Virus record (IMG/VR): IMGVR_UViG_3300045241_000122
Coordinates: 1 to 37,483 of that record
DNA from: a virus
Direction: 5' to 3' (one strand)
Length of the DNA: 37,483 nucleotides
In this document: piece after piece, positions 1 to 37,483 of the stretch
Layout of the letters: every line of letters begins with the position of its first letter
How positions within the stretch are numbered: the first letter of the stretch is position 1
Notes under the pieces: generated by a model
The model's database searches: none
Told to the model about the DNA's origin: nothing
What the model saw: only the letters and a program-made list of their open reading frames with translations
Translations under genes and position numbers: made by a program

Positions 1-145
1 GATCGCCGCCGGTCTCAAGCGCCGTAATCAATTCATCGAGAACCTGCGCCGCGATCGGCTTGCCCTCTTCGAGCGCGGCCTCTCTGAGAAAGCGCAAACC
101 GCGCATCGTCAATTCGGCGCGCGTATCGTCACTCTCTTGCGGCAT
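1..145 (-). CDS. Hypothetical protein, N-terminal part only (runs off window edge)
   Basis: Leftward reading frame that starts at an ATG at 145 and stays open to base 1, so only the first 48 residues are visible (begins MPQESDDTRAELTMRGLRFL). A purine-rich ribosome site (GGGAGGGG) precedes the ATG. The fragment is charged and predicted helical, with a segment LREAALEEGKPIAAQVLDELITALETGGD. It is the third gene of the small leftward operon that starts at the divergent promoter near 665. I do not recognise the family. Confidence 0.6.
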   Translation of the reverse strand, partial: MPQESDDTRAELTMRGLRFLREAALEEGKPIAAQVLDELITALETGGD

Positions 146-200
146 CTACCCCTCCCGTTCAGCCTTCGCCATATCGCCGTGGCTCCTCTTTATCCGTCAT

Positions 201-398
201 TCATTGGCGAACGTCCGCCTCAATATCGTCGGCGACCCGGCGCAGCAGACCTACCAGCTGGGGAGTGATGTCCCTTGTTGCCTGAACGCTGAATCCCGAT
301 CCCTGGTCACCATTCAGGACGATGACGATAACCGCCTCCGCCTTACTAGCTTCGCGGACATGGGTAGCGAGGTGGTCATATTTGCCGGCGCCGATCAA
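201..398 (-). CDS. Small hypothetical phage protein, TTG start
   Basis: A 65-residue soluble protein of alternating hydrophobic and charged stretches; a central segment (EAVIVIVLNGDQGSGFSVQA) looks like a beta-hairpin core, followed by a helix (VGLLRRVADDIEADV). The start is a TTG at 398 preceded four bases upstream by a strong GGAGGAG Shine-Dalgarno (403-409), which is why I keep the non-ATG start. It lies 18 bases downstream of the membrane protein at 417-647, in the same leftward operon. Function unknown; the fold impression is inference. Confidence 0.55.
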   Translation of the reverse strand: MIGAGKYDHLATHVREASKAEAVIVIVLNGDQGSGFSVQATRDITPQLVGLLRRVADDIEADVRQ

Positions 399-416
399 TT
401 TGCTCCTCCGGGCATT

Positions 417-647
417 TTATAGGTTGAACACCTTGACAAAGATCGCGCCGACGGCAGCACCCGCCGCAAAGACAGTGGCGGCCACAGTGATGCCGGCAAA
501 CACCGCCAGCCATGGCGCAATCCTGATCTCTTGCCTCAACCGGCCGGCTTGAGCCTGATTTTTATGAATGTCGGCCAACATCTGGTCGATGCGCGTAACT
601 TGTTCCCGCACATCGAGGGACGGCATTTCGTCAGAAAACGTTGTCAT
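417..647 (-). CDS. Small coiled-coil/membrane protein (holin-like topology), paralogue of the 755-949 gene
   Basis: A 76-residue protein: an N-terminal amphipathic, probably coiled-coil helix (about residues 10-40, with the pattern VREQVTRIDQMLADI) followed by one long Ala/Val-rich membrane segment (about 45-70) ending in FVKVF. The gene at 755-949, on the other strand, has the same plan and shares IDQMLAD, RQEI, APW and a C-terminal FIKVF/FVKVF motif, so the two are diverged copies. It is the first gene leftward from the intergenic operator at 665-679. Candidate roles are holin, superinfection exclusion or membrane anchor; none can be chosen from sequence alone. Confidence 0.65.
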   Translation of the reverse strand: MTTFSDEMPSLDVREQVTRIDQMLADIHKNQAQAGRLRQEIRIAPWLAVFAGITVAATVFAAGAAVGAIFVKVFNL

Positions 648-664
648 TCCACATCATTAGCCAA

Positions 665-681
665 TAAAGCCAAGCTTGACA
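665..681. promoter_or_regulatory. Operator A with overlapping -35 element, between divergent genes
   Basis: TAAAGC-CAA-GCTTGA (665-679) is a near-perfect 6-3-6 inverted repeat, and its right half runs into TTGACA (676-681), a consensus -35 hexamer pointing right. It sits between the divergent starts at 647 (left) and 755 (right). The same motif recurs at 10802, 11122, 18441 and 20116, so I read it as a repressor/Cro binding site that blocks the -35 box. The -10 is weak (candidate CATTAC at 699-704). Confidence 0.55.
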
Positions 682-754
682 ACCGCAGCAGGCGCTCCCA
701 TTACTTGATGCCCCCCAAAAAAAGGCGCGTCGCACCGAGCGCGAGGAAGGACCG

Positions 755-949
755 ATGACCACCCTGGATGCCGAAGACGCTCAGATCAACATCCGTGAAA
801 AGCTCGCGCATATCGATCAGATGCTCGCCGACCACGACCGCAAACGCCAGGAAATCATGCACGCGCCATGGATCATCGGCATATCCCTGATGACGACCGG
901 CGCCGCGCTGTTCGCCGCCGGCGCGGCGTTCATCAAGGTCTTTGGGTAA
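755..949 (+). CDS. Small coiled-coil/membrane protein, paralogue of the 417-647 gene
   Basis: A 64-residue protein with a charged helix (residues 8-38, IREKLAHIDQMLADHDRKRQ) followed by a Gly/Ala-rich membrane segment (about 40-62) that ends in FIKVFG. It matches the oppositely oriented 76-residue protein across its length apart from a short deletion in the helix. AGGAAGG lies five bases before the ATG. It is the first gene rightward of operator A and is followed 22 bases later by a 48-residue gene. Function unknown; holin-like or exclusion-like by topology only. Confidence 0.65.
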   Translation: MTTLDAEDAQINIREKLAHIDQMLADHDRKRQEIMHAPWIIGISLMTTGAALFAAGAAFIKVFG

Positions 950-971
950 GCATGACCGACGAGGAGGCGCC

Positions 972-1118
972 ATGACCAGGGCCGAAATTGAAAGCCGGCT
1001 GAAGATCTACATTCTAAATCTGTGTCTTGCGGTGATTTCCAAAGAAGAAGGCGCTATTGCCGAGGCAAAGGCCGCTCTGATTGATGCCGTCGTATCAATC
1101 GAGCGCGAGGCACCGTGA
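972..1118 (+). CDS. 48-residue hypothetical protein
   Basis: Short open frame from ATG 972 to TGA 1116-1118, preceded by a good GAGGAGG ribosome site. The product (begins MTRAEIESRLKIYILNLCLA) is predicted all-helical: an amphipathic helix over residues 4-24 and a second one over 27-47 (EGAIAEAKAALIDAVVSIE), as in a short helical hairpin. It lies between the membrane protein ending at 949 and the gene starting at 1166 and is probably co-transcribed with both. No family recognised. Confidence 0.55.
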   Translation: MTRAEIESRLKIYILNLCLAVISKEEGAIAEAKAALIDAVVSIEREAP

Positions 1119-1165
1119 TGCTCGCGCGGCGGTGTCGCCAAGGCCGCATTCATAGGGGAAACTTG

Positions 1166-1618
1166 ATGCACAAAAATTGGGAGAATTGGGAATCTCGCTG
1201 CCTGAAGGCACGCAAGAAGCGCGACAAGCTTCGCGGCATGATCGAATACCTCTGCGAGCGGGATGCAGATGCCTTCGGCGGCTATCCGTACGACTTCAAG
1301 TGGATCGGCCGTACGCTCGCCATCGCCGGCCGCTATGAGCGTGGCGGGACCAAGCTCGTGACGTACAGGCGCGAGGAGCTGCTGCGATGGTTCGACCGGG
1401 CCCACCGGTTCCACAAGAAGCACAAGGAAATTCATGGGTTCAGCGACAGCGTGGCCCTGACGGCGAAGCCGCGGAAGGCCGCGGCAAAGAAGCCCCGAAA
1501 CGGATCGACACCAAAGAACGTGAAGGTTCTCATTGTGCCCCCCCCACGAGGTGGTCCACTCAACCCCAATGACCCCGGGCCTCGACCAGCCACCACAACG
1601 CAACTTTATTGCGCATAG
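1166..1618 (+). CDS. Basic hypothetical protein
   Basis: A 150-residue protein starting at ATG 1166 behind AGGGGAA. The N-terminal two thirds are basic and Trp/Tyr-rich (MHKNWENWESRCLKARKKRD at the start; FKWIGRTLAIAGRYERGGTK and RREELLRWFDRAHRFHKKHK further on), suggesting nucleic-acid contact. The C-terminus is Lys/Ala-rich and then Pro/Gly-rich. A run of eight C near 1540 lies in the tail, so the last about 25 residues depend on that run being read correctly. It ends ten bases before a rho-independent terminator, so it is the last gene of this operon. Confidence 0.6.
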   Translation: MHKNWENWESRCLKARKKRDKLRGMIEYLCERDADAFGGYPYDFKWIGRTLAIAGRYERGGTKLVTYRREELLRWFDRAHRFHKKHKEIHGFSDSVALTAKPRKAAAKKPRNGSTPKNVKVLIVPPPRGGPLNPNDPGPRPATTTQLYCA

Positions 1619-1627
1619 CCGAAATCA

Positions 1628-1655
1628 CGCGTAGGAAGCCCGCCTATGCGTTTTT
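1628..1655 (+). terminator. Rho-independent terminator of the 755-1618 operon
   Basis: An 8-bp stem (CGCGTAGG / CCTATGCG, one G-T wobble) with a 7-base loop, followed directly by TTTTT at 1651-1655. It lies ten bases after the stop at 1618 and ahead of a convergent gene. Confidence 0.7.
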
Positions 1656-1670
1656 GCCTCGGGGGGCTGG

Positions 1671-2066
1671 TCAGGTACCGGCCACCACGTCTTCGTCGTT
1701 CCTTCCTTGAACTGTTCTTAGTTCAGCGAGCCTGCGGCCGGCTTCTACGGCAGCTGCTCGCCTGGCCTCGGTGGGCGGAGCCCGCCAGGGATTGGTTCCC
1801 ATGCGGAATGGCCAGAGCGGGCAGTTGATGGCCGTGCACCTGCGCACCTCCGCCTCCTGGTAGCAACAGCAGTCCAGACACTTGGCCCTGATTGCCTTGA
1901 GCACAGGCAGCGGCTCGTGCAGCGTCGCCAGTTCGTCACGCTCCATCCGCCGCGGATCACGGCCCTCAGTCTCGCCGCTAGGATGACGCACAATGAATTG
2001 CCCGTACTGGCGCGCCTTGGCTTCGGCCCGCTCGGCCAGCGTCATCGCCGCAAAGCCTTGGATCAT
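1671..2066 (-). CDS. Cys-rich (zinc-binding-like) phage protein
   Basis: A 131-residue protein; the start is taken at ATG 2066 (MIQGFAAMTLAERAEAKARQ) rather than a longer in-frame option, because similar phage proteins start near this Ala/Arg helix and a GAGG element precedes it. The hallmark is a central Cys cluster, IRAKCLDCCCYQ, followed by VRRCTAINCPLWPFRMGTNPW, giving C-x2-CCC and C-x5-C, arranged like a zinc knuckle. The C-terminus is an Ala/Arg helix. It is the last gene of the leftward module that includes the serine recombinase. A DNA- or RNA-binding role is inference. Confidence 0.65.
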   Translation of the reverse strand: MIQGFAAMTLAERAEAKARQYGQFIVRHPSGETEGRDPRRMERDELATLHEPLPVLKAIRAKCLDCCCYQEAEVRRCTAINCPLWPFRMGTNPWRAPPTEARRAAAVEAGRRLAELRTVQGRNDEDVVAGT

Positions 2067-2131
2067 GATGACGCCTCGCTTACAAGTACACCGTCCAGAT
2101 AGGGCGACTTGCACCAACGCAAAAGGGCCGC

Positions 2132-2362
2132 CTATGGCAACTTTGCTGAAATCGACAGAAGCTGGTTGAGCATCAATCCAAAGCCCGCCAGCGTCACTGC
2201 AAAGTGTATGCCTACAATCCAGGTCAGCATCGTCAACCGCGCTTCCATGCCGGCAAGCCGGTTTTCGTAATCGGCGCCTTCGACTGCTGCCGCTCGCGCT
2301 TTGTCGTCCGGCACATCGGCGGCGCGCAGTGCGTCGTAAAGTTTCTCAAGCATGATCGCCAT
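2132..2362 (-). CDS. Small coiled-coil/membrane protein (CCDC/DUF1640-like plan)
   Basis: A 76-residue protein read from ATG 2362 (AGGAT about ten bases upstream). It has a helical N-terminus (MLEKLYDALRAADVPDDKAR), a short coiled coil (YENRLAGMEARLTMLTW) and one C-terminal membrane segment (VGIHFAVTLAGFGLMLNQLL). This organisation resembles DUF1640-type coiled-coil membrane proteins, but it is much shorter and I claim no homology. It starts nine bases after the recombinase stop. An in-frame 110-residue extension exists upstream but would overlap the recombinase 3' end by about 90 bases, so I reject it. Confidence 0.6.
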   Translation of the reverse strand: MAIMLEKLYDALRAADVPDDKARAAAVEGADYENRLAGMEARLTMLTWIVGIHFAVTLAGFGLMLNQLLSISAKLP

Positions 2363-2370
2363 GTGCGATG

Positions 2371-2979
2371 CTATCCTGGGAATTGCGGACTTGCTGCGGC
2401 GCTCACCCGACCCCGCGGACGCGTCAGCCCGCCCAACACCCGCCAGATCGTGGCCTCGCCACACTCGTAATCACGCGCCAGCATGGCCAGCGTCTCACCC
2501 GCCCCATAACGCTCTGCAATCCGCCGACGCTGGCCAGCATCAAGAATCGACTTGCGCCCGAACTGCTTGCCCTGTGCCTTCGCGCGCTTGATGCCCTCGT
2601 CGCAGCGCGCCCGGATGAGCTTGCGCTCGAACTCGGCCATGCCACCCATGATCGTCAAAATCAGCTCGCCATGCGGCGTCGTGGTGTCGAGCCACGGGTC
2701 CTCCAGCGCCTTGATGTGCGCGCCCGCCGCCTTGATGGCGTCGAGCAGCGAAAGCAGGTCGCGGATCGAGCGCGCCAACCGATCAAGCCGCACCGTCACC
2801 AACGTGTCGCCGGGCTGCAGCGCCCGGATCGCCTTGTCGAGGGCATGCCGGCCATCGGTAGACTTGCCCGAGGCCTTCTCGCTGAAGACCTTGGTGCAGC
2901 CGGCAGCGGTGAGCCGCTCGACCTGGCCGTCATAGTCCTGGCCCGTGGATGAAACGCGCGCGTAGCCGATCGTGGTCAT
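2371..2979 (-). CDS. Serine site-specific recombinase (resolvase/invertase family)
   Basis: A 202-residue small serine recombinase. The N-terminal catalytic domain carries the nucleophile Ser10 in GYARVSS, the RLDRLARS arginine motif (about residues 64-71) and the GGMAEFERKLIRAR E-helix entry (about 118-131). A C-terminal helix-turn-helix (about 160-190, GETLAMLARDYECGEATIWR) follows, as in Hin/Gin/Tn3 resolvases, and the length is normal for the family. It resolves multimers or inverts DNA by double-strand exchange at short palindromic sites. Its ATG overlaps the upstream gene's stop (ATGA, 2976-2979), so the two are translationally coupled. A candidate 26-bp palindromic site lies at 3275-3300. 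Which reaction it performs cannot be told from the sequence. Confidence 0.92.
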   Translation of the reverse strand: MTTIGYARVSSTGQDYDGQVERLTAAGCTKVFSEKASGKSTDGRHALDKAIRALQPGDTLVTVRLDRLARSIRDLLSLLDAIKAAGAHIKALEDPWLDTTTPHGELILTIMGGMAEFERKLIRARCDEGIKRAKAQGKQFGRKSILDAGQRRRIAERYGAGETLAMLARDYECGEATIWRVLGGLTRPRGRVSAAASPQFPG

Positions 2980-3206
2980 GGTGTCTCTTCCCGCTCCAAA
3001 CGATCCACGCGACTGCGCAAGCGCTCCTGCTGCATCCGCATGGCGCGCAATTCCTCGATGAAGCTGCTTTGGTTGTGGTCGATGCGATTGAGAATTGCAG
3101 TCGCAACGGTAACATCGTCCCGCAACGACAACAGATCGCGTTGCATCCCAAGCAGCGTGCGACCAATCCATTGCTGGTCGATGTTGTCCGGCAAATCCGT
3201 GCTCAT
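2976..3206 (-). CDS. Coiled-coil protein coupled to the recombinase
   Basis: A 76-residue hydrophilic protein whose residues 20-75 form a likely continuous coiled coil (GMQRDLLSLRDDVTV, then SFIEELRAMRMQQERLRSRV). No membrane segment and no cysteine. The stop overlaps the start of the serine recombinase by four bases (ATGA), implying coupled translation and perhaps a stoichiometric partner or regulator. It is the first gene after the promoter at 3391-3420, with an unusually long leader of about 180 bases. Function unknown. Confidence 0.65.
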   Translation of the reverse strand: MSTDLPDNIDQQWIGRTLLGMQRDLLSLRDDVTVATAILNRIDHNQSSFIEELRAMRMQQERLRSRVDRLEREETP

Positions 3207-3274
3207 GTGTGGTTCTCAAAGTCGCGGGGAAAGTTCGGTGAACGGATGATCTGAGGGCTTTCGCCTAGGACATC

Positions 3275-3300
3275 CGTTGCAGCGTATCGCGTCTGCAACG
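3275..3300. repeat. 26-bp inverted repeat in the leader of the recombinase operon
   Basis: CGTTGCAG at 3275-3282 is mirrored exactly by CTGCAACG at 3293-3300 across a 10-base spacer, total 26 bp. Crossover sites of small serine recombinases are imperfect palindromes of about this length, and this one lies 70 bases upstream of the operon that encodes such an enzyme. It could equally be an RNA hairpin or a repressor site in the 5' leader. Confidence 0.4.
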
Positions 3301-3390
3301 ATGGACCTCACACCCGCTCGCCGAACCTTCTTACCGCTCGCCCGCCGCTACCGGGCATTCCCAACTCTGTTCTGAAACTCTATAATATGA

Positions 3391-3420
3391 AATATAAAAC
3401 ACAAGGCGAATCAAGGTCAA
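3391..3420 (-). promoter_or_regulatory. Sigma-70-like promoter for the coiled-coil/recombinase operon
   Basis: Reading leftward: TTGACC (3420-3415), 18-base spacer, TATATT (3396-3391). The surrounding stretch (about 3375-3450) is markedly AT-rich compared with the rest of the window, as expected for a promoter. It precedes the gene starting at 3206. Confidence 0.55.
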
Positions 3421-3478
3421 GTGCTATTTTTCAGAAATTGTACATTTCGGGTGATAGGCGCAGTCAGGCTCCGCCCCG

Positions 3479-3970
3479 CTAATTATCCGCGCTCCCGGAT
3501 AATTCTTTTCTCGGCCCCACATCAGGCTCCGCCGCGGGCTCGGGCTCGGGCTCGGCAATGAGCTGCGCCGGCTGCGCCTCCAGCTCCAGCACCGGCTTGT
3601 CGGCCCCGAACACGACCGCCGGTAGCCCGCGCTCCTCGAGCCGCTTGCCCAGCTCGTCGGCGCTGATCTTGACGTTCAGCTCGATCGCGCCGCGTGGCCC
3701 CTGGCCCGCCACCTGCACCGGCAGCAGCCGCATGTACATCGATGTCCAGAACGCATACTCGTTTTCCGGGCGTTCCTTGACCCACGCCAGGAGCCGCTTG
3801 ACGCCGCCGAGCTTGGTGGCGGTCGTTTCCAGCATTTCCTGGACTTCGCGTGTCAGCCGGTTACGCGTGCCTGGGGGGCGGCCGATGCGTCGTTCGCCTG
3901 GTTTGAATTTGGCTGGCGAGGTTTTGGCGCGCGGTTCGCCTGGCTTGAAGTGGCCTGGATTGGGGACCAT
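3479..3970 (-). CDS. DUF5681-like / small-terminase-like DNA-binding protein
   Basis: A 163-residue protein. Residues 5-45 contain two FKPGE motifs and then a basic GRPPGTRNRLTREVQEML stretch, the signature seen in DUF5681 proteins and at the N-terminus of some small terminase subunits. A helical middle (LGGVKRLLAWVKERPENEYAFW) follows, then VKISADELGKRLEERGL and a repetitive acidic Pro/Glu tail (EPEPEPAAEPD). It is the last gene of the leftward early operon, far from the large terminase (32977-34506), so a terminase role is uncertain. It probably binds DNA; the family assignment is by motif memory only. Confidence 0.6.
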   Translation of the reverse strand: MVPNPGHFKPGEPRAKTSPAKFKPGERRIGRPPGTRNRLTREVQEMLETTATKLGGVKRLLAWVKERPENEYAFWTSMYMRLLPVQVAGQGPRGAIELNVKISADELGKRLEERGLPAVVFGADKPVLELEAQPAQLIAEPEPEPAAEPDVGPRKELSGSADN

Positions 3971-4003
3971 GGCTCTCAGATCCTTTTGCCGTCCTAAGAA
4001 ATC

Positions 4004-4225
4004 TTAACCATTGCGTGTGCCGTCACCATAGGATTCTTTTCTTTGGCTACCAACTGCGCAACACCCCGCCCAAGGGGCCAACGGCGTTGGTGGCGTTCCA
4101 ACGCCAACGCCCTTCCAACGCCCGTTGGCGGGGGGGGTACGGGGGGGGTTGGCAGAACACCCTGTTGGAAGGCGTTGGAAGGGGTGTTGGAAGGTTATTA
4201 TAGGGGCGTTGGAAGACTGCTTCAT
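4004..4225 (-). CDS. Possible 73-residue protein overlying the GTTGGAA repeats
   Basis: Open frame that begins with an ATG overlapping the helicase stop (ATGA, 4222-4225), the junction seen at most gene pairs of this operon, and ends 33 bases before the next gene. The product is basic, Pro/Gly-rich and low in complexity (ITFQHPFQRLPTGCSANPPR, then WKGVGVGTPPTPLAPW) because it reads through the GTTGGAA-type DNA repeats. Either it is a real small protein or the region is a non-coding repeat array that happens to stay open; the coupling favours the former and the low-complexity sequence the latter. Confidence 0.35.
   Translation of the reverse strand: MKQSSNAPIITFQHPFQRLPTGCSANPPRTPPANGRWKGVGVGTPPTPLAPWAGCCAVGSQRKESYGDGTRNG
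4096..4214. repeat. Iteron-like cluster of GTTGGAA repeats
   Basis: Four copies of GTTGGAA start at 4164, 4174, 4186 and 4208; two inverted copies, TTCCAACGCC, start at 4096 and 4113. Several carry the longer form GCGTTGGAAG. The copies are 10-22 bases apart, near whole helical turns in places. The cluster lies directly downstream of the RepA-type helicase gene, so a replication-origin role is possible. Confidence 0.45.
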
Positions 4226-5604
4226 ATAGCCTCCAGCTGGGTGCGTTGTCGGGATTGCGGTCCTATCATTGTGGCTTTAATGCGGCCGGCGACGAACAGG
4301 CGTGCCATGGCTGCGACGAGTGCGGGCCTCCTGATGCCGGCTTCTTTGGCTTCTTTTTCTTTTGCGAAATTGGCTGGGGCGTAGCTGACGCTTGGTTTGT
4401 GACTGACGGCGCGGCCCTCGATCGTAAACCGGTGCAAGAGCGTCATGAAGACATCGTCGGCCTTTTGTGCGGCGAGGATGTCTTCGAGCGAACCGGCCGT
4501 CGGTTCTGGTGCGAACACGCCATCGCGCCATCGCAGCACGACGGCGGTGCCGGCCGGTCCGTAATTGTTTTTCACGAATTCGAGCTTGCGCAGCTCGGTG
4601 CCTGCGGGCTCCTCGTCTTCGTCGTCGCCGTCGTCCGCCTTGGCCTTGACGGCGGCGAGATACATTCGCGCGCGGACGCTGTTGTGCCAGGCTGTGCTGC
4701 CGCTCAATCCGCTTGCGCTTTTGAGCCCGGACAGCGATGGGTGTGACAGCAGGATCAGCGCGGCGCTGGTGGCCATTGCGAGTCCGCGCAGCAGCGTTAT
4801 GAATTGCCGTGTTTGCGATCGATCGATTTCGTTTCCGGCGAAGACGTCGGCTGCGGTGTCTATGACGATGAGCTTGGGGCGCAGGTTGAGCGCGTCGGTG
4901 CGCAGTTGCTCGAACATCGCTGTTGGCTTGACGATTCCGCTACGATCTGGTGCGGCGAGGATGGCGTCGGCGCCGGCGCGCGAGATCACCCACAGGCCGG
5001 CGTCCTTCAAGTTGGTACGCGTCGTGCCGTAGTGCTCCGCGATCTTTTCCAGCCGCCGGCAGATTTCGGCGTCGTCTTCCTCGGCCGAGAAGTAGAGCGC
5101 CGGGCCGCATTCTGGCAGCATGGTGACCCAGTCTTTTCCGAGCACCGTGGCGGCGCAGAGTTGCAGGATCAGCAGCGATTTGCCGATCGCGCCATGTCCT
5201 GAGAACAGCGTCACGGCGGCGGCCGGGATGCGATCGAGCACCTCCCACGCCCGCACCGGGATTGGATCGATGGCGATGTTGACATAGGTGAACGTGGGGG
5301 GCGTCGGCGCCTTGGCCTCATGCGCCTGGCCGTTTCCATTACCTTTCGTCTCGCTCGCGCGGATGCCGTCGGCTATCGCTGCTTGCACCGCATCGGCGCT
5401 GATTTCATGAACATCGATTGCCAGATCGGAGAGATGATCGATGGCGGCGCTATCGCCGAAAGGCGCGATCTTGGCGACGCCGTTGCGCAGGGCCATCAGC
5501 TTGTTGAGTTCGCCGTCTGCCTGGCTCATGGCGAGGTAGGCGGCGGTCATGGCCTTTGTCACGGCCAGCGGTCTGGTAACGTCCTCTCTGTCATCGTCCC
5601 GCAC
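4222..5604 (-). CDS. RepA-like replicative AAA (AAA_25/RecA-fold) helicase
   Basis: A 460-residue ATPase. Residues 108-330 form the RecA-like core seen in plasmid RepA and phage-encoded DNA helicases: Walker A GHGAIGKS at 136-143, Walker B LIVID with Asp249, and a Ser/His motif ILLSHPSLSG near 290. The region before 100 is helical and acidic. The C-terminal 110 residues, with KPSVSYAPANFAKEKEAKEA, may be a small winged-helix DNA-binding part. The start is a GTG at 5604 behind GAAAGGCG; an ATG 19 codons in is the alternative. It probably unwinds the phage origin. The upstream gene is an HTH protein and the iteron-like repeats follow directly. Confidence 0.82.
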   Translation of the reverse strand: MRDDDREDVTRPLAVTKAMTAAYLAMSQADGELNKLMALRNGVAKIAPFGDSAAIDHLSDLAIDVHEISADAVQAAIADGIRASETKGNGNGQAHEAKAPTPPTFTYVNIAIDPIPVRAWEVLDRIPAAAVTLFSGHGAIGKSLLILQLCAATVLGKDWVTMLPECGPALYFSAEEDDAEICRRLEKIAEHYGTTRTNLKDAGLWVISRAGADAILAAPDRSGIVKPTAMFEQLRTDALNLRPKLIVIDTAADVFAGNEIDRSQTRQFITLLRGLAMATSAALILLSHPSLSGLKSASGLSGSTAWHNSVRARMYLAAVKAKADDGDDEDEEPAGTELRKLEFVKNNYGPAGTAVVLRWRDGVFAPEPTAGSLEDILAAQKADDVFMTLLHRFTIEGRAVSHKPSVSYAPANFAKEKEAKEAGIRRPALVAAMARLFVAGRIKATMIGPQSRQRTQLEAI

Positions 5605-5629
5605 CGTCTGCGCCTTTCGGTCTTCGTCT

Positions 5630-5974
5630 TCAATTGCGCGGCTCGCCGAGCACGGCGTCGAAAAGCTTGTCCTTTGCGACGGTCGCGAGGATGCGTCTGA
5701 TCAATGGGCCGACGCCTTGATGGCCGCGCCGCTTGGCCTCTTGGATCAGCGCTTGCCGCGTCTGCAGGCTCACGCTGGCGCCGACGTGGCGCGTCATCCC
5801 GAGCTTGATCTGATACCGGTTGCACATCACTGAGACGCTGCTCGGCTTGGCGCCGATCGCCTTTGCGATCTCCGGTGCCGTGCTGCCTGCCGCAGCCATT
5901 CGGCGCATGATCGCCACGGCCTCGTGTGTGAACACGGTCGGGCCGCGCTGCCAGCCATCGAGGCGCGGCGTCAT
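5630..5974 (-). CDS. Helix-turn-helix DNA-binding protein
   Basis: A 114-residue protein. Residues 14-55 form a homeodomain-like HTH (VFTHEAVAIMRRMAAAGSTA then EIAKAIGAKPSSVSVMCNRY), the type in GcrA-like and resolvase DNA-binding domains. The C-terminal half is a basic helix (TRQALIQEAKRRGHQGVGPL). It sits between the helicase and the cytosine methyltransferase; its ATG overlaps the methyltransferase stop (ATGA, 5971-5974). Position suggests an initiator accessory factor or operon regulator; the sequence supports only DNA binding. Confidence 0.7.
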   Translation of the reverse strand: MTPRLDGWQRGPTVFTHEAVAIMRRMAAAGSTAPEIAKAIGAKPSSVSVMCNRYQIKLGMTRHVGASVSLQTRQALIQEAKRRGHQGVGPLIRRILATVAKDKLFDAVLGEPRN

Positions 5975-6963
5975 GGCCTGTCCCCCGATGCTGCCTCGAT
6001 GAAGGCTGCCGCTATTTGCGGGACGACGGCATTGCCGTAGGCGCGCAGCTTAGATGCGCGGCGCTGTACCCCATGAGCCAGCGGGAATGATCCGGGCTCA
6101 ACTGGCCGCGCTTTTCCGTCTGTGCATGGGAGCCACTCGATAGCATCCCAGAAACCAGATGCACCACCTGATTGTTCAGCTGCTCGCCCTTCTTGCCGCC
6201 ACCACGGTCCTGATATGTCTTGGCGTTCGCGAAGCGGTAATCCCGGTTGGTTGGCGTCACCCATCCAGCCGCGTCCGTCAGCGTCGTCCCTGAGTGCCGG
6301 CCGCTCTCCGTCGAGTAGCCCGCCGCGCCGCTCGATGCTGCGTCCTGGCGGGTCGGCGTCGGCCAACTCGCTACTTCTTGCTTCATGCGCGGGGACGGAT
6401 TTCCCAAAAAGGCTGAAAGATGTTCGGGAAGAGGCGACTGCGGAATGTGGTCGTTGGCACTGGTTGTCGGCCACGAACCACAATCGCTGCCTGATGTGAG
6501 GCGCGCCGACGCCACAAGCTGGAAGTATGGCCGATGCGCAGGCGTAGCTTTGCGATTCCAGGTCAGCGAAAACAGCGTCGAGCCAGCCCCATCCAATTGC
6601 CGCTTCAACTTGTTCTCCAAAGACGATTGCAGGGCGGCACTCGGCGATGAGAGGAAACCACGCAGGCCACAGGTGGCGCTGGTCATCGGCCGCCTTGCCC
6701 GCACCGGCGGAGCTGAAGGGCTGGCAGGGGCAACTACCTGTCCAAACAGGTCTGTCATCGGACCAGCCGGCGAGGCGCAGGGCGATGGACCATCCGCCGA
6801 TGCCGGCGAAGAAATGGCATTGGGCATATCCGCGCACGTCATCGGCCCGCACGTCGATGATGCTTCGCTCGTCAACGTCGCCGGTAGCGATGAGCCCTCT
6901 TGCAATGAGGTTGCGTAACCATTGCGCGGCATAGGCGTCGACCTCGTTGTAATAGGCGCTCAT
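5971..6963 (-). CDS. DNA cytosine-5 methyltransferase
   Basis: A 330-residue C5 methyltransferase taken from ATG 6963, which overlaps the upstream stop (ATGA). Motif I is FFAGIGGWSIALRLAGW (about residues 48-64), motif IV with the catalytic Cys is GSCPCQPFSSAG (about 75-86), motif VI is FGEQVEAAI, and motif VIII is HIRQRLWFVA. The target-recognition stretch is Gly/Arg-rich (about 195-270), and the C-terminal motifs IX-X are present (LRAYGNAVVPQIAAAFI). All catalytic motifs are seen, so it should be active. It transfers methyl groups from SAM to cytosine, probably to evade host restriction. The recognition site cannot be predicted. Confidence 0.9.
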   Translation of the reverse strand: MSAYYNEVDAYAAQWLRNLIARGLIATGDVDERSIIDVRADDVRGYAQCHFFAGIGGWSIALRLAGWSDDRPVWTGSCPCQPFSSAGAGKAADDQRHLWPAWFPLIAECRPAIVFGEQVEAAIGWGWLDAVFADLESQSYACASAILPACGVGAPHIRQRLWFVADNQCQRPHSAVASSRTSFSLFGKSVPAHEARSSELADADPPGRSIERRGGLLDGERPALRDDADGRGWMGDANQPGLPLRERQDISGPWWRQEGRAAEQSGGASGFWDAIEWLPCTDGKARPVEPGSFPLAHGVQRRASKLRAYGNAVVPQIAAAFIEAASGDRP

Positions 6964-8297
6964 GACCCGCACCTCGCGAGCAGAGGCGCGTCGCCGACGA
7001 TGCGGCGCTGCGCCATTGCGGCATAACCCGGATTCAGCTCGATCAGGATCGCGTCGCGCTGCAGGCGATCGGCTACGAGGCCCGTGGTGCCTGCGCCGGC
7101 GAATGGATCGAGGACCGTGCACGGAACCATAGCCGCGTCGCAGGCGCAGGAAGGCGACCAGCCGAGCGTCACCGATGCCATCACCGGCTTGCCGGATTCG
7201 CCGTGCTCGCGACCGTTGCGATGAATGGTGCCATGGCCGCCATCGCCAGTATCCCACCCATCCGCCATCTTCTGCTTGCGGCCGGTGTCCTGGCGTTCAG
7301 TTTCCCGCACCCACGGCGCCCCGCACTTCGCACAGCATCCCTTGGCGCTCGTCCCCGCCAATATGCACGGCTCGATCAGCGCCGGCGGGAAGGTGGCGAA
7401 ATGCGCCCCCGGATAGGGATACGTCGCGACTTCCCACACAGAACGCTTATTGCGCGTGCTGCTGTGTTTTAGTTTTGCAAGACCATCCCGGATTTCAAAC
7501 CCTGCCTTGCCAGCATTTCGATCGTTGGCGCGATTCCCATCATGGTCGTAGCGATATCCAACGCCGTCCGGCCATTTCGAATCTTCCTTTATCGCCTCCG
7601 CATCGTAGTGATACCGCTCGCTCTTGCTCAGCAAAAACAGGTATTCGTGCGCCTTCGTGCATCGATCCGTCACCGACTCGGGCATTGGATTCGGTTTTGC
7701 CCAAATTATGTCCTGACGCAGATACCAGCCATCGGCTTGGAGGGCGAAGGCGACGCGCCAGGGGATGCCGACGAGGTCTTTGGGCTTGAGGCCATCCACA
7801 GGTGGTCGTGAGCCTTGGGGGCCTGGATTGCCGCTGCCGAGCTTATTGCCCCATCCGCCCGTTAGATTGCGTCCAGCATCGTTGCGGCCTATTGTGCCGC
7901 CACCAGCATAAGAGTCCCCAAGATTTACCCAACAAACTCCATCGCTCCTCAAAACCCGATGCACCTCTCGAAACACGGCCACTATCTGCTCGACATATTC
8001 CTGATAGGTGGATTCGAGGCCAATCTGCACGTCGATGCGGCGGGCGCCACACTTGTCGCAGACATCACGATACTGGTATTTCTGCGTGTCCCCGCTTGTG
8101 ACCTGCTTGATCGATGATTCGCCATTCCCGCCGAGAAAACGCGCATGGTCGCACGCCGGATCGCCGCCCTCCCATTTCGCCGTGCCGTAATCCCGCAGTC
8201 CCCAATAGGGCGGGCTCGTCACCACGCAATGCACGCTTTCGTCCGGCAGTGTCGCCAGCACCTCGCGGCAGTCGCCCCTGATGACGCGCGTGCTCAT
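6960..8297 (-). CDS. DNA adenine-N6 / cytosine-N4 methyltransferase (beta class order)
   Basis: A 445-residue amino-methyltransferase. Motif IV is TSPPYWGLRDYG near residues 27-38, and the SAM-binding motif I (DPFAGAGTTGLVADRLQR) sits near the C-terminus, an order typical of beta-class N4/N6 enzymes. Two Cys pairs (CDKCGARR near 85, CCAKCGAPW near 320) could form zinc knuckles in the target-recognition parts. The start at 8297 is set by the ATGA overlap with the upstream nuclease. It is coupled downstream to the cytosine-5 methyltransferase, so the phage modifies its DNA in two ways. The target sequence is not predictable. Confidence 0.9.
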   Translation of the reverse strand: MSTRVIRGDCREVLATLPDESVHCVVTSPPYWGLRDYGTAKWEGGDPACDHARFLGGNGESSIKQVTSGDTQKYQYRDVCDKCGARRIDVQIGLESTYQEYVEQIVAVFREVHRVLRSDGVCWVNLGDSYAGGGTIGRNDAGRNLTGGWGNKLGSGNPGPQGSRPPVDGLKPKDLVGIPWRVAFALQADGWYLRQDIIWAKPNPMPESVTDRCTKAHEYLFLLSKSERYHYDAEAIKEDSKWPDGVGYRYDHDGNRANDRNAGKAGFEIRDGLAKLKHSSTRNKRSVWEVATYPYPGAHFATFPPALIEPCILAGTSAKGCCAKCGAPWVRETERQDTGRKQKMADGWDTGDGGHGTIHRNGREHGESGKPVMASVTLGWSPSCACDAAMVPCTVLDPFAGAGTTGLVADRLQRDAILIELNPGYAAMAQRRIVGDAPLLARCGS

Positions 8298-8707
8298 TGC
8301 GCTCTGACTTCCGTTCTCACCGCGCCCCAGCATTTGAGAATGTTGACCGCGGCATCAAACCGATCGGTCCATTCAAACGGCACCTTGTGTTCCCGGCACC
8401 ATTCGCCGAAATCGATCTGGACGTCGGACAGGGTCTCGCCCTTGCGCTTCAGCTCGAGAAAATGCGCCATGCCCGCCGGGCTCATCAGGATGAAGTCCGC
8501 CCATCCACGCTGCACGCCCATGCGCTTCAGACGCGCTGCGGTCGCCGGCCGCCGGTATTCGCCGAACGGCAGATGGGTCCAGCGCCAGCCGGGCACGCAC
8601 CATCTGGTCAGAATGTCGGCGACCATGCAGTGCAGGGCGATCTCGCGCGCCGGCGGCGCCTTGCGCACGCGCTTGGTGAACAGGTCGCGCTGCCCGAGGC
8701 GGATCAT
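8294..8707 (-). CDS. VRR-NUC-type nuclease (PD-(D/E)xK fold)
   Basis: A 137-residue protein taken from ATG 8707 (overlaps the upstream stop, ATGA). It has the compact VRR-NUC pattern: an N-terminal helix, RMGVQRGWADFILMSP with the catalytic Asp, then MAHFLELKRKGETLSDVQ with the E-x-K pair, then a helix with DFGEWC. Stand-alone VRR-NUC proteins in phages act as structure-specific or Holliday-junction nucleases. Its neighbours are the methyltransferases and the ParB-like gene, consistent with replication or recombination. Catalytic residues appear intact. Confidence 0.8.
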   Translation of the reverse strand: MIRLGQRDLFTKRVRKAPPAREIALHCMVADILTRWCVPGWRWTHLPFGEYRRPATAARLKRMGVQRGWADFILMSPAGMAHFLELKRKGETLSDVQIDFGEWCREHKVPFEWTDRFDAAVNILKCWGAVRTEVRAQ

Positions 8708-8898
8708 GGCTTCGGCTCCCGCATCTGGCATTCGCAGAGCCAGGCCATGCCGACCGACCATTCGCGGTGCGCGCCTCCGATGTCGAACGCCACCATCCAG
8801 CCGCATCGCAGGAAGGCGTCGACACGCTCATGGCGCACATAGCGGACCCAGCGGACGGGGCTCTCGGTCATTGCGGCCCCCCAGGGGACGAGGATCAT
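8704..8898 (-). CDS. Small conserved-type phage protein (RYVRHERVDAF motif)
   Basis: A 64-residue protein with VRWVRYVRHERVDAFLRCGW followed by MVAFDIGGAHREWSVGMAWL and a Cys pair, CEC, near the end. I recall similar short proteins in rhizobial prophages without a known function. Both ends overlap neighbours by ATGA (8704-8707 and 8895-8898). An internal ATG at codon 10 is an alternative start, because the first nine residues look unconstrained. Confidence 0.6.
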   Translation of the reverse strand: MILVPWGAAMTESPVRWVRYVRHERVDAFLRCGWMVAFDIGGAHREWSVGMAWLCECQMREPKP

Positions 8899-9410
8899 TC
8901 GTCAGCCAGTTCACGGAGACGCTTGGAGAGATTGCCTTTGGCGCGTCGGAACGCTTCATCCGCTGCTTTGGCCTCATCATTTGCTTTTGACGAGGCTTGA
9001 GCTGCCTTTCTTAAATGAATTTGAGCGTGTTCGCGCAGATCGGCCACGGTTGCATACTCGAGATCCACCTGCTCGAATGCGGCCGCGGTCCCTCCTGCAG
9101 CCTCATCATCCTCGGTGTCCTCTCCTGTGAAGAACTCCGCTACTGCGCGTGTGAGATATTCAGGGAGATCGAAGCCACCGATCGAAAAAAGATCGGGAGA
9201 TTTTCTGCGGGGCTTGACGCGCCAAGCGCGATCCGATGCTTCGGCGAGCGCCTCGAGATATTTGTCTGGCACCGGACCGTATTTATCGATTATTCTTTTA
9301 CGAAATCCTGTAGCCGATCCTCCTTTGATTTTTTGTTCTGTGAGATACTGTTTCTTCTCAAACTTGAGAAGTTCTTTGAGATTACTGGCGATCATTCCGG
9401 TCACGCTCAA
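8895..9410 (-). CDS. Hypothetical charged protein with C-terminal coiled coil
   Basis: A 171-residue protein. The N-terminal 60 residues are basic and helical (SNLKELLKFEKKQYLTEQKI), the middle is acidic (FTGEDTEDDEAAGGTAAAFE), and the last 50 residues form an Ala/Lys coiled coil (LRKAAQASSKANDEAKAADE). No motif recognised. It lies between the ParB-like gene and the small RYVRH protein, overlapping each by four bases (ATGA), so it is expressed in fixed proportion to them. It could be an adaptor for the ParB-like protein; that is guesswork. Confidence 0.65.
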   Translation of the reverse strand: MSVTGMIASNLKELLKFEKKQYLTEQKIKGGSATGFRKRIIDKYGPVPDKYLEALAEASDRAWRVKPRRKSPDLFSIGGFDLPEYLTRAVAEFFTGEDTEDDEAAGGTAAAFEQVDLEYATVADLREHAQIHLRKAAQASSKANDEAKAADEAFRRAKGNLSKRLRELADE

Positions 9411-10267
9411 TCTCCTCTCGCATATAGCCTCATCAGATTTACAGCAGCCTGCTTGATGGTCGACGCAGGCAGCATCTTCGCCCGCTCACTAAGCTGCTTC
9501 ATAAATTCATGGTCTTGCAGACGTTCTTCGACATCCTGCGCAAATCCTTCATTGGTCCAGGCTTCCAGCCCGCGGCACGCGGCTTCGGTCAGGCGGATCA
9601 GCGTTTCGCGCTTGTTGTCCTCGATGGCTTTTTGTTCGGCTTCGCGCTGATTGAATGCGGCGATTGCTTCGTTGAGCGGCATACGATCTTCATTGACGAG
9701 ATCAGCGAGGTCTTGCGCTTTGGCGCGCAATCTCGCGAGTTGCGCCTCGTTGGTTTCAAGACTCTTGCGTGCCTCTTGAACTTGTTTCAGAGCCTCATCG
9801 AGCGCGACAACACCATCCCGCACGGCGTGTAAGAGTTCAGTGGAATGGCGGCCGACTTGGCGGGCTTGCTGCAATCTACGTATGCTCACTTCTGCAGTTT
9901 CTGCAGAAGTCTTGCCGGCCTCATCCGCCTTGCCTTGGCCGCCAGGATACAGCAGTGCCAGCGCCGCGGCGCGTTCGCCTTTGCTCAGGTCGCGCCGCGC
10001 GCTCCGCGATTTTACGAACGCCCGGACCTCGTCATCGTTTTCAAATTCGATTGTTTCATATCGCGGTTTGACGCCGGCGACCTCGCAGGCGCGCAGGCGA
10101 TTTCGCCCATCAACGAGAACCTTGGCGGCGTCGTAACCGTTGATCTTGCCGAGCGTGATCGCATCGCGCAGGCCATTAGTTTTGATGTCCTCGGCCAGAT
10201 CGGCGAGTTCATCGTCGCGCATCAGGCGGAAACATTCGGCCGCGGGATGTACCTTGAGCGCTTCCAT
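9407..10267 (-). CDS. ParB/Spo0J-like N-terminal domain protein
   Basis: A 286-residue protein. Residues 1-95 are the ParB N-terminal domain: VHPAAECFRLMRDDELADLA, the nucleotide-binding VLVDGRNRLRAC box (about 51-62), then SARRDLSKGERAAALALLYP. A likely HTH region follows (SAETAEVSIRRLQQARQVGR, about 120-140). The C-terminal 130 residues are coiled coil. Chromosomal and plasmid ParB proteins bind CTP and palindromic parS sites. No parA gene accompanies it here, so canonical partition is doubtful; a regulatory or replication role is more likely. The gene carries a perfect 10-bp inverted repeat (9888-9910). Confidence 0.85.
   Translation of the reverse strand: MEALKVHPAAECFRLMRDDELADLAEDIKTNGLRDAITLGKINGYDAAKVLVDGRNRLRACEVAGVKPRYETIEFENDDEVRAFVKSRSARRDLSKGERAAALALLYPGGQGKADEAGKTSAETAEVSIRRLQQARQVGRHSTELLHAVRDGVVALDEALKQVQEARKSLETNEAQLARLRAKAQDLADLVNEDRMPLNEAIAAFNQREAEQKAIEDNKRETLIRLTEAACRGLEAWTNEGFAQDVEERLQDHEFMKQLSERAKMLPASTIKQAAVNLMRLYARGD
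9888..9910. repeat. Perfect 10-bp inverted repeat inside the ParB-like gene
   Basis: ACTTCTGCAG-TTT-CTGCAGAAGT, 23 bp with no mismatch in the arms, located in the part of the ParB-like gene that encodes the segment before its HTH. ParB proteins bind palindromic sites that are often within or next to their own gene. Part of the symmetry comes from a coding repeat (SAETAE), so chance is a real alternative. Confidence 0.4.
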
Positions 10268-10279
10268 GGCGCGCCCCCA

Positions 10280-10720
10280 TTAACCGAGCCCTTGCAGGGG
10301 CCCACTTTGAACGCCCCCGCCGTCCGCCCGCCGGGTCCGCCCCATGGCGCGGTCGCGTTCCAGGGCGACGATGCCGAGCGGCAGGTCGTCCAGCCCGGGG
10401 ATGGCGTCGTCGAGCAGCTCGTAGTTGGCCCGGTCGTCGTCCTCCAGCTCGCTTTCCAGCTGGGCGGCCTTGCGCAGGTGCTGGCGCGTCTTGACCTTGA
10501 CCTTGAGCGCCTTCCTGCGAATGCCGGCCTCCTTGGCCTCGTCGAGCACCTGCCGGATCGCCTCGTGGATCGGCTTGCAGCGGAGCATGTAGTCAGATTT
10601 TTCTGATGCGAGATCGGCATTTAGGCTCTCGATCCGCTCAACGAAGCTGGTCGCGGCGTCGTGGTCGAGGCCGTTGGTCAGATTGACGTCGTGGTCCGGG
10701 CCGTTGGTGTGCTCTTGCAT
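10280..10720 (-). CDS. GapR-like (DUF2312-like) coiled-coil protein
   Basis: A 146-residue protein. Residues 24-85 resemble the GapR/DUF2312 core: FVERIESLNADLASEKSDYM, a helix, then IRQVLDEAKEAGIRRKALKV and VKTRQ. Relative to host GapR it seems to carry an insertion of about 12 residues with RCKPIHEA. The C-terminal region is acidic and then Gly/Arg-rich. GapR binds overtwisted AT-rich DNA and promotes replication in alphaproteobacteria; a phage copy next to replication genes could recruit or mimic that. It is the second leftward early gene after cro, with operator B 82 bases upstream of its start. Family assignment is moderate. Confidence 0.6.
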   Translation of the reverse strand: MQEHTNGPDHDVNLTNGLDHDAATSFVERIESLNADLASEKSDYMLRCKPIHEAIRQVLDEAKEAGIRRKALKVKVKTRQHLRKAAQLESELEDDDRANYELLDDAIPGLDDLPLGIVALERDRAMGRTRRADGGGVQSGPLQGLG

Positions 10721-10801
10721 GGCGTACTCCCGTGGCGCGACGCCGGGGCGGCTGCCGCGCGATTTTACCGCTGTTGCTTGCGCATTTCCTCCGCCCCTGG
10801 A

Positions 10802-10817
10802 TTAAGCCCAGCTTGAC
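10802..10817. promoter_or_regulatory. Operator B, upstream of the GapR-like gene
   Basis: TTAAGC-CCA-GCTTGA (10802-10816) followed by C. Same 6-3-6 inverted repeat as operators A, D and E, with one mismatch between arms. It lies in the 115-base gap between the end of cro and the start of the GapR-like gene, so it may control internal re-initiation of the leftward operon. Confidence 0.5.
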
Positions 10818-10835
10818 AAATCAGGCGGCGTGATA

Positions 10836-11084
10836 TTAGGAACTCGACGGAACCGGCCGGCGCTTCGATGTCGGCGGCGGGTAGAAATCCGGTCGGATGA
10901 GGTAAGGCTTGATGCCCATGACTTTCGCAACGGCAAGCACACGGTCACGCGGCACTTGGCGCCATTGCCAAATGGCTTGTCGCGTGACGCCACACACCGC
11001 CATGATCTCGTTGACGATGGCCGGCGTCGCGCGGATCAGGCGCACCGTCTCGTCGATGCCCGCTGCTTTGGTCTGGGCGTCCAC
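10836..11084 (-). CDS. cro: Cro/YdaS-type repressor
   Basis: An 82-residue DNA-binding protein. Residues 10-60 form a Cro-like HTH (VRLIRATPAIVNEIMAVCGV then TRQAIWQWRQVPRDRVLAVA), followed by KPYLIRPDFYPP, a tail typical of YdaS/Cro proteins. The start is a GTG at 11084 behind a strong GGAGGGG. It is divergent from the S24 repressor across a 100-base operator region, the standard immunity arrangement. It should repress cI expression and commit to the lytic programme; the name is by position and fold, not by orthology. Confidence 0.85.
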   Translation of the reverse strand: MDAQTKAAGIDETVRLIRATPAIVNEIMAVCGVTRQAIWQWRQVPRDRVLAVAKVMGIKPYLIRPDFYPPPTSKRRPVPSSS

Positions 11085-11113
11085 GACTTACCCCTCCGAT
11101 CAGAATTTTGGAA

Positions 11114-11171
11114 CTTGACAGTTAAGCGCCGCTTGCCGGCGCCCGTCAAGCGTCAAGCGTGCCCGTTAAGC
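11114..11171. promoter_or_regulatory. cI-cro operator/promoter region with repeated GTYAAGC half-sites
   Basis: Within 58 bases there are GTTAAGC at 11121 and 11165, tandem GTCAAGC at 11145 and 11152, and an inverted CTTGAC at 11114. TTAAGC-GCC-GCTTGC (11122-11136) forms a full 6-3-6 site. Leftward, TTGACG (11149-11144) and CTTAAC (11126-11121) at 17-base spacing are a plausible cro promoter overlapped by the half-sites. It is the densest cluster of the motif in the window. Confidence 0.6.
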
Positions 11172-11184
11172 AGGAGATCAAGCC

Positions 11185-11979
11185 GTGCTTTACAGGGAAG
11201 ACGAAATTCGGTTTAGGAATCAGGACGGGAGCCAATTGGGCATGCTTGAACCGACGACGGCTGAGATGACGACAACGATCGGGCATCGTTTGCGCCTAGT
11301 GCGCGAGGCGCGCGGGCTGACCCCGGGGGACGTAGCTGCCGCCTGCGAGGTCTCGCGGCAGGCCGTATCCCAATGGGAAGCCGACAAATACAGCCCCAAC
11401 ATCGCAAATCTGGAGAAAGCCGCGGCGCGGCTCAGCGTTTCCCTCGAATGGCTGCGAACTGGGCGTGGGGCCCCGCCCAATCTGCGCCCCATCATGCCGG
11501 TGGCCGGCCGGGCAGCCGAAGAGCCGGCCGCGGCCGCAGAGCCCAAGGCCAAGCCGATGCCGCCGCCAGTCCCGCCCTATCCCGACATGATCCCGGAACA
11601 ATCGATGGGCATCGGTTCCGGGCCGCTCCTCCTCGACGGGCGCATCCACGACTGGTGGAAGCTGCCGCCCGGGTACGTGCACGAGACGTTGCGCACCTCG
11701 CCGCCATACCTGGTCGTGCTGCGCGTGCTCTCCGACAGCATGGAACCGGTAATAAAATTGCACGACCACGTCATCATCGACCGCGGCGAGGTGGTGCCGG
11801 TCGACGGGAAAATATACGCCGTCGACAACGGAACCAGCGTGATCCTGCGCCGCATCTTCCTCGCCGGCGACAAGGTGATCTTGCGTTCCGACCGCGATCC
11901 AGACAAGGACGTGATCGAAATCTTGCGCGACGACGTGCGCATCATCGGGCGTTGCGTGGCCGCTATCGTGGTGACCTGA
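11185..11979 (+). CDS. cI: Phage repressor, HTH plus S24 (LexA/CI-type) domain
   Basis: A 264-residue CI-like repressor. The GTG start at 11185 has AGGAG eight bases upstream; ATGs at 11242 and 11266 are possible. HTH at about residues 30-82 (LVREARGLTPGDVAAACEVS then RQAVSQWEADKYSPNIANLE). A Pro/Ala-rich linker (110-140) precedes the S24 domain (about 165-264) with the nucleophile Ser185 in SDSMEP. The residue aligned with the LexA general-base Lys156 is Arg222 (SVILRRIF), and I see no Ala-Gly or Cys-Gly bond 30-40 residues before Ser185. DNA-damage-driven self-cleavage may therefore be weak or absent. It maintains lysogeny and probably acts at the dispersed operators. Confidence 0.9.
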   Translation: MLYREDEIRFRNQDGSQLGMLEPTTAEMTTTIGHRLRLVREARGLTPGDVAAACEVSRQAVSQWEADKYSPNIANLEKAAARLSVSLEWLRTGRGAPPNLRPIMPVAGRAAEEPAAAAEPKAKPMPPPVPPYPDMIPEQSMGIGSGPLLLDGRIHDWWKLPPGYVHETLRTSPPYLVVLRVLSDSMEPVIKLHDHVIIDRGEVVPVDGKIYAVDNGTSVILRRIFLAGDKVILRSDRDPDKDVIEILRDDVRIIGRCVAAIVVT

Positions 11980-12059
11980 AAAAAATCTCGGCGCCCTCTA
12001 ACCATTAGTCCAACAAGCGACATTCGGCGGCCACGTGCCGCCGTCTTGCTTTCCCCAGC

Positions 12060-12112
12060 TTGCGCGTAGCTTGACGACCTCGTTAAGGTGCTCTTAACTG
12101 CTTGCATCAAGC
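12060..12112 (+). promoter_or_regulatory. Probable promoter/operator of the rightward recombination operon
   Basis: TTGACG (12071-12076) is followed 17 bases later by TTAACT (12094-12099). The -35 lies in a degenerate operator (TTGCGC-GTA-GCTTGA, 12060-12074), and GTTAAG-GTGCT-CTTAAC (12082-12098) plus TCAAGC half-sites surround the -10. The first gene starts at 12135. Confidence 0.45.
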
Positions 12113-12134
12113 TCAAGCAGGGAGGACGAGAAGC

Positions 12135-12338
12135 ATGGGTGACGCCGAGCGCGACCGGGTGCGGAACGACGCAGTGCAATTAGCCACCGCCGCGCTGCAA
12201 GACGCCCGACGGGCCGGCGCTTTCGACATTGTCGCTTCATCCCTGCTGATCGCGATCTGCGCGTTGGTCCGTCGCGAGATCGGCGACGACGCGCTCGCCG
12301 ATCTGCTCACCCTCGCAATGCTGGGGGATTGCGCGTGA
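12135..12338 (+). CDS. Small Ala-rich helical protein
   Basis: A 67-residue protein from ATG 12135, with GGAGG at 12121. It is almost wholly helical (DAVQLATAALQDARRAGAFD then IVASSLLIAICALVRREIGD), with a moderately hydrophobic middle that could be a buried helix rather than a membrane span. First gene of the rightward operon; its stop overlaps the GTG start of the exonuclease. No family recognised. Confidence 0.6.
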   Translation: MGDAERDRVRNDAVQLATAALQDARRAGAFDIVASSLLIAICALVRREIGDDALADLLTLAMLGDCA

Positions 12339-13288
12339 TCGAAAAGTTCGACATCACCGGGCGCCACAAACAATGGCTTGGCCTTCGGCAGAATGATTGC
12401 ACTGCAAGTGCAATAGGCGCACTTGTTCACGTCCACCCCTACATCTCTGAGCTTGCCCTCTATCTTCTGAAGGCCGGCATTCTGCCGGAGGACCCGGAGG
12501 AGACCGCGCCAATGCGCCGCGGCAGACTACTGGAATCGGTAGCCGTGCAAATACTCCGCGAAGATCATCCGAATTGGACAATACAATATCCCGTTGGTTT
12601 ATATTTCCGCGATCCAGAGGCTCGGATCGGCTGCACACCAGATTGCCTTGTGACGGATGAAAACGGGAAATGCGGCGCCATTCAAATAAAAAGTGTAGCG
12701 CAGCCTAATTTCAAACGCCAGTGGCGTGAGGATGACGGCACGTTCTCGCCACCGCTCCATGTTGTCCTTCAGGCTCTCATTGAGGGAACCCTCACCGGCG
12801 CAGATTGGGTCGCGGTCGCACCGCTGGTGATCGGCTTTGGCGTAGAACTCCCATTAATCGACATCCCACTTCACGCCGGCGCCTTCGCTCGCATCAAAGA
12901 AGAGGTGGCGAAGTTTTGGGATCGCGTCGCGCGGAAGGACCCTCCGCCAGCTGACTACGCTCGGGATAGCAAACTGATTGCAAAACTATTCCCAGAAAGC
13001 GACGGGCACATTATCGATCTGTCATCCGATAATATGCTTCCGGAACTCGCCGTCCAGGATCGCGCTTTGGCTGACGAGATAAAGGAACGGAAAGAACGTC
13101 GCGACGCCATCAAGAGCGAAATCTTGATGAAGCTCGGGACGGCCTCAGGCGCGACGTTTCAGGGTGGTCGCATCACAGCGAACACCGTTCACCGCAAAGC
13201 CTATACCGTCGCTGCAACCGCATATCGAGATCTGCGCATAAAGCTCGAAGATCAGGGAGGACTGCACCATGGAAGTGAAATGCATTGA
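12335..13288 (+). CDS. YqaJ-type viral recombinase exonuclease
   Basis: A 317-residue exonuclease of the YqaJ/lambda-exo type. Start taken at GTG 12335 (GTGA overlap with the previous stop); a TTG two codons earlier is possible. An N-terminal RQNDCTASAIGALVHVHPY stretch is the usual YqaJ entry (the R-x-x-xTAS type), and the nuclease core is RIGCTPDCLVTDENGKCGAI followed by QIKSV. The metal-binding Asp is present, but the usual E-x-K pair reads Q-x-K. The C-terminal 90 residues are helical (EIKERKERRDAIKSEILMKL). It degrades one strand to give the partner RecT (two genes downstream) single-stranded DNA. Confidence 0.85.
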   Translation: MIEKFDITGRHKQWLGLRQNDCTASAIGALVHVHPYISELALYLLKAGILPEDPEETAPMRRGRLLESVAVQILREDHPNWTIQYPVGLYFRDPEARIGCTPDCLVTDENGKCGAIQIKSVAQPNFKRQWREDDGTFSPPLHVVLQALIEGTLTGADWVAVAPLVIGFGVELPLIDIPLHAGAFARIKEEVAKFWDRVARKDPPPADYARDSKLIAKLFPESDGHIIDLSSDNMLPELAVQDRALADEIKERKERRDAIKSEILMKLGTASGATFQGGRITANTVHRKAYTVAATAYRDLRIKLEDQGGLHHGSEMH

Positions 13289-13628
13289 AATCCGTGACCA
13301 TAATACTTTCATCCCGGTTATTTGCATCCGCCCGGTTCCGACGAACGCAGAACAGCGATACTTGCTGCGTCGCGATGGGTATCGCGGGGATGCGACGGAG
13401 CGCTGCATCATCATGATCGACGCGCAGTGCCGCGGCGTTTCTTACGATCCCTATGACTGGCAGGACGATACTAGAACCAAGCCAGTTACTAGAACCAAGC
13501 CAGTGGCGCACAATTTCATCGCAGAGCATTGGGACGAGCTGCGGGACGGCGACGTCGTGGACGTCGCGTTCATTCTCGGCGAAGCCGAAGAAAGAAAGAT
13601 CAGCGAGCGCGAAGAGTATCCAGCATGA
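13269..13628 (+). CDS. Hypothetical phage protein between exonuclease and RecT
   Basis: A 119-residue protein. The first 60 residues form a likely beta-rich domain (VKCIEIRDHNTFIPVICIRP then AEQRYLLRRDGYRG) of a type often found beside recombination genes in rhizobial prophages; I know of no function. The middle contains an exact in-frame 17-base duplication encoding TRTKPV twice. The C-terminus is acidic. It overlaps the exonuclease end by 20 bases and RecT by ATGA (13625-13628). Confidence 0.65.
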   Translation: MEVKCIEIRDHNTFIPVICIRPVPTNAEQRYLLRRDGYRGDATERCIIMIDAQCRGVSYDPYDWQDDTRTKPVTRTKPVAHNFIAEHWDELRDGDVVDVAFILGEAEERKISEREEYPA

Positions 13629-14629
13629 ACCAAGCCGCCGCCGCCGAGCGCCCGAACGAAATCGCCGTCATTCGCCACGAGTTGGCCGGCATGACCGAGC
13701 AATTCAAATCCGCTTTGCCGGCGCATATACCCGTGGAGCGTTTCGTTCGTGTGGTGATGACGGCGCTGCAGAACAATCCCGACCTCGTGCGCAAGTGCAG
13801 CCGGCGGTCGCTGTGGAATTCGGCGATGAAGGCCGCGCAGGACGGCCTTTTGCCGGACGGCCGCGAGGGCGCGATCGTCGAATACGGCGGCGAGGCCCAA
13901 TGGCTGCCAATGATCGCCGGGCTTCGCAAGAAGGCCCGCAACTCGGGCGAAATCGCGACGTGGGATGCCCAGGTCGTGCATGCGAAGGACGCCTTCGAAT
14001 TCGAGCTGGGCGACGAGCCTTACATCAGGCATCGACCTTGCCTCGACGAGGAGCCCGGCCAGGTGATTGCGGCCTACAGCGTCGCAGTGCTCAAGAGCGG
14101 CGAGAAGTCCCGTGAGGTCATGTCGATTGCCGCCATCGAAAAGGTCCGCGCGCGCTCGCGCGCCAAGAAGGGCGGCCCGTGGTTTTCGGATTTTGAAGAA
14201 ATGTGCAGGAAGACCGTCGCGCGCCGGCATAGCAAAGTCCTGCCGACATCGACAGACCTCGACGATCTCCTGCGCCGCGACGATGACCTGTATGACATGA
14301 AAGGCGCGGGCGACGCCGCCATCGCCGGCGGAGACAAGCACAAAACGCTCGCCGGCCGCCTCGACGCATTGGCGGGGCCAGTCCGAGAAACCGCCCTGGC
14401 ATTTCGGGAACACCGCCAGGACGGCGACGAAGGGGCGGGCGCATCAGAGGCTCCAACGCCCGCCCCCGCACAGAATTCCGCTGCGGACGTTCAGCCGCCT
14501 GCAGCGGCGCAGGCCGCGGGCTCGCCGAGCCCGGCGAAGACGCCCGCGGCCGAACCAGAGGCGCGTGCATACCGGTCGGGAACCGGTGGCGCGCGCCTCT
14601 CTGATGTCTCGGACGTAGGGGGGAAATGA
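13625..14629 (+). CDS. recT: RecT-family single-strand annealing protein
   Basis: A 334-residue annealase. Residues 1-225 carry the RecT fold: RFVRVVMTALQNNPDLVRKC, SLWNSAMKAAQDGLLPDGRE, QWLPMIAGLRKKARNSGEIA and FEEMCRKTVARRHSKVLP, all in canonical order. After about 250 the protein is an Ala/Pro-rich low-complexity tail, as in several phage RecT proteins. The start at 13625 is fixed by the ATGA overlap with the preceding gene. It pairs with the YqaJ nuclease for Red-like recombination and end processing of phage DNA. Confidence 0.9.
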   Translation: MNQAAAAERPNEIAVIRHELAGMTEQFKSALPAHIPVERFVRVVMTALQNNPDLVRKCSRRSLWNSAMKAAQDGLLPDGREGAIVEYGGEAQWLPMIAGLRKKARNSGEIATWDAQVVHAKDAFEFELGDEPYIRHRPCLDEEPGQVIAAYSVAVLKSGEKSREVMSIAAIEKVRARSRAKKGGPWFSDFEEMCRKTVARRHSKVLPTSTDLDDLLRRDDDLYDMKGAGDAAIAGGDKHKTLAGRLDALAGPVRETALAFREHRQDGDEGAGASEAPTPAPAQNSAADVQPPAAAQAAGSPSPAKTPAAEPEARAYRSGTGGARLSDVSDVGGK

Positions 14630-14633
14630 TCCC

Positions 14634-15209
14634 ATGAAGTCGATGGCAGTGGCCGAAGGCCGCAAGATCGCCCGCCCGCTCAAAGTGCTCGTCCCTATGA
14701 TCCAGAGCGAGTTGCAGCAGGGCAATACCGCCGGTCGCGAACACTACAGGCGCGCCGGAGAGATGCTGCTTGAGGCCAGAGAACAGTGTTCCAACTTCGG
14801 CCGATGGTTGAAGGACAACTTCGATCTGAGCCGCGCTACCGCTTACGCCTATATGCGATGGGCTCAATTGTCTAGTGGGCCTAGACAAGGTGGCCCTACC
14901 AGTCTGCAAGAGATGACTGGCGCCACCGAACGCCGCCGCGAGGAGCGCCAATCCAAGCAGCAACAAGCTTTCCGTCGCATTCTGCGCGATGTGGATGTGG
15001 CACGCGACGATTTTGTGAAAGAGCGACAAGCCCGCGAGGAGGAAGTCCGATTGCATCGCGAGCTTGCCGAACAACTTGTCGATGCCGGCTACCGCGCATT
15101 GGCCACACGTCTACATCCGGATCGCGGCGGATCGAAAGACGCAATGATGCGGCTCAACCGTGTCCGCGATGAACTGAAGCAAATCGCTCAATCGAGGAGA
15201 TATATCTAA
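14634..15209 (+). CDS. Protein with N-terminal DUF3102-like region and C-terminal J-domain-like HPD motif
   Basis: A 191-residue protein. Residues 30-78 (REHYRRAGEMLLEAREQCSN then FGRWLKDNFDLSRATAYAYM) match the pattern of DUF3102-like phage proteins. After a charged coiled coil (95-150), the last 45 residues read LVDAGYRALATRLHPDRGGS followed by KDAMMRLNRVRDELKQ: a helix, HPD loop and helix as in the DnaJ J-domain. This suggests an interface with host DnaK, as phages and plasmids use in replication. The J-domain is truncated or minimal (helices II-III only); helix I may be the preceding coil. The start at 14634 follows RecT by four bases. Confidence 0.65.
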   Translation: MKSMAVAEGRKIARPLKVLVPMIQSELQQGNTAGREHYRRAGEMLLEAREQCSNFGRWLKDNFDLSRATAYAYMRWAQLSSGPRQGGPTSLQEMTGATERRREERQSKQQQAFRRILRDVDVARDDFVKERQAREEEVRLHRELAEQLVDAGYRALATRLHPDRGGSKDAMMRLNRVRDELKQIAQSRRYI

Positions 15210-15446
15210 ATGAGTACTGCCATAGCATCAAAGCCTGCCAGCGTAATGCGCACCTATACGCAGCAGGTCCGCGACCACACTTCGGCAATGGCGCGCATCC
15301 AGGATCAGTATTTCGCTACGCTCAAACGCGCCGAGGCCCAATACTTTGATGGTGTCAAACGCATCACCGAAGAAGTTATGCGCGAGACAGAGCCAGTCGC
15401 AGAAGCGGCGGGAAAGGCAGAAGCACAAGCGACAGCGGCGGAATGA
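15210..15446 (+). CDS. Small coiled-coil protein
   Basis: A 78-residue protein starting immediately after the J-domain gene. Hydrophilic; residues 15-70 are predicted helical (YTQQVRDHTSAMARIQDQYF then GVKRITEEVMRETEPVAEAA). No motif. Followed within four bases by a strong terminator, so it may be the last gene of the strongly transcribed part of the operon. Confidence 0.6.
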   Translation: MSTAIASKPASVMRTYTQQVRDHTSAMARIQDQYFATLKRAEAQYFDGVKRITEEVMRETEPVAEAAGKAEAQATAAE

Positions 15447-15449
15447 ACC

Positions 15450-15489
15450 ATGGCGCGCCAACGGCAGGCCGAGAAGCGCGCCATTTTTT
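15450..15489 (+). terminator. Rho-independent terminator within the rightward operon
   Basis: Perfect 9-bp stem (ATGGCGCGC, 15450-15458, with GCGCGCCAT, 15476-15484), a 17-base loop and a run of six T (15484-15489). It follows the stop at 15446 by three bases and precedes the next gene by 14. It would separate the exo/recT genes from the distal small genes unless transcription is antiterminated. Confidence 0.75.
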
Positions 15490-15503
15490 CATAGAGTATA
15501 GCC

Positions 15504-15692
15504 ATGACCAACATCCCCCGCGCCAGGATCGAGCTGATGCGAATTGCGCGGTCGCTGACTTTCGTCGATCCCGGCACGGCGCGCCGCATCGAGATAGTCG
15601 TCGAGGAGTATTTGGATGGCGGCGATTACGACGCTTCTGCAGGAAATGGAAATGACCTCTTCACGGCGATGGTGGAAGCGGGGGCAGATTGA
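15504..15692 (+). CDS. Small hypothetical protein
   Basis: A 62-residue acidic helical protein (IPRARIELMRIARSLTFVDP then GTARRIEIVVEEYLDGGDYD). It starts just after the terminator at 15450-15489 and its stop overlaps the next ATG (TGATG). No family recognised. Confidence 0.55.
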   Translation: MTNIPRARIELMRIARSLTFVDPGTARRIEIVVEEYLDGGDYDASAGNGNDLFTAMVEAGAD

Positions 15693-15922
15693 TGGGCATC
15701 AAGCACGTGGCAATCCCGTTCGGTGCTCGCTTCGGGCGGCTGCACGCGCAGGCGCGGACCTTCGGCGATAAAAGGGGCGCGCGATACACGTTTCGATGCG
15801 AGTGCGGGAACACGATCGTCGCCCACGCAGTCGACGTGCGCCGCGGCCAGCGAAAGACGTGCGGCTGTTTCTTGCGCTATCGGACCAAGCCGCCGGTGCC
15901 GCTGCCGGACAAGACACCATGA
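15692..15922 (+). CDS. Small zinc-ribbon-like protein
   Basis: A 76-residue basic protein with four cysteines in a ribbon arrangement: FRCECGN (C-x-C), then a beta-like VVAHAVDVRRGQ-type segment and KTCGCFL (C-x-C). This pattern with FGRLHAQ and RYTFRCECGN resembles the small DNA-binding ribbon of phage HNH/AP2-associated proteins. ATG at 15692 overlaps the previous stop; its own stop overlaps the next ATG (ATGA, 15919-15922). Zinc binding is inferred from spacing only. Confidence 0.6.
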   Translation: MGIKHVAIPFGARFGRLHAQARTFGDKRGARYTFRCECGNTIVAHAVDVRRGQRKTCGCFLRYRTKPPVPLPDKTP

Positions 15923-16365
15923 GCAGCGACACCGACACCATTCCTGTGCCGTGCAACGGCTGCCGCGCGTGCTGCCGCCATGAGCTGGTGGTGGTCGTGC
16001 CCGAGGCCGGCGACGATCCGGCGAGCTATGACACCGAGGTGATCCAAGGCCTCACCGTCCTGCGCCAGCGGCCGAATGGTGATTGCATCTATCTCGATAA
16101 TCTCGGCTGCACCATCCATGATCGTGCGCCGGCGATCTGCCGGCGGTTCGATTGCCGGCGTTATTTCCTCTCGATGCACCGCAACGAGCGCCGTGCGATC
16201 GCGCGGCTCAACAGCGCCAAGGAGCCGCTGTTCGAGGCGGCCCGCGCTCGGCTGCATACGCTCACCATGGCCGAGCGCGACGAAGCGATCAGGCATCGTC
16301 GGCCAAGTCACCCGATCACGGCGCAGACGGCCAAATGGCTCAAGCCGAAGGAGGCCACGTCATGA
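15919..16365 (+). CDS. YkgJ-family Cys-cluster protein, copy 1 (CxxCxxCC)
   Basis: A 148-residue protein with the YkgJ signature: VPCNGCRACCRH near the N-terminus, then GDCIYLDNLGCTIHDRAPAI and CRRFDCRRYF, giving eight conserved cysteines. YkgJ proteins are annotated as zinc/iron-chelating; their role in phages is unknown. Two more members lie at 21009-21560 and 30516-30944. The C-terminal 60 residues are helical and basic. The ATG overlaps the previous stop (ATGA). Confidence 0.8.
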   Translation: MSSDTDTIPVPCNGCRACCRHELVVVVPEAGDDPASYDTEVIQGLTVLRQRPNGDCIYLDNLGCTIHDRAPAICRRFDCRRYFLSMHRNERRAIARLNSAKEPLFEAARARLHTLTMAERDEAIRHRRPSHPITAQTAKWLKPKEATS

Positions 16366-16418
16366 GCATTTCGATCACGGCGCTCGGCTTCAAATACCAG
16401 GCCGAGGGCATCGATTGA
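16362..16418 (+). CDS. Possible 18-residue peptide in the overlap chain
   Basis: ATG 16362 overlaps the stop of the YkgJ-like gene (ATGA) and the stop TGA 16416-16418 overlaps the TTG start of the next gene (TTGA). The peptide is MSISITALGFKYQAEGID. Its only support is that both ends fit the four-base overlap pattern of this operon; it may serve only to carry ribosomes to the next start. Confidence 0.3.
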   Translation: MSISITALGFKYQAEGID

Positions 16419-16588
16419 CGACGGTCAAAACGTTCTTCGAGTTCGTCGGATTGCTGGTCACCGGGGTCGCGATGGTCGCCACGCTTGCGGTTCTGCAGAT
16501 TGCGACGCTCAAGAGAATGCACCGCCGCCGAGGTTTGAAGCATGCCAACAAAAAAATCGGCCAGACGAAAGCGGGTAACCGAGGCTGA
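16415..16588 (+). CDS. Small single-span membrane protein, TTG start
   Basis: A 57-residue protein read from TTG 16415: a short amphipathic start (TTVKTFFEF), one membrane span (VGLLVTGVAMVATLAVLQIA, about residues 11-30) and a strongly basic tail (KRMHRRRGLKHANKKIG). N-out, C-in by the positive-inside rule. No ATG is available before the span. It overlaps the following gene by 47 bases in another frame. Function unknown. Confidence 0.5.
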   Translation: MTTVKTFFEFVGLLVTGVAMVATLAVLQIATLKRMHRRRGLKHANKKIGQTKAGNRG

Positions 16589-16820
16589 AATCTGGGCAGC
16601 CTTTGTCGTAGTCTACGCCAAGCGCGGATATGTCGATTTTGATGATCCTCCAGATTGGGATCCGAAATTACTCAGGGCTCTCGGTGAGGTGATGGCTACC
16701 AATTTTGCTTTGAATGTCGATTGCAGTATGTCTGGAGTTCCAGTGAAAACACTTCGGAAGATGTGTTTTGCTCATTTCAAGAGTTATGTTGGCAAATCTG
16801 CGTCCGCGAAAGGGCCATGA
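16542..16820 (+). CDS. Small hypothetical protein
   Basis: A 92-residue protein with a basic start (MPTKKSARRKRVTEAEIWAA) and a helical remainder (DPKLLRALGEVMATNFALNV). Base composition is more AT-rich than its neighbours, hinting at separate acquisition. Stop overlaps the next ATG (ATGA). No family recognised. Confidence 0.55.
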   Translation: MPTKKSARRKRVTEAEIWAAFVVVYAKRGYVDFDDPPDWDPKLLRALGEVMATNFALNVDCSMSGVPVKTLRKMCFAHFKSYVGKSASAKGP

Positions 16821-17014
16821 AAACCGCCGTCATTGATTACACGAACTGGCGCGGCGAGCGCCGCAATCGGCGCATCCGGCCGACGGGGCTGGCGTACACG
16901 TCGAACGAATATCACGCACAGCCGTGCTGGATGGTGCTCGCGCGCGACCTCGACATCAACGAGGACAGAACATACGCGCTGCAGAATATCCATCGTTGGG
17001 AGGAGACCGAGTGA
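16817..17014 (+). CDS. Small WYL-like beta-barrel protein
   Basis: A 65-residue protein resembling a single WYL-type Sm-like module: VIDYTNWRGERRNRRIRPTG, SNEYHAQPCWMVLARDLDIN, then RTYALQNIHRW. WYL domains bind nucleic acids or ligands in regulators of phage defence; here the module stands alone with no HTH. ATGA overlap at 16817 and TGATG overlap with the next gene at 17014. Assignment is by pattern and moderate. Confidence 0.6.
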   Translation: MKTAVIDYTNWRGERRNRRIRPTGLAYTSNEYHAQPCWMVLARDLDINEDRTYALQNIHRWEETE

Positions 17015-17295
17015 TGCATACGAAAGATTTCCTCGCGCAGGAGCTTCGCGCCGCCGGCCTTCACGAGATGGCCGAGCTAGCCGCCAACGGGTTTTATCAT
17101 GATTTCGAAAGTCCGCTGGCGCTGCCGGAGACGCAGCTCGATCGCGACCTGTTCGCGGCCGGCACGCCCGAGGCGATGGCGCTGCGCAAGCGGCACCATA
17201 ACGGCGAATTCGATGCATCGGTCGAGGAGAGCGAGGCGTGGGCCGCCAGCGCCGACGGGCGCGAGGCCATCAACAAGCTCATTCGCGGGGAGTAA
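17014..17295 (+). CDS. Small hypothetical acidic protein
   Basis: A 93-residue helical protein (FLAQELRAAGLHEMAELAAN near the start; EAMALRKRHHNGEFDASVEE later). Negatively charged, no cysteines. It follows the WYL-like gene with a TGATG overlap and is seven bases ahead of the next gene. No family recognised. Confidence 0.55.
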   Translation: MHTKDFLAQELRAAGLHEMAELAANGFYHDFESPLALPETQLDRDLFAAGTPEAMALRKRHHNGEFDASVEESEAWAASADGREAINKLIRGE

Positions 17296-17301
17296 AGCAC
17301 C

Positions 17302-18018
17302 ATGAACATCCACGCATTGCGTCAGACCCTGCCGCCGCTGCCGGAGCGGATGAAACATCTGCCGCTCAACCATCAAGGTTTTCCCGTTCCATGGTTCGTT
17401 CAGTGGTTCGAGGACGGAAAACCTTGCGATACTGGCCGGGGCGAGCCTGATTTCCGCGTGATCGCCGCGCCAAAGCTCGGTACCGCTGTGCGCCAGAAAC
17501 GCTGCTGGGTCTGCGGCGGCTTTCTCGGCCGCCATCTCGCATTCGTGATCGGTCCGATGTGTGCCATCAACCGGGCGATTTCCGAGCCGCCGTCGCACCT
17601 CGAATGCGCGATCTTTTCCGCGACGGCGTGTCCGTTCCTGTCGCAGCCGCGGATGCGGAGGGACGAGAAGGATTTGCCGGACGGCAAAGCGGCGGCCGGC
17701 TTCGGCATCAAGCGCAATCCGGGCGTCGCCTGTGTGTGGGTGACGCGGAGCTTCACCACCTTCCGGCCGCAGGCTGGCGCGCCTGGCGTGCTGTTTCAGC
17801 TGGGCGAACCGGAAGAGGTTCTTTGGTTCGCGCACGGCCGGGCGGCAACCCGCGAGGAGGTCATGGCGTCAATCAACAGCGGCTATCCGGCGCTGCTCGA
17901 GATCGCGGCGCAGGAGGGGTCCGAGGCTGTTCGCGCACTTGATCAGTACCGCAAGCGCGCCATGCCGCTGCTGCCGAAGGAGGGGGCGCATGACGCCACG
18001 GAGCAGGAGCAGGGATGA
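17302..18018 (+). CDS. Hypothetical phage protein with CWVCG motif
   Basis: A 238-residue protein. Its middle carries KRCWVCGGFLGRHLAFVIGP, MCAINRAISEPPSHLECAIF and SATACPFLSQPRMRR, with five cysteines and a conserved-looking EPPSH motif; this architecture is common in rhizobial prophages but has no assigned function. The C-terminal 60 residues are helical. The N-terminal MNIHALRQTLPPLPERMKHL is probably the true start (seven bases after the previous stop). Metal or nucleotide binding is possible, not shown. Confidence 0.65.
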   Translation: MNIHALRQTLPPLPERMKHLPLNHQGFPVPWFVQWFEDGKPCDTGRGEPDFRVIAAPKLGTAVRQKRCWVCGGFLGRHLAFVIGPMCAINRAISEPPSHLECAIFSATACPFLSQPRMRRDEKDLPDGKAAAGFGIKRNPGVACVWVTRSFTTFRPQAGAPGVLFQLGEPEEVLWFAHGRAATREEVMASINSGYPALLEIAAQEGSEAVRALDQYRKRAMPLLPKEGAHDATEQEQG

Positions 18019-18281
18019 AAACCCACGAGCTGAAATCCTGGCCGGATTTCTTCGAGCCGGTATTCAACGGGAGCAAGACATTCGAGCTTCGGGTTGACGA
18101 TCGGCACTTCGCCGTCGGCGACGTGCTCCACCTGCGGGAATGGGACGATCGGGCCGGGAAGTACACCGGCCGCGAGCTGCGCAGAACGATCACTTGCGTC
18201 CTGGCCGGCATCGGCGGCGGCGCCATCGCGCCGGTGCGCGGGCTAAGCCGCGGTTATGCGATCCTGTCGCTGGCGCCATGA
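18015..18281 (+). CDS. DUF3850 (ASCH/PUA-like) protein
   Basis: An 88-residue protein with the full DUF3850 pattern: HELKSWPDFFEPVFNGSKTF, ELRVDDRHFAVGDVLHLREW, GRELRRTITCVLAG and YAILSL at the end. The fold is ASCH/PUA-like and probably binds RNA or modified nucleotides. Normal family length. ATGA overlap with the previous gene and with the next (18278-18281). Confidence 0.85.
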   Translation: MKTHELKSWPDFFEPVFNGSKTFELRVDDRHFAVGDVLHLREWDDRAGKYTGRELRRTITCVLAGIGGGAIAPVRGLSRGYAILSLAP

Positions 18282-18436
18282 TATGCGACGATTGCCGGCC
18301 AATGATGCGAGGGCCATGGTTGGAGGTCCGGGACAGGAAGGCGGGATGCGGGGCCGGCAAATGGTGTGGTTTGACCGTCACAATGCCGCCGATCCACCCA
18401 AACCGTGAGGCTTCGACAAACGCTCAGCCGGAATGA
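18278..18436 (+). CDS. 52-residue Cys-rich protein
   Basis: Short frame from ATG 18278 (ATGA overlap with the DUF3850 gene) to TGA 18434-18436. It has C-x2-C at residues 3-6 (MICDDCRPMM) and two further cysteines (AGCGAGKWCGL), which could make a small zinc site. The stop is followed at once by operator D and then xis, so this is the last gene of the rightward operon. Confidence 0.5.
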   Translation: MICDDCRPMMRGPWLEVRDRKAGCGAGKWCGLTVTMPPIHPNREASTNAQPE

Positions 18437-18440
18437 CTCG

Positions 18441-18455
18441 TAAAGCTGGGCTTTA
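18441..18455. promoter_or_regulatory. Operator D, perfect palindrome ahead of xis
   Basis: TAAAGC-TGG-GCTTTA: exact 6-3-6 inverted repeat, followed by TAACC. It merges into a TATAAC hexamer (18453-18458) that could act as a -10 for xis/int. The xis ATG is at 18482. It is the most symmetrical copy of the dispersed motif. Confidence 0.55.
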
Positions 18456-18481
18456 TAACCGCGTTCAAAAGGATTAAACCC

Positions 18482-18808
18482 ATGACGGGCACCCTGAAGA
18501 CGCCCCGCGAGGCCGCCGAGCGGCTTGGCGTTTCGGTCAAAACCATCATAGGGCTGGTCGACGATGGTGCGTTGCGATTTGTCGATGTGGGCCGGGGCAA
18601 GGTCAAGCGCCGACTCAAGTTCAGAGATGAATATCTCGACGAATTCGTCGCCGACCGCTCGCGCAAGGAACCACCGCCATGTCGGTCAGGCTACGCCCCA
18701 AATATTCACCCTATTACCAATTCGAGTTCGAAATCGACGGTCGCCCATTTTCGGGCTCAACGAAATGCAGGAACCGGCGCGAGGCCGAAAGGTTCGAAGC
18801 CGACCTAA
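18482..18808 (+). CDS. xis: Excisionase-like MerR-type HTH protein
   Basis: A 108-residue protein whose first 60 residues are a winged-helix/MerR-like HTH_17 domain (TPREAAERLGVSVKTIIGLV then DDGALRFVDVGRGKVKRRLK, RDEYLDEFV), typical of phage excisionases. The last about 45 residues are read out of frame across the integrase 5' end (130-base overlap), look unconstrained, and exceed the usual 60-75 residue length. It should direct Int toward excision and bend attP DNA. Operator D precedes it, placing excision under the phage repressor. Confidence 0.75.
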   Translation: MTGTLKTPREAAERLGVSVKTIIGLVDDGALRFVDVGRGKVKRRLKFRDEYLDEFVADRSRKEPPPCRSGYAPNIHPITNSSSKSTVAHFRAQRNAGTGARPKGSKPT

Positions 18809-19866
18809 AGGCCAAGATTCGCCAGGACAATGAAAAGGCCAGGGCCGCCGGCAGGGTGCCGCTTCGCCTCGGCGATCTGCGCGAACGCTATTGGCAGGCG
18901 ATCGGCCAGCACCATGCCGGCGCCGGCAACACCAAGCGCCTGCTCGATGTCGTGGTCGGCTTCCTCGGCGCCGACAAGCTGATTACCGATATCACCGGCG
19001 ACGATGTCGACCGCCTCGTCAACATGCGGGCAACGACCCGCGTGCGCGGCGAGTTGCTCAAACCGGCGACCGTCAACGACACCACCGAGCAGCTCAAAAA
19101 GCTGTTCACCTATGCCAAGCACCTCGGGATCGTGGTGCCGAACCCGCCGACATGGCGCGCGTTCTGGAAGAAGGTCGAGCCGCGCAAGGCGCGCCGGCTC
19201 AAACCCGGCGAGGCCGCCCAACTCGCCGCCGCCATCCCCGACGACTATGCCCCCTATTTCGCATTCCTGCGGGCGACCGGCATGCGCGCCAATTGCGCGC
19301 GGCGGCTGCGCTGGGATCAGGTCGACTGGGACTGCGGCGAGATCAAGACTTTCGACAAGGGATCGGAGAACATCGACCCGATCACCGCCGCGGTGCGGGC
19401 GATCCTTTGGCCGCTGCGCGGTCACCATGATGAGTTCGTATTCACCTATGTGGCCGATCGCACCCGCACCTATCGCCTGGGAAAGAATGGCCGGGAGCGT
19501 GAGGAGGCCCGCGTCGCCGGCGAACGCTATCCGCTGACCTTCGAGGGCACCAAGACTGCGTGGCGCCGCGCGCGCGCGGCCTCGGGGGTGAAGGATTTTC
19601 GGCGCCATGATCTGCGCAGCGATTTTGGCTCGACCATGCTCTCGGCCACCGGCGACCTGGAGAAGGTGCAGCAGGCGCTCCACCACAAGAAGATCACCAC
19701 CACCGCGGCCTCTTATGCTCAGGGCACCAAGCCCGAGGTGCGGGCTGCGATCGAGGCGGCGCAGGGCGCGATCGGCGGCTGGTGCAGTTCGCCCCTTGCG
19801 GCCCCGTTACACGAAGTCGACGAAAGGTCCGGCAAAAGGTCCGGCAAACTGTCCCAGCGCAGATAG
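18679..19866 (+). CDS. int: Tyrosine integrase
   Basis: A 395-residue tyrosine recombinase. N-terminal arm-binding domain (residues 1-55), core-binding SAM-like domain (62-160), catalytic domain from about 175. Catalytic residues: Arg203 (ATGMRANCARRLRW), His310 and Arg313 (HDLRS), His336 (ALHHKKITT) and the nucleophile Tyr346 (TTAASYAQ). All are present, so it should be active. The C-terminus contains a tandem RSGK-RSGK encoded by the two left attP arm repeats. It inserts the phage at a tRNA-Pro(GGG) gene, judged from the core at 19911-19955. Confidence 0.93.
   Translation: MSVRLRPKYSPYYQFEFEIDGRPFSGSTKCRNRREAERFEADLKAKIRQDNEKARAAGRVPLRLGDLRERYWQAIGQHHAGAGNTKRLLDVVVGFLGADKLITDITGDDVDRLVNMRATTRVRGELLKPATVNDTTEQLKKLFTYAKHLGIVVPNPPTWRAFWKKVEPRKARRLKPGEAAQLAAAIPDDYAPYFAFLRATGMRANCARRLRWDQVDWDCGEIKTFDKGSENIDPITAAVRAILWPLRGHHDEFVFTYVADRTRTYRLGKNGREREEARVAGERYPLTFEGTKTAWRRARAASGVKDFRRHDLRSDFGSTMLSATGDLEKVQQALHHKKITTTAASYAQGTKPEVRAAIEAAQGAIGGWCSSPLAAPLHEVDERSGKRSGKLSQRR
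19825..19848 (+). repeat. Left-arm direct repeats of attP (two copies)
   Basis: Exact tandem of the 12-mer AGGTCCGGCAAA (19825-19836, 19837-19848), inside the last codons of int. The 10-bp heart GTCCGGCAAA recurs on the other side of the core at 20041 and 20072. Spacing and orientation fit integrase arm-type sites. Confidence 0.65.
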
Positions 19867-19910
19867 GACAGGCCTGTGGCACAAGGGCTTTTGTGATCGA
19901 GCACCTCGTC

Positions 19911-19955
19911 CTGGGGGACTGGGGGTCCCGAGTTCAAATCTCGGCGCTCCGACCA
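19911..19955 (+). other. attP: attP core: 3' half of a tRNA-Pro(GGG) gene
   Basis: The segment reads as tRNA from the anticodon loop onward: loop CTGGGGG (U33, anticodon GGG, G37), ACTGG stem strand, variable loop GGGTC, T-arm CCGAG-TTCAAAT-CTCGG (19928-19944), acceptor strand CGCTCCG, discriminator A and CCA (19953-19955). The 5' half is missing: no CGGAGCG partner exists upstream and the anticodon stem's 5' strand does not pair. This is the usual identity block that restores a host tRNA gene after integration. Not a functional tRNA gene by itself. Confidence 0.75.
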
Positions 19956-20040
19956 CTCTAAGCCATTCAAACCATGGCACAAATTGCGGTTATCGGACGC
20001 TCCAGCCACCACGAACAAATGAGAACAAATGCCCCTAAAA

Positions 20041-20092
20041 GTCCGGCAAAACCACCGGCAGAGAACGGATGGTCCGGCAAAAGTTAGGCAAA
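20041..20092 (+). repeat. Right-arm direct repeats of attP (three copies)
   Basis: GTCCGGCAAA at 20041-20050 and 20072-20081, and a degenerate GTTAGGCAAA at 20083-20092, all in the same orientation as the left pair. With the core between, the region 19825-20092 has the arm-core-arm structure of a complete attP. No gene lies in 19867-20169 apart from these sites. Confidence 0.6.
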
Positions 20093-20115
20093 AAGAACAG
20101 ACGCGAACGCGCTGG

Positions 20116-20130
20116 TAAAGCCAAGCTTGA
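20116..20130. promoter_or_regulatory. Operator E ahead of the 20.17-kb operon
   Basis: TAAAGC-CAA-GCTTGA, identical to operator A over all 15 bases. It precedes the gene starting at 20170 and is followed by a second palindrome at 20133. Confidence 0.55.
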
Positions 20131-20132
20131 AC

Positions 20133-20149
20133 CGCCATAAGTTATGGCG
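20133..20149. promoter_or_regulatory. 17-bp palindrome next to operator E
   Basis: CGCCATAA-G-TTATGGCG: perfect 8-bp arms around one base. It lies between operator E and the GAGGAGG ribosome site of the 20170 gene. Possible second regulator site or a leader hairpin. Confidence 0.4.
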
Positions 20150-20169
20150 CACATCAGAGGAGGCACTAC

Positions 20170-20415
20170 ATGAAGGAACTCGATCGCTTGGTTAGGAATC
20201 ACGGACCAGGGACCGTGACGAACGCGCCGCTGGCTGTCCTCGAAAAGCTCCAAAAGCATTTGGCCACCTGCCGCACCGCGGCAAGCCACGTCCAAAAAAT
20301 CAAGAATAAATTCCCGGGGCTATCGTCAGCATCGCCGACCCAGGCAAGCTTACCGACGTCGCCTACGAACTCACCGGCGTCGCCTACGAATTCCCCGACA
20401 CCGCAGGCGCCATGA
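20170..20415 (+). CDS. Small protein with Ser/Pro/Thr repeat tail
   Basis: An 81-residue protein: a basic helical first half (LDRLVRNHGPGTVTNAPLAV then LEKLQKHLATCRTAASHVQK) and a repetitive tail with SPTNSPASPTNSPTP. A good GAGGAGG precedes the ATG. The stop overlaps the next start (ATGA). First gene right of attP; no family recognised. Confidence 0.55.
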   Translation: MKELDRLVRNHGPGTVTNAPLAVLEKLQKHLATCRTAASHVQKIKNKFPGLSSASPTQASLPTSPTNSPASPTNSPTPQAP

Positions 20416-20678
20416 CCGACGAAGACTTCCGCGCCGTCCTGCGAGCCGAGCTGGCCCCGATCCGGGCGCAGCTCGACGGGCTACCGCTGATCTCCCGCTC
20501 GTTGGTGGTGCTGCAACAAGAGGTCCGCGCGCTCAAAGCCGCGTTCAACGATTTCGCCCGCACCAACGTCACCGCGGGCGAAATCGAGGCGCTGCACGCC
20601 GACGTGAACCGCGTGATGGCCGAGAACGCCGCGCTTGAGGCCCGCCTCGCCACGCTGGAGCGGCTCAATGAACGCTGA
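20412..20678 (+). CDS. Coiled-coil protein
   Basis: An 88-residue protein, coiled coil over most of its length (SRSLVVLQQEVRALKAAFND, then IEALHADVNRVMAENAALEA, RLATLERL). It resembles the class of short coiled-coil phage proteins found near 2976 in this window only in general character. ATGA overlap with the preceding gene; it overlaps the following one by 11 bases. Confidence 0.6.
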   Translation: MTDEDFRAVLRAELAPIRAQLDGLPLISRSLVVLQQEVRALKAAFNDFARTNVTAGEIEALHADVNRVMAENAALEARLATLERLNER

Positions 20679-21012
20679 GCACGATGTCAAGCCGATTGGT
20701 GGGGCTTCGAATGAAACGCGGCGACCCAGTGCGAGTTTTGGACCGGGCGCGCTTGCAGGATCGAACATGACGCGGACGGAAGTTCTCGCAAAAATCTCAA
20801 CTGATCTCGGGTGGCACGGTCCGAACGGATCGGTGCTCCGTTATGTCGTGCTGGAGCGCGACGCCGCCGAGGCGCTGCTCGACCCGATCGACGAGCGCGC
20901 GCTGCTGTCTGAAATCTTTCGGCTCGTGGGGTTGCTCAATGACGCCATGCCCGAGGACGAGCGGGCGCCGCCGCCTCAAACAAACGTAACCATTGAGGAT
21001 AGCGCGGTATGA
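20668..21012 (+). CDS. Small hypothetical protein
   Basis: A 114-residue protein. From about residue 34 it is well structured: MTRTEVLAKISTDLGWHGPN, GSVLRYVVLERDAAEALLDP and a helix (RALLSEIFRLVGLLNDAM). The first 33 residues look loose, so ATG 20767 is a serious alternative start. Stop overlaps the next gene (ATGA, 21009-21012). No family recognised. Confidence 0.55.
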   Translation: MNAEHDVKPIGGASNETRRPSASFGPGALAGSNMTRTEVLAKISTDLGWHGPNGSVLRYVVLERDAAEALLDPIDERALLSEIFRLVGLLNDAMPEDERAPPPQTNVTIEDSAV

Positions 21013-21560
21013 CCGACGCCCCGCGACGCCAGTGCGGCGACTGCCAGCTCTGCTGCAAACTCTTGCCGATGCAGGAATTTGACAAGCCGGCCGGCGAGCG
21101 GTGCAAGCACCAGCGCCACGGCGTCGGCTGCAACATCTATCCTCAGCGGCCGAGGGCGTGCCGGCTCTGGAATTGCCGTTGGCTTGGCGGTGACAACACG
21201 GGCGCGCGGCCGGATCATGCTCACTATGTCGTCGACGTCATGCCGGACTACATCACGGTGGTGCCGCTCGACGGCAGCGAGCCGACCAACGTGCCGGTGC
21301 TGCAGATCTGGATCGATCCGAAATTCCCCGATGCGCACCGCGACAAGGAGCTGCGCGCCTACATCGAAGGCACGGCCATGCCGGCGCTGATACGGATCAA
21401 CGCGCGCGAGGGCTTCGTCATTGCGCCGCCCAACGTCAACGCCGACGGCGTCTGGTACGAAGGCGTTGGCGTCGGGGTTTCGCTGGGACGGGAGCATACG
21501 CCCGAGGAGAAGCTCGCCGTGATCGGCCCGATGAAGATCACCTTGGAGTTGGACGAATGA
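21009..21560 (+). CDS. YkgJ-family-like Cys-cluster protein, copy 2
   Basis: A 183-residue protein: RQCGDCQLCCKLLPM at the N-terminus (C-x2-C-x2-CC), then RCKHQRHGVGCNIYPQRPRA and CRLWNCRWL, the same cluster order as the 15919 gene, with an extra about 110-residue C-terminal beta-rich domain (HYVVDVMPDYITVVPLDGSE, VPVLQIWIDPKFPDAHRDKE). Metal chelation is the family annotation; no partner is evident. ATGA overlaps on both ends. Confidence 0.75.
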   Translation: MTDAPRRQCGDCQLCCKLLPMQEFDKPAGERCKHQRHGVGCNIYPQRPRACRLWNCRWLGGDNTGARPDHAHYVVDVMPDYITVVPLDGSEPTNVPVLQIWIDPKFPDAHRDKELRAYIEGTAMPALIRINAREGFVIAPPNVNADGVWYEGVGVGVSLGREHTPEEKLAVIGPMKITLELDE

Positions 21561-21889
21561 ACGCGCCCGGTTATTACATACTGGGCGCCGACAATCAGAT
21601 CATCGCGGTCGATGCGATGACATGGGCGAGATGGTTCGAAAACATGCCCAATCGAACCGTCGGCTGGACACAGATCACCAGCGAGATCCTGGTCTCGACG
21701 GTGTTCCTCGGCCTAGATCATCGTTTTTCCGGCCGAGGGCCGGCGATTCTATTCGAGACGGTGGTGTTCGGCGGCCCACACGACGGCGACATGTGGCGGT
21801 ATTCATCATGGGACGACGCGGAAGCGGGGCACGCCGCGGCGGTGCGGAATGTGCGCGCGGCGATCGGGCAGAACGTCGGTAAAATATGA
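21557..21889 (+). CDS. Hypothetical phage protein
   Basis: A 110-residue protein (YYILGADNQIIAVDAMTWAR, WFENMPNRTVGWTQITSEIL, VSTVFLGLDHRF, then LFETVVFGGPHDGDMWRYSS). I recall this motif set in many phages of rhizobia and other proteobacteria, always without function. The WFE and FLGLDH segments are the likely conserved core. ATGA overlaps on both ends. Confidence 0.7.
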   Translation: MNAPGYYILGADNQIIAVDAMTWARWFENMPNRTVGWTQITSEILVSTVFLGLDHRFSGRGPAILFETVVFGGPHDGDMWRYSSWDDAEAGHAAAVRNVRAAIGQNVGKI

Positions 21890-22068
21890 GCGACGATCAT
21901 CCCCGGCTATTTAGGTTCGTGGGCTTTGCCCCTAGTTCAAAATCTTCCACAGGGCCACAGCACCTAAGAGCGCCAAGATCAGATACCCACCCTGTAACGG
22001 ACACATCGTGCATCTCGCTTTCGCAGTATTCCCTCACGCAGCCGCCGACGAGGACCCAGCGCGCATAA
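21886..22068 (+). CDS. Doubtful 60-residue protein at the convergent end
   Basis: Frame that starts with an ATGA overlap (21886-21889) but whose product (LFRFVGFAPSSKSSTGPQHL...) is low in structure, and it runs 35 bases into the oppositely oriented methyltransferase gene. It may be real in its first half only. Kept because of the overlap pattern. Confidence 0.25.
   Translation: MSDDHPRLFRFVGFAPSSKSSTGPQHLRAPRSDTHPVTDTSCISLSQYSLTQPPTRTQRA
21932..22006 (-). CDS. Possible 24-residue membrane peptide
   Basis: Short leftward frame after the methyltransferase stop. The peptide has a short polar start (MCPLQGG), one hydrophobic span (YLILALLGAVALW) and KILN, like very small phage membrane proteins. 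No clear ribosome site. It overlaps the doubtful rightward frame at 21886-22068; at most one of the two is likely real. Confidence 0.35.
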   Translation of the reverse strand: MCPLQGGYLILALLGAVALWKILN

Positions 22069-22672
22069 GAAGCGCGAGCTGCCTGCCGAATGGTTCCCTT
22101 CGATCAATTATCTCGAACCGCTTCGCGATCTCCGCCTCGAATTCCTCACGCGGATAGCCGGGATGGCCGAGGAAAGGCTCGTAAAAATCCGTTGCGATAG
22201 CGAAGCGCGCTCCCGGACTCCCGTAGGCCAACATGTTGTTCAACACGTCGCGCCAACCAACCAAATGATCCAACGCATTCCAGCAAATCACGGTATCGGC
22301 GCGCAGATTGGGGATGAACTCCTCCGCCGGCTGCGCGTAGGTTGTGATGCCCGACCACCACTCCGCAGGAACAAGCAGCTGGTATGCGTCCGCGAGCGGG
22401 TCGATGACGGCGCAAGGCGCGAACGGGGGACGCGGGCCGCAGCCGATGTCGAGCACGGCTCCCTGCGGATCAATGAACTCCTTGACCTCGTTCCACTGCG
22501 ATGTGAACCCGGGATCATCGAGGTGCCCAAGTGGCAAGTGCTCGCGCCACCAGTTGAGTTCGAAGGGCTGATGAAGGTCGCGCCAAGCGCGCCAGGTCCG
22601 CAGGTCTTCGCCGTTCTTTCGATCTTCTGCCAGCCTGGCGATGGCGCCGATGTCCATTTCACATGCCGCCAT
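22034..22672 (-). CDS. SAM-dependent methyltransferase (class I)
   Basis: A 212-residue methyltransferase: motif I VLDIGCGPRPPFAPCAVIDP (about residues 73-92), acidic loop EWWSGITTYAQPAEEFIPNL, motif IV-like ADTVICWNALDHLVGW, and a C-terminal sheet region. The protein is class I and small; the substrate could be a sugar, lipid or small molecule. It begins right after the 22673 gene's stop (TGA then ATG). With the fused methyltransferase in the 34548 gene it makes two non-DNA methyltransferases in the late region. Confidence 0.8.
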   Translation of the reverse strand: MAACEMDIGAIARLAEDRKNGEDLRTWRAWRDLHQPFELNWWREHLPLGHLDDPGFTSQWNEVKEFIDPQGAVLDIGCGPRPPFAPCAVIDPLADAYQLLVPAEWWSGITTYAQPAEEFIPNLRADTVICWNALDHLVGWRDVLNNMLAYGSPGARFAIATDFYEPFLGHPGYPREEFEAEIAKRFEIIDRREPFGRQLALLMRAGSSSAAA

Positions 22673-22873
22673 TCATTCAATCGTGGCGGTCTCGCCATCG
22701 ATGACGACCGCGCCTGAGCCGGCGCGTTTCAAATCCTCATAGGTCAAATTCTTGATCTTGCCGCCCTGGCGCAATTCATCTCTTGCGTCACCGATTACGC
22801 CGCCGTCGCCTTCAAAGCGCGCCTGCATAACGATCCTGTCGCCATCCGTGTGAAAGAACCAACGCTCGCTCAC
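22673..22873 (-). CDS. Small protein directly after the MuF-metalloprotease gene (candidate immunity or partner)
   Basis: A 66-residue protein, beta-rich then helical (RWFFHTDGDRIVMQARFEGD, ARDELRQGGKIKNLTYEDLK, AVVIDGETATIE). It starts one base after the stop of the MuF fusion gene, the position where polymorphic-toxin operons carry the immunity protein. No homology known to me; the immunity role is purely positional. Confidence 0.55.
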   Translation of the reverse strand: MSERWFFHTDGDRIVMQARFEGDGGVIGDARDELRQGGKIKNLTYEDLKRAGSGAVVIDGETATIE

Positions 22874-22874
22874 A

Positions 22875-24779
22875 TCAACCTCGCACTATTGTCTTGCGCA
22901 AAAGCGTCGTCACATTGGGAAAATGATCAGCCACATGAAGCTCAGGCGCAGCGCCGCCACCGTTGATTTCGCCAAACACCTCCGCAAACGCCTCCTGGCG
23001 GCCGGCCCCCCCAAGCTGAAGGAAATATGCCAATTTTTCGGATATAGCCTCGTCCATCATCGACCTGTCCGCATTATGTGCCGTCTTGAATTCGTTGGTG
23101 CTGCTGAAGGATTCCAGCGCAGCATCATAAGCATGTCCAACCTCATGCCTTAGCACACCTTCGGCGCGACCAGTTGATATTTCCAGTCCCGATACACGAC
23201 CGATATATTTTTCTGTGACAATCGCCTTTTTCACACCGCCATGATAGAGACCTTCTGCATTGTCCCAGGTCGTGCCTTTAGGCCATCCACGCGGCGTAAC
23301 ACCCTTGAATTCCGGCATGATCTCCGTCACACGGCGGCCGACAGCAATCTTGATTCCGGCTTCTCGAAGCTTGTCCCGCACCGGCACAGGCAGCGCCTCT
23401 ATGGCATCAAGCATCTTCGCCTTGAATTCCGGTGACGTTTCCCCGTAGTGCTCGACCAGGCCGGCTATGGACGAAGGCCCGGCCGGCTCAGGCTCACGGC
23501 TCGCACGAGAGGGCGCAAAGGCGCACCGGCAGTTCGGGTGCGCGGGAATTAGGCCCTCGGCCTCGTCGAGCGAGTAGGGGCCCTCGTCGCTGATGTCCTG
23601 ACACTCGTCACAAACGTCATCGTCCCCAGCTGTGACGATGTTGACCAGATTGCCGCCCAGCGTCGCCTGGAGCCGCTTCTCCGCCGCCTCGATCCGCGCC
23701 ATTGTCTCCTGGGACGGCGTCTCCTTCCGGCCAGCGCGCGCCGTGGCGTCGGGCTTCTGCCCCCCCGGCCGCGTCATCGCTGCATACTGGCGATAGAGAT
23801 CCTCGCGCTTGTACTGCTGCGCGGCCCGCAGCGCCTCGCCCTCAGCCTGCCGCCGCGCTACATATTCCGCGGTGCCGCGCTTTAGCCCCTGCGCGAATTC
23901 AGACTCGGCCCGGACCAATCGTTCGCTCTCTTGCTGCAGTTCCTGCTCGATCTGGCGGTACGCCTTCTCGCGACCCTGCCGCTTGGACAGCGTGGCGAAC
24001 CGCTCCCGCCAATGTTTCTGGGCCGTGGAGATCAGTGTTTGCAACGGCACCCGGACCGCCGGGGCCGCAACTTCCTCGGCCTCAATCGGTATCGCATCGG
24101 CCAGCCCACGCCGCCGCACCCGCTCGGGAATGGTCCCGACATGCGTCACGCCGACGCTGCGGAAAGCGCTCAGCGTCGAGGTCGCATGCGTCCTGGCGAT
24201 CACGTCCTCGGCCATCGTCCTGGTGCGATGACGCATCGTCCGGATCACGCCGGCCAGGGCGTTCGCCATCTTGGTCGGCGAGTGGCTCGCCATCATCGCC
24301 TGCGTGGCCAGCCGGACGAGTTGCTGCTGCGCCGCGGCCACGATGCCGCGCAATTCGCTTGTCGCGAGGCTCTCCATGGCGGCGATCCGCGCCGGATCGA
24401 CCCGGCCGCCGGGGACGAGCCCATCGGCGCGTTGCTGGGCTCGCTGGGCGGCCTTTCGAACGTGGGGTCTCAGCCATACCCCACCGGCGAAAACCTTCTG
24501 GGCAAGCTCGCCTTCCAGCCATGCGGCAAACCCCTCCCCTTTGTCGGCATGCGGGAGCCGCCCGATGCCACGCAGGCCAACGAGGTCGTGCTCGATCAGG
24601 GCTTGTCGGAGAGTGCGGCCAAATGTCTGCCAGCGTCGATCGCCCTCGGCCTTCATCCGTATACGGAGGCCGGACGTGCCCGTGGGATCACGGCGCCCGG
24701 CCTGCGCATCCGCGACCGCCGACCGGGGACTGTTGGGGGGGGGTGGTCGGTGACCGCAAAGGGAATGTTCCGCATACAT
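22875..24779 (-). CDS. MuF-type head morphogenesis protein fused to a zinc-metalloprotease-like toxin domain
   Basis: A 634-residue protein. N-terminal helical region to about 230; coiled coil rich in Gln/Glu/Arg at 255-370; MuF C-terminal motif at about 388-420 (CDECQDISDEGPYSLDEAEG then IPAHPNCRCAF) typical of phage Mu gpF-like minor head proteins. After a Pro-rich hinge (about 430) a separate domain (445-634) contains HEVGH at 545-549 (HExxH) and EAFAEVF at 596-602, the zincin arrangement seen in anthrax-lethal-factor-like (ATLF) toxins. MuF proteins with exchangeable C-terminal toxins are known. The true start is unsure: a run of nine C lies within the first 15 codons. The portal gene is upstream. 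Confidence 0.78.
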   Translation of the reverse strand: MYAEHSLCGHRPPPPNSPRSAVADAQAGRRDPTGTSGLRIRMKAEGDRRWQTFGRTLRQALIEHDLVGLRGIGRLPHADKGEGFAAWLEGELAQKVFAGGVWLRPHVRKAAQRAQQRADGLVPGGRVDPARIAAMESLATSELRGIVAAAQQQLVRLATQAMMASHSPTKMANALAGVIRTMRHRTRTMAEDVIARTHATSTLSAFRSVGVTHVGTIPERVRRRGLADAIPIEAEEVAAPAVRVPLQTLISTAQKHWRERFATLSKRQGREKAYRQIEQELQQESERLVRAESEFAQGLKRGTAEYVARRQAEGEALRAAQQYKREDLYRQYAAMTRPGGQKPDATARAGRKETPSQETMARIEAAEKRLQATLGGNLVNIVTAGDDDVCDECQDISDEGPYSLDEAEGLIPAHPNCRCAFAPSRASREPEPAGPSSIAGLVEHYGETSPEFKAKMLDAIEALPVPVRDKLREAGIKIAVGRRVTEIMPEFKGVTPRGWPKGTTWDNAEGLYHGGVKKAIVTEKYIGRVSGLEISTGRAEGVLRHEVGHAYDAALESFSSTNEFKTAHNADRSMMDEAISEKLAYFLQLGGAGRQEAFAEVFGEINGGGAAPELHVADHFPNVTTLLRKTIVRG

Positions 24780-24800
24780 TGGGGCGTCTCGGGCCAGCCG

Positions 24801-25097
24801 TCAACCGCGGTCGCGCTCGGCGATTGCCCACGCGTTCAAGATCGCCGCCATCTCGTGGGCGGTCTGCGGCGGCTTGTAGCCCTCATGGCTAACAATCTCG
24901 GTCGCCAGCTTCATGGCGTCGTGAAACGTCAGCGCAGTCATCGCTTTGGCGACGCACTGCAGCGGCGCATCAGCCCGCCGCGACGTATGGCCTGGATAGC
25001 CGACGCTCCCCACCGGTCCGAGGCCACGTGGTGGCCCATTGATAGGCGTGCTGGCGGGGACGGGAATGTCGAAATCAGGATCGGAATCATAGCTCAT
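24801..25097 (-). CDS. Small structural-region protein
   Basis: A 98-residue protein; start set at ATG 25097 because GGAG lies six bases before it, while the ATG four codons earlier has no ribosome site. Pro/Gly-rich first half (DFDIPVPASTPINGPPRGLG), helical second half (CVAKAMTALTFHDAMKLATE, EMAAILNAWAIAERDRG). It lies between portal and MuF, a position often held by small head accessory proteins. Function unknown. Confidence 0.6.
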   Translation of the reverse strand: MSYDSDPDFDIPVPASTPINGPPRGLGPVGSVGYPGHTSRRADAPLQCVAKAMTALTFHDAMKLATEIVSHEGYKPPQTAHEMAAILNAWAIAERDRG

Positions 25098-25114
25098 CAC
25101 GGGCTCCATTCGGT

Positions 25115-26668
25115 TTAACCGGTGGCCCCCATTTCCTCGGGATTAGGGCTGGGCGGCGCTTGCTTGCCAACCGGCGCCGGCGCCCCGCCGAATCCAATCG
25201 GCGCCACTGGCATCTCCGGCTCCTCGGGCTCAGCGCCATATTTGAGGATCGAGGCGTCCAGGCCAGGATAGGTGGCGTCTTCGATCAGCTGATTGACGAC
25301 GCCCTCGCGGAATGCGTCCTCGTTGATGAGGCCGATCGTCGAATAAATCTGCGTGGCCTGCGCCTTCTGGTACGCGATCGCCGCCTTCTCCGCCTCGCCC
25401 ATCTGCCAAAGCGCATTCCATTCATAATGGATGTCGGGGTCTGGCCGCCCGAACGCGGAACGCATCATCACCTGGTCGAGCATCCCGAGCTTGGGCGCGA
25501 CCTCGTTCTTCTGCATGTCGACGCAGGCGTCGTAATAATTCCGCAGATCGTCCGGGCCGCCCGCGGTGCTCCCGCCCTGCATCCCACGCCCTTGGGCCTG
25601 GCCGAATAGGCGGCTCACCGGCATGTCCGCCGCGGCGGCGACGATGGTCGTGAACTCGTGCAGGATCATCGGCAGCCCGGAGTAGTTTGTCTGCACTCGC
25701 TGCCACTCCTCCTCCTTATCGAGGAGCAGCGCGCTGATGACGCTCTTGGTATGCGCCGACAAGGTGAACCGCTCTATCAGCTTATTCTTATACTCTGGCG
25801 TGGTCAGGCGCTCCGACATATCCGGGATTTTAACGACGTCCAGCTTGCCGTCATTCACAATTGCCGCAATCGACTGCAGGCTGCTCGTGAATCCCATCAT
25901 CGTATCGACGACGGTCTGCAGAACGCTGTCGCCCCAGCCGCCTCCCATTGGGGCCAGCCGCCAGTCCGGCAGCTCATTGCCGGCGTACTCGAGCACGCGG
26001 CTCGGGTGAATCTGCGTCATGCCGATGCCGATGGTCGGGATCGTCTGCAGCTGCTGCCCCTGCTGTCGTCCGAACGGGATGACGTTGCGGAACCCTCCCG
26101 CCTTCGGCGCCGCCGGCGGCGGAGGCGCGGGCGCCGTGGTGCCTGCCTCGCCCTCGAAGCCGAACATCGGCGTTGCGATCGTGTAATAGGCAGGCCGCGT
26201 GTAATAAGGGTCCATCACGTTGTAGATCCGCGGGCCCGCGTTCAGCTCATAGCGATTGAGCACCACAACGTATTTGAGGCAGCCGCGCCCGCACTTCTCC
26301 AGATTGAGCGGCTGGCTCGGGTCATTGCCGTCATCCACACCGACGATCAGCGCGGCTCCGCCATAAAGGCGCGCCCGGGTGATCCATTGCTTCACCTTGC
26401 GCTGCAGGTCCATCGTCTTTTCGATGGTCTCCAGCGCCTCGATCTGACTTTGCGACGCTTGCCACGCACGCCACTCGCGCGTCACATCCTCGGCCGGAGC
26501 ATCGCAAATTTTCCGCGCCAGCCAGTCTCCGCGATACATATTCTCAAGCTGATTGCGATCGAGCAGAGTGAAGTCGTATTGAACGCTCCTGCTCGGATCG
26601 AGCCCAGGCGTGCCGAGGCCGGTCACGAAATTTTTGAGCGTGTCGCGGACAGTTGTGTAATAGCTCAT
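25115..26668 (-). CDS. Portal protein (DUF1073-type)
   Basis: A 517-residue portal. Recognised by the N-terminal portal pattern (NQLENMYRGDWLARKICDAP, AEDVTREWRAW), ARLYGGAALIVGVDDGNDPS, PSRVLEYAGNELPDW, GDSVLQTVVDTMMGFTSSLQ, and FTTIVAAAADMPVSRLFGQA followed by a Gly-rich loop; these belong to the DUF1073/Phage_portal_3 family. It forms the dodecameric DNA entry ring. A Pro-rich insert near 180-195 and an unstructured tail are specific to this copy. The start overlaps the previous gene (ATGA). Confidence 0.9.
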   Translation of the reverse strand: MSYYTTVRDTLKNFVTGLGTPGLDPSRSVQYDFTLLDRNQLENMYRGDWLARKICDAPAEDVTREWRAWQASQSQIEALETIEKTMDLQRKVKQWITRARLYGGAALIVGVDDGNDPSQPLNLEKCGRGCLKYVVVLNRYELNAGPRIYNVMDPYYTRPAYYTIATPMFGFEGEAGTTAPAPPPPAAPKAGGFRNVIPFGRQQGQQLQTIPTIGIGMTQIHPSRVLEYAGNELPDWRLAPMGGGWGDSVLQTVVDTMMGFTSSLQSIAAIVNDGKLDVVKIPDMSERLTTPEYKNKLIERFTLSAHTKSVISALLLDKEEEWQRVQTNYSGLPMILHEFTTIVAAAADMPVSRLFGQAQGRGMQGGSTAGGPDDLRNYYDACVDMQKNEVAPKLGMLDQVMMRSAFGRPDPDIHYEWNALWQMGEAEKAAIAYQKAQATQIYSTIGLINEDAFREGVVNQLIEDATYPGLDASILKYGAEPEEPEMPVAPIGFGGAPAPVGKQAPPSPNPEEMGATG

Positions 26669-26946
26669 TGCTTCGTTCCCGCTGGCGCCATCGCGAGCTG
26701 GGCGCTCTCGATCTCCCGGGTGTCCCGCTCCTCATCCAAAACGTCACGGCCCTGATGCAACGCGCACGCGTCGTCGCTCACCCCGACAATCGGCCGCACG
26801 AATTGGAAAGTGACCTTTCCACCCGACATTGACACCTGCGTCGGTGTCGGCGGCGCGCCACCGCACACTCGCCTGGTCAAATCCTGCGGCACGATCCGCG
26901 CGAACCGGCATGTTCCGCAGCGCTTGATATTCATGACCCCGACCAT
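26665..26946 (-). CDS. Small Cys-containing protein
   Basis: A 93-residue protein from ATG 26946 (TGATG overlap with the endolysin stop). Four cysteines: KRCGTCRFARIVPQDLTRRV then CGGAPP and DDACALH, a possible small zinc site. The C-terminal half is helical and acidic. Its stop overlaps the portal start (ATGA). The longer frame to 27156 is a shadow of the endolysin gene and is rejected. Function unknown. Confidence 0.6.
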   Translation of the reverse strand: MVGVMNIKRCGTCRFARIVPQDLTRRVCGGAPPTPTQVSMSGGKVTFQFVRPIVGVSDDACALHQGRDVLDEERDTREIESAQLAMAPAGTKQ

Positions 26947-28547
26947 CACGCCACCAAGCCCGTGTCCAGATACTCCTGGACTGCCGCGAACATCTCGTCC
27001 GCTTCCATTTTCAATTCCACTTCCTTCCGGATTATGGGGCCATAATGGTTCGCCAGATTGCGAAGCGTCAGGCCGTGCGTCTCCACCGCAAAAGCCGGGC
27101 ATTCCTTGCACAGCTTCTGAAACGCGAAGCCCTGGCCGCTTCCATAGCAGCCCCATTCGTCATCCGTGCAAGAAACCCCATCTTCGAAGACGCTGAGATA
27201 GCAGGTCGCCACGTTCCGCGGGTTTGAATACTCCGCCATGAGATTGCTGAACGCTGGCTCGCTTGCGCTGTGGGCGTTCCAGGACGTTTGAAACAGGCCC
27301 GCCTCGGCGGTGTCGCTCGACACGTTGTCGGCGGACAGGTCCCGGCCCTCGCAGTGCCTTCCGCTCGATTCCCGCATCCCGCTGCCGAGCATCAGAGCAT
27401 AGAGGTGGCGCAAGGTATGGGCCCCCGCGGCCTCGTTGCTCATCCCCAGCGCGTCAAACTGGCTGCGGTAGATGTTGAGCGCGTCCTTGTCCGATCCGGT
27501 CCGCGCCTTCGCCATTTCGACCGCCGCCGGGTGCCCAAGCTGAAGCTTGCGATAGGTCTGGGCAAACGCCAGCGCCATGCCTTGGGTGAACCCGGGCGGG
27601 GCAACCCCGCGGTCCTTCCAGGGATACTCGGCAATTTCGCTCTCATCGGCGATTACGCAAATCGCTTCGATGTCCCGTTCGTCCAGCGCGTGCGGCGGAG
27701 GCGGCAACGGCTGCTTGCTGTCGTACAAGGCTGCCCACGTCTGCTCGCCGCATATCCCGTCGGCAGCAAGCCCGCGCGTCGCCTGATAATGCGTAACGGC
27801 ATCCTCTGTCCCGTTGCCGAAATCGCCGTCCTCGTCGAGGTCCGGGTGCAATTCTGTGAGGTTGAGGAGGTGCTGCAAATCCTCCACGTCGTGGCCGTCG
27901 TCGCCGAGGGCGAGCACAGGGCGCTCCGATAACGGCACATCGAGCGGGTCCTCGACCCATGGCCGTTCGGGCGGAGCCGGCACATCAGGAGGCGTAATGG
28001 GCGGCTTAGACCCGCCTAGCGGCTTGCCAGCAACAGTCTCGGCAATGGCCCTGCAAATCGCCTCGAAGTGCTGACGATAGAGATTGCAGTCGCTGGTGCT
28101 ATCGCAGAAGCAGACCTCGATGAGCACGGCTGGCGCATTCGTGTTCGATAGAAAGAAAAGGCTATTCGAGTATTTCGGACCGCGGTTGGTCAGTCCGCTC
28201 GCGCCGGAGATTGCGAGCGATATTGCCGACGCGAGCTTCTCCTGGCTCACGTACCAGCATTCGGTGCCGTGCGCCCCTGGAGTGGCGTTGAAGTGGACGC
28301 TGATATCGAGATCGTGGGAAGGCTGGGCGTTGTGCCAGTTTACTATTCGATTGAGGTTCTCCGTCTGATCGTCACTTATGTCGTCTGCGAACTTGTAGGT
28401 TTTGACACCGCCGTCATTCAGTATCTTCGCGACGCGGTCGACAACCTTGCGCGCCTCATCGACCTCATCACATTGCGGCGGGACCGGATTGCCGCTCGCG
28501 CCCCGAATATATTTTCCATGGCCAGAACTGATCGCGAAGCTTGGCAT
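26946..28547 (-). CDS. Modular endolysin: amidase, peptidoglycan-binding and lysozyme-like domains
   Basis: A 533-residue three-module enzyme. Residues 1-175 are an N-acetylmuramoyl-L-alanine amidase (Amidase_3): zinc-binding SSGHGKY (His10), Glu in CDEVDEARKV, ISVHFNA His and VLIEVCFC Glu. Residues 215-285 form a PG_binding_1 domain (LGDDGHDVEDLQHLLNLTEL, LAADGICGEQTWAAL). The C-terminal 240 residues contain ALMLGSGMRESSGRHCEG and DTAEAGLFQTSWNAHS, lysozyme/transglycosylase-like. No signal peptide is visible, so release needs the holin genes upstream (28654-29754). Such a large two-activity endolysin is uncommon. Confidence 0.88.
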   Translation of the reverse strand: MPSFAISSGHGKYIRGASGNPVPPQCDEVDEARKVVDRVAKILNDGGVKTYKFADDISDDQTENLNRIVNWHNAQPSHDLDISVHFNATPGAHGTECWYVSQEKLASAISLAISGASGLTNRGPKYSNSLFFLSNTNAPAVLIEVCFCDSTSDCNLYRQHFEAICRAIAETVAGKPLGGSKPPITPPDVPAPPERPWVEDPLDVPLSERPVLALGDDGHDVEDLQHLLNLTELHPDLDEDGDFGNGTEDAVTHYQATRGLAADGICGEQTWAALYDSKQPLPPPPHALDERDIEAICVIADESEIAEYPWKDRGVAPPGFTQGMALAFAQTYRKLQLGHPAAVEMAKARTGSDKDALNIYRSQFDALGMSNEAAGAHTLRHLYALMLGSGMRESSGRHCEGRDLSADNVSSDTAEAGLFQTSWNAHSASEPAFSNLMAEYSNPRNVATCYLSVFEDGVSCTDDEWGCYGSGQGFAFQKLCKECPAFAVETHGLTLRNLANHYGPIIRKEVELKMEADEMFAAVQEYLDTGLVA

Positions 28548-28653
28548 AGCTTTGGCATCCGATTATCTGTGAATGATGGCATCGCGACCTCCTTTCCAAG
28601 GTTGCCTTGTCAAGCGGCGGTCAGGCGTTGCTGCGTCTGGCCGCCACGCATTT

Positions 28654-28905
28654 TTAGCCGAAGCGCGGGCGCGGCACTCCATCCATGCTGCCGAAGAAAT
28701 GGACCATCGGCGCGCCGACCAAGAGCGAGACCACGCAGATAATGAACACCACCAGCACAATCAGCAGATAGATGCGCTGGATGTTCCATGGAATCGGCCA
28801 CTCGAAAATATTGGCCACCCAGACGATGATTGCGCCAATCAAAACCAGAACCGCGGCAACAAGCACGCAATTGAGCACCCCGATCAGGATTCCGGTGACG
28901 GACAT
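28654..28905 (-). CDS. Two-span membrane protein, holin candidate
   Basis: An 83-residue protein with two membrane spans (ILIGVLNCVLVAAVLVLIGA, about 6-33, and IYLLIVLVVFIICVVSLLVG, about 45-64) and a short C-terminal tail (SMDGVPRPRFG). The ribosome site AAAGGAGGTG is the best in the window, overlapping the previous stop, so it should be strongly translated. It lies 106 bases ahead of the endolysin. Holin is the natural reading; not proven. Confidence 0.7.
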   Translation of the reverse strand: MSVTGILIGVLNCVLVAAVLVLIGAIIVWVANIFEWPIPWNIQRIYLLIVLVVFIICVVSLLVGAPMVHFFGSMDGVPRPRFG

Positions 28906-28917
28906 GGTGCACCTCCT

Positions 28918-29049
28918 TTAATTGCGCTGCTCGGGCGGCACCACGACCGTGGGCGGTACGCTCGGATGCTCGGGCACCACCTGCGGCTGAGGTTGCGGCG
29001 GCGGTGGTTTTGGCACCTGCGGCGGTGGGGGCTTCGGCTTGCCAGTCAT
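28918..29049 (-). CDS. 43-residue Pro-rich protein
   Basis: Short frame of almost pure Pro/Gln/Val composition (MTGKPKPPPPQVPKPPPPQP at its start), with VPPTVVVPPEQRN at the end. ATG overlaps the previous stop (ATGA, 29046-29049) and its own stop lies in the ribosome site of the holin candidate. Pro-rich small phage proteins of this kind recur near lysis genes in rhizobial phages; role unknown. Compare the larger Pro/Gly-rich protein at 29876-30511. Confidence 0.55.
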   Translation of the reverse strand: MTGKPKPPPPQVPKPPPPQPQPQVVPEHPSVPPTVVVPPEQRN

Positions 29050-29213
29050 TGCTTTTTCTCCTCTGCCTCCACCAGCGCCGCGCGAAGCAGCAATTCCACG
29101 CTTTCCGCCAGCCAGCGCTGTGTCGCGGTGAACTGATCGTGCTTCATTTCCTCGATCTCACGCTTGCGCTTCAATAGCGCGATGATCTGCCGTTCGAGCA
29201 CAGCTGGCCTCAC
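29046..29213 (-). CDS. 55-residue coiled-coil protein, GTG start
   Basis: Read from GTG 29213, which overlaps the previous stop (GTGA). Helical throughout: AVLERQIIALLKRKREIEEM, then ATQRWLAESVELLLRAALVE, ending EAEEKKQ. It could be a small spanin-like or adaptor helix but has no signal or membrane segment. Kept because both junctions are exact overlaps. Confidence 0.5.
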   Translation of the reverse strand: MRPAVLERQIIALLKRKREIEEMKHDQFTATQRWLAESVELLLRAALVEAEEKKQ

Positions 29214-29578
29214 GGTTCGGCATCAAGTAGCAACGGCAGCAGCGGCGGCAGCGGCACAGACGCCGCATCCTGAAGCTTCATGCTGTCATTGCTGTTCTCA
29301 GATCGAGAATTGCCTAGAGGCCGCGAAAACGGACGAGGCGTCGCCGGCGGCCCCTGAATTCCAGTGCATGCGCCGAGCATTTCCCGCAAATGCGTTTGTC
29401 CAGCGTGCAGCATAACGACCTCTTCTTTCCGCTGCGCGGCGACAACTGATAATATCCAGTAAAAAAAGAACAGCAGCGCGATATTCATCAGAATAACACT
29501 GAGCGCGAGCGGACTCTCGCGCATGACGCTGAAGTAACCAGCGACCGCCTTTCCGGCCTCTTCTGTAACGCCATTCAT
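29210..29578 (-). CDS. Single-span membrane protein
   Basis: A 122-residue protein: a short amphipathic start, one span (LALSVILMNIALLFFFYWIL, about residues 25-45), a helix with RKEEVVMLHAGQTHLREMLG and a Pro/Leu-rich tail. I recall this N-terminal sequence type from rhizobial phage lysis regions. Overlaps the previous gene (ATGA, 29575-29578) and the next (GTGA). Possible holin, antiholin or spanin component. Confidence 0.6.
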   Translation of the reverse strand: MNGVTEEAGKAVAGYFSVMRESPLALSVILMNIALLFFFYWILSVVAAQRKEEVVMLHAGQTHLREMLGACTGIQGPPATPRPFSRPLGNSRSENSNDSMKLQDAASVPLPPLLPLLLDAEP

Positions 29579-29754
29579 GGCTGCGGCGTCAATCTCTGTT
29601 CCAGAAGCTTTATGAGCGCTTCCGTATCCTTGCAGTCTTGCGCCGCCTGCGCAATATCAGCCTGCGCATTTGCATTGGCTTGCCACCCGATATAGCCGAG
29701 CGCGAGAGTGTTGGTCACAAGCAGCGCCAACATGATCCAGTTCGATCTGGTCAT
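29575..29754 (-). CDS. 59-residue membrane-anchored protein (spanin-like plan)
   Basis: An N-terminal membrane anchor (SNWIMLALLVTNTLALGYIG) and a periplasmic helix (QADIAQAAQDCKDTEALIKL then LEQRLTPQP) give the N-in/C-out plan of an inner-membrane spanin, though it is very short. ATG at 29754; stop overlaps the next ATG (ATGA). The 120 bases between it and the Pro/Gly-rich gene contain only a frame for a hydrophobic helix (VAVIIWVVITAVDVV near 29800) without a clear start. Confidence 0.55.
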   Translation of the reverse strand: MTRSNWIMLALLVTNTLALGYIGWQANANAQADIAQAAQDCKDTEALIKLLEQRLTPQP

Positions 29755-29875
29755 CTATTCACCAAGCGTGATCCCTTCGATCACGTACCACATCCACTGC
29801 GGTGATCACGACCCAAATGATCACCGCGACAAGCCGCTGCGCGGCAGGGGTGGCACAATTGCCTCTCCAGCTTTA

Positions 29876-30511
29876 TTACGTCGCCGGTGGCGTCGTTCCA
29901 GGCGCTCCAGGCAACGGCTTGCCGCCCGCCGGGAAGTAACCCCAACCATATGCCGGGTGATAGCCCCAGCCACCATCAGGCGGCGGCGGCTTGCCTCCAT
30001 CTGGCGTCGTGCCTTCGGTCGGCGGCGGCGGCAGGACAATGGGATGCGACGGGATTGGTGCCTGCCCTTCGGGCGGATTCGGCCAAATCTGAACCGGAGG
30101 ACCGCCAGGAGTTACCGGCGGCAGGACAATCGGATGCTCAGGATGCGGCTGCGGCTTCACGCCCGGTCCCATCCCGCCTCCCCAATAACCTGGGGGCATG
30201 TCTGGCGGCCCCCAGATGCCGAGCGGCGGCTGGCCGGGAAACGGAGGCTGTGGTTTCACGCCCGGTCCCATCCCGCCACCCCAGTAACCGGGCGGCGAGG
30301 AGCCGGGAGGCCCGCCCGGATTGTAGATCGGGTGCGATGGGTAGGGCGGGTAGTAAATCGGGTGCTCTGGATGCGCACCAGCCGGCGGCTGTGGCATCGG
30401 AAATCCGATGTCGACATAAGGCGGACGAGGACCGCCCGGCATCGGACCGCCGCCGACGCCTACGTCACTAAAAAACAAAATTCCCTGAAACGTAACCGGT
30501 ATTGCTGCCAT
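29876..30511 (-). CDS. Pro/Gly-rich repetitive protein
   Basis: A 211-residue protein: an ordered start (IPVTFQGILFFSDVGVG) and then low-complexity Pro/Gly/Tyr/His sequence with recurring units: PPGYWGGGMGPGVKPQP twice, HPIVLPP twice, HPEHPI and SHPI repeats. Similar HPIVLPP-type proteins are common in rhizobial phages. It has no signal peptide. It may be a virion fibre component or a surface decoration; function unknown. Five bases downstream of the YkgJ-like gene's stop. Confidence 0.65.
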   Translation of the reverse strand: MAAIPVTFQGILFFSDVGVGGGPMPGGPRPPYVDIGFPMPQPPAGAHPEHPIYYPPYPSHPIYNPGGPPGSSPPGYWGGGMGPGVKPQPPFPGQPPLGIWGPPDMPPGYWGGGMGPGVKPQPHPEHPIVLPPVTPGGPPVQIWPNPPEGQAPIPSHPIVLPPPPTEGTTPDGGKPPPPDGGWGYHPAYGWGYFPAGGKPLPGAPGTTPPAT

Positions 30512-30515
30512 GTAT

Positions 30516-30944
30516 TTACCCTCCTGCTGCTTTCAGCATTTCGCGCCCTTTATCGAAAAGGGCCTTTGGTAATTTCCCACTCTTTACTGCTTCGCGGCGC
30601 CCCGCGCGATCCGATTTGCGAAACAATTCACGGCAATCGAACCGCTGGCATACATGTGGGGCGCGCCCGTGAATACTGCATCCGTTCGCAGTTAGATAGA
30701 TGCAATCGCCGTTCGGGCGCCGTTTGAGCGCGCGGCCGAGACGCTCGCCGGATCGCGTGGTGATCCACGCCCAGTCATATTGCTCGTACTCCTCCTGCGC
30801 CAAGGGAACGATCAGAGTTCGGCAGCACAGCGTGCACAAGCCGCACGGCACGTCGGAGCGCCTGTCGTCCTTATCGACGAGATGTGTCGGCCGTAAATCA
30901 GGCAGACGCGCGACGCTCGGAATGTCCTGCTTCATTTCTGCCAT
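30516..30944 (-). CDS. YkgJ-family Cys-cluster protein, copy 3
   Basis: A 142-residue protein with CGLCTLCCRTLIVPL, then RPNGDCIYLTANGCSIHGRA and CQRFDCRELFRKS; this is closest to the 15919 copy (shared RPNGDCIYL and RFDCR), so the two are likely paralogues within one genome. It sits in the late operon between the collagen-like fibre and the Pro/Gly-rich gene. Its start overlaps the fibre stop by one base (TAATG). Possible iron/zinc chelation or hydroxylation-related role near the collagen-like protein is inference. Confidence 0.78.
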   Translation of the reverse strand: MAEMKQDIPSVARLPDLRPTHLVDKDDRRSDVPCGLCTLCCRTLIVPLAQEEYEQYDWAWITTRSGERLGRALKRRPNGDCIYLTANGCSIHGRAPHVCQRFDCRELFRKSDRAGRREAVKSGKLPKALFDKGREMLKAAGG

Positions 30945-32974
30945 TATCTAACTCGTCGAGCACTGATATAGCCGGTCGCGGTGCACGTGCTGTTGAATGT
31001 GCCCTGCGCTGCGAGGTAGACGGTCGCCGGCGCACTCACATTGACGCGCGTCGGACCAGTTTGCATCGTTTGCGTGACACCATTGCCAAAGGTCAAACGA
31101 TACTGAGTCATATTTCCATTGCCAGCACAAATCTGCGCAGCAGTCGGCAACGCCGCGGAAGTATTCGAAACTGCCGCCGCAAGCGCGGTTGGTCCCTGCG
31201 CCGGGCTGAAGATGATGACGCCAGCCACCACCCAATCACCCGGCGTCAGCGCCAACGTCGCGACGTTCGCCGTGACGTTCGTGGTGAGGCTGACTGGCGT
31301 CGTCTGGCTGGTAGCGAGCTGCTCACCAAGATTCCCAGCCACCGCATTGTCGGCCGCGGCAGTGCCCTTGATCGGCTGCCGTGACGTATCGGTCGGGTGA
31401 ACGTGGTCAGACCTTGCCCATGTTGCAGCCACGCCACCCGTGCCGACGCCGTCCATTTGCGGCACGGCGTTCGATCCTGCCGGGTACACCGGCACAAAGA
31501 CTCTGCCGTCGCTGCCAAGCGTCGCCGTGTTGCCGGCATCGGCCGAGACCGCGACTGGGCCCGGAATACCTTGTATTCCCTGAACTCCCTGCGGTCCTTG
31601 AGGTCCCTGCGAACCGGTCACCCCGGGCGCACCGGCGCTACCCGCTGGACCTTGAATACCGGCGGTGCCCGGCGGTCCTTGCAGACCTTGCGAGCCCGCT
31701 CCACCCTGCAATCCTTGGGGTCCGGCTGGCCCGGCTGGTCCTGCTACAGTGGAATCTGCTCCTGCTGGGCCCGGAACGCCTTGGGGGCCGGCTGGACCAG
31801 CGGGGCCGGCTGGACCTTGTTGCCCTTGGGAGATGATCCCAAGGAGGATGTTCATGTTGTTGGTGAGGGTGCCGGCACCCGCCTTCCAGGCCACTGGAAT
31901 TTGACGGTACCCGGGTTGGGTAGCAAACGCTCCTGACGTGACGGTGTAGGAGTAGTACTGGGTCGCGTCGTCAGCGTTCTGGAGAAGGATTTCGTTGCCG
32001 GTCTGGATCAGCCCCAGGATAACGCTGATGTCGTTGCCCTGGGTCGAAAGGTTGCTGATGTAGAGGTTGGTTGCGTTCGCGGGAGTGGCAACGTCGATCT
32101 CGACGGTGCCGCTCGTAACTGGCGGGGCCACCGTGCTGGTCGAAAAAGCGTAGTTGAAGATGCTGCTGGTATTGCCTTGAGGACCTTGTTGACCTTGCGG
32201 TCCGGCAGCTCCTTGAATGCCTGGTGCGCCGTCGGCGCCAGCTGGACCTTGGGGACCCACATCTCCTTGGAGACCTTGTGGCCCCTGGATACCCTGTGGT
32301 CCAGCTGGGCCTTGCTGGCCATCGTTGCCGGCTGGTCCTTGGGGACCGGCTGGTCCGGCCAGGCCGGCTGTTCCGGCCGGACCGGCTGGTCCGGGATCGC
32401 CTTGCGGCCCCTGCGCGCCATCAGCGCCAGCCGGTCCTTGTGGCCCTTGTGTGCCCTGCGGGCCTAGGTCGCCTTGCGGGCCTGCCGCGCCTTGCGGGCC
32501 AGGATCGCCTTTTTGGCCTGCAGGTCCGATCGCACCCGGAATACCTGGTGCACCGTCAGCTCCGGCATTTCCTTGGGGACCGGCAGGCCCGGGAACGCCT
32601 TGCGGACCTGCAGGGCCGGCCGGACCTTGAGGACCCGGTGGGCCTTGGATTCCTCCGACACCACTATCGGCAATTGGCTGCCAGCCTGCGTTTTGTCGTC
32701 CATACATCGCTCCATCTTGCGGTGCCTCAGTAACGACCTCGTCCACCGGCACGATAGGCGTCCACGCCCCGTCCAGACGCGCGTGCGTGTCGCCATCTGA
32801 TGGAGCATCGGGAATGCCGGGACTGCCGGGCGGACCTTGCGGCCCGGGCGGGCCCGGGATGCCGGCATCTCCAGCACCGATCCGCGCCCACACCTTCTGG
32901 AACTCGGAGTCGACCTGCTTCAGGATCAGGCCGGGATCGAGGACGCTTGCAGGCTGGAAGATGGTGGTGGTCAT
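30944..32974 (-). CDS. Collagen-like phage fibre protein
   Basis: A 676-residue protein. The N-terminal 38 residues ([19 protein letters not shown]) look like a virion-anchoring helix. Three Gly-X-Y blocks follow (about 38-55, 108-275, 385-480; mostly GPQGPAG-type triplets, few charged residues). A beta-rich insert (about 280-380) separates two of them. The C-terminus contains the common fibre motif [20 protein letters not shown] and a beta-sandwich-like tail ([20 protein letters not shown]) probably used for trimerisation and receptor contact. It should be a tail fibre or a head/tail decoration. Confidence 0.85.
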
Positions 32975-32976
32975 GA

Positions 32977-34506
32977 TCAGGATACCCAGCTTAAACTCGA
33001 GTCATATCGATATCTGCTCGCGATCTTGTTGAAAGCGCCTGAACTCGCGTCAATCTGGTCCTTGTATTTTCCGACCGGGAAATGTTCGGCCTCTTCGAGA
33101 TAATTCTTCACCCATACCCCAACGACCAGCCGCACATTGCCGCCCTGCCACTGCGCAGCGAACGGCTCGGCGCGCATCTCCTTTGCGCCGCGCACCCGAT
33201 CGGCCTCGACGCGGAAGCCGGCGAGATTTCTGACCGTGGACTCCGCGCTCTCTTTGCCCCCGCTGCCCGGCTCCTGCTCAACCCAGACCTTGGTCAGGAA
33301 ATACTTTCTGCGATCCATCTCGGCGGTCTGCTTGATGATCCGCTCGCGATCGAGCGCCGACCATTGCCCGCGCCTCACATCAGCCACGACGAATGTGTTG
33401 TCGCGCATCCGCAGCATCAGGACACCGGCAGTGTAGGCACCGCCGCCGGCCGTGCCGCTCTTGTCCCAGTATCGCACCGCGGCGACGACACTCGCAGAGG
33501 GCGGCGCCTCCGAGATGATCGAGGCCATATGGATCGGGAACATGTCGCCGCCGACGACGATAGGCGCCTGCTGGTAGACGCTCTGCCAGCCTGCCAACGT
33601 CATCATGGCGCGCTGCTGCTCGAGAAACTCCGCCGACTTGAGTTCCGGGAAAAGCGGCTCGCCCACCTTGCGCACAAACGGCCCGATCGGGCGCCCCACC
33701 TCATCAATGGCCGTGTGCGTCTCTTCCTCTTCGGCCAGCGCCGCATAGCGGCACACGCGCACGTCCTTATGGCGCTCGATCAGGCGGCCCGCAGGATCGT
33801 CCAGATGCCATCGAGTCATCACCAGCAACAAGGCGGCGCCGTCGGCGAAACGCGTCATGAAATCGTCGGTCATCCAATTCCACGTCTTATCGCGGGTGAG
33901 CTTCGAGCTAGCCTCGGCGCGGCCTTTGATGGGGTCGTCGATGACGCCCAGGTCCAGTCCCTCACCGGTCACCGCGCCTGCGATCGTGGTGTTGCGGAAG
34001 GACCCGCGTTCCAGGCCAGTTCCGTGAAACTCGATCATCTCGCTATTGGAGCGCCGAACAGATGGGTTGACAGCGTTGTGCCCGAATATCTTGGCGTGCT
34101 TGGGATCGGCGAGGATGCGCTGCAGTCGAAGGTTCGCGCGAATGCCGAGCCGCTCGCTGAAAGACGCGAAGATGATTTTCAGTTGTGGGTCCGGCCCGCT
34201 CAAGCCGATGATCCACGAGAGGAAGTCTACGACTTGGGTGCTTTTCCCCAATTGTGGAGGCGACTGCAGCAGGAGTTTTGGCCGCCGCCCGGCGCGATAG
34301 TCCAGCCAAAAGCGGTGCAATTCGAGCGCAACCTCGCGCTGCCACCATCCCATGATCATGCGCGGATTGAGATAGCGGCGATACGCCCAGAAGGATTCGC
34401 GCGATTCGCGCTGGGCCTGCTGCTCCATGAGCCACAGGTCTTCCTCGGTGTAGGGGCGCGGCGCTGGGACGTTGATGTTCACGCACATCACCACATCGGC
34501 GCGCAT
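32977..34506 (-). CDS. terL: Terminase large subunit
   Basis: A 509-residue packaging motor. ATPase: Walker [14 protein letters not shown] (residues 78-90), Walker [10 protein letters not shown] (Asp190/Asp191), coupling motif LLVMTRWH (228-234). Nuclease part: [10 protein letters not shown] with Asp348 and [12 protein letters not shown]. Length is typical. The ATG at 34506 has no good ribosome site, and a stop lies 16 codons upstream in frame, so no longer start exists. It translocates and cuts phage DNA. The small subunit is not adjacent; the 3479-3970 gene is the only weak candidate. Confidence 0.92.
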
Positions 34507-34547
34507 TTCGCGCGCGACGCCCGGCGAGGGCGACTATACGCAATCAA

Positions 34548-37475
34548 TCATGCGCTGCCTAGGAAGGCTTCATCCGGCGTGCCAAAAATCTCTGCGGTCC
34601 AGCCCGACATGCTGCGGAAGTGCGGGGCAATCTCGTTCTTGTATCTGATCCAACTCGGGCGGAATGCAATCGCCGATTGCCACTTTTGCCCGCGGATGTA
34701 GTGCGCGCCGCCCACGGTCATCGGCACCCCGACCCCGATAATCTTCTGATGCCCTTCCCGCCGCGCCACCTGAACGGCAAATAGTCCCGACGAGCCGCCC
34801 CAGTCCATCCCGGTGTCATGGGTGATCTCTGGAGCCTTGCGATGCGCCCAAATCTGTTCTGGCTCCGGCAGCCCAGCCTTGCGCCGGCCATTCAGCCAGG
34901 CGATGGGCCCCACAAGCTTGTCGGGATGCAGCGTGACCGCGACGCATTCATCGGGGAAAGTCTTGATCTGGTCGTTTATGGCAAATACGCGGAAGGGCAA
35001 ATTGCCAATCAGCTTCCTGGCCGACTCCAAATCCTGCCTCCAGCACGTGGCACCGCCGAGCACGATTGCCACCGTGGATGCATGGGACGTCGCATTTGAT
35101 ACCTGACTCGGCAAACTCGGCAAACTGGACAAATCACCGGCTTTGCGCGCCTCGAACGTGCATGACTCGATCTGATTGAAGTAGTCCCCAATGACCCGGC
35201 CGTGCCCCTCGACGCCACGGAGCGCCGGGTCCTCCGATAGCCCAGACTCGCACGCCAGCACGTCATCGAAGCCTGCGAAGTAAAGCGTATCGCGCATAAG
35301 CTGCGCGTTCCATGCCGTTTCATGGCCATGCGCGTAAATGATCGCGCTCATGGCGCCACGCTTGTTGGGCCCGAGCTTCTGCCACTTGGTCGTAAAACGG
35401 TGGTAGTCAGCGTCATCACATGCGGCGATCTGCTCGAGACTAGGAACTGTCACCCGCAGCACGCCGCCTGGCGCCAGCACCCGATGAGCCTCCTGGAAGA
35501 AGCCAATCGCCGCCTTATAGGGAACGTGCTCGACGCAATGCTCGATGTTGATGTGGCTGGCGCTGTTGTCCGGCCACGGCAGCTTTTTGGTGATATCGAC
35601 ATCGGCATCGTGGTTTTCCCAGCCTGGGAGCTTGTTCGTGCCGCACCCCAAATTGAATTTCCTAGGCATTGCTGCCGCCTCCTTGCGCTGTTGAGCGCAG
35701 GCTGCGTCGACAAACCTGCGATAGGCGCCCTGCTGCGCGCTGTCGTGCTGATGTGTGACCCAATCGAGGTTCAGCTCGAGGATATTTGCCACGGTGATCG
35801 TATTCTTGTCCGCGCGCCACGCCTTCCACGGCATAATCCGGCATTGCCTGGTCGTCTGATCGAGGATTTGCTGCCGGATCACCCGCTCCGGGGTCGGCGC
35901 GACCTTCCGGTTCGGCCACTCATAGCGTCGTACGAAATCGCTGCGCCGAAGGTAATCCGTCGAAAAGAACATGAGCCCGGTCTCGACCCAGAGCTTTTCA
36001 TGCTCCTTGTGTTTCATCCCCTTCACATCGGTGGTTGCGCAATCGGCCTTCTCCTGCTGCATCCACCGGGTGATGTCCCCCACGCGGAGCCGGAACAGGC
36101 TGTCGCCTTCGATGTGAACCACGTAGTCGTATCCCAGCTCGCAGGCGATCTCTAATCCCTTGCAAAAGGCCCGTCCCCAGCCGTCACGCCCCTCCGTCAC
36201 ACCTTTGCGGCTGAGATGGCCGATGTTGTCCGGAAAATTAAAGACCATCCGGTGGTGCCGCTTGCCGTCATACGGCGTCCAGTCTTCGAATTTCAGAATC
36301 GGCGACTGGCTGTCGACGGCGAGGAAATCGCAATCTCGTTCATTTAATGAGAAGTGCAGCCGCTTCCACAGGTCCGTGAGATTGTCCCTGTCCGGGCTGT
36401 CCACATAGAACGTTCCGAACAACAGGGTGCTGCGCCTGGCCGCAAACGCCGTCACCGCCGTCACCGCCTTCGGCACATCGATTGTCTTGTCGCAGCGGTG
36501 CTTGTTGCTGTGACAATCGCATGGATTAACAACGTCCACCGGGAGCGTGGGGGCGAGATGCGCGCCGACCCGCTGCGTGGTCCGGTAGCTCTCGCGGCCG
36601 CCGTAGACCACGACAACCTGGGTCCCCACGGCCTGCGCCAGGACCGGCGCGAAGCCCGCATTGCAATAGACGAGGTCAGCCTGTGCGAACAGCGCGGCCA
36701 TCTCTTCGAACGCCAGCTCGCCGTTATGCAGTCTGACATCCACCGGCTGCTCAGGCCCCTCGATCCACTCCTCTCCGCGCAGCAGGTCGGCGACGCTCAC
36801 CACAAAGAACTGGTCGCGGATCGAATGGTAGATGGCGTCGTAAGCCGCTGGGTCGGGATTACGTGACCGGCCGTCCCACTCCCGGCGCACCACGATCGGC
36901 CGGTGCACCATCAACGCTTTGCCACCGGTATTCCATCGCCCCTGCACCGAACTCCGCCACTCCGGCTTGATCGGCAGGCTGAAATCCGGCCGCTCGGGCA
37001 TTCGTAGATCGACGCAGGAAAACATCGCCTCAAGGATTGATCCATGCTGGTCGATCAGCGTCTTCGGGTAGCCGATACGGGCCTGCCGTGCTGTCGCCGG
37101 AGCGGCAGGAAACTTGGCCTGCTCGAACAGCGGCCGCTCGCGGGCGATTGTCCTCGCCTGCGCATGAAGGCTCGTCGGCCGCATCACCAGTTTCAGCCCC
37201 TTGGCGACGAGATCATGGTAAAGATTAAAATGGCAGGTGTGCAACCAGACATCATAATCCCGCATCAGGACGCGCATCACTGCCCGCTGATGCAGGTTGT
37301 CGCCGATACCGAAATGCCCGGTCACCGAAATGCATGGCTTTGCCTTCTCCTGCGTCACCTTCGGCGGAAGCGGCGGCAGGTGGGCGTGACGCTCGAACCT
37401 CGCAGGTGCCACCACGAGGTCGTTGCGCGCCAGCAGCCGGTCGGCTGTGCCCTGGTCGAGGTCGGCGTACCTCAT
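34548..37475 (-). CDS. Four-domain glycosyltransferase-methyltransferase fusion
   Basis: A 975-residue protein. Domain 1 (about 45-345) resembles GT9 heptosyltransferases (GHFGIGDNLHQR near 53, YCNAGFAPVLAQAVGTQVVV, and a closing NPCDCHSNKHRCDKTIDVPK). Domain 2 (348-600) is GT-A-like with a DxD-type IEGDS near 456 (YDYVVHIEGDSLFRLRV). Domain 3 (603-790) is a class I methyltransferase (KFNLGCGTNKLPGW, CVEHVPYKAAIGFFQEAHRV, LAPGGVLRV). Domain 4 (800-975) is DUF115-like (AIVLGGATCW, GGSSGLFAVQVARREG, IIGVGVPM). A strong internal ribosome site precedes Met603. Likely glycan modification of the phage particle or host surface. It precedes terL by 41 bases. Confidence 0.75.
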   Translation of the reverse strand: MRYADLDQGTADRLLARNDLVVAPARFERHAHLPPLPPKVTQEKAKPCISVTGHFGIGDNLHQRAVMRVLMRDYDVWLHTCHFNLYHDLVAKGLKLVMRPTSLHAQARTIARERPLFEQAKFPAAPATARQARIGYPKTLIDQHGSILEAMFSCVDLRMPERPDFSLPIKPEWRSSVQGRWNTGGKALMVHRPIVVRREWDGRSRNPDPAAYDAIYHSIRDQFFVVSVADLLRGEEWIEGPEQPVDVRLHNGELAFEEMAALFAQADLVYCNAGFAPVLAQAVGTQVVVVYGGRESYRTTQRVGAHLAPTLPVDVVNPCDCHSNKHRCDKTIDVPKAVTAVTAFAARRSTLLFGTFYVDSPDRDNLTDLWKRLHFSLNERDCDFLAVDSQSPILKFEDWTPYDGKRHHRMVFNFPDNIGHLSRKGVTEGRDGWGRAFCKGLEIACELGYDYVVHIEGDSLFRLRVGDITRWMQQEKADCATTDVKGMKHKEHEKLWVETGLMFFSTDYLRRSDFVRRYEWPNRKVAPTPERVIRQQILDQTTRQCRIMPWKAWRADKNTITVANILELNLDWVTHQHDSAQQGAYRRFVDAACAQQRKEAAAMPRKFNLGCGTNKLPGWENHDADVDITKKLPWPDNSASHINIEHCVEHVPYKAAIGFFQEAHRVLAPGGVLRVTVPSLEQIAACDDADYHRFTTKWQKLGPNKRGAMSAIIYAHGHETAWNAQLMRDTLYFAGFDDVLACESGLSEDPALRGVEGHGRVIGDYFNQIESCTFEARKAGDLSSLPSLPSQVSNATSHASTVAIVLGGATCWRQDLESARKLIGNLPFRVFAINDQIKTFPDECVAVTLHPDKLVGPIAWLNGRRKAGLPEPEQIWAHRKAPEITHDTGMDWGGSSGLFAVQVARREGHQKIIGVGVPMTVGGAHYIRGQKWQSAIAFRPSWIRYKNEIAPHFRSMSGWTAEIFGTPDEAFLGSA

Positions 37476-37483
37476 CGCTCCTG

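Follow-up and report, generated by a model that had tools for sequence, protein, structure and literature searches.

A predicted tRNA-restoring attP at tRNA-Pro(GGG) lies within the genome of an uncultivated temperate phage, probably of Xanthobacteraceae

Introduction

The presence of the 3' half of a tRNA gene next to a phage integrase gene raises the question of whether the DNA that carries it is an integrated prophage or phage DNA outside the chromosome. We studied such a locus in a virus record from IMG/VR (37,483 bp, classed as linear), which was analysed over its whole length and is called here the window. The initial annotation, made from the letters alone, had read the locus as a complete attP, built like that of lambda and flanked by phage genes on both sides, and had taken the record for un-integrated phage DNA. 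We compared the locus with host tRNA genes, related attachment sites, integrated elements, and sister phages (features in Table 1).

Table 1. Features of the integration module, with distances from the first base of the core.
Feature	Positions	Strand	Evidence
xis-like gene, HTH_17/excisionase-type DNA-binding protein, cassette start	18482..18808	+	PHROG_66 excisionase E=4.7e-5; Pfam HTH_17 E=1.4e-8
Cassette xis-int-attP, replaced by a different integration module in G001 and G006	18499..20410	+	nucleotide collinearity stops, then resumes
Tyrosine integrase gene (int), 395 aa	18679..19866	+	PHROG_1 E=3.8e-43; Pfam Phage_integrase PF00589 E=2.2e-17
P-arm site 1 GTCCGGCAAA, predicted	19827..19836	+	exact; -84; within int 3' end
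P-arm site 2 GTCCGGCAAA, predicted	19839..19848	+	exact; -72; within int 3' end
attP core, 3' half of tRNA-Pro(GGG), tRNA position 32 to CCA	19911..19955	+	exact in 12 bacterial and 20 other viral contigs
P'-arm site GTCCGGCAAA, predicted	20041..20050	+	exact; +130
Possible degenerate P'-arm site CACCGGCAGA	20053..20062	+	7/10; +142; 12 bp after the preceding site; weak alone
P'-arm site GTCCGGCAAA, predicted	20072..20081	+	exact; +161
Degenerate P'-arm site GTTAGGCAAA, predicted	20083..20092	+	8/10; +172

Results

The core starts 44 bp downstream of the end of the integrase gene. The alignment of the integrase (Int) contains all the catalytic residues (R, K, HxxR, H, and Y), which identifies it as a tyrosine recombinase. 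Searches with this protein gave only weak matches in the PDB, and none in the viral contigs when single-protein patterns were used; its relatives were found through the pattern of the core instead.

The 45-mer of the core was searched in a genome collection of 84,980 species and is present, without mismatch, in 12 GTDB genome contigs. They are all alphaproteobacterial or labelled Proteobacteria, mostly Xanthobacteraceae/Hyphomicrobiales. In 10 of the 12 loci, it forms the 3' half of a complete tRNA-Pro gene whose anticodon is GGG, and the identity between window and host runs from the first base of the anticodon loop through the CCA. The proposal that the block folds as half of this tRNA is thus confirmed letter for letter by intact host genes, a search for which the initial annotation had suggested. 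ARAGORN calls no tRNA in the whole window, as expected for a half gene. When we simulated the recombination of attB with attP, using the host 5' half from locus L011 with the core and right arm of the window, the program called tRNA-Pro at attL and no tRNA at attP or attR. This simulation, together with the natural attL/attR pairs of relatives described below, supports an integration that restores the tRNA gene and takes place at the anticodon sublocation. The Islander survey reports that anticodon-loop attP sites with a 3' tRNA fragment are common and that the anticodon loop is one of the recognised sublocations of the crossover (PMC4383910). Like its anticodon-class islands and prophages, the window has an attP of about 250 bp with a tRNA-restoring 3' tDNA fragment; nothing essential differs between them, the crossover of the window being a predicted one.

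The claim that repeats flank this core on both sides also held: the 10-bp word GTCCGGCAAA occurs in two exact copies to its left and two to its right, followed by a degenerate copy. Under an order-2 Markov model, the exact word is expected 0.14 times per window on both strands, and the probability of at least four copies in 255 bp is around 2e-15. Apart from GTCCGGCAAA, just one 10-mer reaches four copies within 260 bp, and these are in the gene of a collagen-like tail fibre. Repeated sites on both sides of a core that is shared with attB argue for an arm-core-arm attP. Away from the attP, exact copies of GTCCGGCAAA are also found at positions 3186 (+), 13849 (-), and 17673 (-), above the expectation of 0.14 given above, so the arm word alone is not unique to the attP.

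The same 45-mer is present in 20 other viral contigs. Eight loci (L007, L015, L019, L020, L023, L024, L026, and L028), of which L007 is on a bacterial contig and the other seven are viral, have this core next to a related Int and carry a pair of direct repeats on the int side, at -84 to -89. Homologues of the xis-like gene stand before int in four of them (L019, L023, L024, and L026). The repeats of a pair are spaced by 12-13 bp and the repeated word differs among loci; a second pair is found past the core, at +141 to +150, in L015, L020, L023, L024, L026, and L028. Such a repeat occurs in 3-4% of random stretches from the same loci. The left pair of the window (-84/-72) is in the same register as those of its relatives. 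Its right sites (+130 and +161) are offset from the usual +147/+159 and match two of the three sites of L023 (+128, +149, and +161). Two loci form a pair: L020 consists of a phage arm, the core, and an arm, and L032 of an intact tRNA with the same right arm as L020, so that L020 is the attP, and L032 the attL, of one further type of element. A 14-kb viral contig (L027) has a tRNA-Pro 3' half at 2385-2429 and an intact tRNA-Pro at 13362-13439, 11 kb apart, and is possibly a small integrated element.

The closest integrase of an annotated phage, that of Sinorhizobium phage phiLM21 (NC_029046), is 41.6% identical over 88% of the query. This phage is reported to use tRNA-Pro(GGG) as its target and to match the 3' end of the gene over 45 bp (PMC12429752). 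We joined the ends of its record with a script and found the word GTCCCG at -84, +146, and +157 from the core. Hence, phiLM21 has the same target as the window, a core of the same length, and an arm site at -84, with its right pair at +146/+157. Unlike in the window, its int is on the P' side of the core, and its P-arm sites are therefore outside the int gene. It also differs in the arm word (GTCCCGAA instead of GTCCGGCAAA), in the sequence of the core, and in the phage backbone. No annotated phage matched the attP region of the window at the DNA level. The window has the traits of a phiLM21-type module at tRNA-Pro(GGG), i.e., a related Int and arm sites near -84/-72 and +146/+158, with a right arm that is shifted (+130/+161). 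Paired arm-type sites also flank the core in the mycobacteriophages L5, Giles, and those of cluster K, and within cluster K, related phages differ in these sites and, along with them, in the N-terminus of Int (PMC3203893). Their paired arms are like those of the window, but their hosts and targets are unrelated. The initial comparison with lambda stands for the general arm-core-arm design with a tyrosine Int, whereas the tandem pairs are in their detail closer to phiLM21 and L5. The attB of lambda is not in a tRNA gene, and lambda lacks an arrangement of its arm sites in two tandem pairs.

Both left repeats are inside the int open reading frame, where, as had been noted, they jointly encode an RSGK-RSGK tail; in-frame pairs at the end of int can also read as a KSRxKSR-like tail in relatives, of which RSGKRSGK is the version of the window. 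One could then regard GTCCGGCAAA as a codon repeat selected for this tail, and the tRNA half as a chance or vestigial fragment. The left copies do follow the int reading frame, but the right ones are outside the gene, L028 keeps the pair with a spacing of 13, out of frame and with no repeat in the protein, and phiLM21 keeps its -84 site even though its int lies across the core. We give this explanation next to no credit. Given the spacing in L028 and the position of the phiLM21 site outside int, it is most likely the DNA sites that produce the protein repeat as a side effect.

Integrated relatives should have the two arms apart. Five genomes from the Xanthobacteraceae family of genome G017 encode relatives of Int (L105-L108 and L111, 42-47% identical) that sit between two identical 45-bp copies of the tRNA-Pro(GGG) 3' half of their own host, which are separated by 16.8 to 57.5 kb. 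The copy distant from int belongs to an intact tRNA, and the other adjoins int. The repeat pair is found at the int end (-83..-89) in four of the five elements (L126, L128, L132, and L134) and at the tRNA end (+146..+148) in three (L127, L130, and L131); none of the ends of the five elements has both pairs. Every detected pair is thus at the end where integration should leave it, in line with the earlier statement that a prophage would have its two arms at opposite extremities. No host genome carrying the phage of the window itself was found, and a search, with no positive control, of 391 host-family genomes for prophages with a relative of its portal gave none. In genome G017, one contig contains an intact tRNA-Pro and a right-arm pair (L008, 3595-3672), and another an int-side junction (L007, 432-476), where an arm-like word is also present at +119. 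L007 resembles a P-core-P' junction in an assembled genome, and attP-like junctions may arise by tandem accretion at tRNA-Pro.

The flanks of the attP are also informative. A 74-kb viral contig (G001) is collinear with positions 386-18456 and 20737-37481 of the window, at about 79-98% identity, and a second one (G006) with 17014-18661 and 20411-27018. The collinearity with G001 is broken most clearly at the xis-int-attP cassette, where G001 has an unrelated integrase; G006 has an integrase 40% identical to that of the window, another tRNA-like core, and repeats of this type as well. The module is seen to change as one cassette (Table 1 for the window, 36143-40814 in G001, and 2091-3581 in G006), including Int, core, and arm word. 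A regular-expression search found no tRNA half near the integrase in the G001 cassette. The core pattern is absent from the closest phage relatives (G001-G013) because they have other cassettes or are fragmentary contigs. The left flank of the window codes for a repressor, RecE/RecT, a helicase/primase, and methyltransferases, and the right one for terminase, tail fibre, endolysin, and portal. Since the collinearity with sister phages extends on both sides of the attP, both flanks are phage DNA, as had been proposed from their genes. Elsewhere, the window encodes a serine recombinase of the DNA-invertase type (2371-3219, minus strand; PHROG_125, E=1.5e-56), two overlapping DNA methyltransferases of different families (5971-8333, minus strand; PHROG_363 and PHROG_67), and, just upstream of the terminase, a 975-aa protein (34548-37475, minus strand) with a methyltransferase-like stretch at residues 602-695.

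These results bear on the possibility that the locus is an attR, the int-side end of a prophage, with the DNA to the right of 19955 belonging to the host or to a second element. The order int, arm, and tRNA 3' half is exactly that of the left part of an attR, and the two contigs of G017 indicate that accretion of elements at tRNA-Pro may occur. Yet the arm word recurs to the right of the core, and positions 20411-37481 are collinear with two sister phages and code for the right-flank proteins listed above. This largely refutes the attR, which we consider very improbable.

A suggested check on the extent of the record turned out negative. The initial annotation had asked whether the parent contig was circular: the record is linear, has no direct or inverted terminal repeat within its 37,483 bp, and has a sister contig of 74 kb. 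A complete circle of 37 kb was rejected because G001 is collinear along the whole window and runs past both its ends. We take the window to be a linear piece of a larger temperate phage genome, in which the attP is internal and there is no prophage end.

With both arms and phage DNA around one core, the sequenced molecule was not a single integrated prophage; it was either a tandem copy or phage DNA in a free form, such as that of a virion, a circle, or a concatemer. The claim of un-integrated DNA is thus upheld in what it says of the arms and of the phage genes around them, but not in excluding a tandem double lysogen, in which the junction between the two copies would likewise form a complete attP of identical sequence. 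Arrays of this tandem type have been described at tRNA genes, with 125 listed in Islander (PMC4383910). Such an origin requires two copies of one phage in tandem, no host DNA was recognised in the contig, and the same core is found between phage arms in other viral contigs; we regard it as unlikely. An excised circle in a cell would give the same junction too. From the sequence identity, the arm repeats, the conserved geometry, the integrated relatives, and the collinear flanks, we conclude that the region is almost certainly the attP of a temperate tailed phage of Hyphomicrobiales, probably of Xanthobacteraceae, and that the source molecule was free phage DNA or a tandem copy.

Discussion

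Judging from its sequence, the module is a standard tRNA-restoring attP of a tyrosine integrase, and of a known type. By analogy with characterised tyrosine integrases, Int would bind the 10-bp arm sites, in tandem at -84/-72 on the P side and at +130..+172 on the P' side, and bridge them to the core. Strands would be exchanged with the host tRNA-Pro(GGG) gene where the 45-bp identity begins, on its 5' side, and the crossover would probably span the anticodon loop (CTGGGGG). The host 5' half would be kept and joined to the identical phage 3' half, restoring the tRNA at attL, and a 3' half would be left next to int at attR. The attL is expected to read as the host 5' tRNA half, then the core, then CTCTAAGCCATTCAAACC. 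The xis-like gene would drive excision.

The analysis assigns an uncultivated temperate phage to a host group and to an integration site, both of them well supported. It also shows that free phage DNA can be told from a prophage when a contig contains an intact attP and is compared with sister phages. The comparison of the cassettes also leads us to favour, with reservations, a joint explanation: the positions of the arms are fixed by the architecture of the Int-DNA complex, the arm words diverge from one Int to the next (GTCCGGCAAA, GTCCCACCAA, GTCCCGGAAT, CACCGGAG, and CCCGCACACT), and xis-int-attP is exchanged as a unit between near-identical phages, which would so be retargeted. If true, this integrase family would be a natural series from which to read arm-site specificity from the N-terminus of Int. 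Sites of this kind, alike in geometry but not in arm word, could help to decode this specificity or to construct vectors for site-specific integration in laboratory strains of Xanthobacteraceae.

Some relatives of Int seem to use another target. In genomes of the Xanthobacteraceae family, six of them (L109, L110, L113, L114, L115, and L120) have KSRKKSR-type tails, most with a 12-bp repeat pair. Their genes end 40-60 bp before a stretch that codes for a competence protein like ComEC/Rec2 (in L114, PF03772 with E=2.8e-25). This position points to a second attachment site, within comEC.

Follow-up and report, generated by a model that had tools for sequence, protein, structure and literature searches.

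The window, the whole 37,483 bases of a virus record, ends on its minus strand in a gene whose product joins four domains in one chain, namely a GT9-like domain, a predicted GT-A glycosyltransferase, a methyltransferase and a DUF115/MptE-like domain (Table 1). At the place given in the preliminary description, an ORF check found an uninterrupted 975-codon ORF with an ATG start at 34548-37475 (-), and the reading frame runs open to the contig edge, so that the 975-residue ORF is cut by the edge. A second contig encoding a 100% identical protein (L002) extends beyond this edge and has an upstream start, MIYMVTNMAPSPRAFYDTRNQEIMLQPGAMRYADL... (MIY..N..ARIFYD..), and an upstream start is likewise seen in the relatives L003-L005. 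The start therefore has to be moved beyond the window, giving a true protein of about 1004 aa with about 29 codons outside it. The N-terminal module of about 65 aa completed in this way, only the end of which lies in the window, is present in all the fusions (L002-L005 and others) and in no other ORF searched. The fusion protein has no membrane-like segment and appears to be soluble.

Table 1. Features of the fusion gene and its downstream neighbours in the window
Feature	Position	Strand	Basis or remark
Four-domain fusion gene	34548..37481	-	975 aa from first ATG in window; about 1004 aa in L002
Rest of conserved N-terminal module of about 65 aa (window residues 1-37)	37365..37481	-	Fusions only
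Domain 1 (residues 40-345), GT9 / heptosyltransferase-like, GT-B type, phrog_6804	36441..37358	-	PHROG, PF01075, hhalign
Asp59 of GIGD	37299..37301	-	Invariant in 70 sequences
Cys-x-Cys...His-x-Cys cluster (C319, C321, H326, C328), end of domain 1	36492..36521	-	
Domain 2 (residues 346-600), predicted GT-A fold glycosyltransferase	35676..36440	-	AF2 model, Foldseek
EGDS (residues 456-459), DxD-like motif	36099..36110	-	Invariant in ten full fusions
Domain 3 (residues ~601-785), class I SAM methyltransferase	35121..35675	-	PF08241, phrog_6636, alignment
SAM-binding motif I NLGCG (residues 608-612)	35640..35654	-	Alignment
Domain 4 (residues 796-975), DUF115/MptE-like, homologue of PAJU2 gp10 (annotated sialyltransferase)	34551..35090	-	jackhmmer, hhalign, AF2, Foldseek
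terL, next gene downstream (Terminase_6N/6C)	32977..34506	-	Pfam, PHROGs
Collagen-like fibre gene	30944..32974	-	Proposed acceptor, not supported

The fusion ORF lies 41 nt upstream of terL. Its earlier placement in a packaging operon needs correcting: terL follows the fusion only here and in the closest relatives L003 and L004, and the conserved neighbour is instead a fibre module upstream. Beyond the collagen-like fibre gene are a CxxCxxCC-domain protein at 30516-30944 (-) and a Pro/Gly-rich ORF of 211 aa at 29876-30511 (-). An integrase-family gene is located at 18679-19866 (+), with a PF00589 match at 19204-19725, and the phage is thus probably temperate.

Assignment of the four domains

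The four domains had previously been assigned from the sequence, and the assignment held in independent tests based on profiles, predicted folds and motifs, in which domains 1, 2 and 4 did match glycosyltransferase or DUF115 families or folds. Domain 1 is, by profile similarity over the whole domain, a relative of the GT9 (heptosyltransferase) family. It is matched at 1.5e-32 by phrog_6804, to which PHROGs assigns no function, and by PF01075 in 22 of the 70 members of its own family, all below the gathering cut-off. In hhalign, its profile aligned with bacterial GT9 along its length (columns 4-303) at 96.3% and E 2e-9, with unrelated control pairs scoring below 3%. The GIGD/GxGD motif is invariant in all 70 sequences and supplies the Asp in the N-terminal glycine-rich loop, and Asp59 would sit at the position of the GT9 catalytic base. 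A tree of domain 1 grouped the fusions from viruses in a single clade (95/90) and set the phage GT9s together apart from six bacterial GT9s (100/100), on branches that the program flagged as long. The WaaF structure 1psw was rejected as a PDB match, having appeared among chance matches at E 0.65 in the profile search, and a PDB search with the single fusion sequence returned chance matches only.

The Cys/His cluster at the end of domain 1 is a possible metal site. The bacterial autotransporter heptosyltransferases (TibC/AAH) are GT-B enzymes that resemble WaaC of GT9, act on protein and carry a Cys metal cluster in the C-lobe (PMC4358343). By description, the likeness between the fusion and the TibC/AAH enzymes is limited to GT9-like kinship: TibC has an N-terminal beta-barrel and cysteines at 339, 342, 358 and 370, whereas the phage cluster is a C-x-C...H-x-C at the C-terminal end. 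As the four-Cys spacing does not match, a TibC-type iron finger was rejected.

Domain 2 had no family match in the profile and family searches, and de novo TIM barrels returned by the profile PDB search were dismissed as chance matches. Its AF2 model (pLDDT 87.5, pTM 0.89) is predicted to fold as a GT-A glycosyltransferase; among the Foldseek PDB matches listed, all 50 were GT-A enzymes (e.g. TarP, UGGT and LARGE1), and the fold is accompanied by the DxD-like motif EGDS. Domain 3 combines an intact SAM motif I with a PF08241 match at 1e-5, over the cut-off and the sole domain seen by single-sequence Pfam, and with a match to the methyltransferase family phrog_6636, placing it among the class I SAM methyltransferases.

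Domain 4 was matched weakly by a sialyltransferase family in PHROGs, was recovered at 5e-37 by a jackhmmer search started from PAJU2 gp10, and returned no match in a profile PDB search. hhalign gave 97.2% (E 3e-11) for the gp10-like family against PF01973 proteins and 74.5% (E 2.7e-5) for domain 4 itself against large bacterial PF01973 proteins, while PF01973 matched 7 of 23 family members, weakly. The AF2 model, built from an alignment of rows from selected loci with phage-collection rows left out, had a pLDDT of 93.8, and Foldseek placed it closest, among solved folds, to MptE/HPPK of M. jannaschii and to CST-II, a sialyltransferase, with E values that were modest (3e-3 to 7e-3). Profile and fold similarity to DUF115/MptE-like (PF01973) proteins were thus both found, and would place domain 4 near the DUF115, MptE, Maf and CST proteins. 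Its reading as a glycosyltransferase rather than an HPPK is provisional, given that the matches include both MptE/HPPK and CST-II and that MptE itself is a pyrophosphokinase.

Distribution of the fusion and of a DUF115-GT9 cassette

The four-domain chain also occurs in nine viral contigs (L003, L004, L005, L014, L015, L022, L026, L027 and L028) at 51-92% identity, and separately in L021, where the fusion is cut by the contig end. Each of the ten full fusions keeps the GIGD, EGDS and SAM-loop motifs unchanged. Comparison with L003-L005 gave dN/dS of 0.05-0.17 in each domain, indicating purifying selection, with synonymous sites unsaturated only against L003 and L004. This retention of the chain and these ratios exclude a chance ORF, and the fusion ORF is real; the occurrence of the same chain in independent contigs rules out an assembly artefact or a frameshift fusion.

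Two further contigs, L024 and L025, carry a split form in which GT9, GT-A and methyltransferase domains share one ORF, with a separate intact methyltransferase and a second GT-A encoded as individual genes. In both, the methyltransferase domain within the fusion has lost its SAM motif and the intact copy lies downstream, which suggests a role other than catalysis for the degenerate domain and that some phages may do without the activity of one or another domain. A prophage of Mesorhizobium ciceri (L099) has a 959-aa ORF with the permuted order DUF115-like, GT9, GT-A and methyltransferase. Immediately before it come genes whose sequences read as terminase, portal, protease/capsid and decoration-like, and after it an FkbM-type methyltransferase whose family match was just under the cut-off. 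Among 50,697 records of isolated phages, none matched 80% of the fusion. The gene had been called unusual for a phage, and this applies to the four-domain fusion, which is rare, but not to its parts, which are common phage genes.

Stand-alone relatives of domain 1 were found in 233 viral stretches, as well as in D3-like Pseudomonas, Enterobacter, Klebsiella, Serratia and Synechococcus phages. Across 74 distinct loci, a DUF115-like gene or domain lay within 3 kb of the GT9 in 65 (44 times upstream of it and 21 times downstream), and the two were fused in 16. The usual order is portal, protease, capsid, adaptor, [DUF115, GT9, MT], neck and terminator, a methyltransferase often accompanying the pair in this block. 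The alternative setting is a tail-fibre module (cluster c3, with tail-fibre profile matches), seen in the fusion phages and in phages with GT9 followed by DUF115. The recurrence of the same activities in differing orders and states of fusion suggests a shared pathway.

The cassette of the D3-like phages (PAJU2 gp10-gp11-gp12; D3 orf12) resembles the fusion in containing homologues of domain 1 (gp11) and of domain 4 (gp10), with a methyltransferase next in the row and all of them between head closure and tail terminator. It differs in consisting of separate genes with no GT-A domain among them. Kinship between domain 3 and the gp12 methyltransferase was considered and rejected, the two being not detectably related (hhalign 0.7%). 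In the literature searched, no functional study of the D3 cassette was found.

Proposed virion glycosylation and the alternatives to it

The fusion is most readily explained as a cytosolic, single-chain glycan-assembly enzyme made together with the virion proteins and decorating one of them, a reading given a probability of about 0.58. The GT9 domain would start the glycan with a sugar taken from a nucleotide donor, ADP-heptose or a related compound being most likely, and the GT-A domain would add a second sugar. The DUF115/MptE-like domain, with its GT42/Maf-like fold, might transfer a further sugar or prime the protein acceptor, and the methyltransferase would O-methylate the product to form a cap. 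As acceptor, a virion surface protein is favoured by the location of the gene, its same-strand arrangement with the structural genes and the absence of any membrane-like segment; the glycan would most likely be attached to Ser/Thr of such a protein encoded in the adjacent tail-fibre or head-tail module. What we infer are the identity of the donor, the order of the steps, the protein acceptor and the location on the virion; seen directly are the four folds or families, the conserved motifs, the purifying selection, the recurrent linkage and fusion, and the location with virion genes.

The preliminary description had proposed that the enzyme could build and cap a methylated sugar on the virion, for example on the collagen-like fibre, or could alter host surface sugar to block superinfection. 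Building and capping is the best-supported reading, but the collagen-like fibre was rejected as acceptor for want of support: it is not a conserved neighbour, a collagen-like gene being found among the other fusion loci only in the L004 flank, and its G-X-Y part is poor in potential acceptors, since only 9 of its 273 residues are Ser/Thr and one is Lys.

With respect to the donor, no sugar-nucleotide genes were found by Pfam and PHROGs in the scanned window ORFs, and the donor would therefore come from the host pool or from genes outside the contig. In L026, genes soon after the fusion have as their best matches heptose-7-phosphate kinase (3e-76) and heptose-1-phosphate adenylyltransferase (2e-41), both below NCBIfam cut-offs, and an epimerase best matches ADP-heptose epimerase (2e-67 for the complete gene, also below the NCBIfam cut-off). 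This set, comprising a split HldE-like kinase and adenylyltransferase and an HldD-like epimerase (L026 8504-10892 (+); complete epimerase in L154 at 4515-5465 (-)), would give this phage contig a pathway of the ADP-heptose type. L025 has genes for an HddA-like kinase and an epimerase, and L080 has a gmd gene over the cut-off and a GDP-fucose-synthase-like gene. GT9 kinship and the gene sets of one or two relatives suggest that the fusion would use heptose-type donors, and the GDP-fucose genes that donors vary among relatives. The gmd (GDP-mannose 4,6-dehydratase) and GDP-fucose-synthase-like genes of L080 are located downstream of the GT9 and DUF115 genes in the fibre region, and L044 has, in the corresponding place, a GDP-mannose 4,6-dehydratase gene read from sequence and a DUF5672 gene.

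An alternative explanation is lysogenic conversion or superinfection exclusion, in which adsorption of other phages would be blocked by a change that the enzyme makes to a glycan of the host surface, LPS core or O-antigen. The integrase-family gene, by which the phage is probably temperate, leaves room for such modification; glycolipid sialyltransferases are among the enzymes with DUF115/CST-II-like folds, and GT9 enzymes are mostly LPS heptosyltransferases. In P. aeruginosa prophages, a GT9 and a methyltransferase have been tabled among viral defence proteins (PMC10449497). However, in unrelated phages the gene does not form a unit of its own but is embedded in the virion genes and shares their orientation, and the protein has no membrane-like segment; surface conversion is considered unlikely. 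The known seroconversion genes of D3 are other genes, which also counts against it. A host protein or small molecule could instead be the target, with glycosylation serving counter-defence or host take-over. The apparent solubility of the enzyme would suit this, but a virion target agrees better with a gene that stays linked to head-tail and fibre genes and that, in some phages, is also linked to sugar-nucleotide genes; a host target is considered improbable. Some phage glycosyltransferases do glycosylate DNA (reviewed in PMC12619734), and sugars could in principle be added to modified bases of the phage genome. The fusion is, however, located among structural genes, and a search that did detect its control found no thymidylate-synthase/hydroxymethylase-family gene in 12 fusion or cassette phage records, several of which may be fragments. 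DNA hypermodification appears very improbable. A Tet/JBP search gave no match, with its control silent as well.

Decoration of a virion protein has parallels in other systems. In PBCV-1, A064R is a verified GT-GT-MT chain that acts on and finishes the capsid glycan (PMC7019647, PMC9614988); A064R and A111/114R are single viral polypeptides with several glycosyltransferase domains that assemble and cap the major capsid protein's glycan, A064R also having a methyltransferase. The fusion may work like A064R in principle, with other domain families and in a bacterial virus. The comparison is by description, and PBCV-1 differs in being a eukaryotic virus with an N-glycan, rhamnose donors for A064R and no GT9 or DUF115 domain described. 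Maf flagellin glycosyltransferases (PF01973/DUF115) O-glycosylate Ser/Thr of flagellin (PMC11339370). The large bacterial PF01973 proteins with which the phage DUF115/MptE-like domain aligns may or may not be Maf enzymes; at about 180 aa, the phage domain has none of the remaining parts of Maf. For tailed phages, glycosylated capsid and tail-tube proteins of a mycobacteriophage (Freeman 2023, as cited in PMC12619734) offer a precedent for glycans on virion proteins, likened here by description and not by sequence.

More tentatively, these phages may share a widespread and undescribed tailed-phage virion-glycosylation system, with a DUF115/Maf-like and GT9 core pair in a head-tail or fibre module and ADP-heptose-type donors. 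The window would then hold its assembly-line version, three transferases and a methyl cap in one polypeptide, as an independent parallel to the chlorovirus A064R. Routine glycosylation of particles by a shared DUF115-GT9-methyltransferase cassette would bear on immune recognition, stability and adsorption, and would supply a compact multi-step glycosylation enzyme. It would also make phrog_6804, present in more than 200 viral contigs, directly testable in laboratory-grown D3-like phages.

Other genes near the fusions include a radical SAM/SPASM protein in L024 (3325-4236), a candidate of the same kind in L027 (8897-10348) with a weak SPASM match, and FkbM methyltransferases in L024 (7816-8481) and L025 (9629-10342), all of them possible further sugar-tailoring genes.
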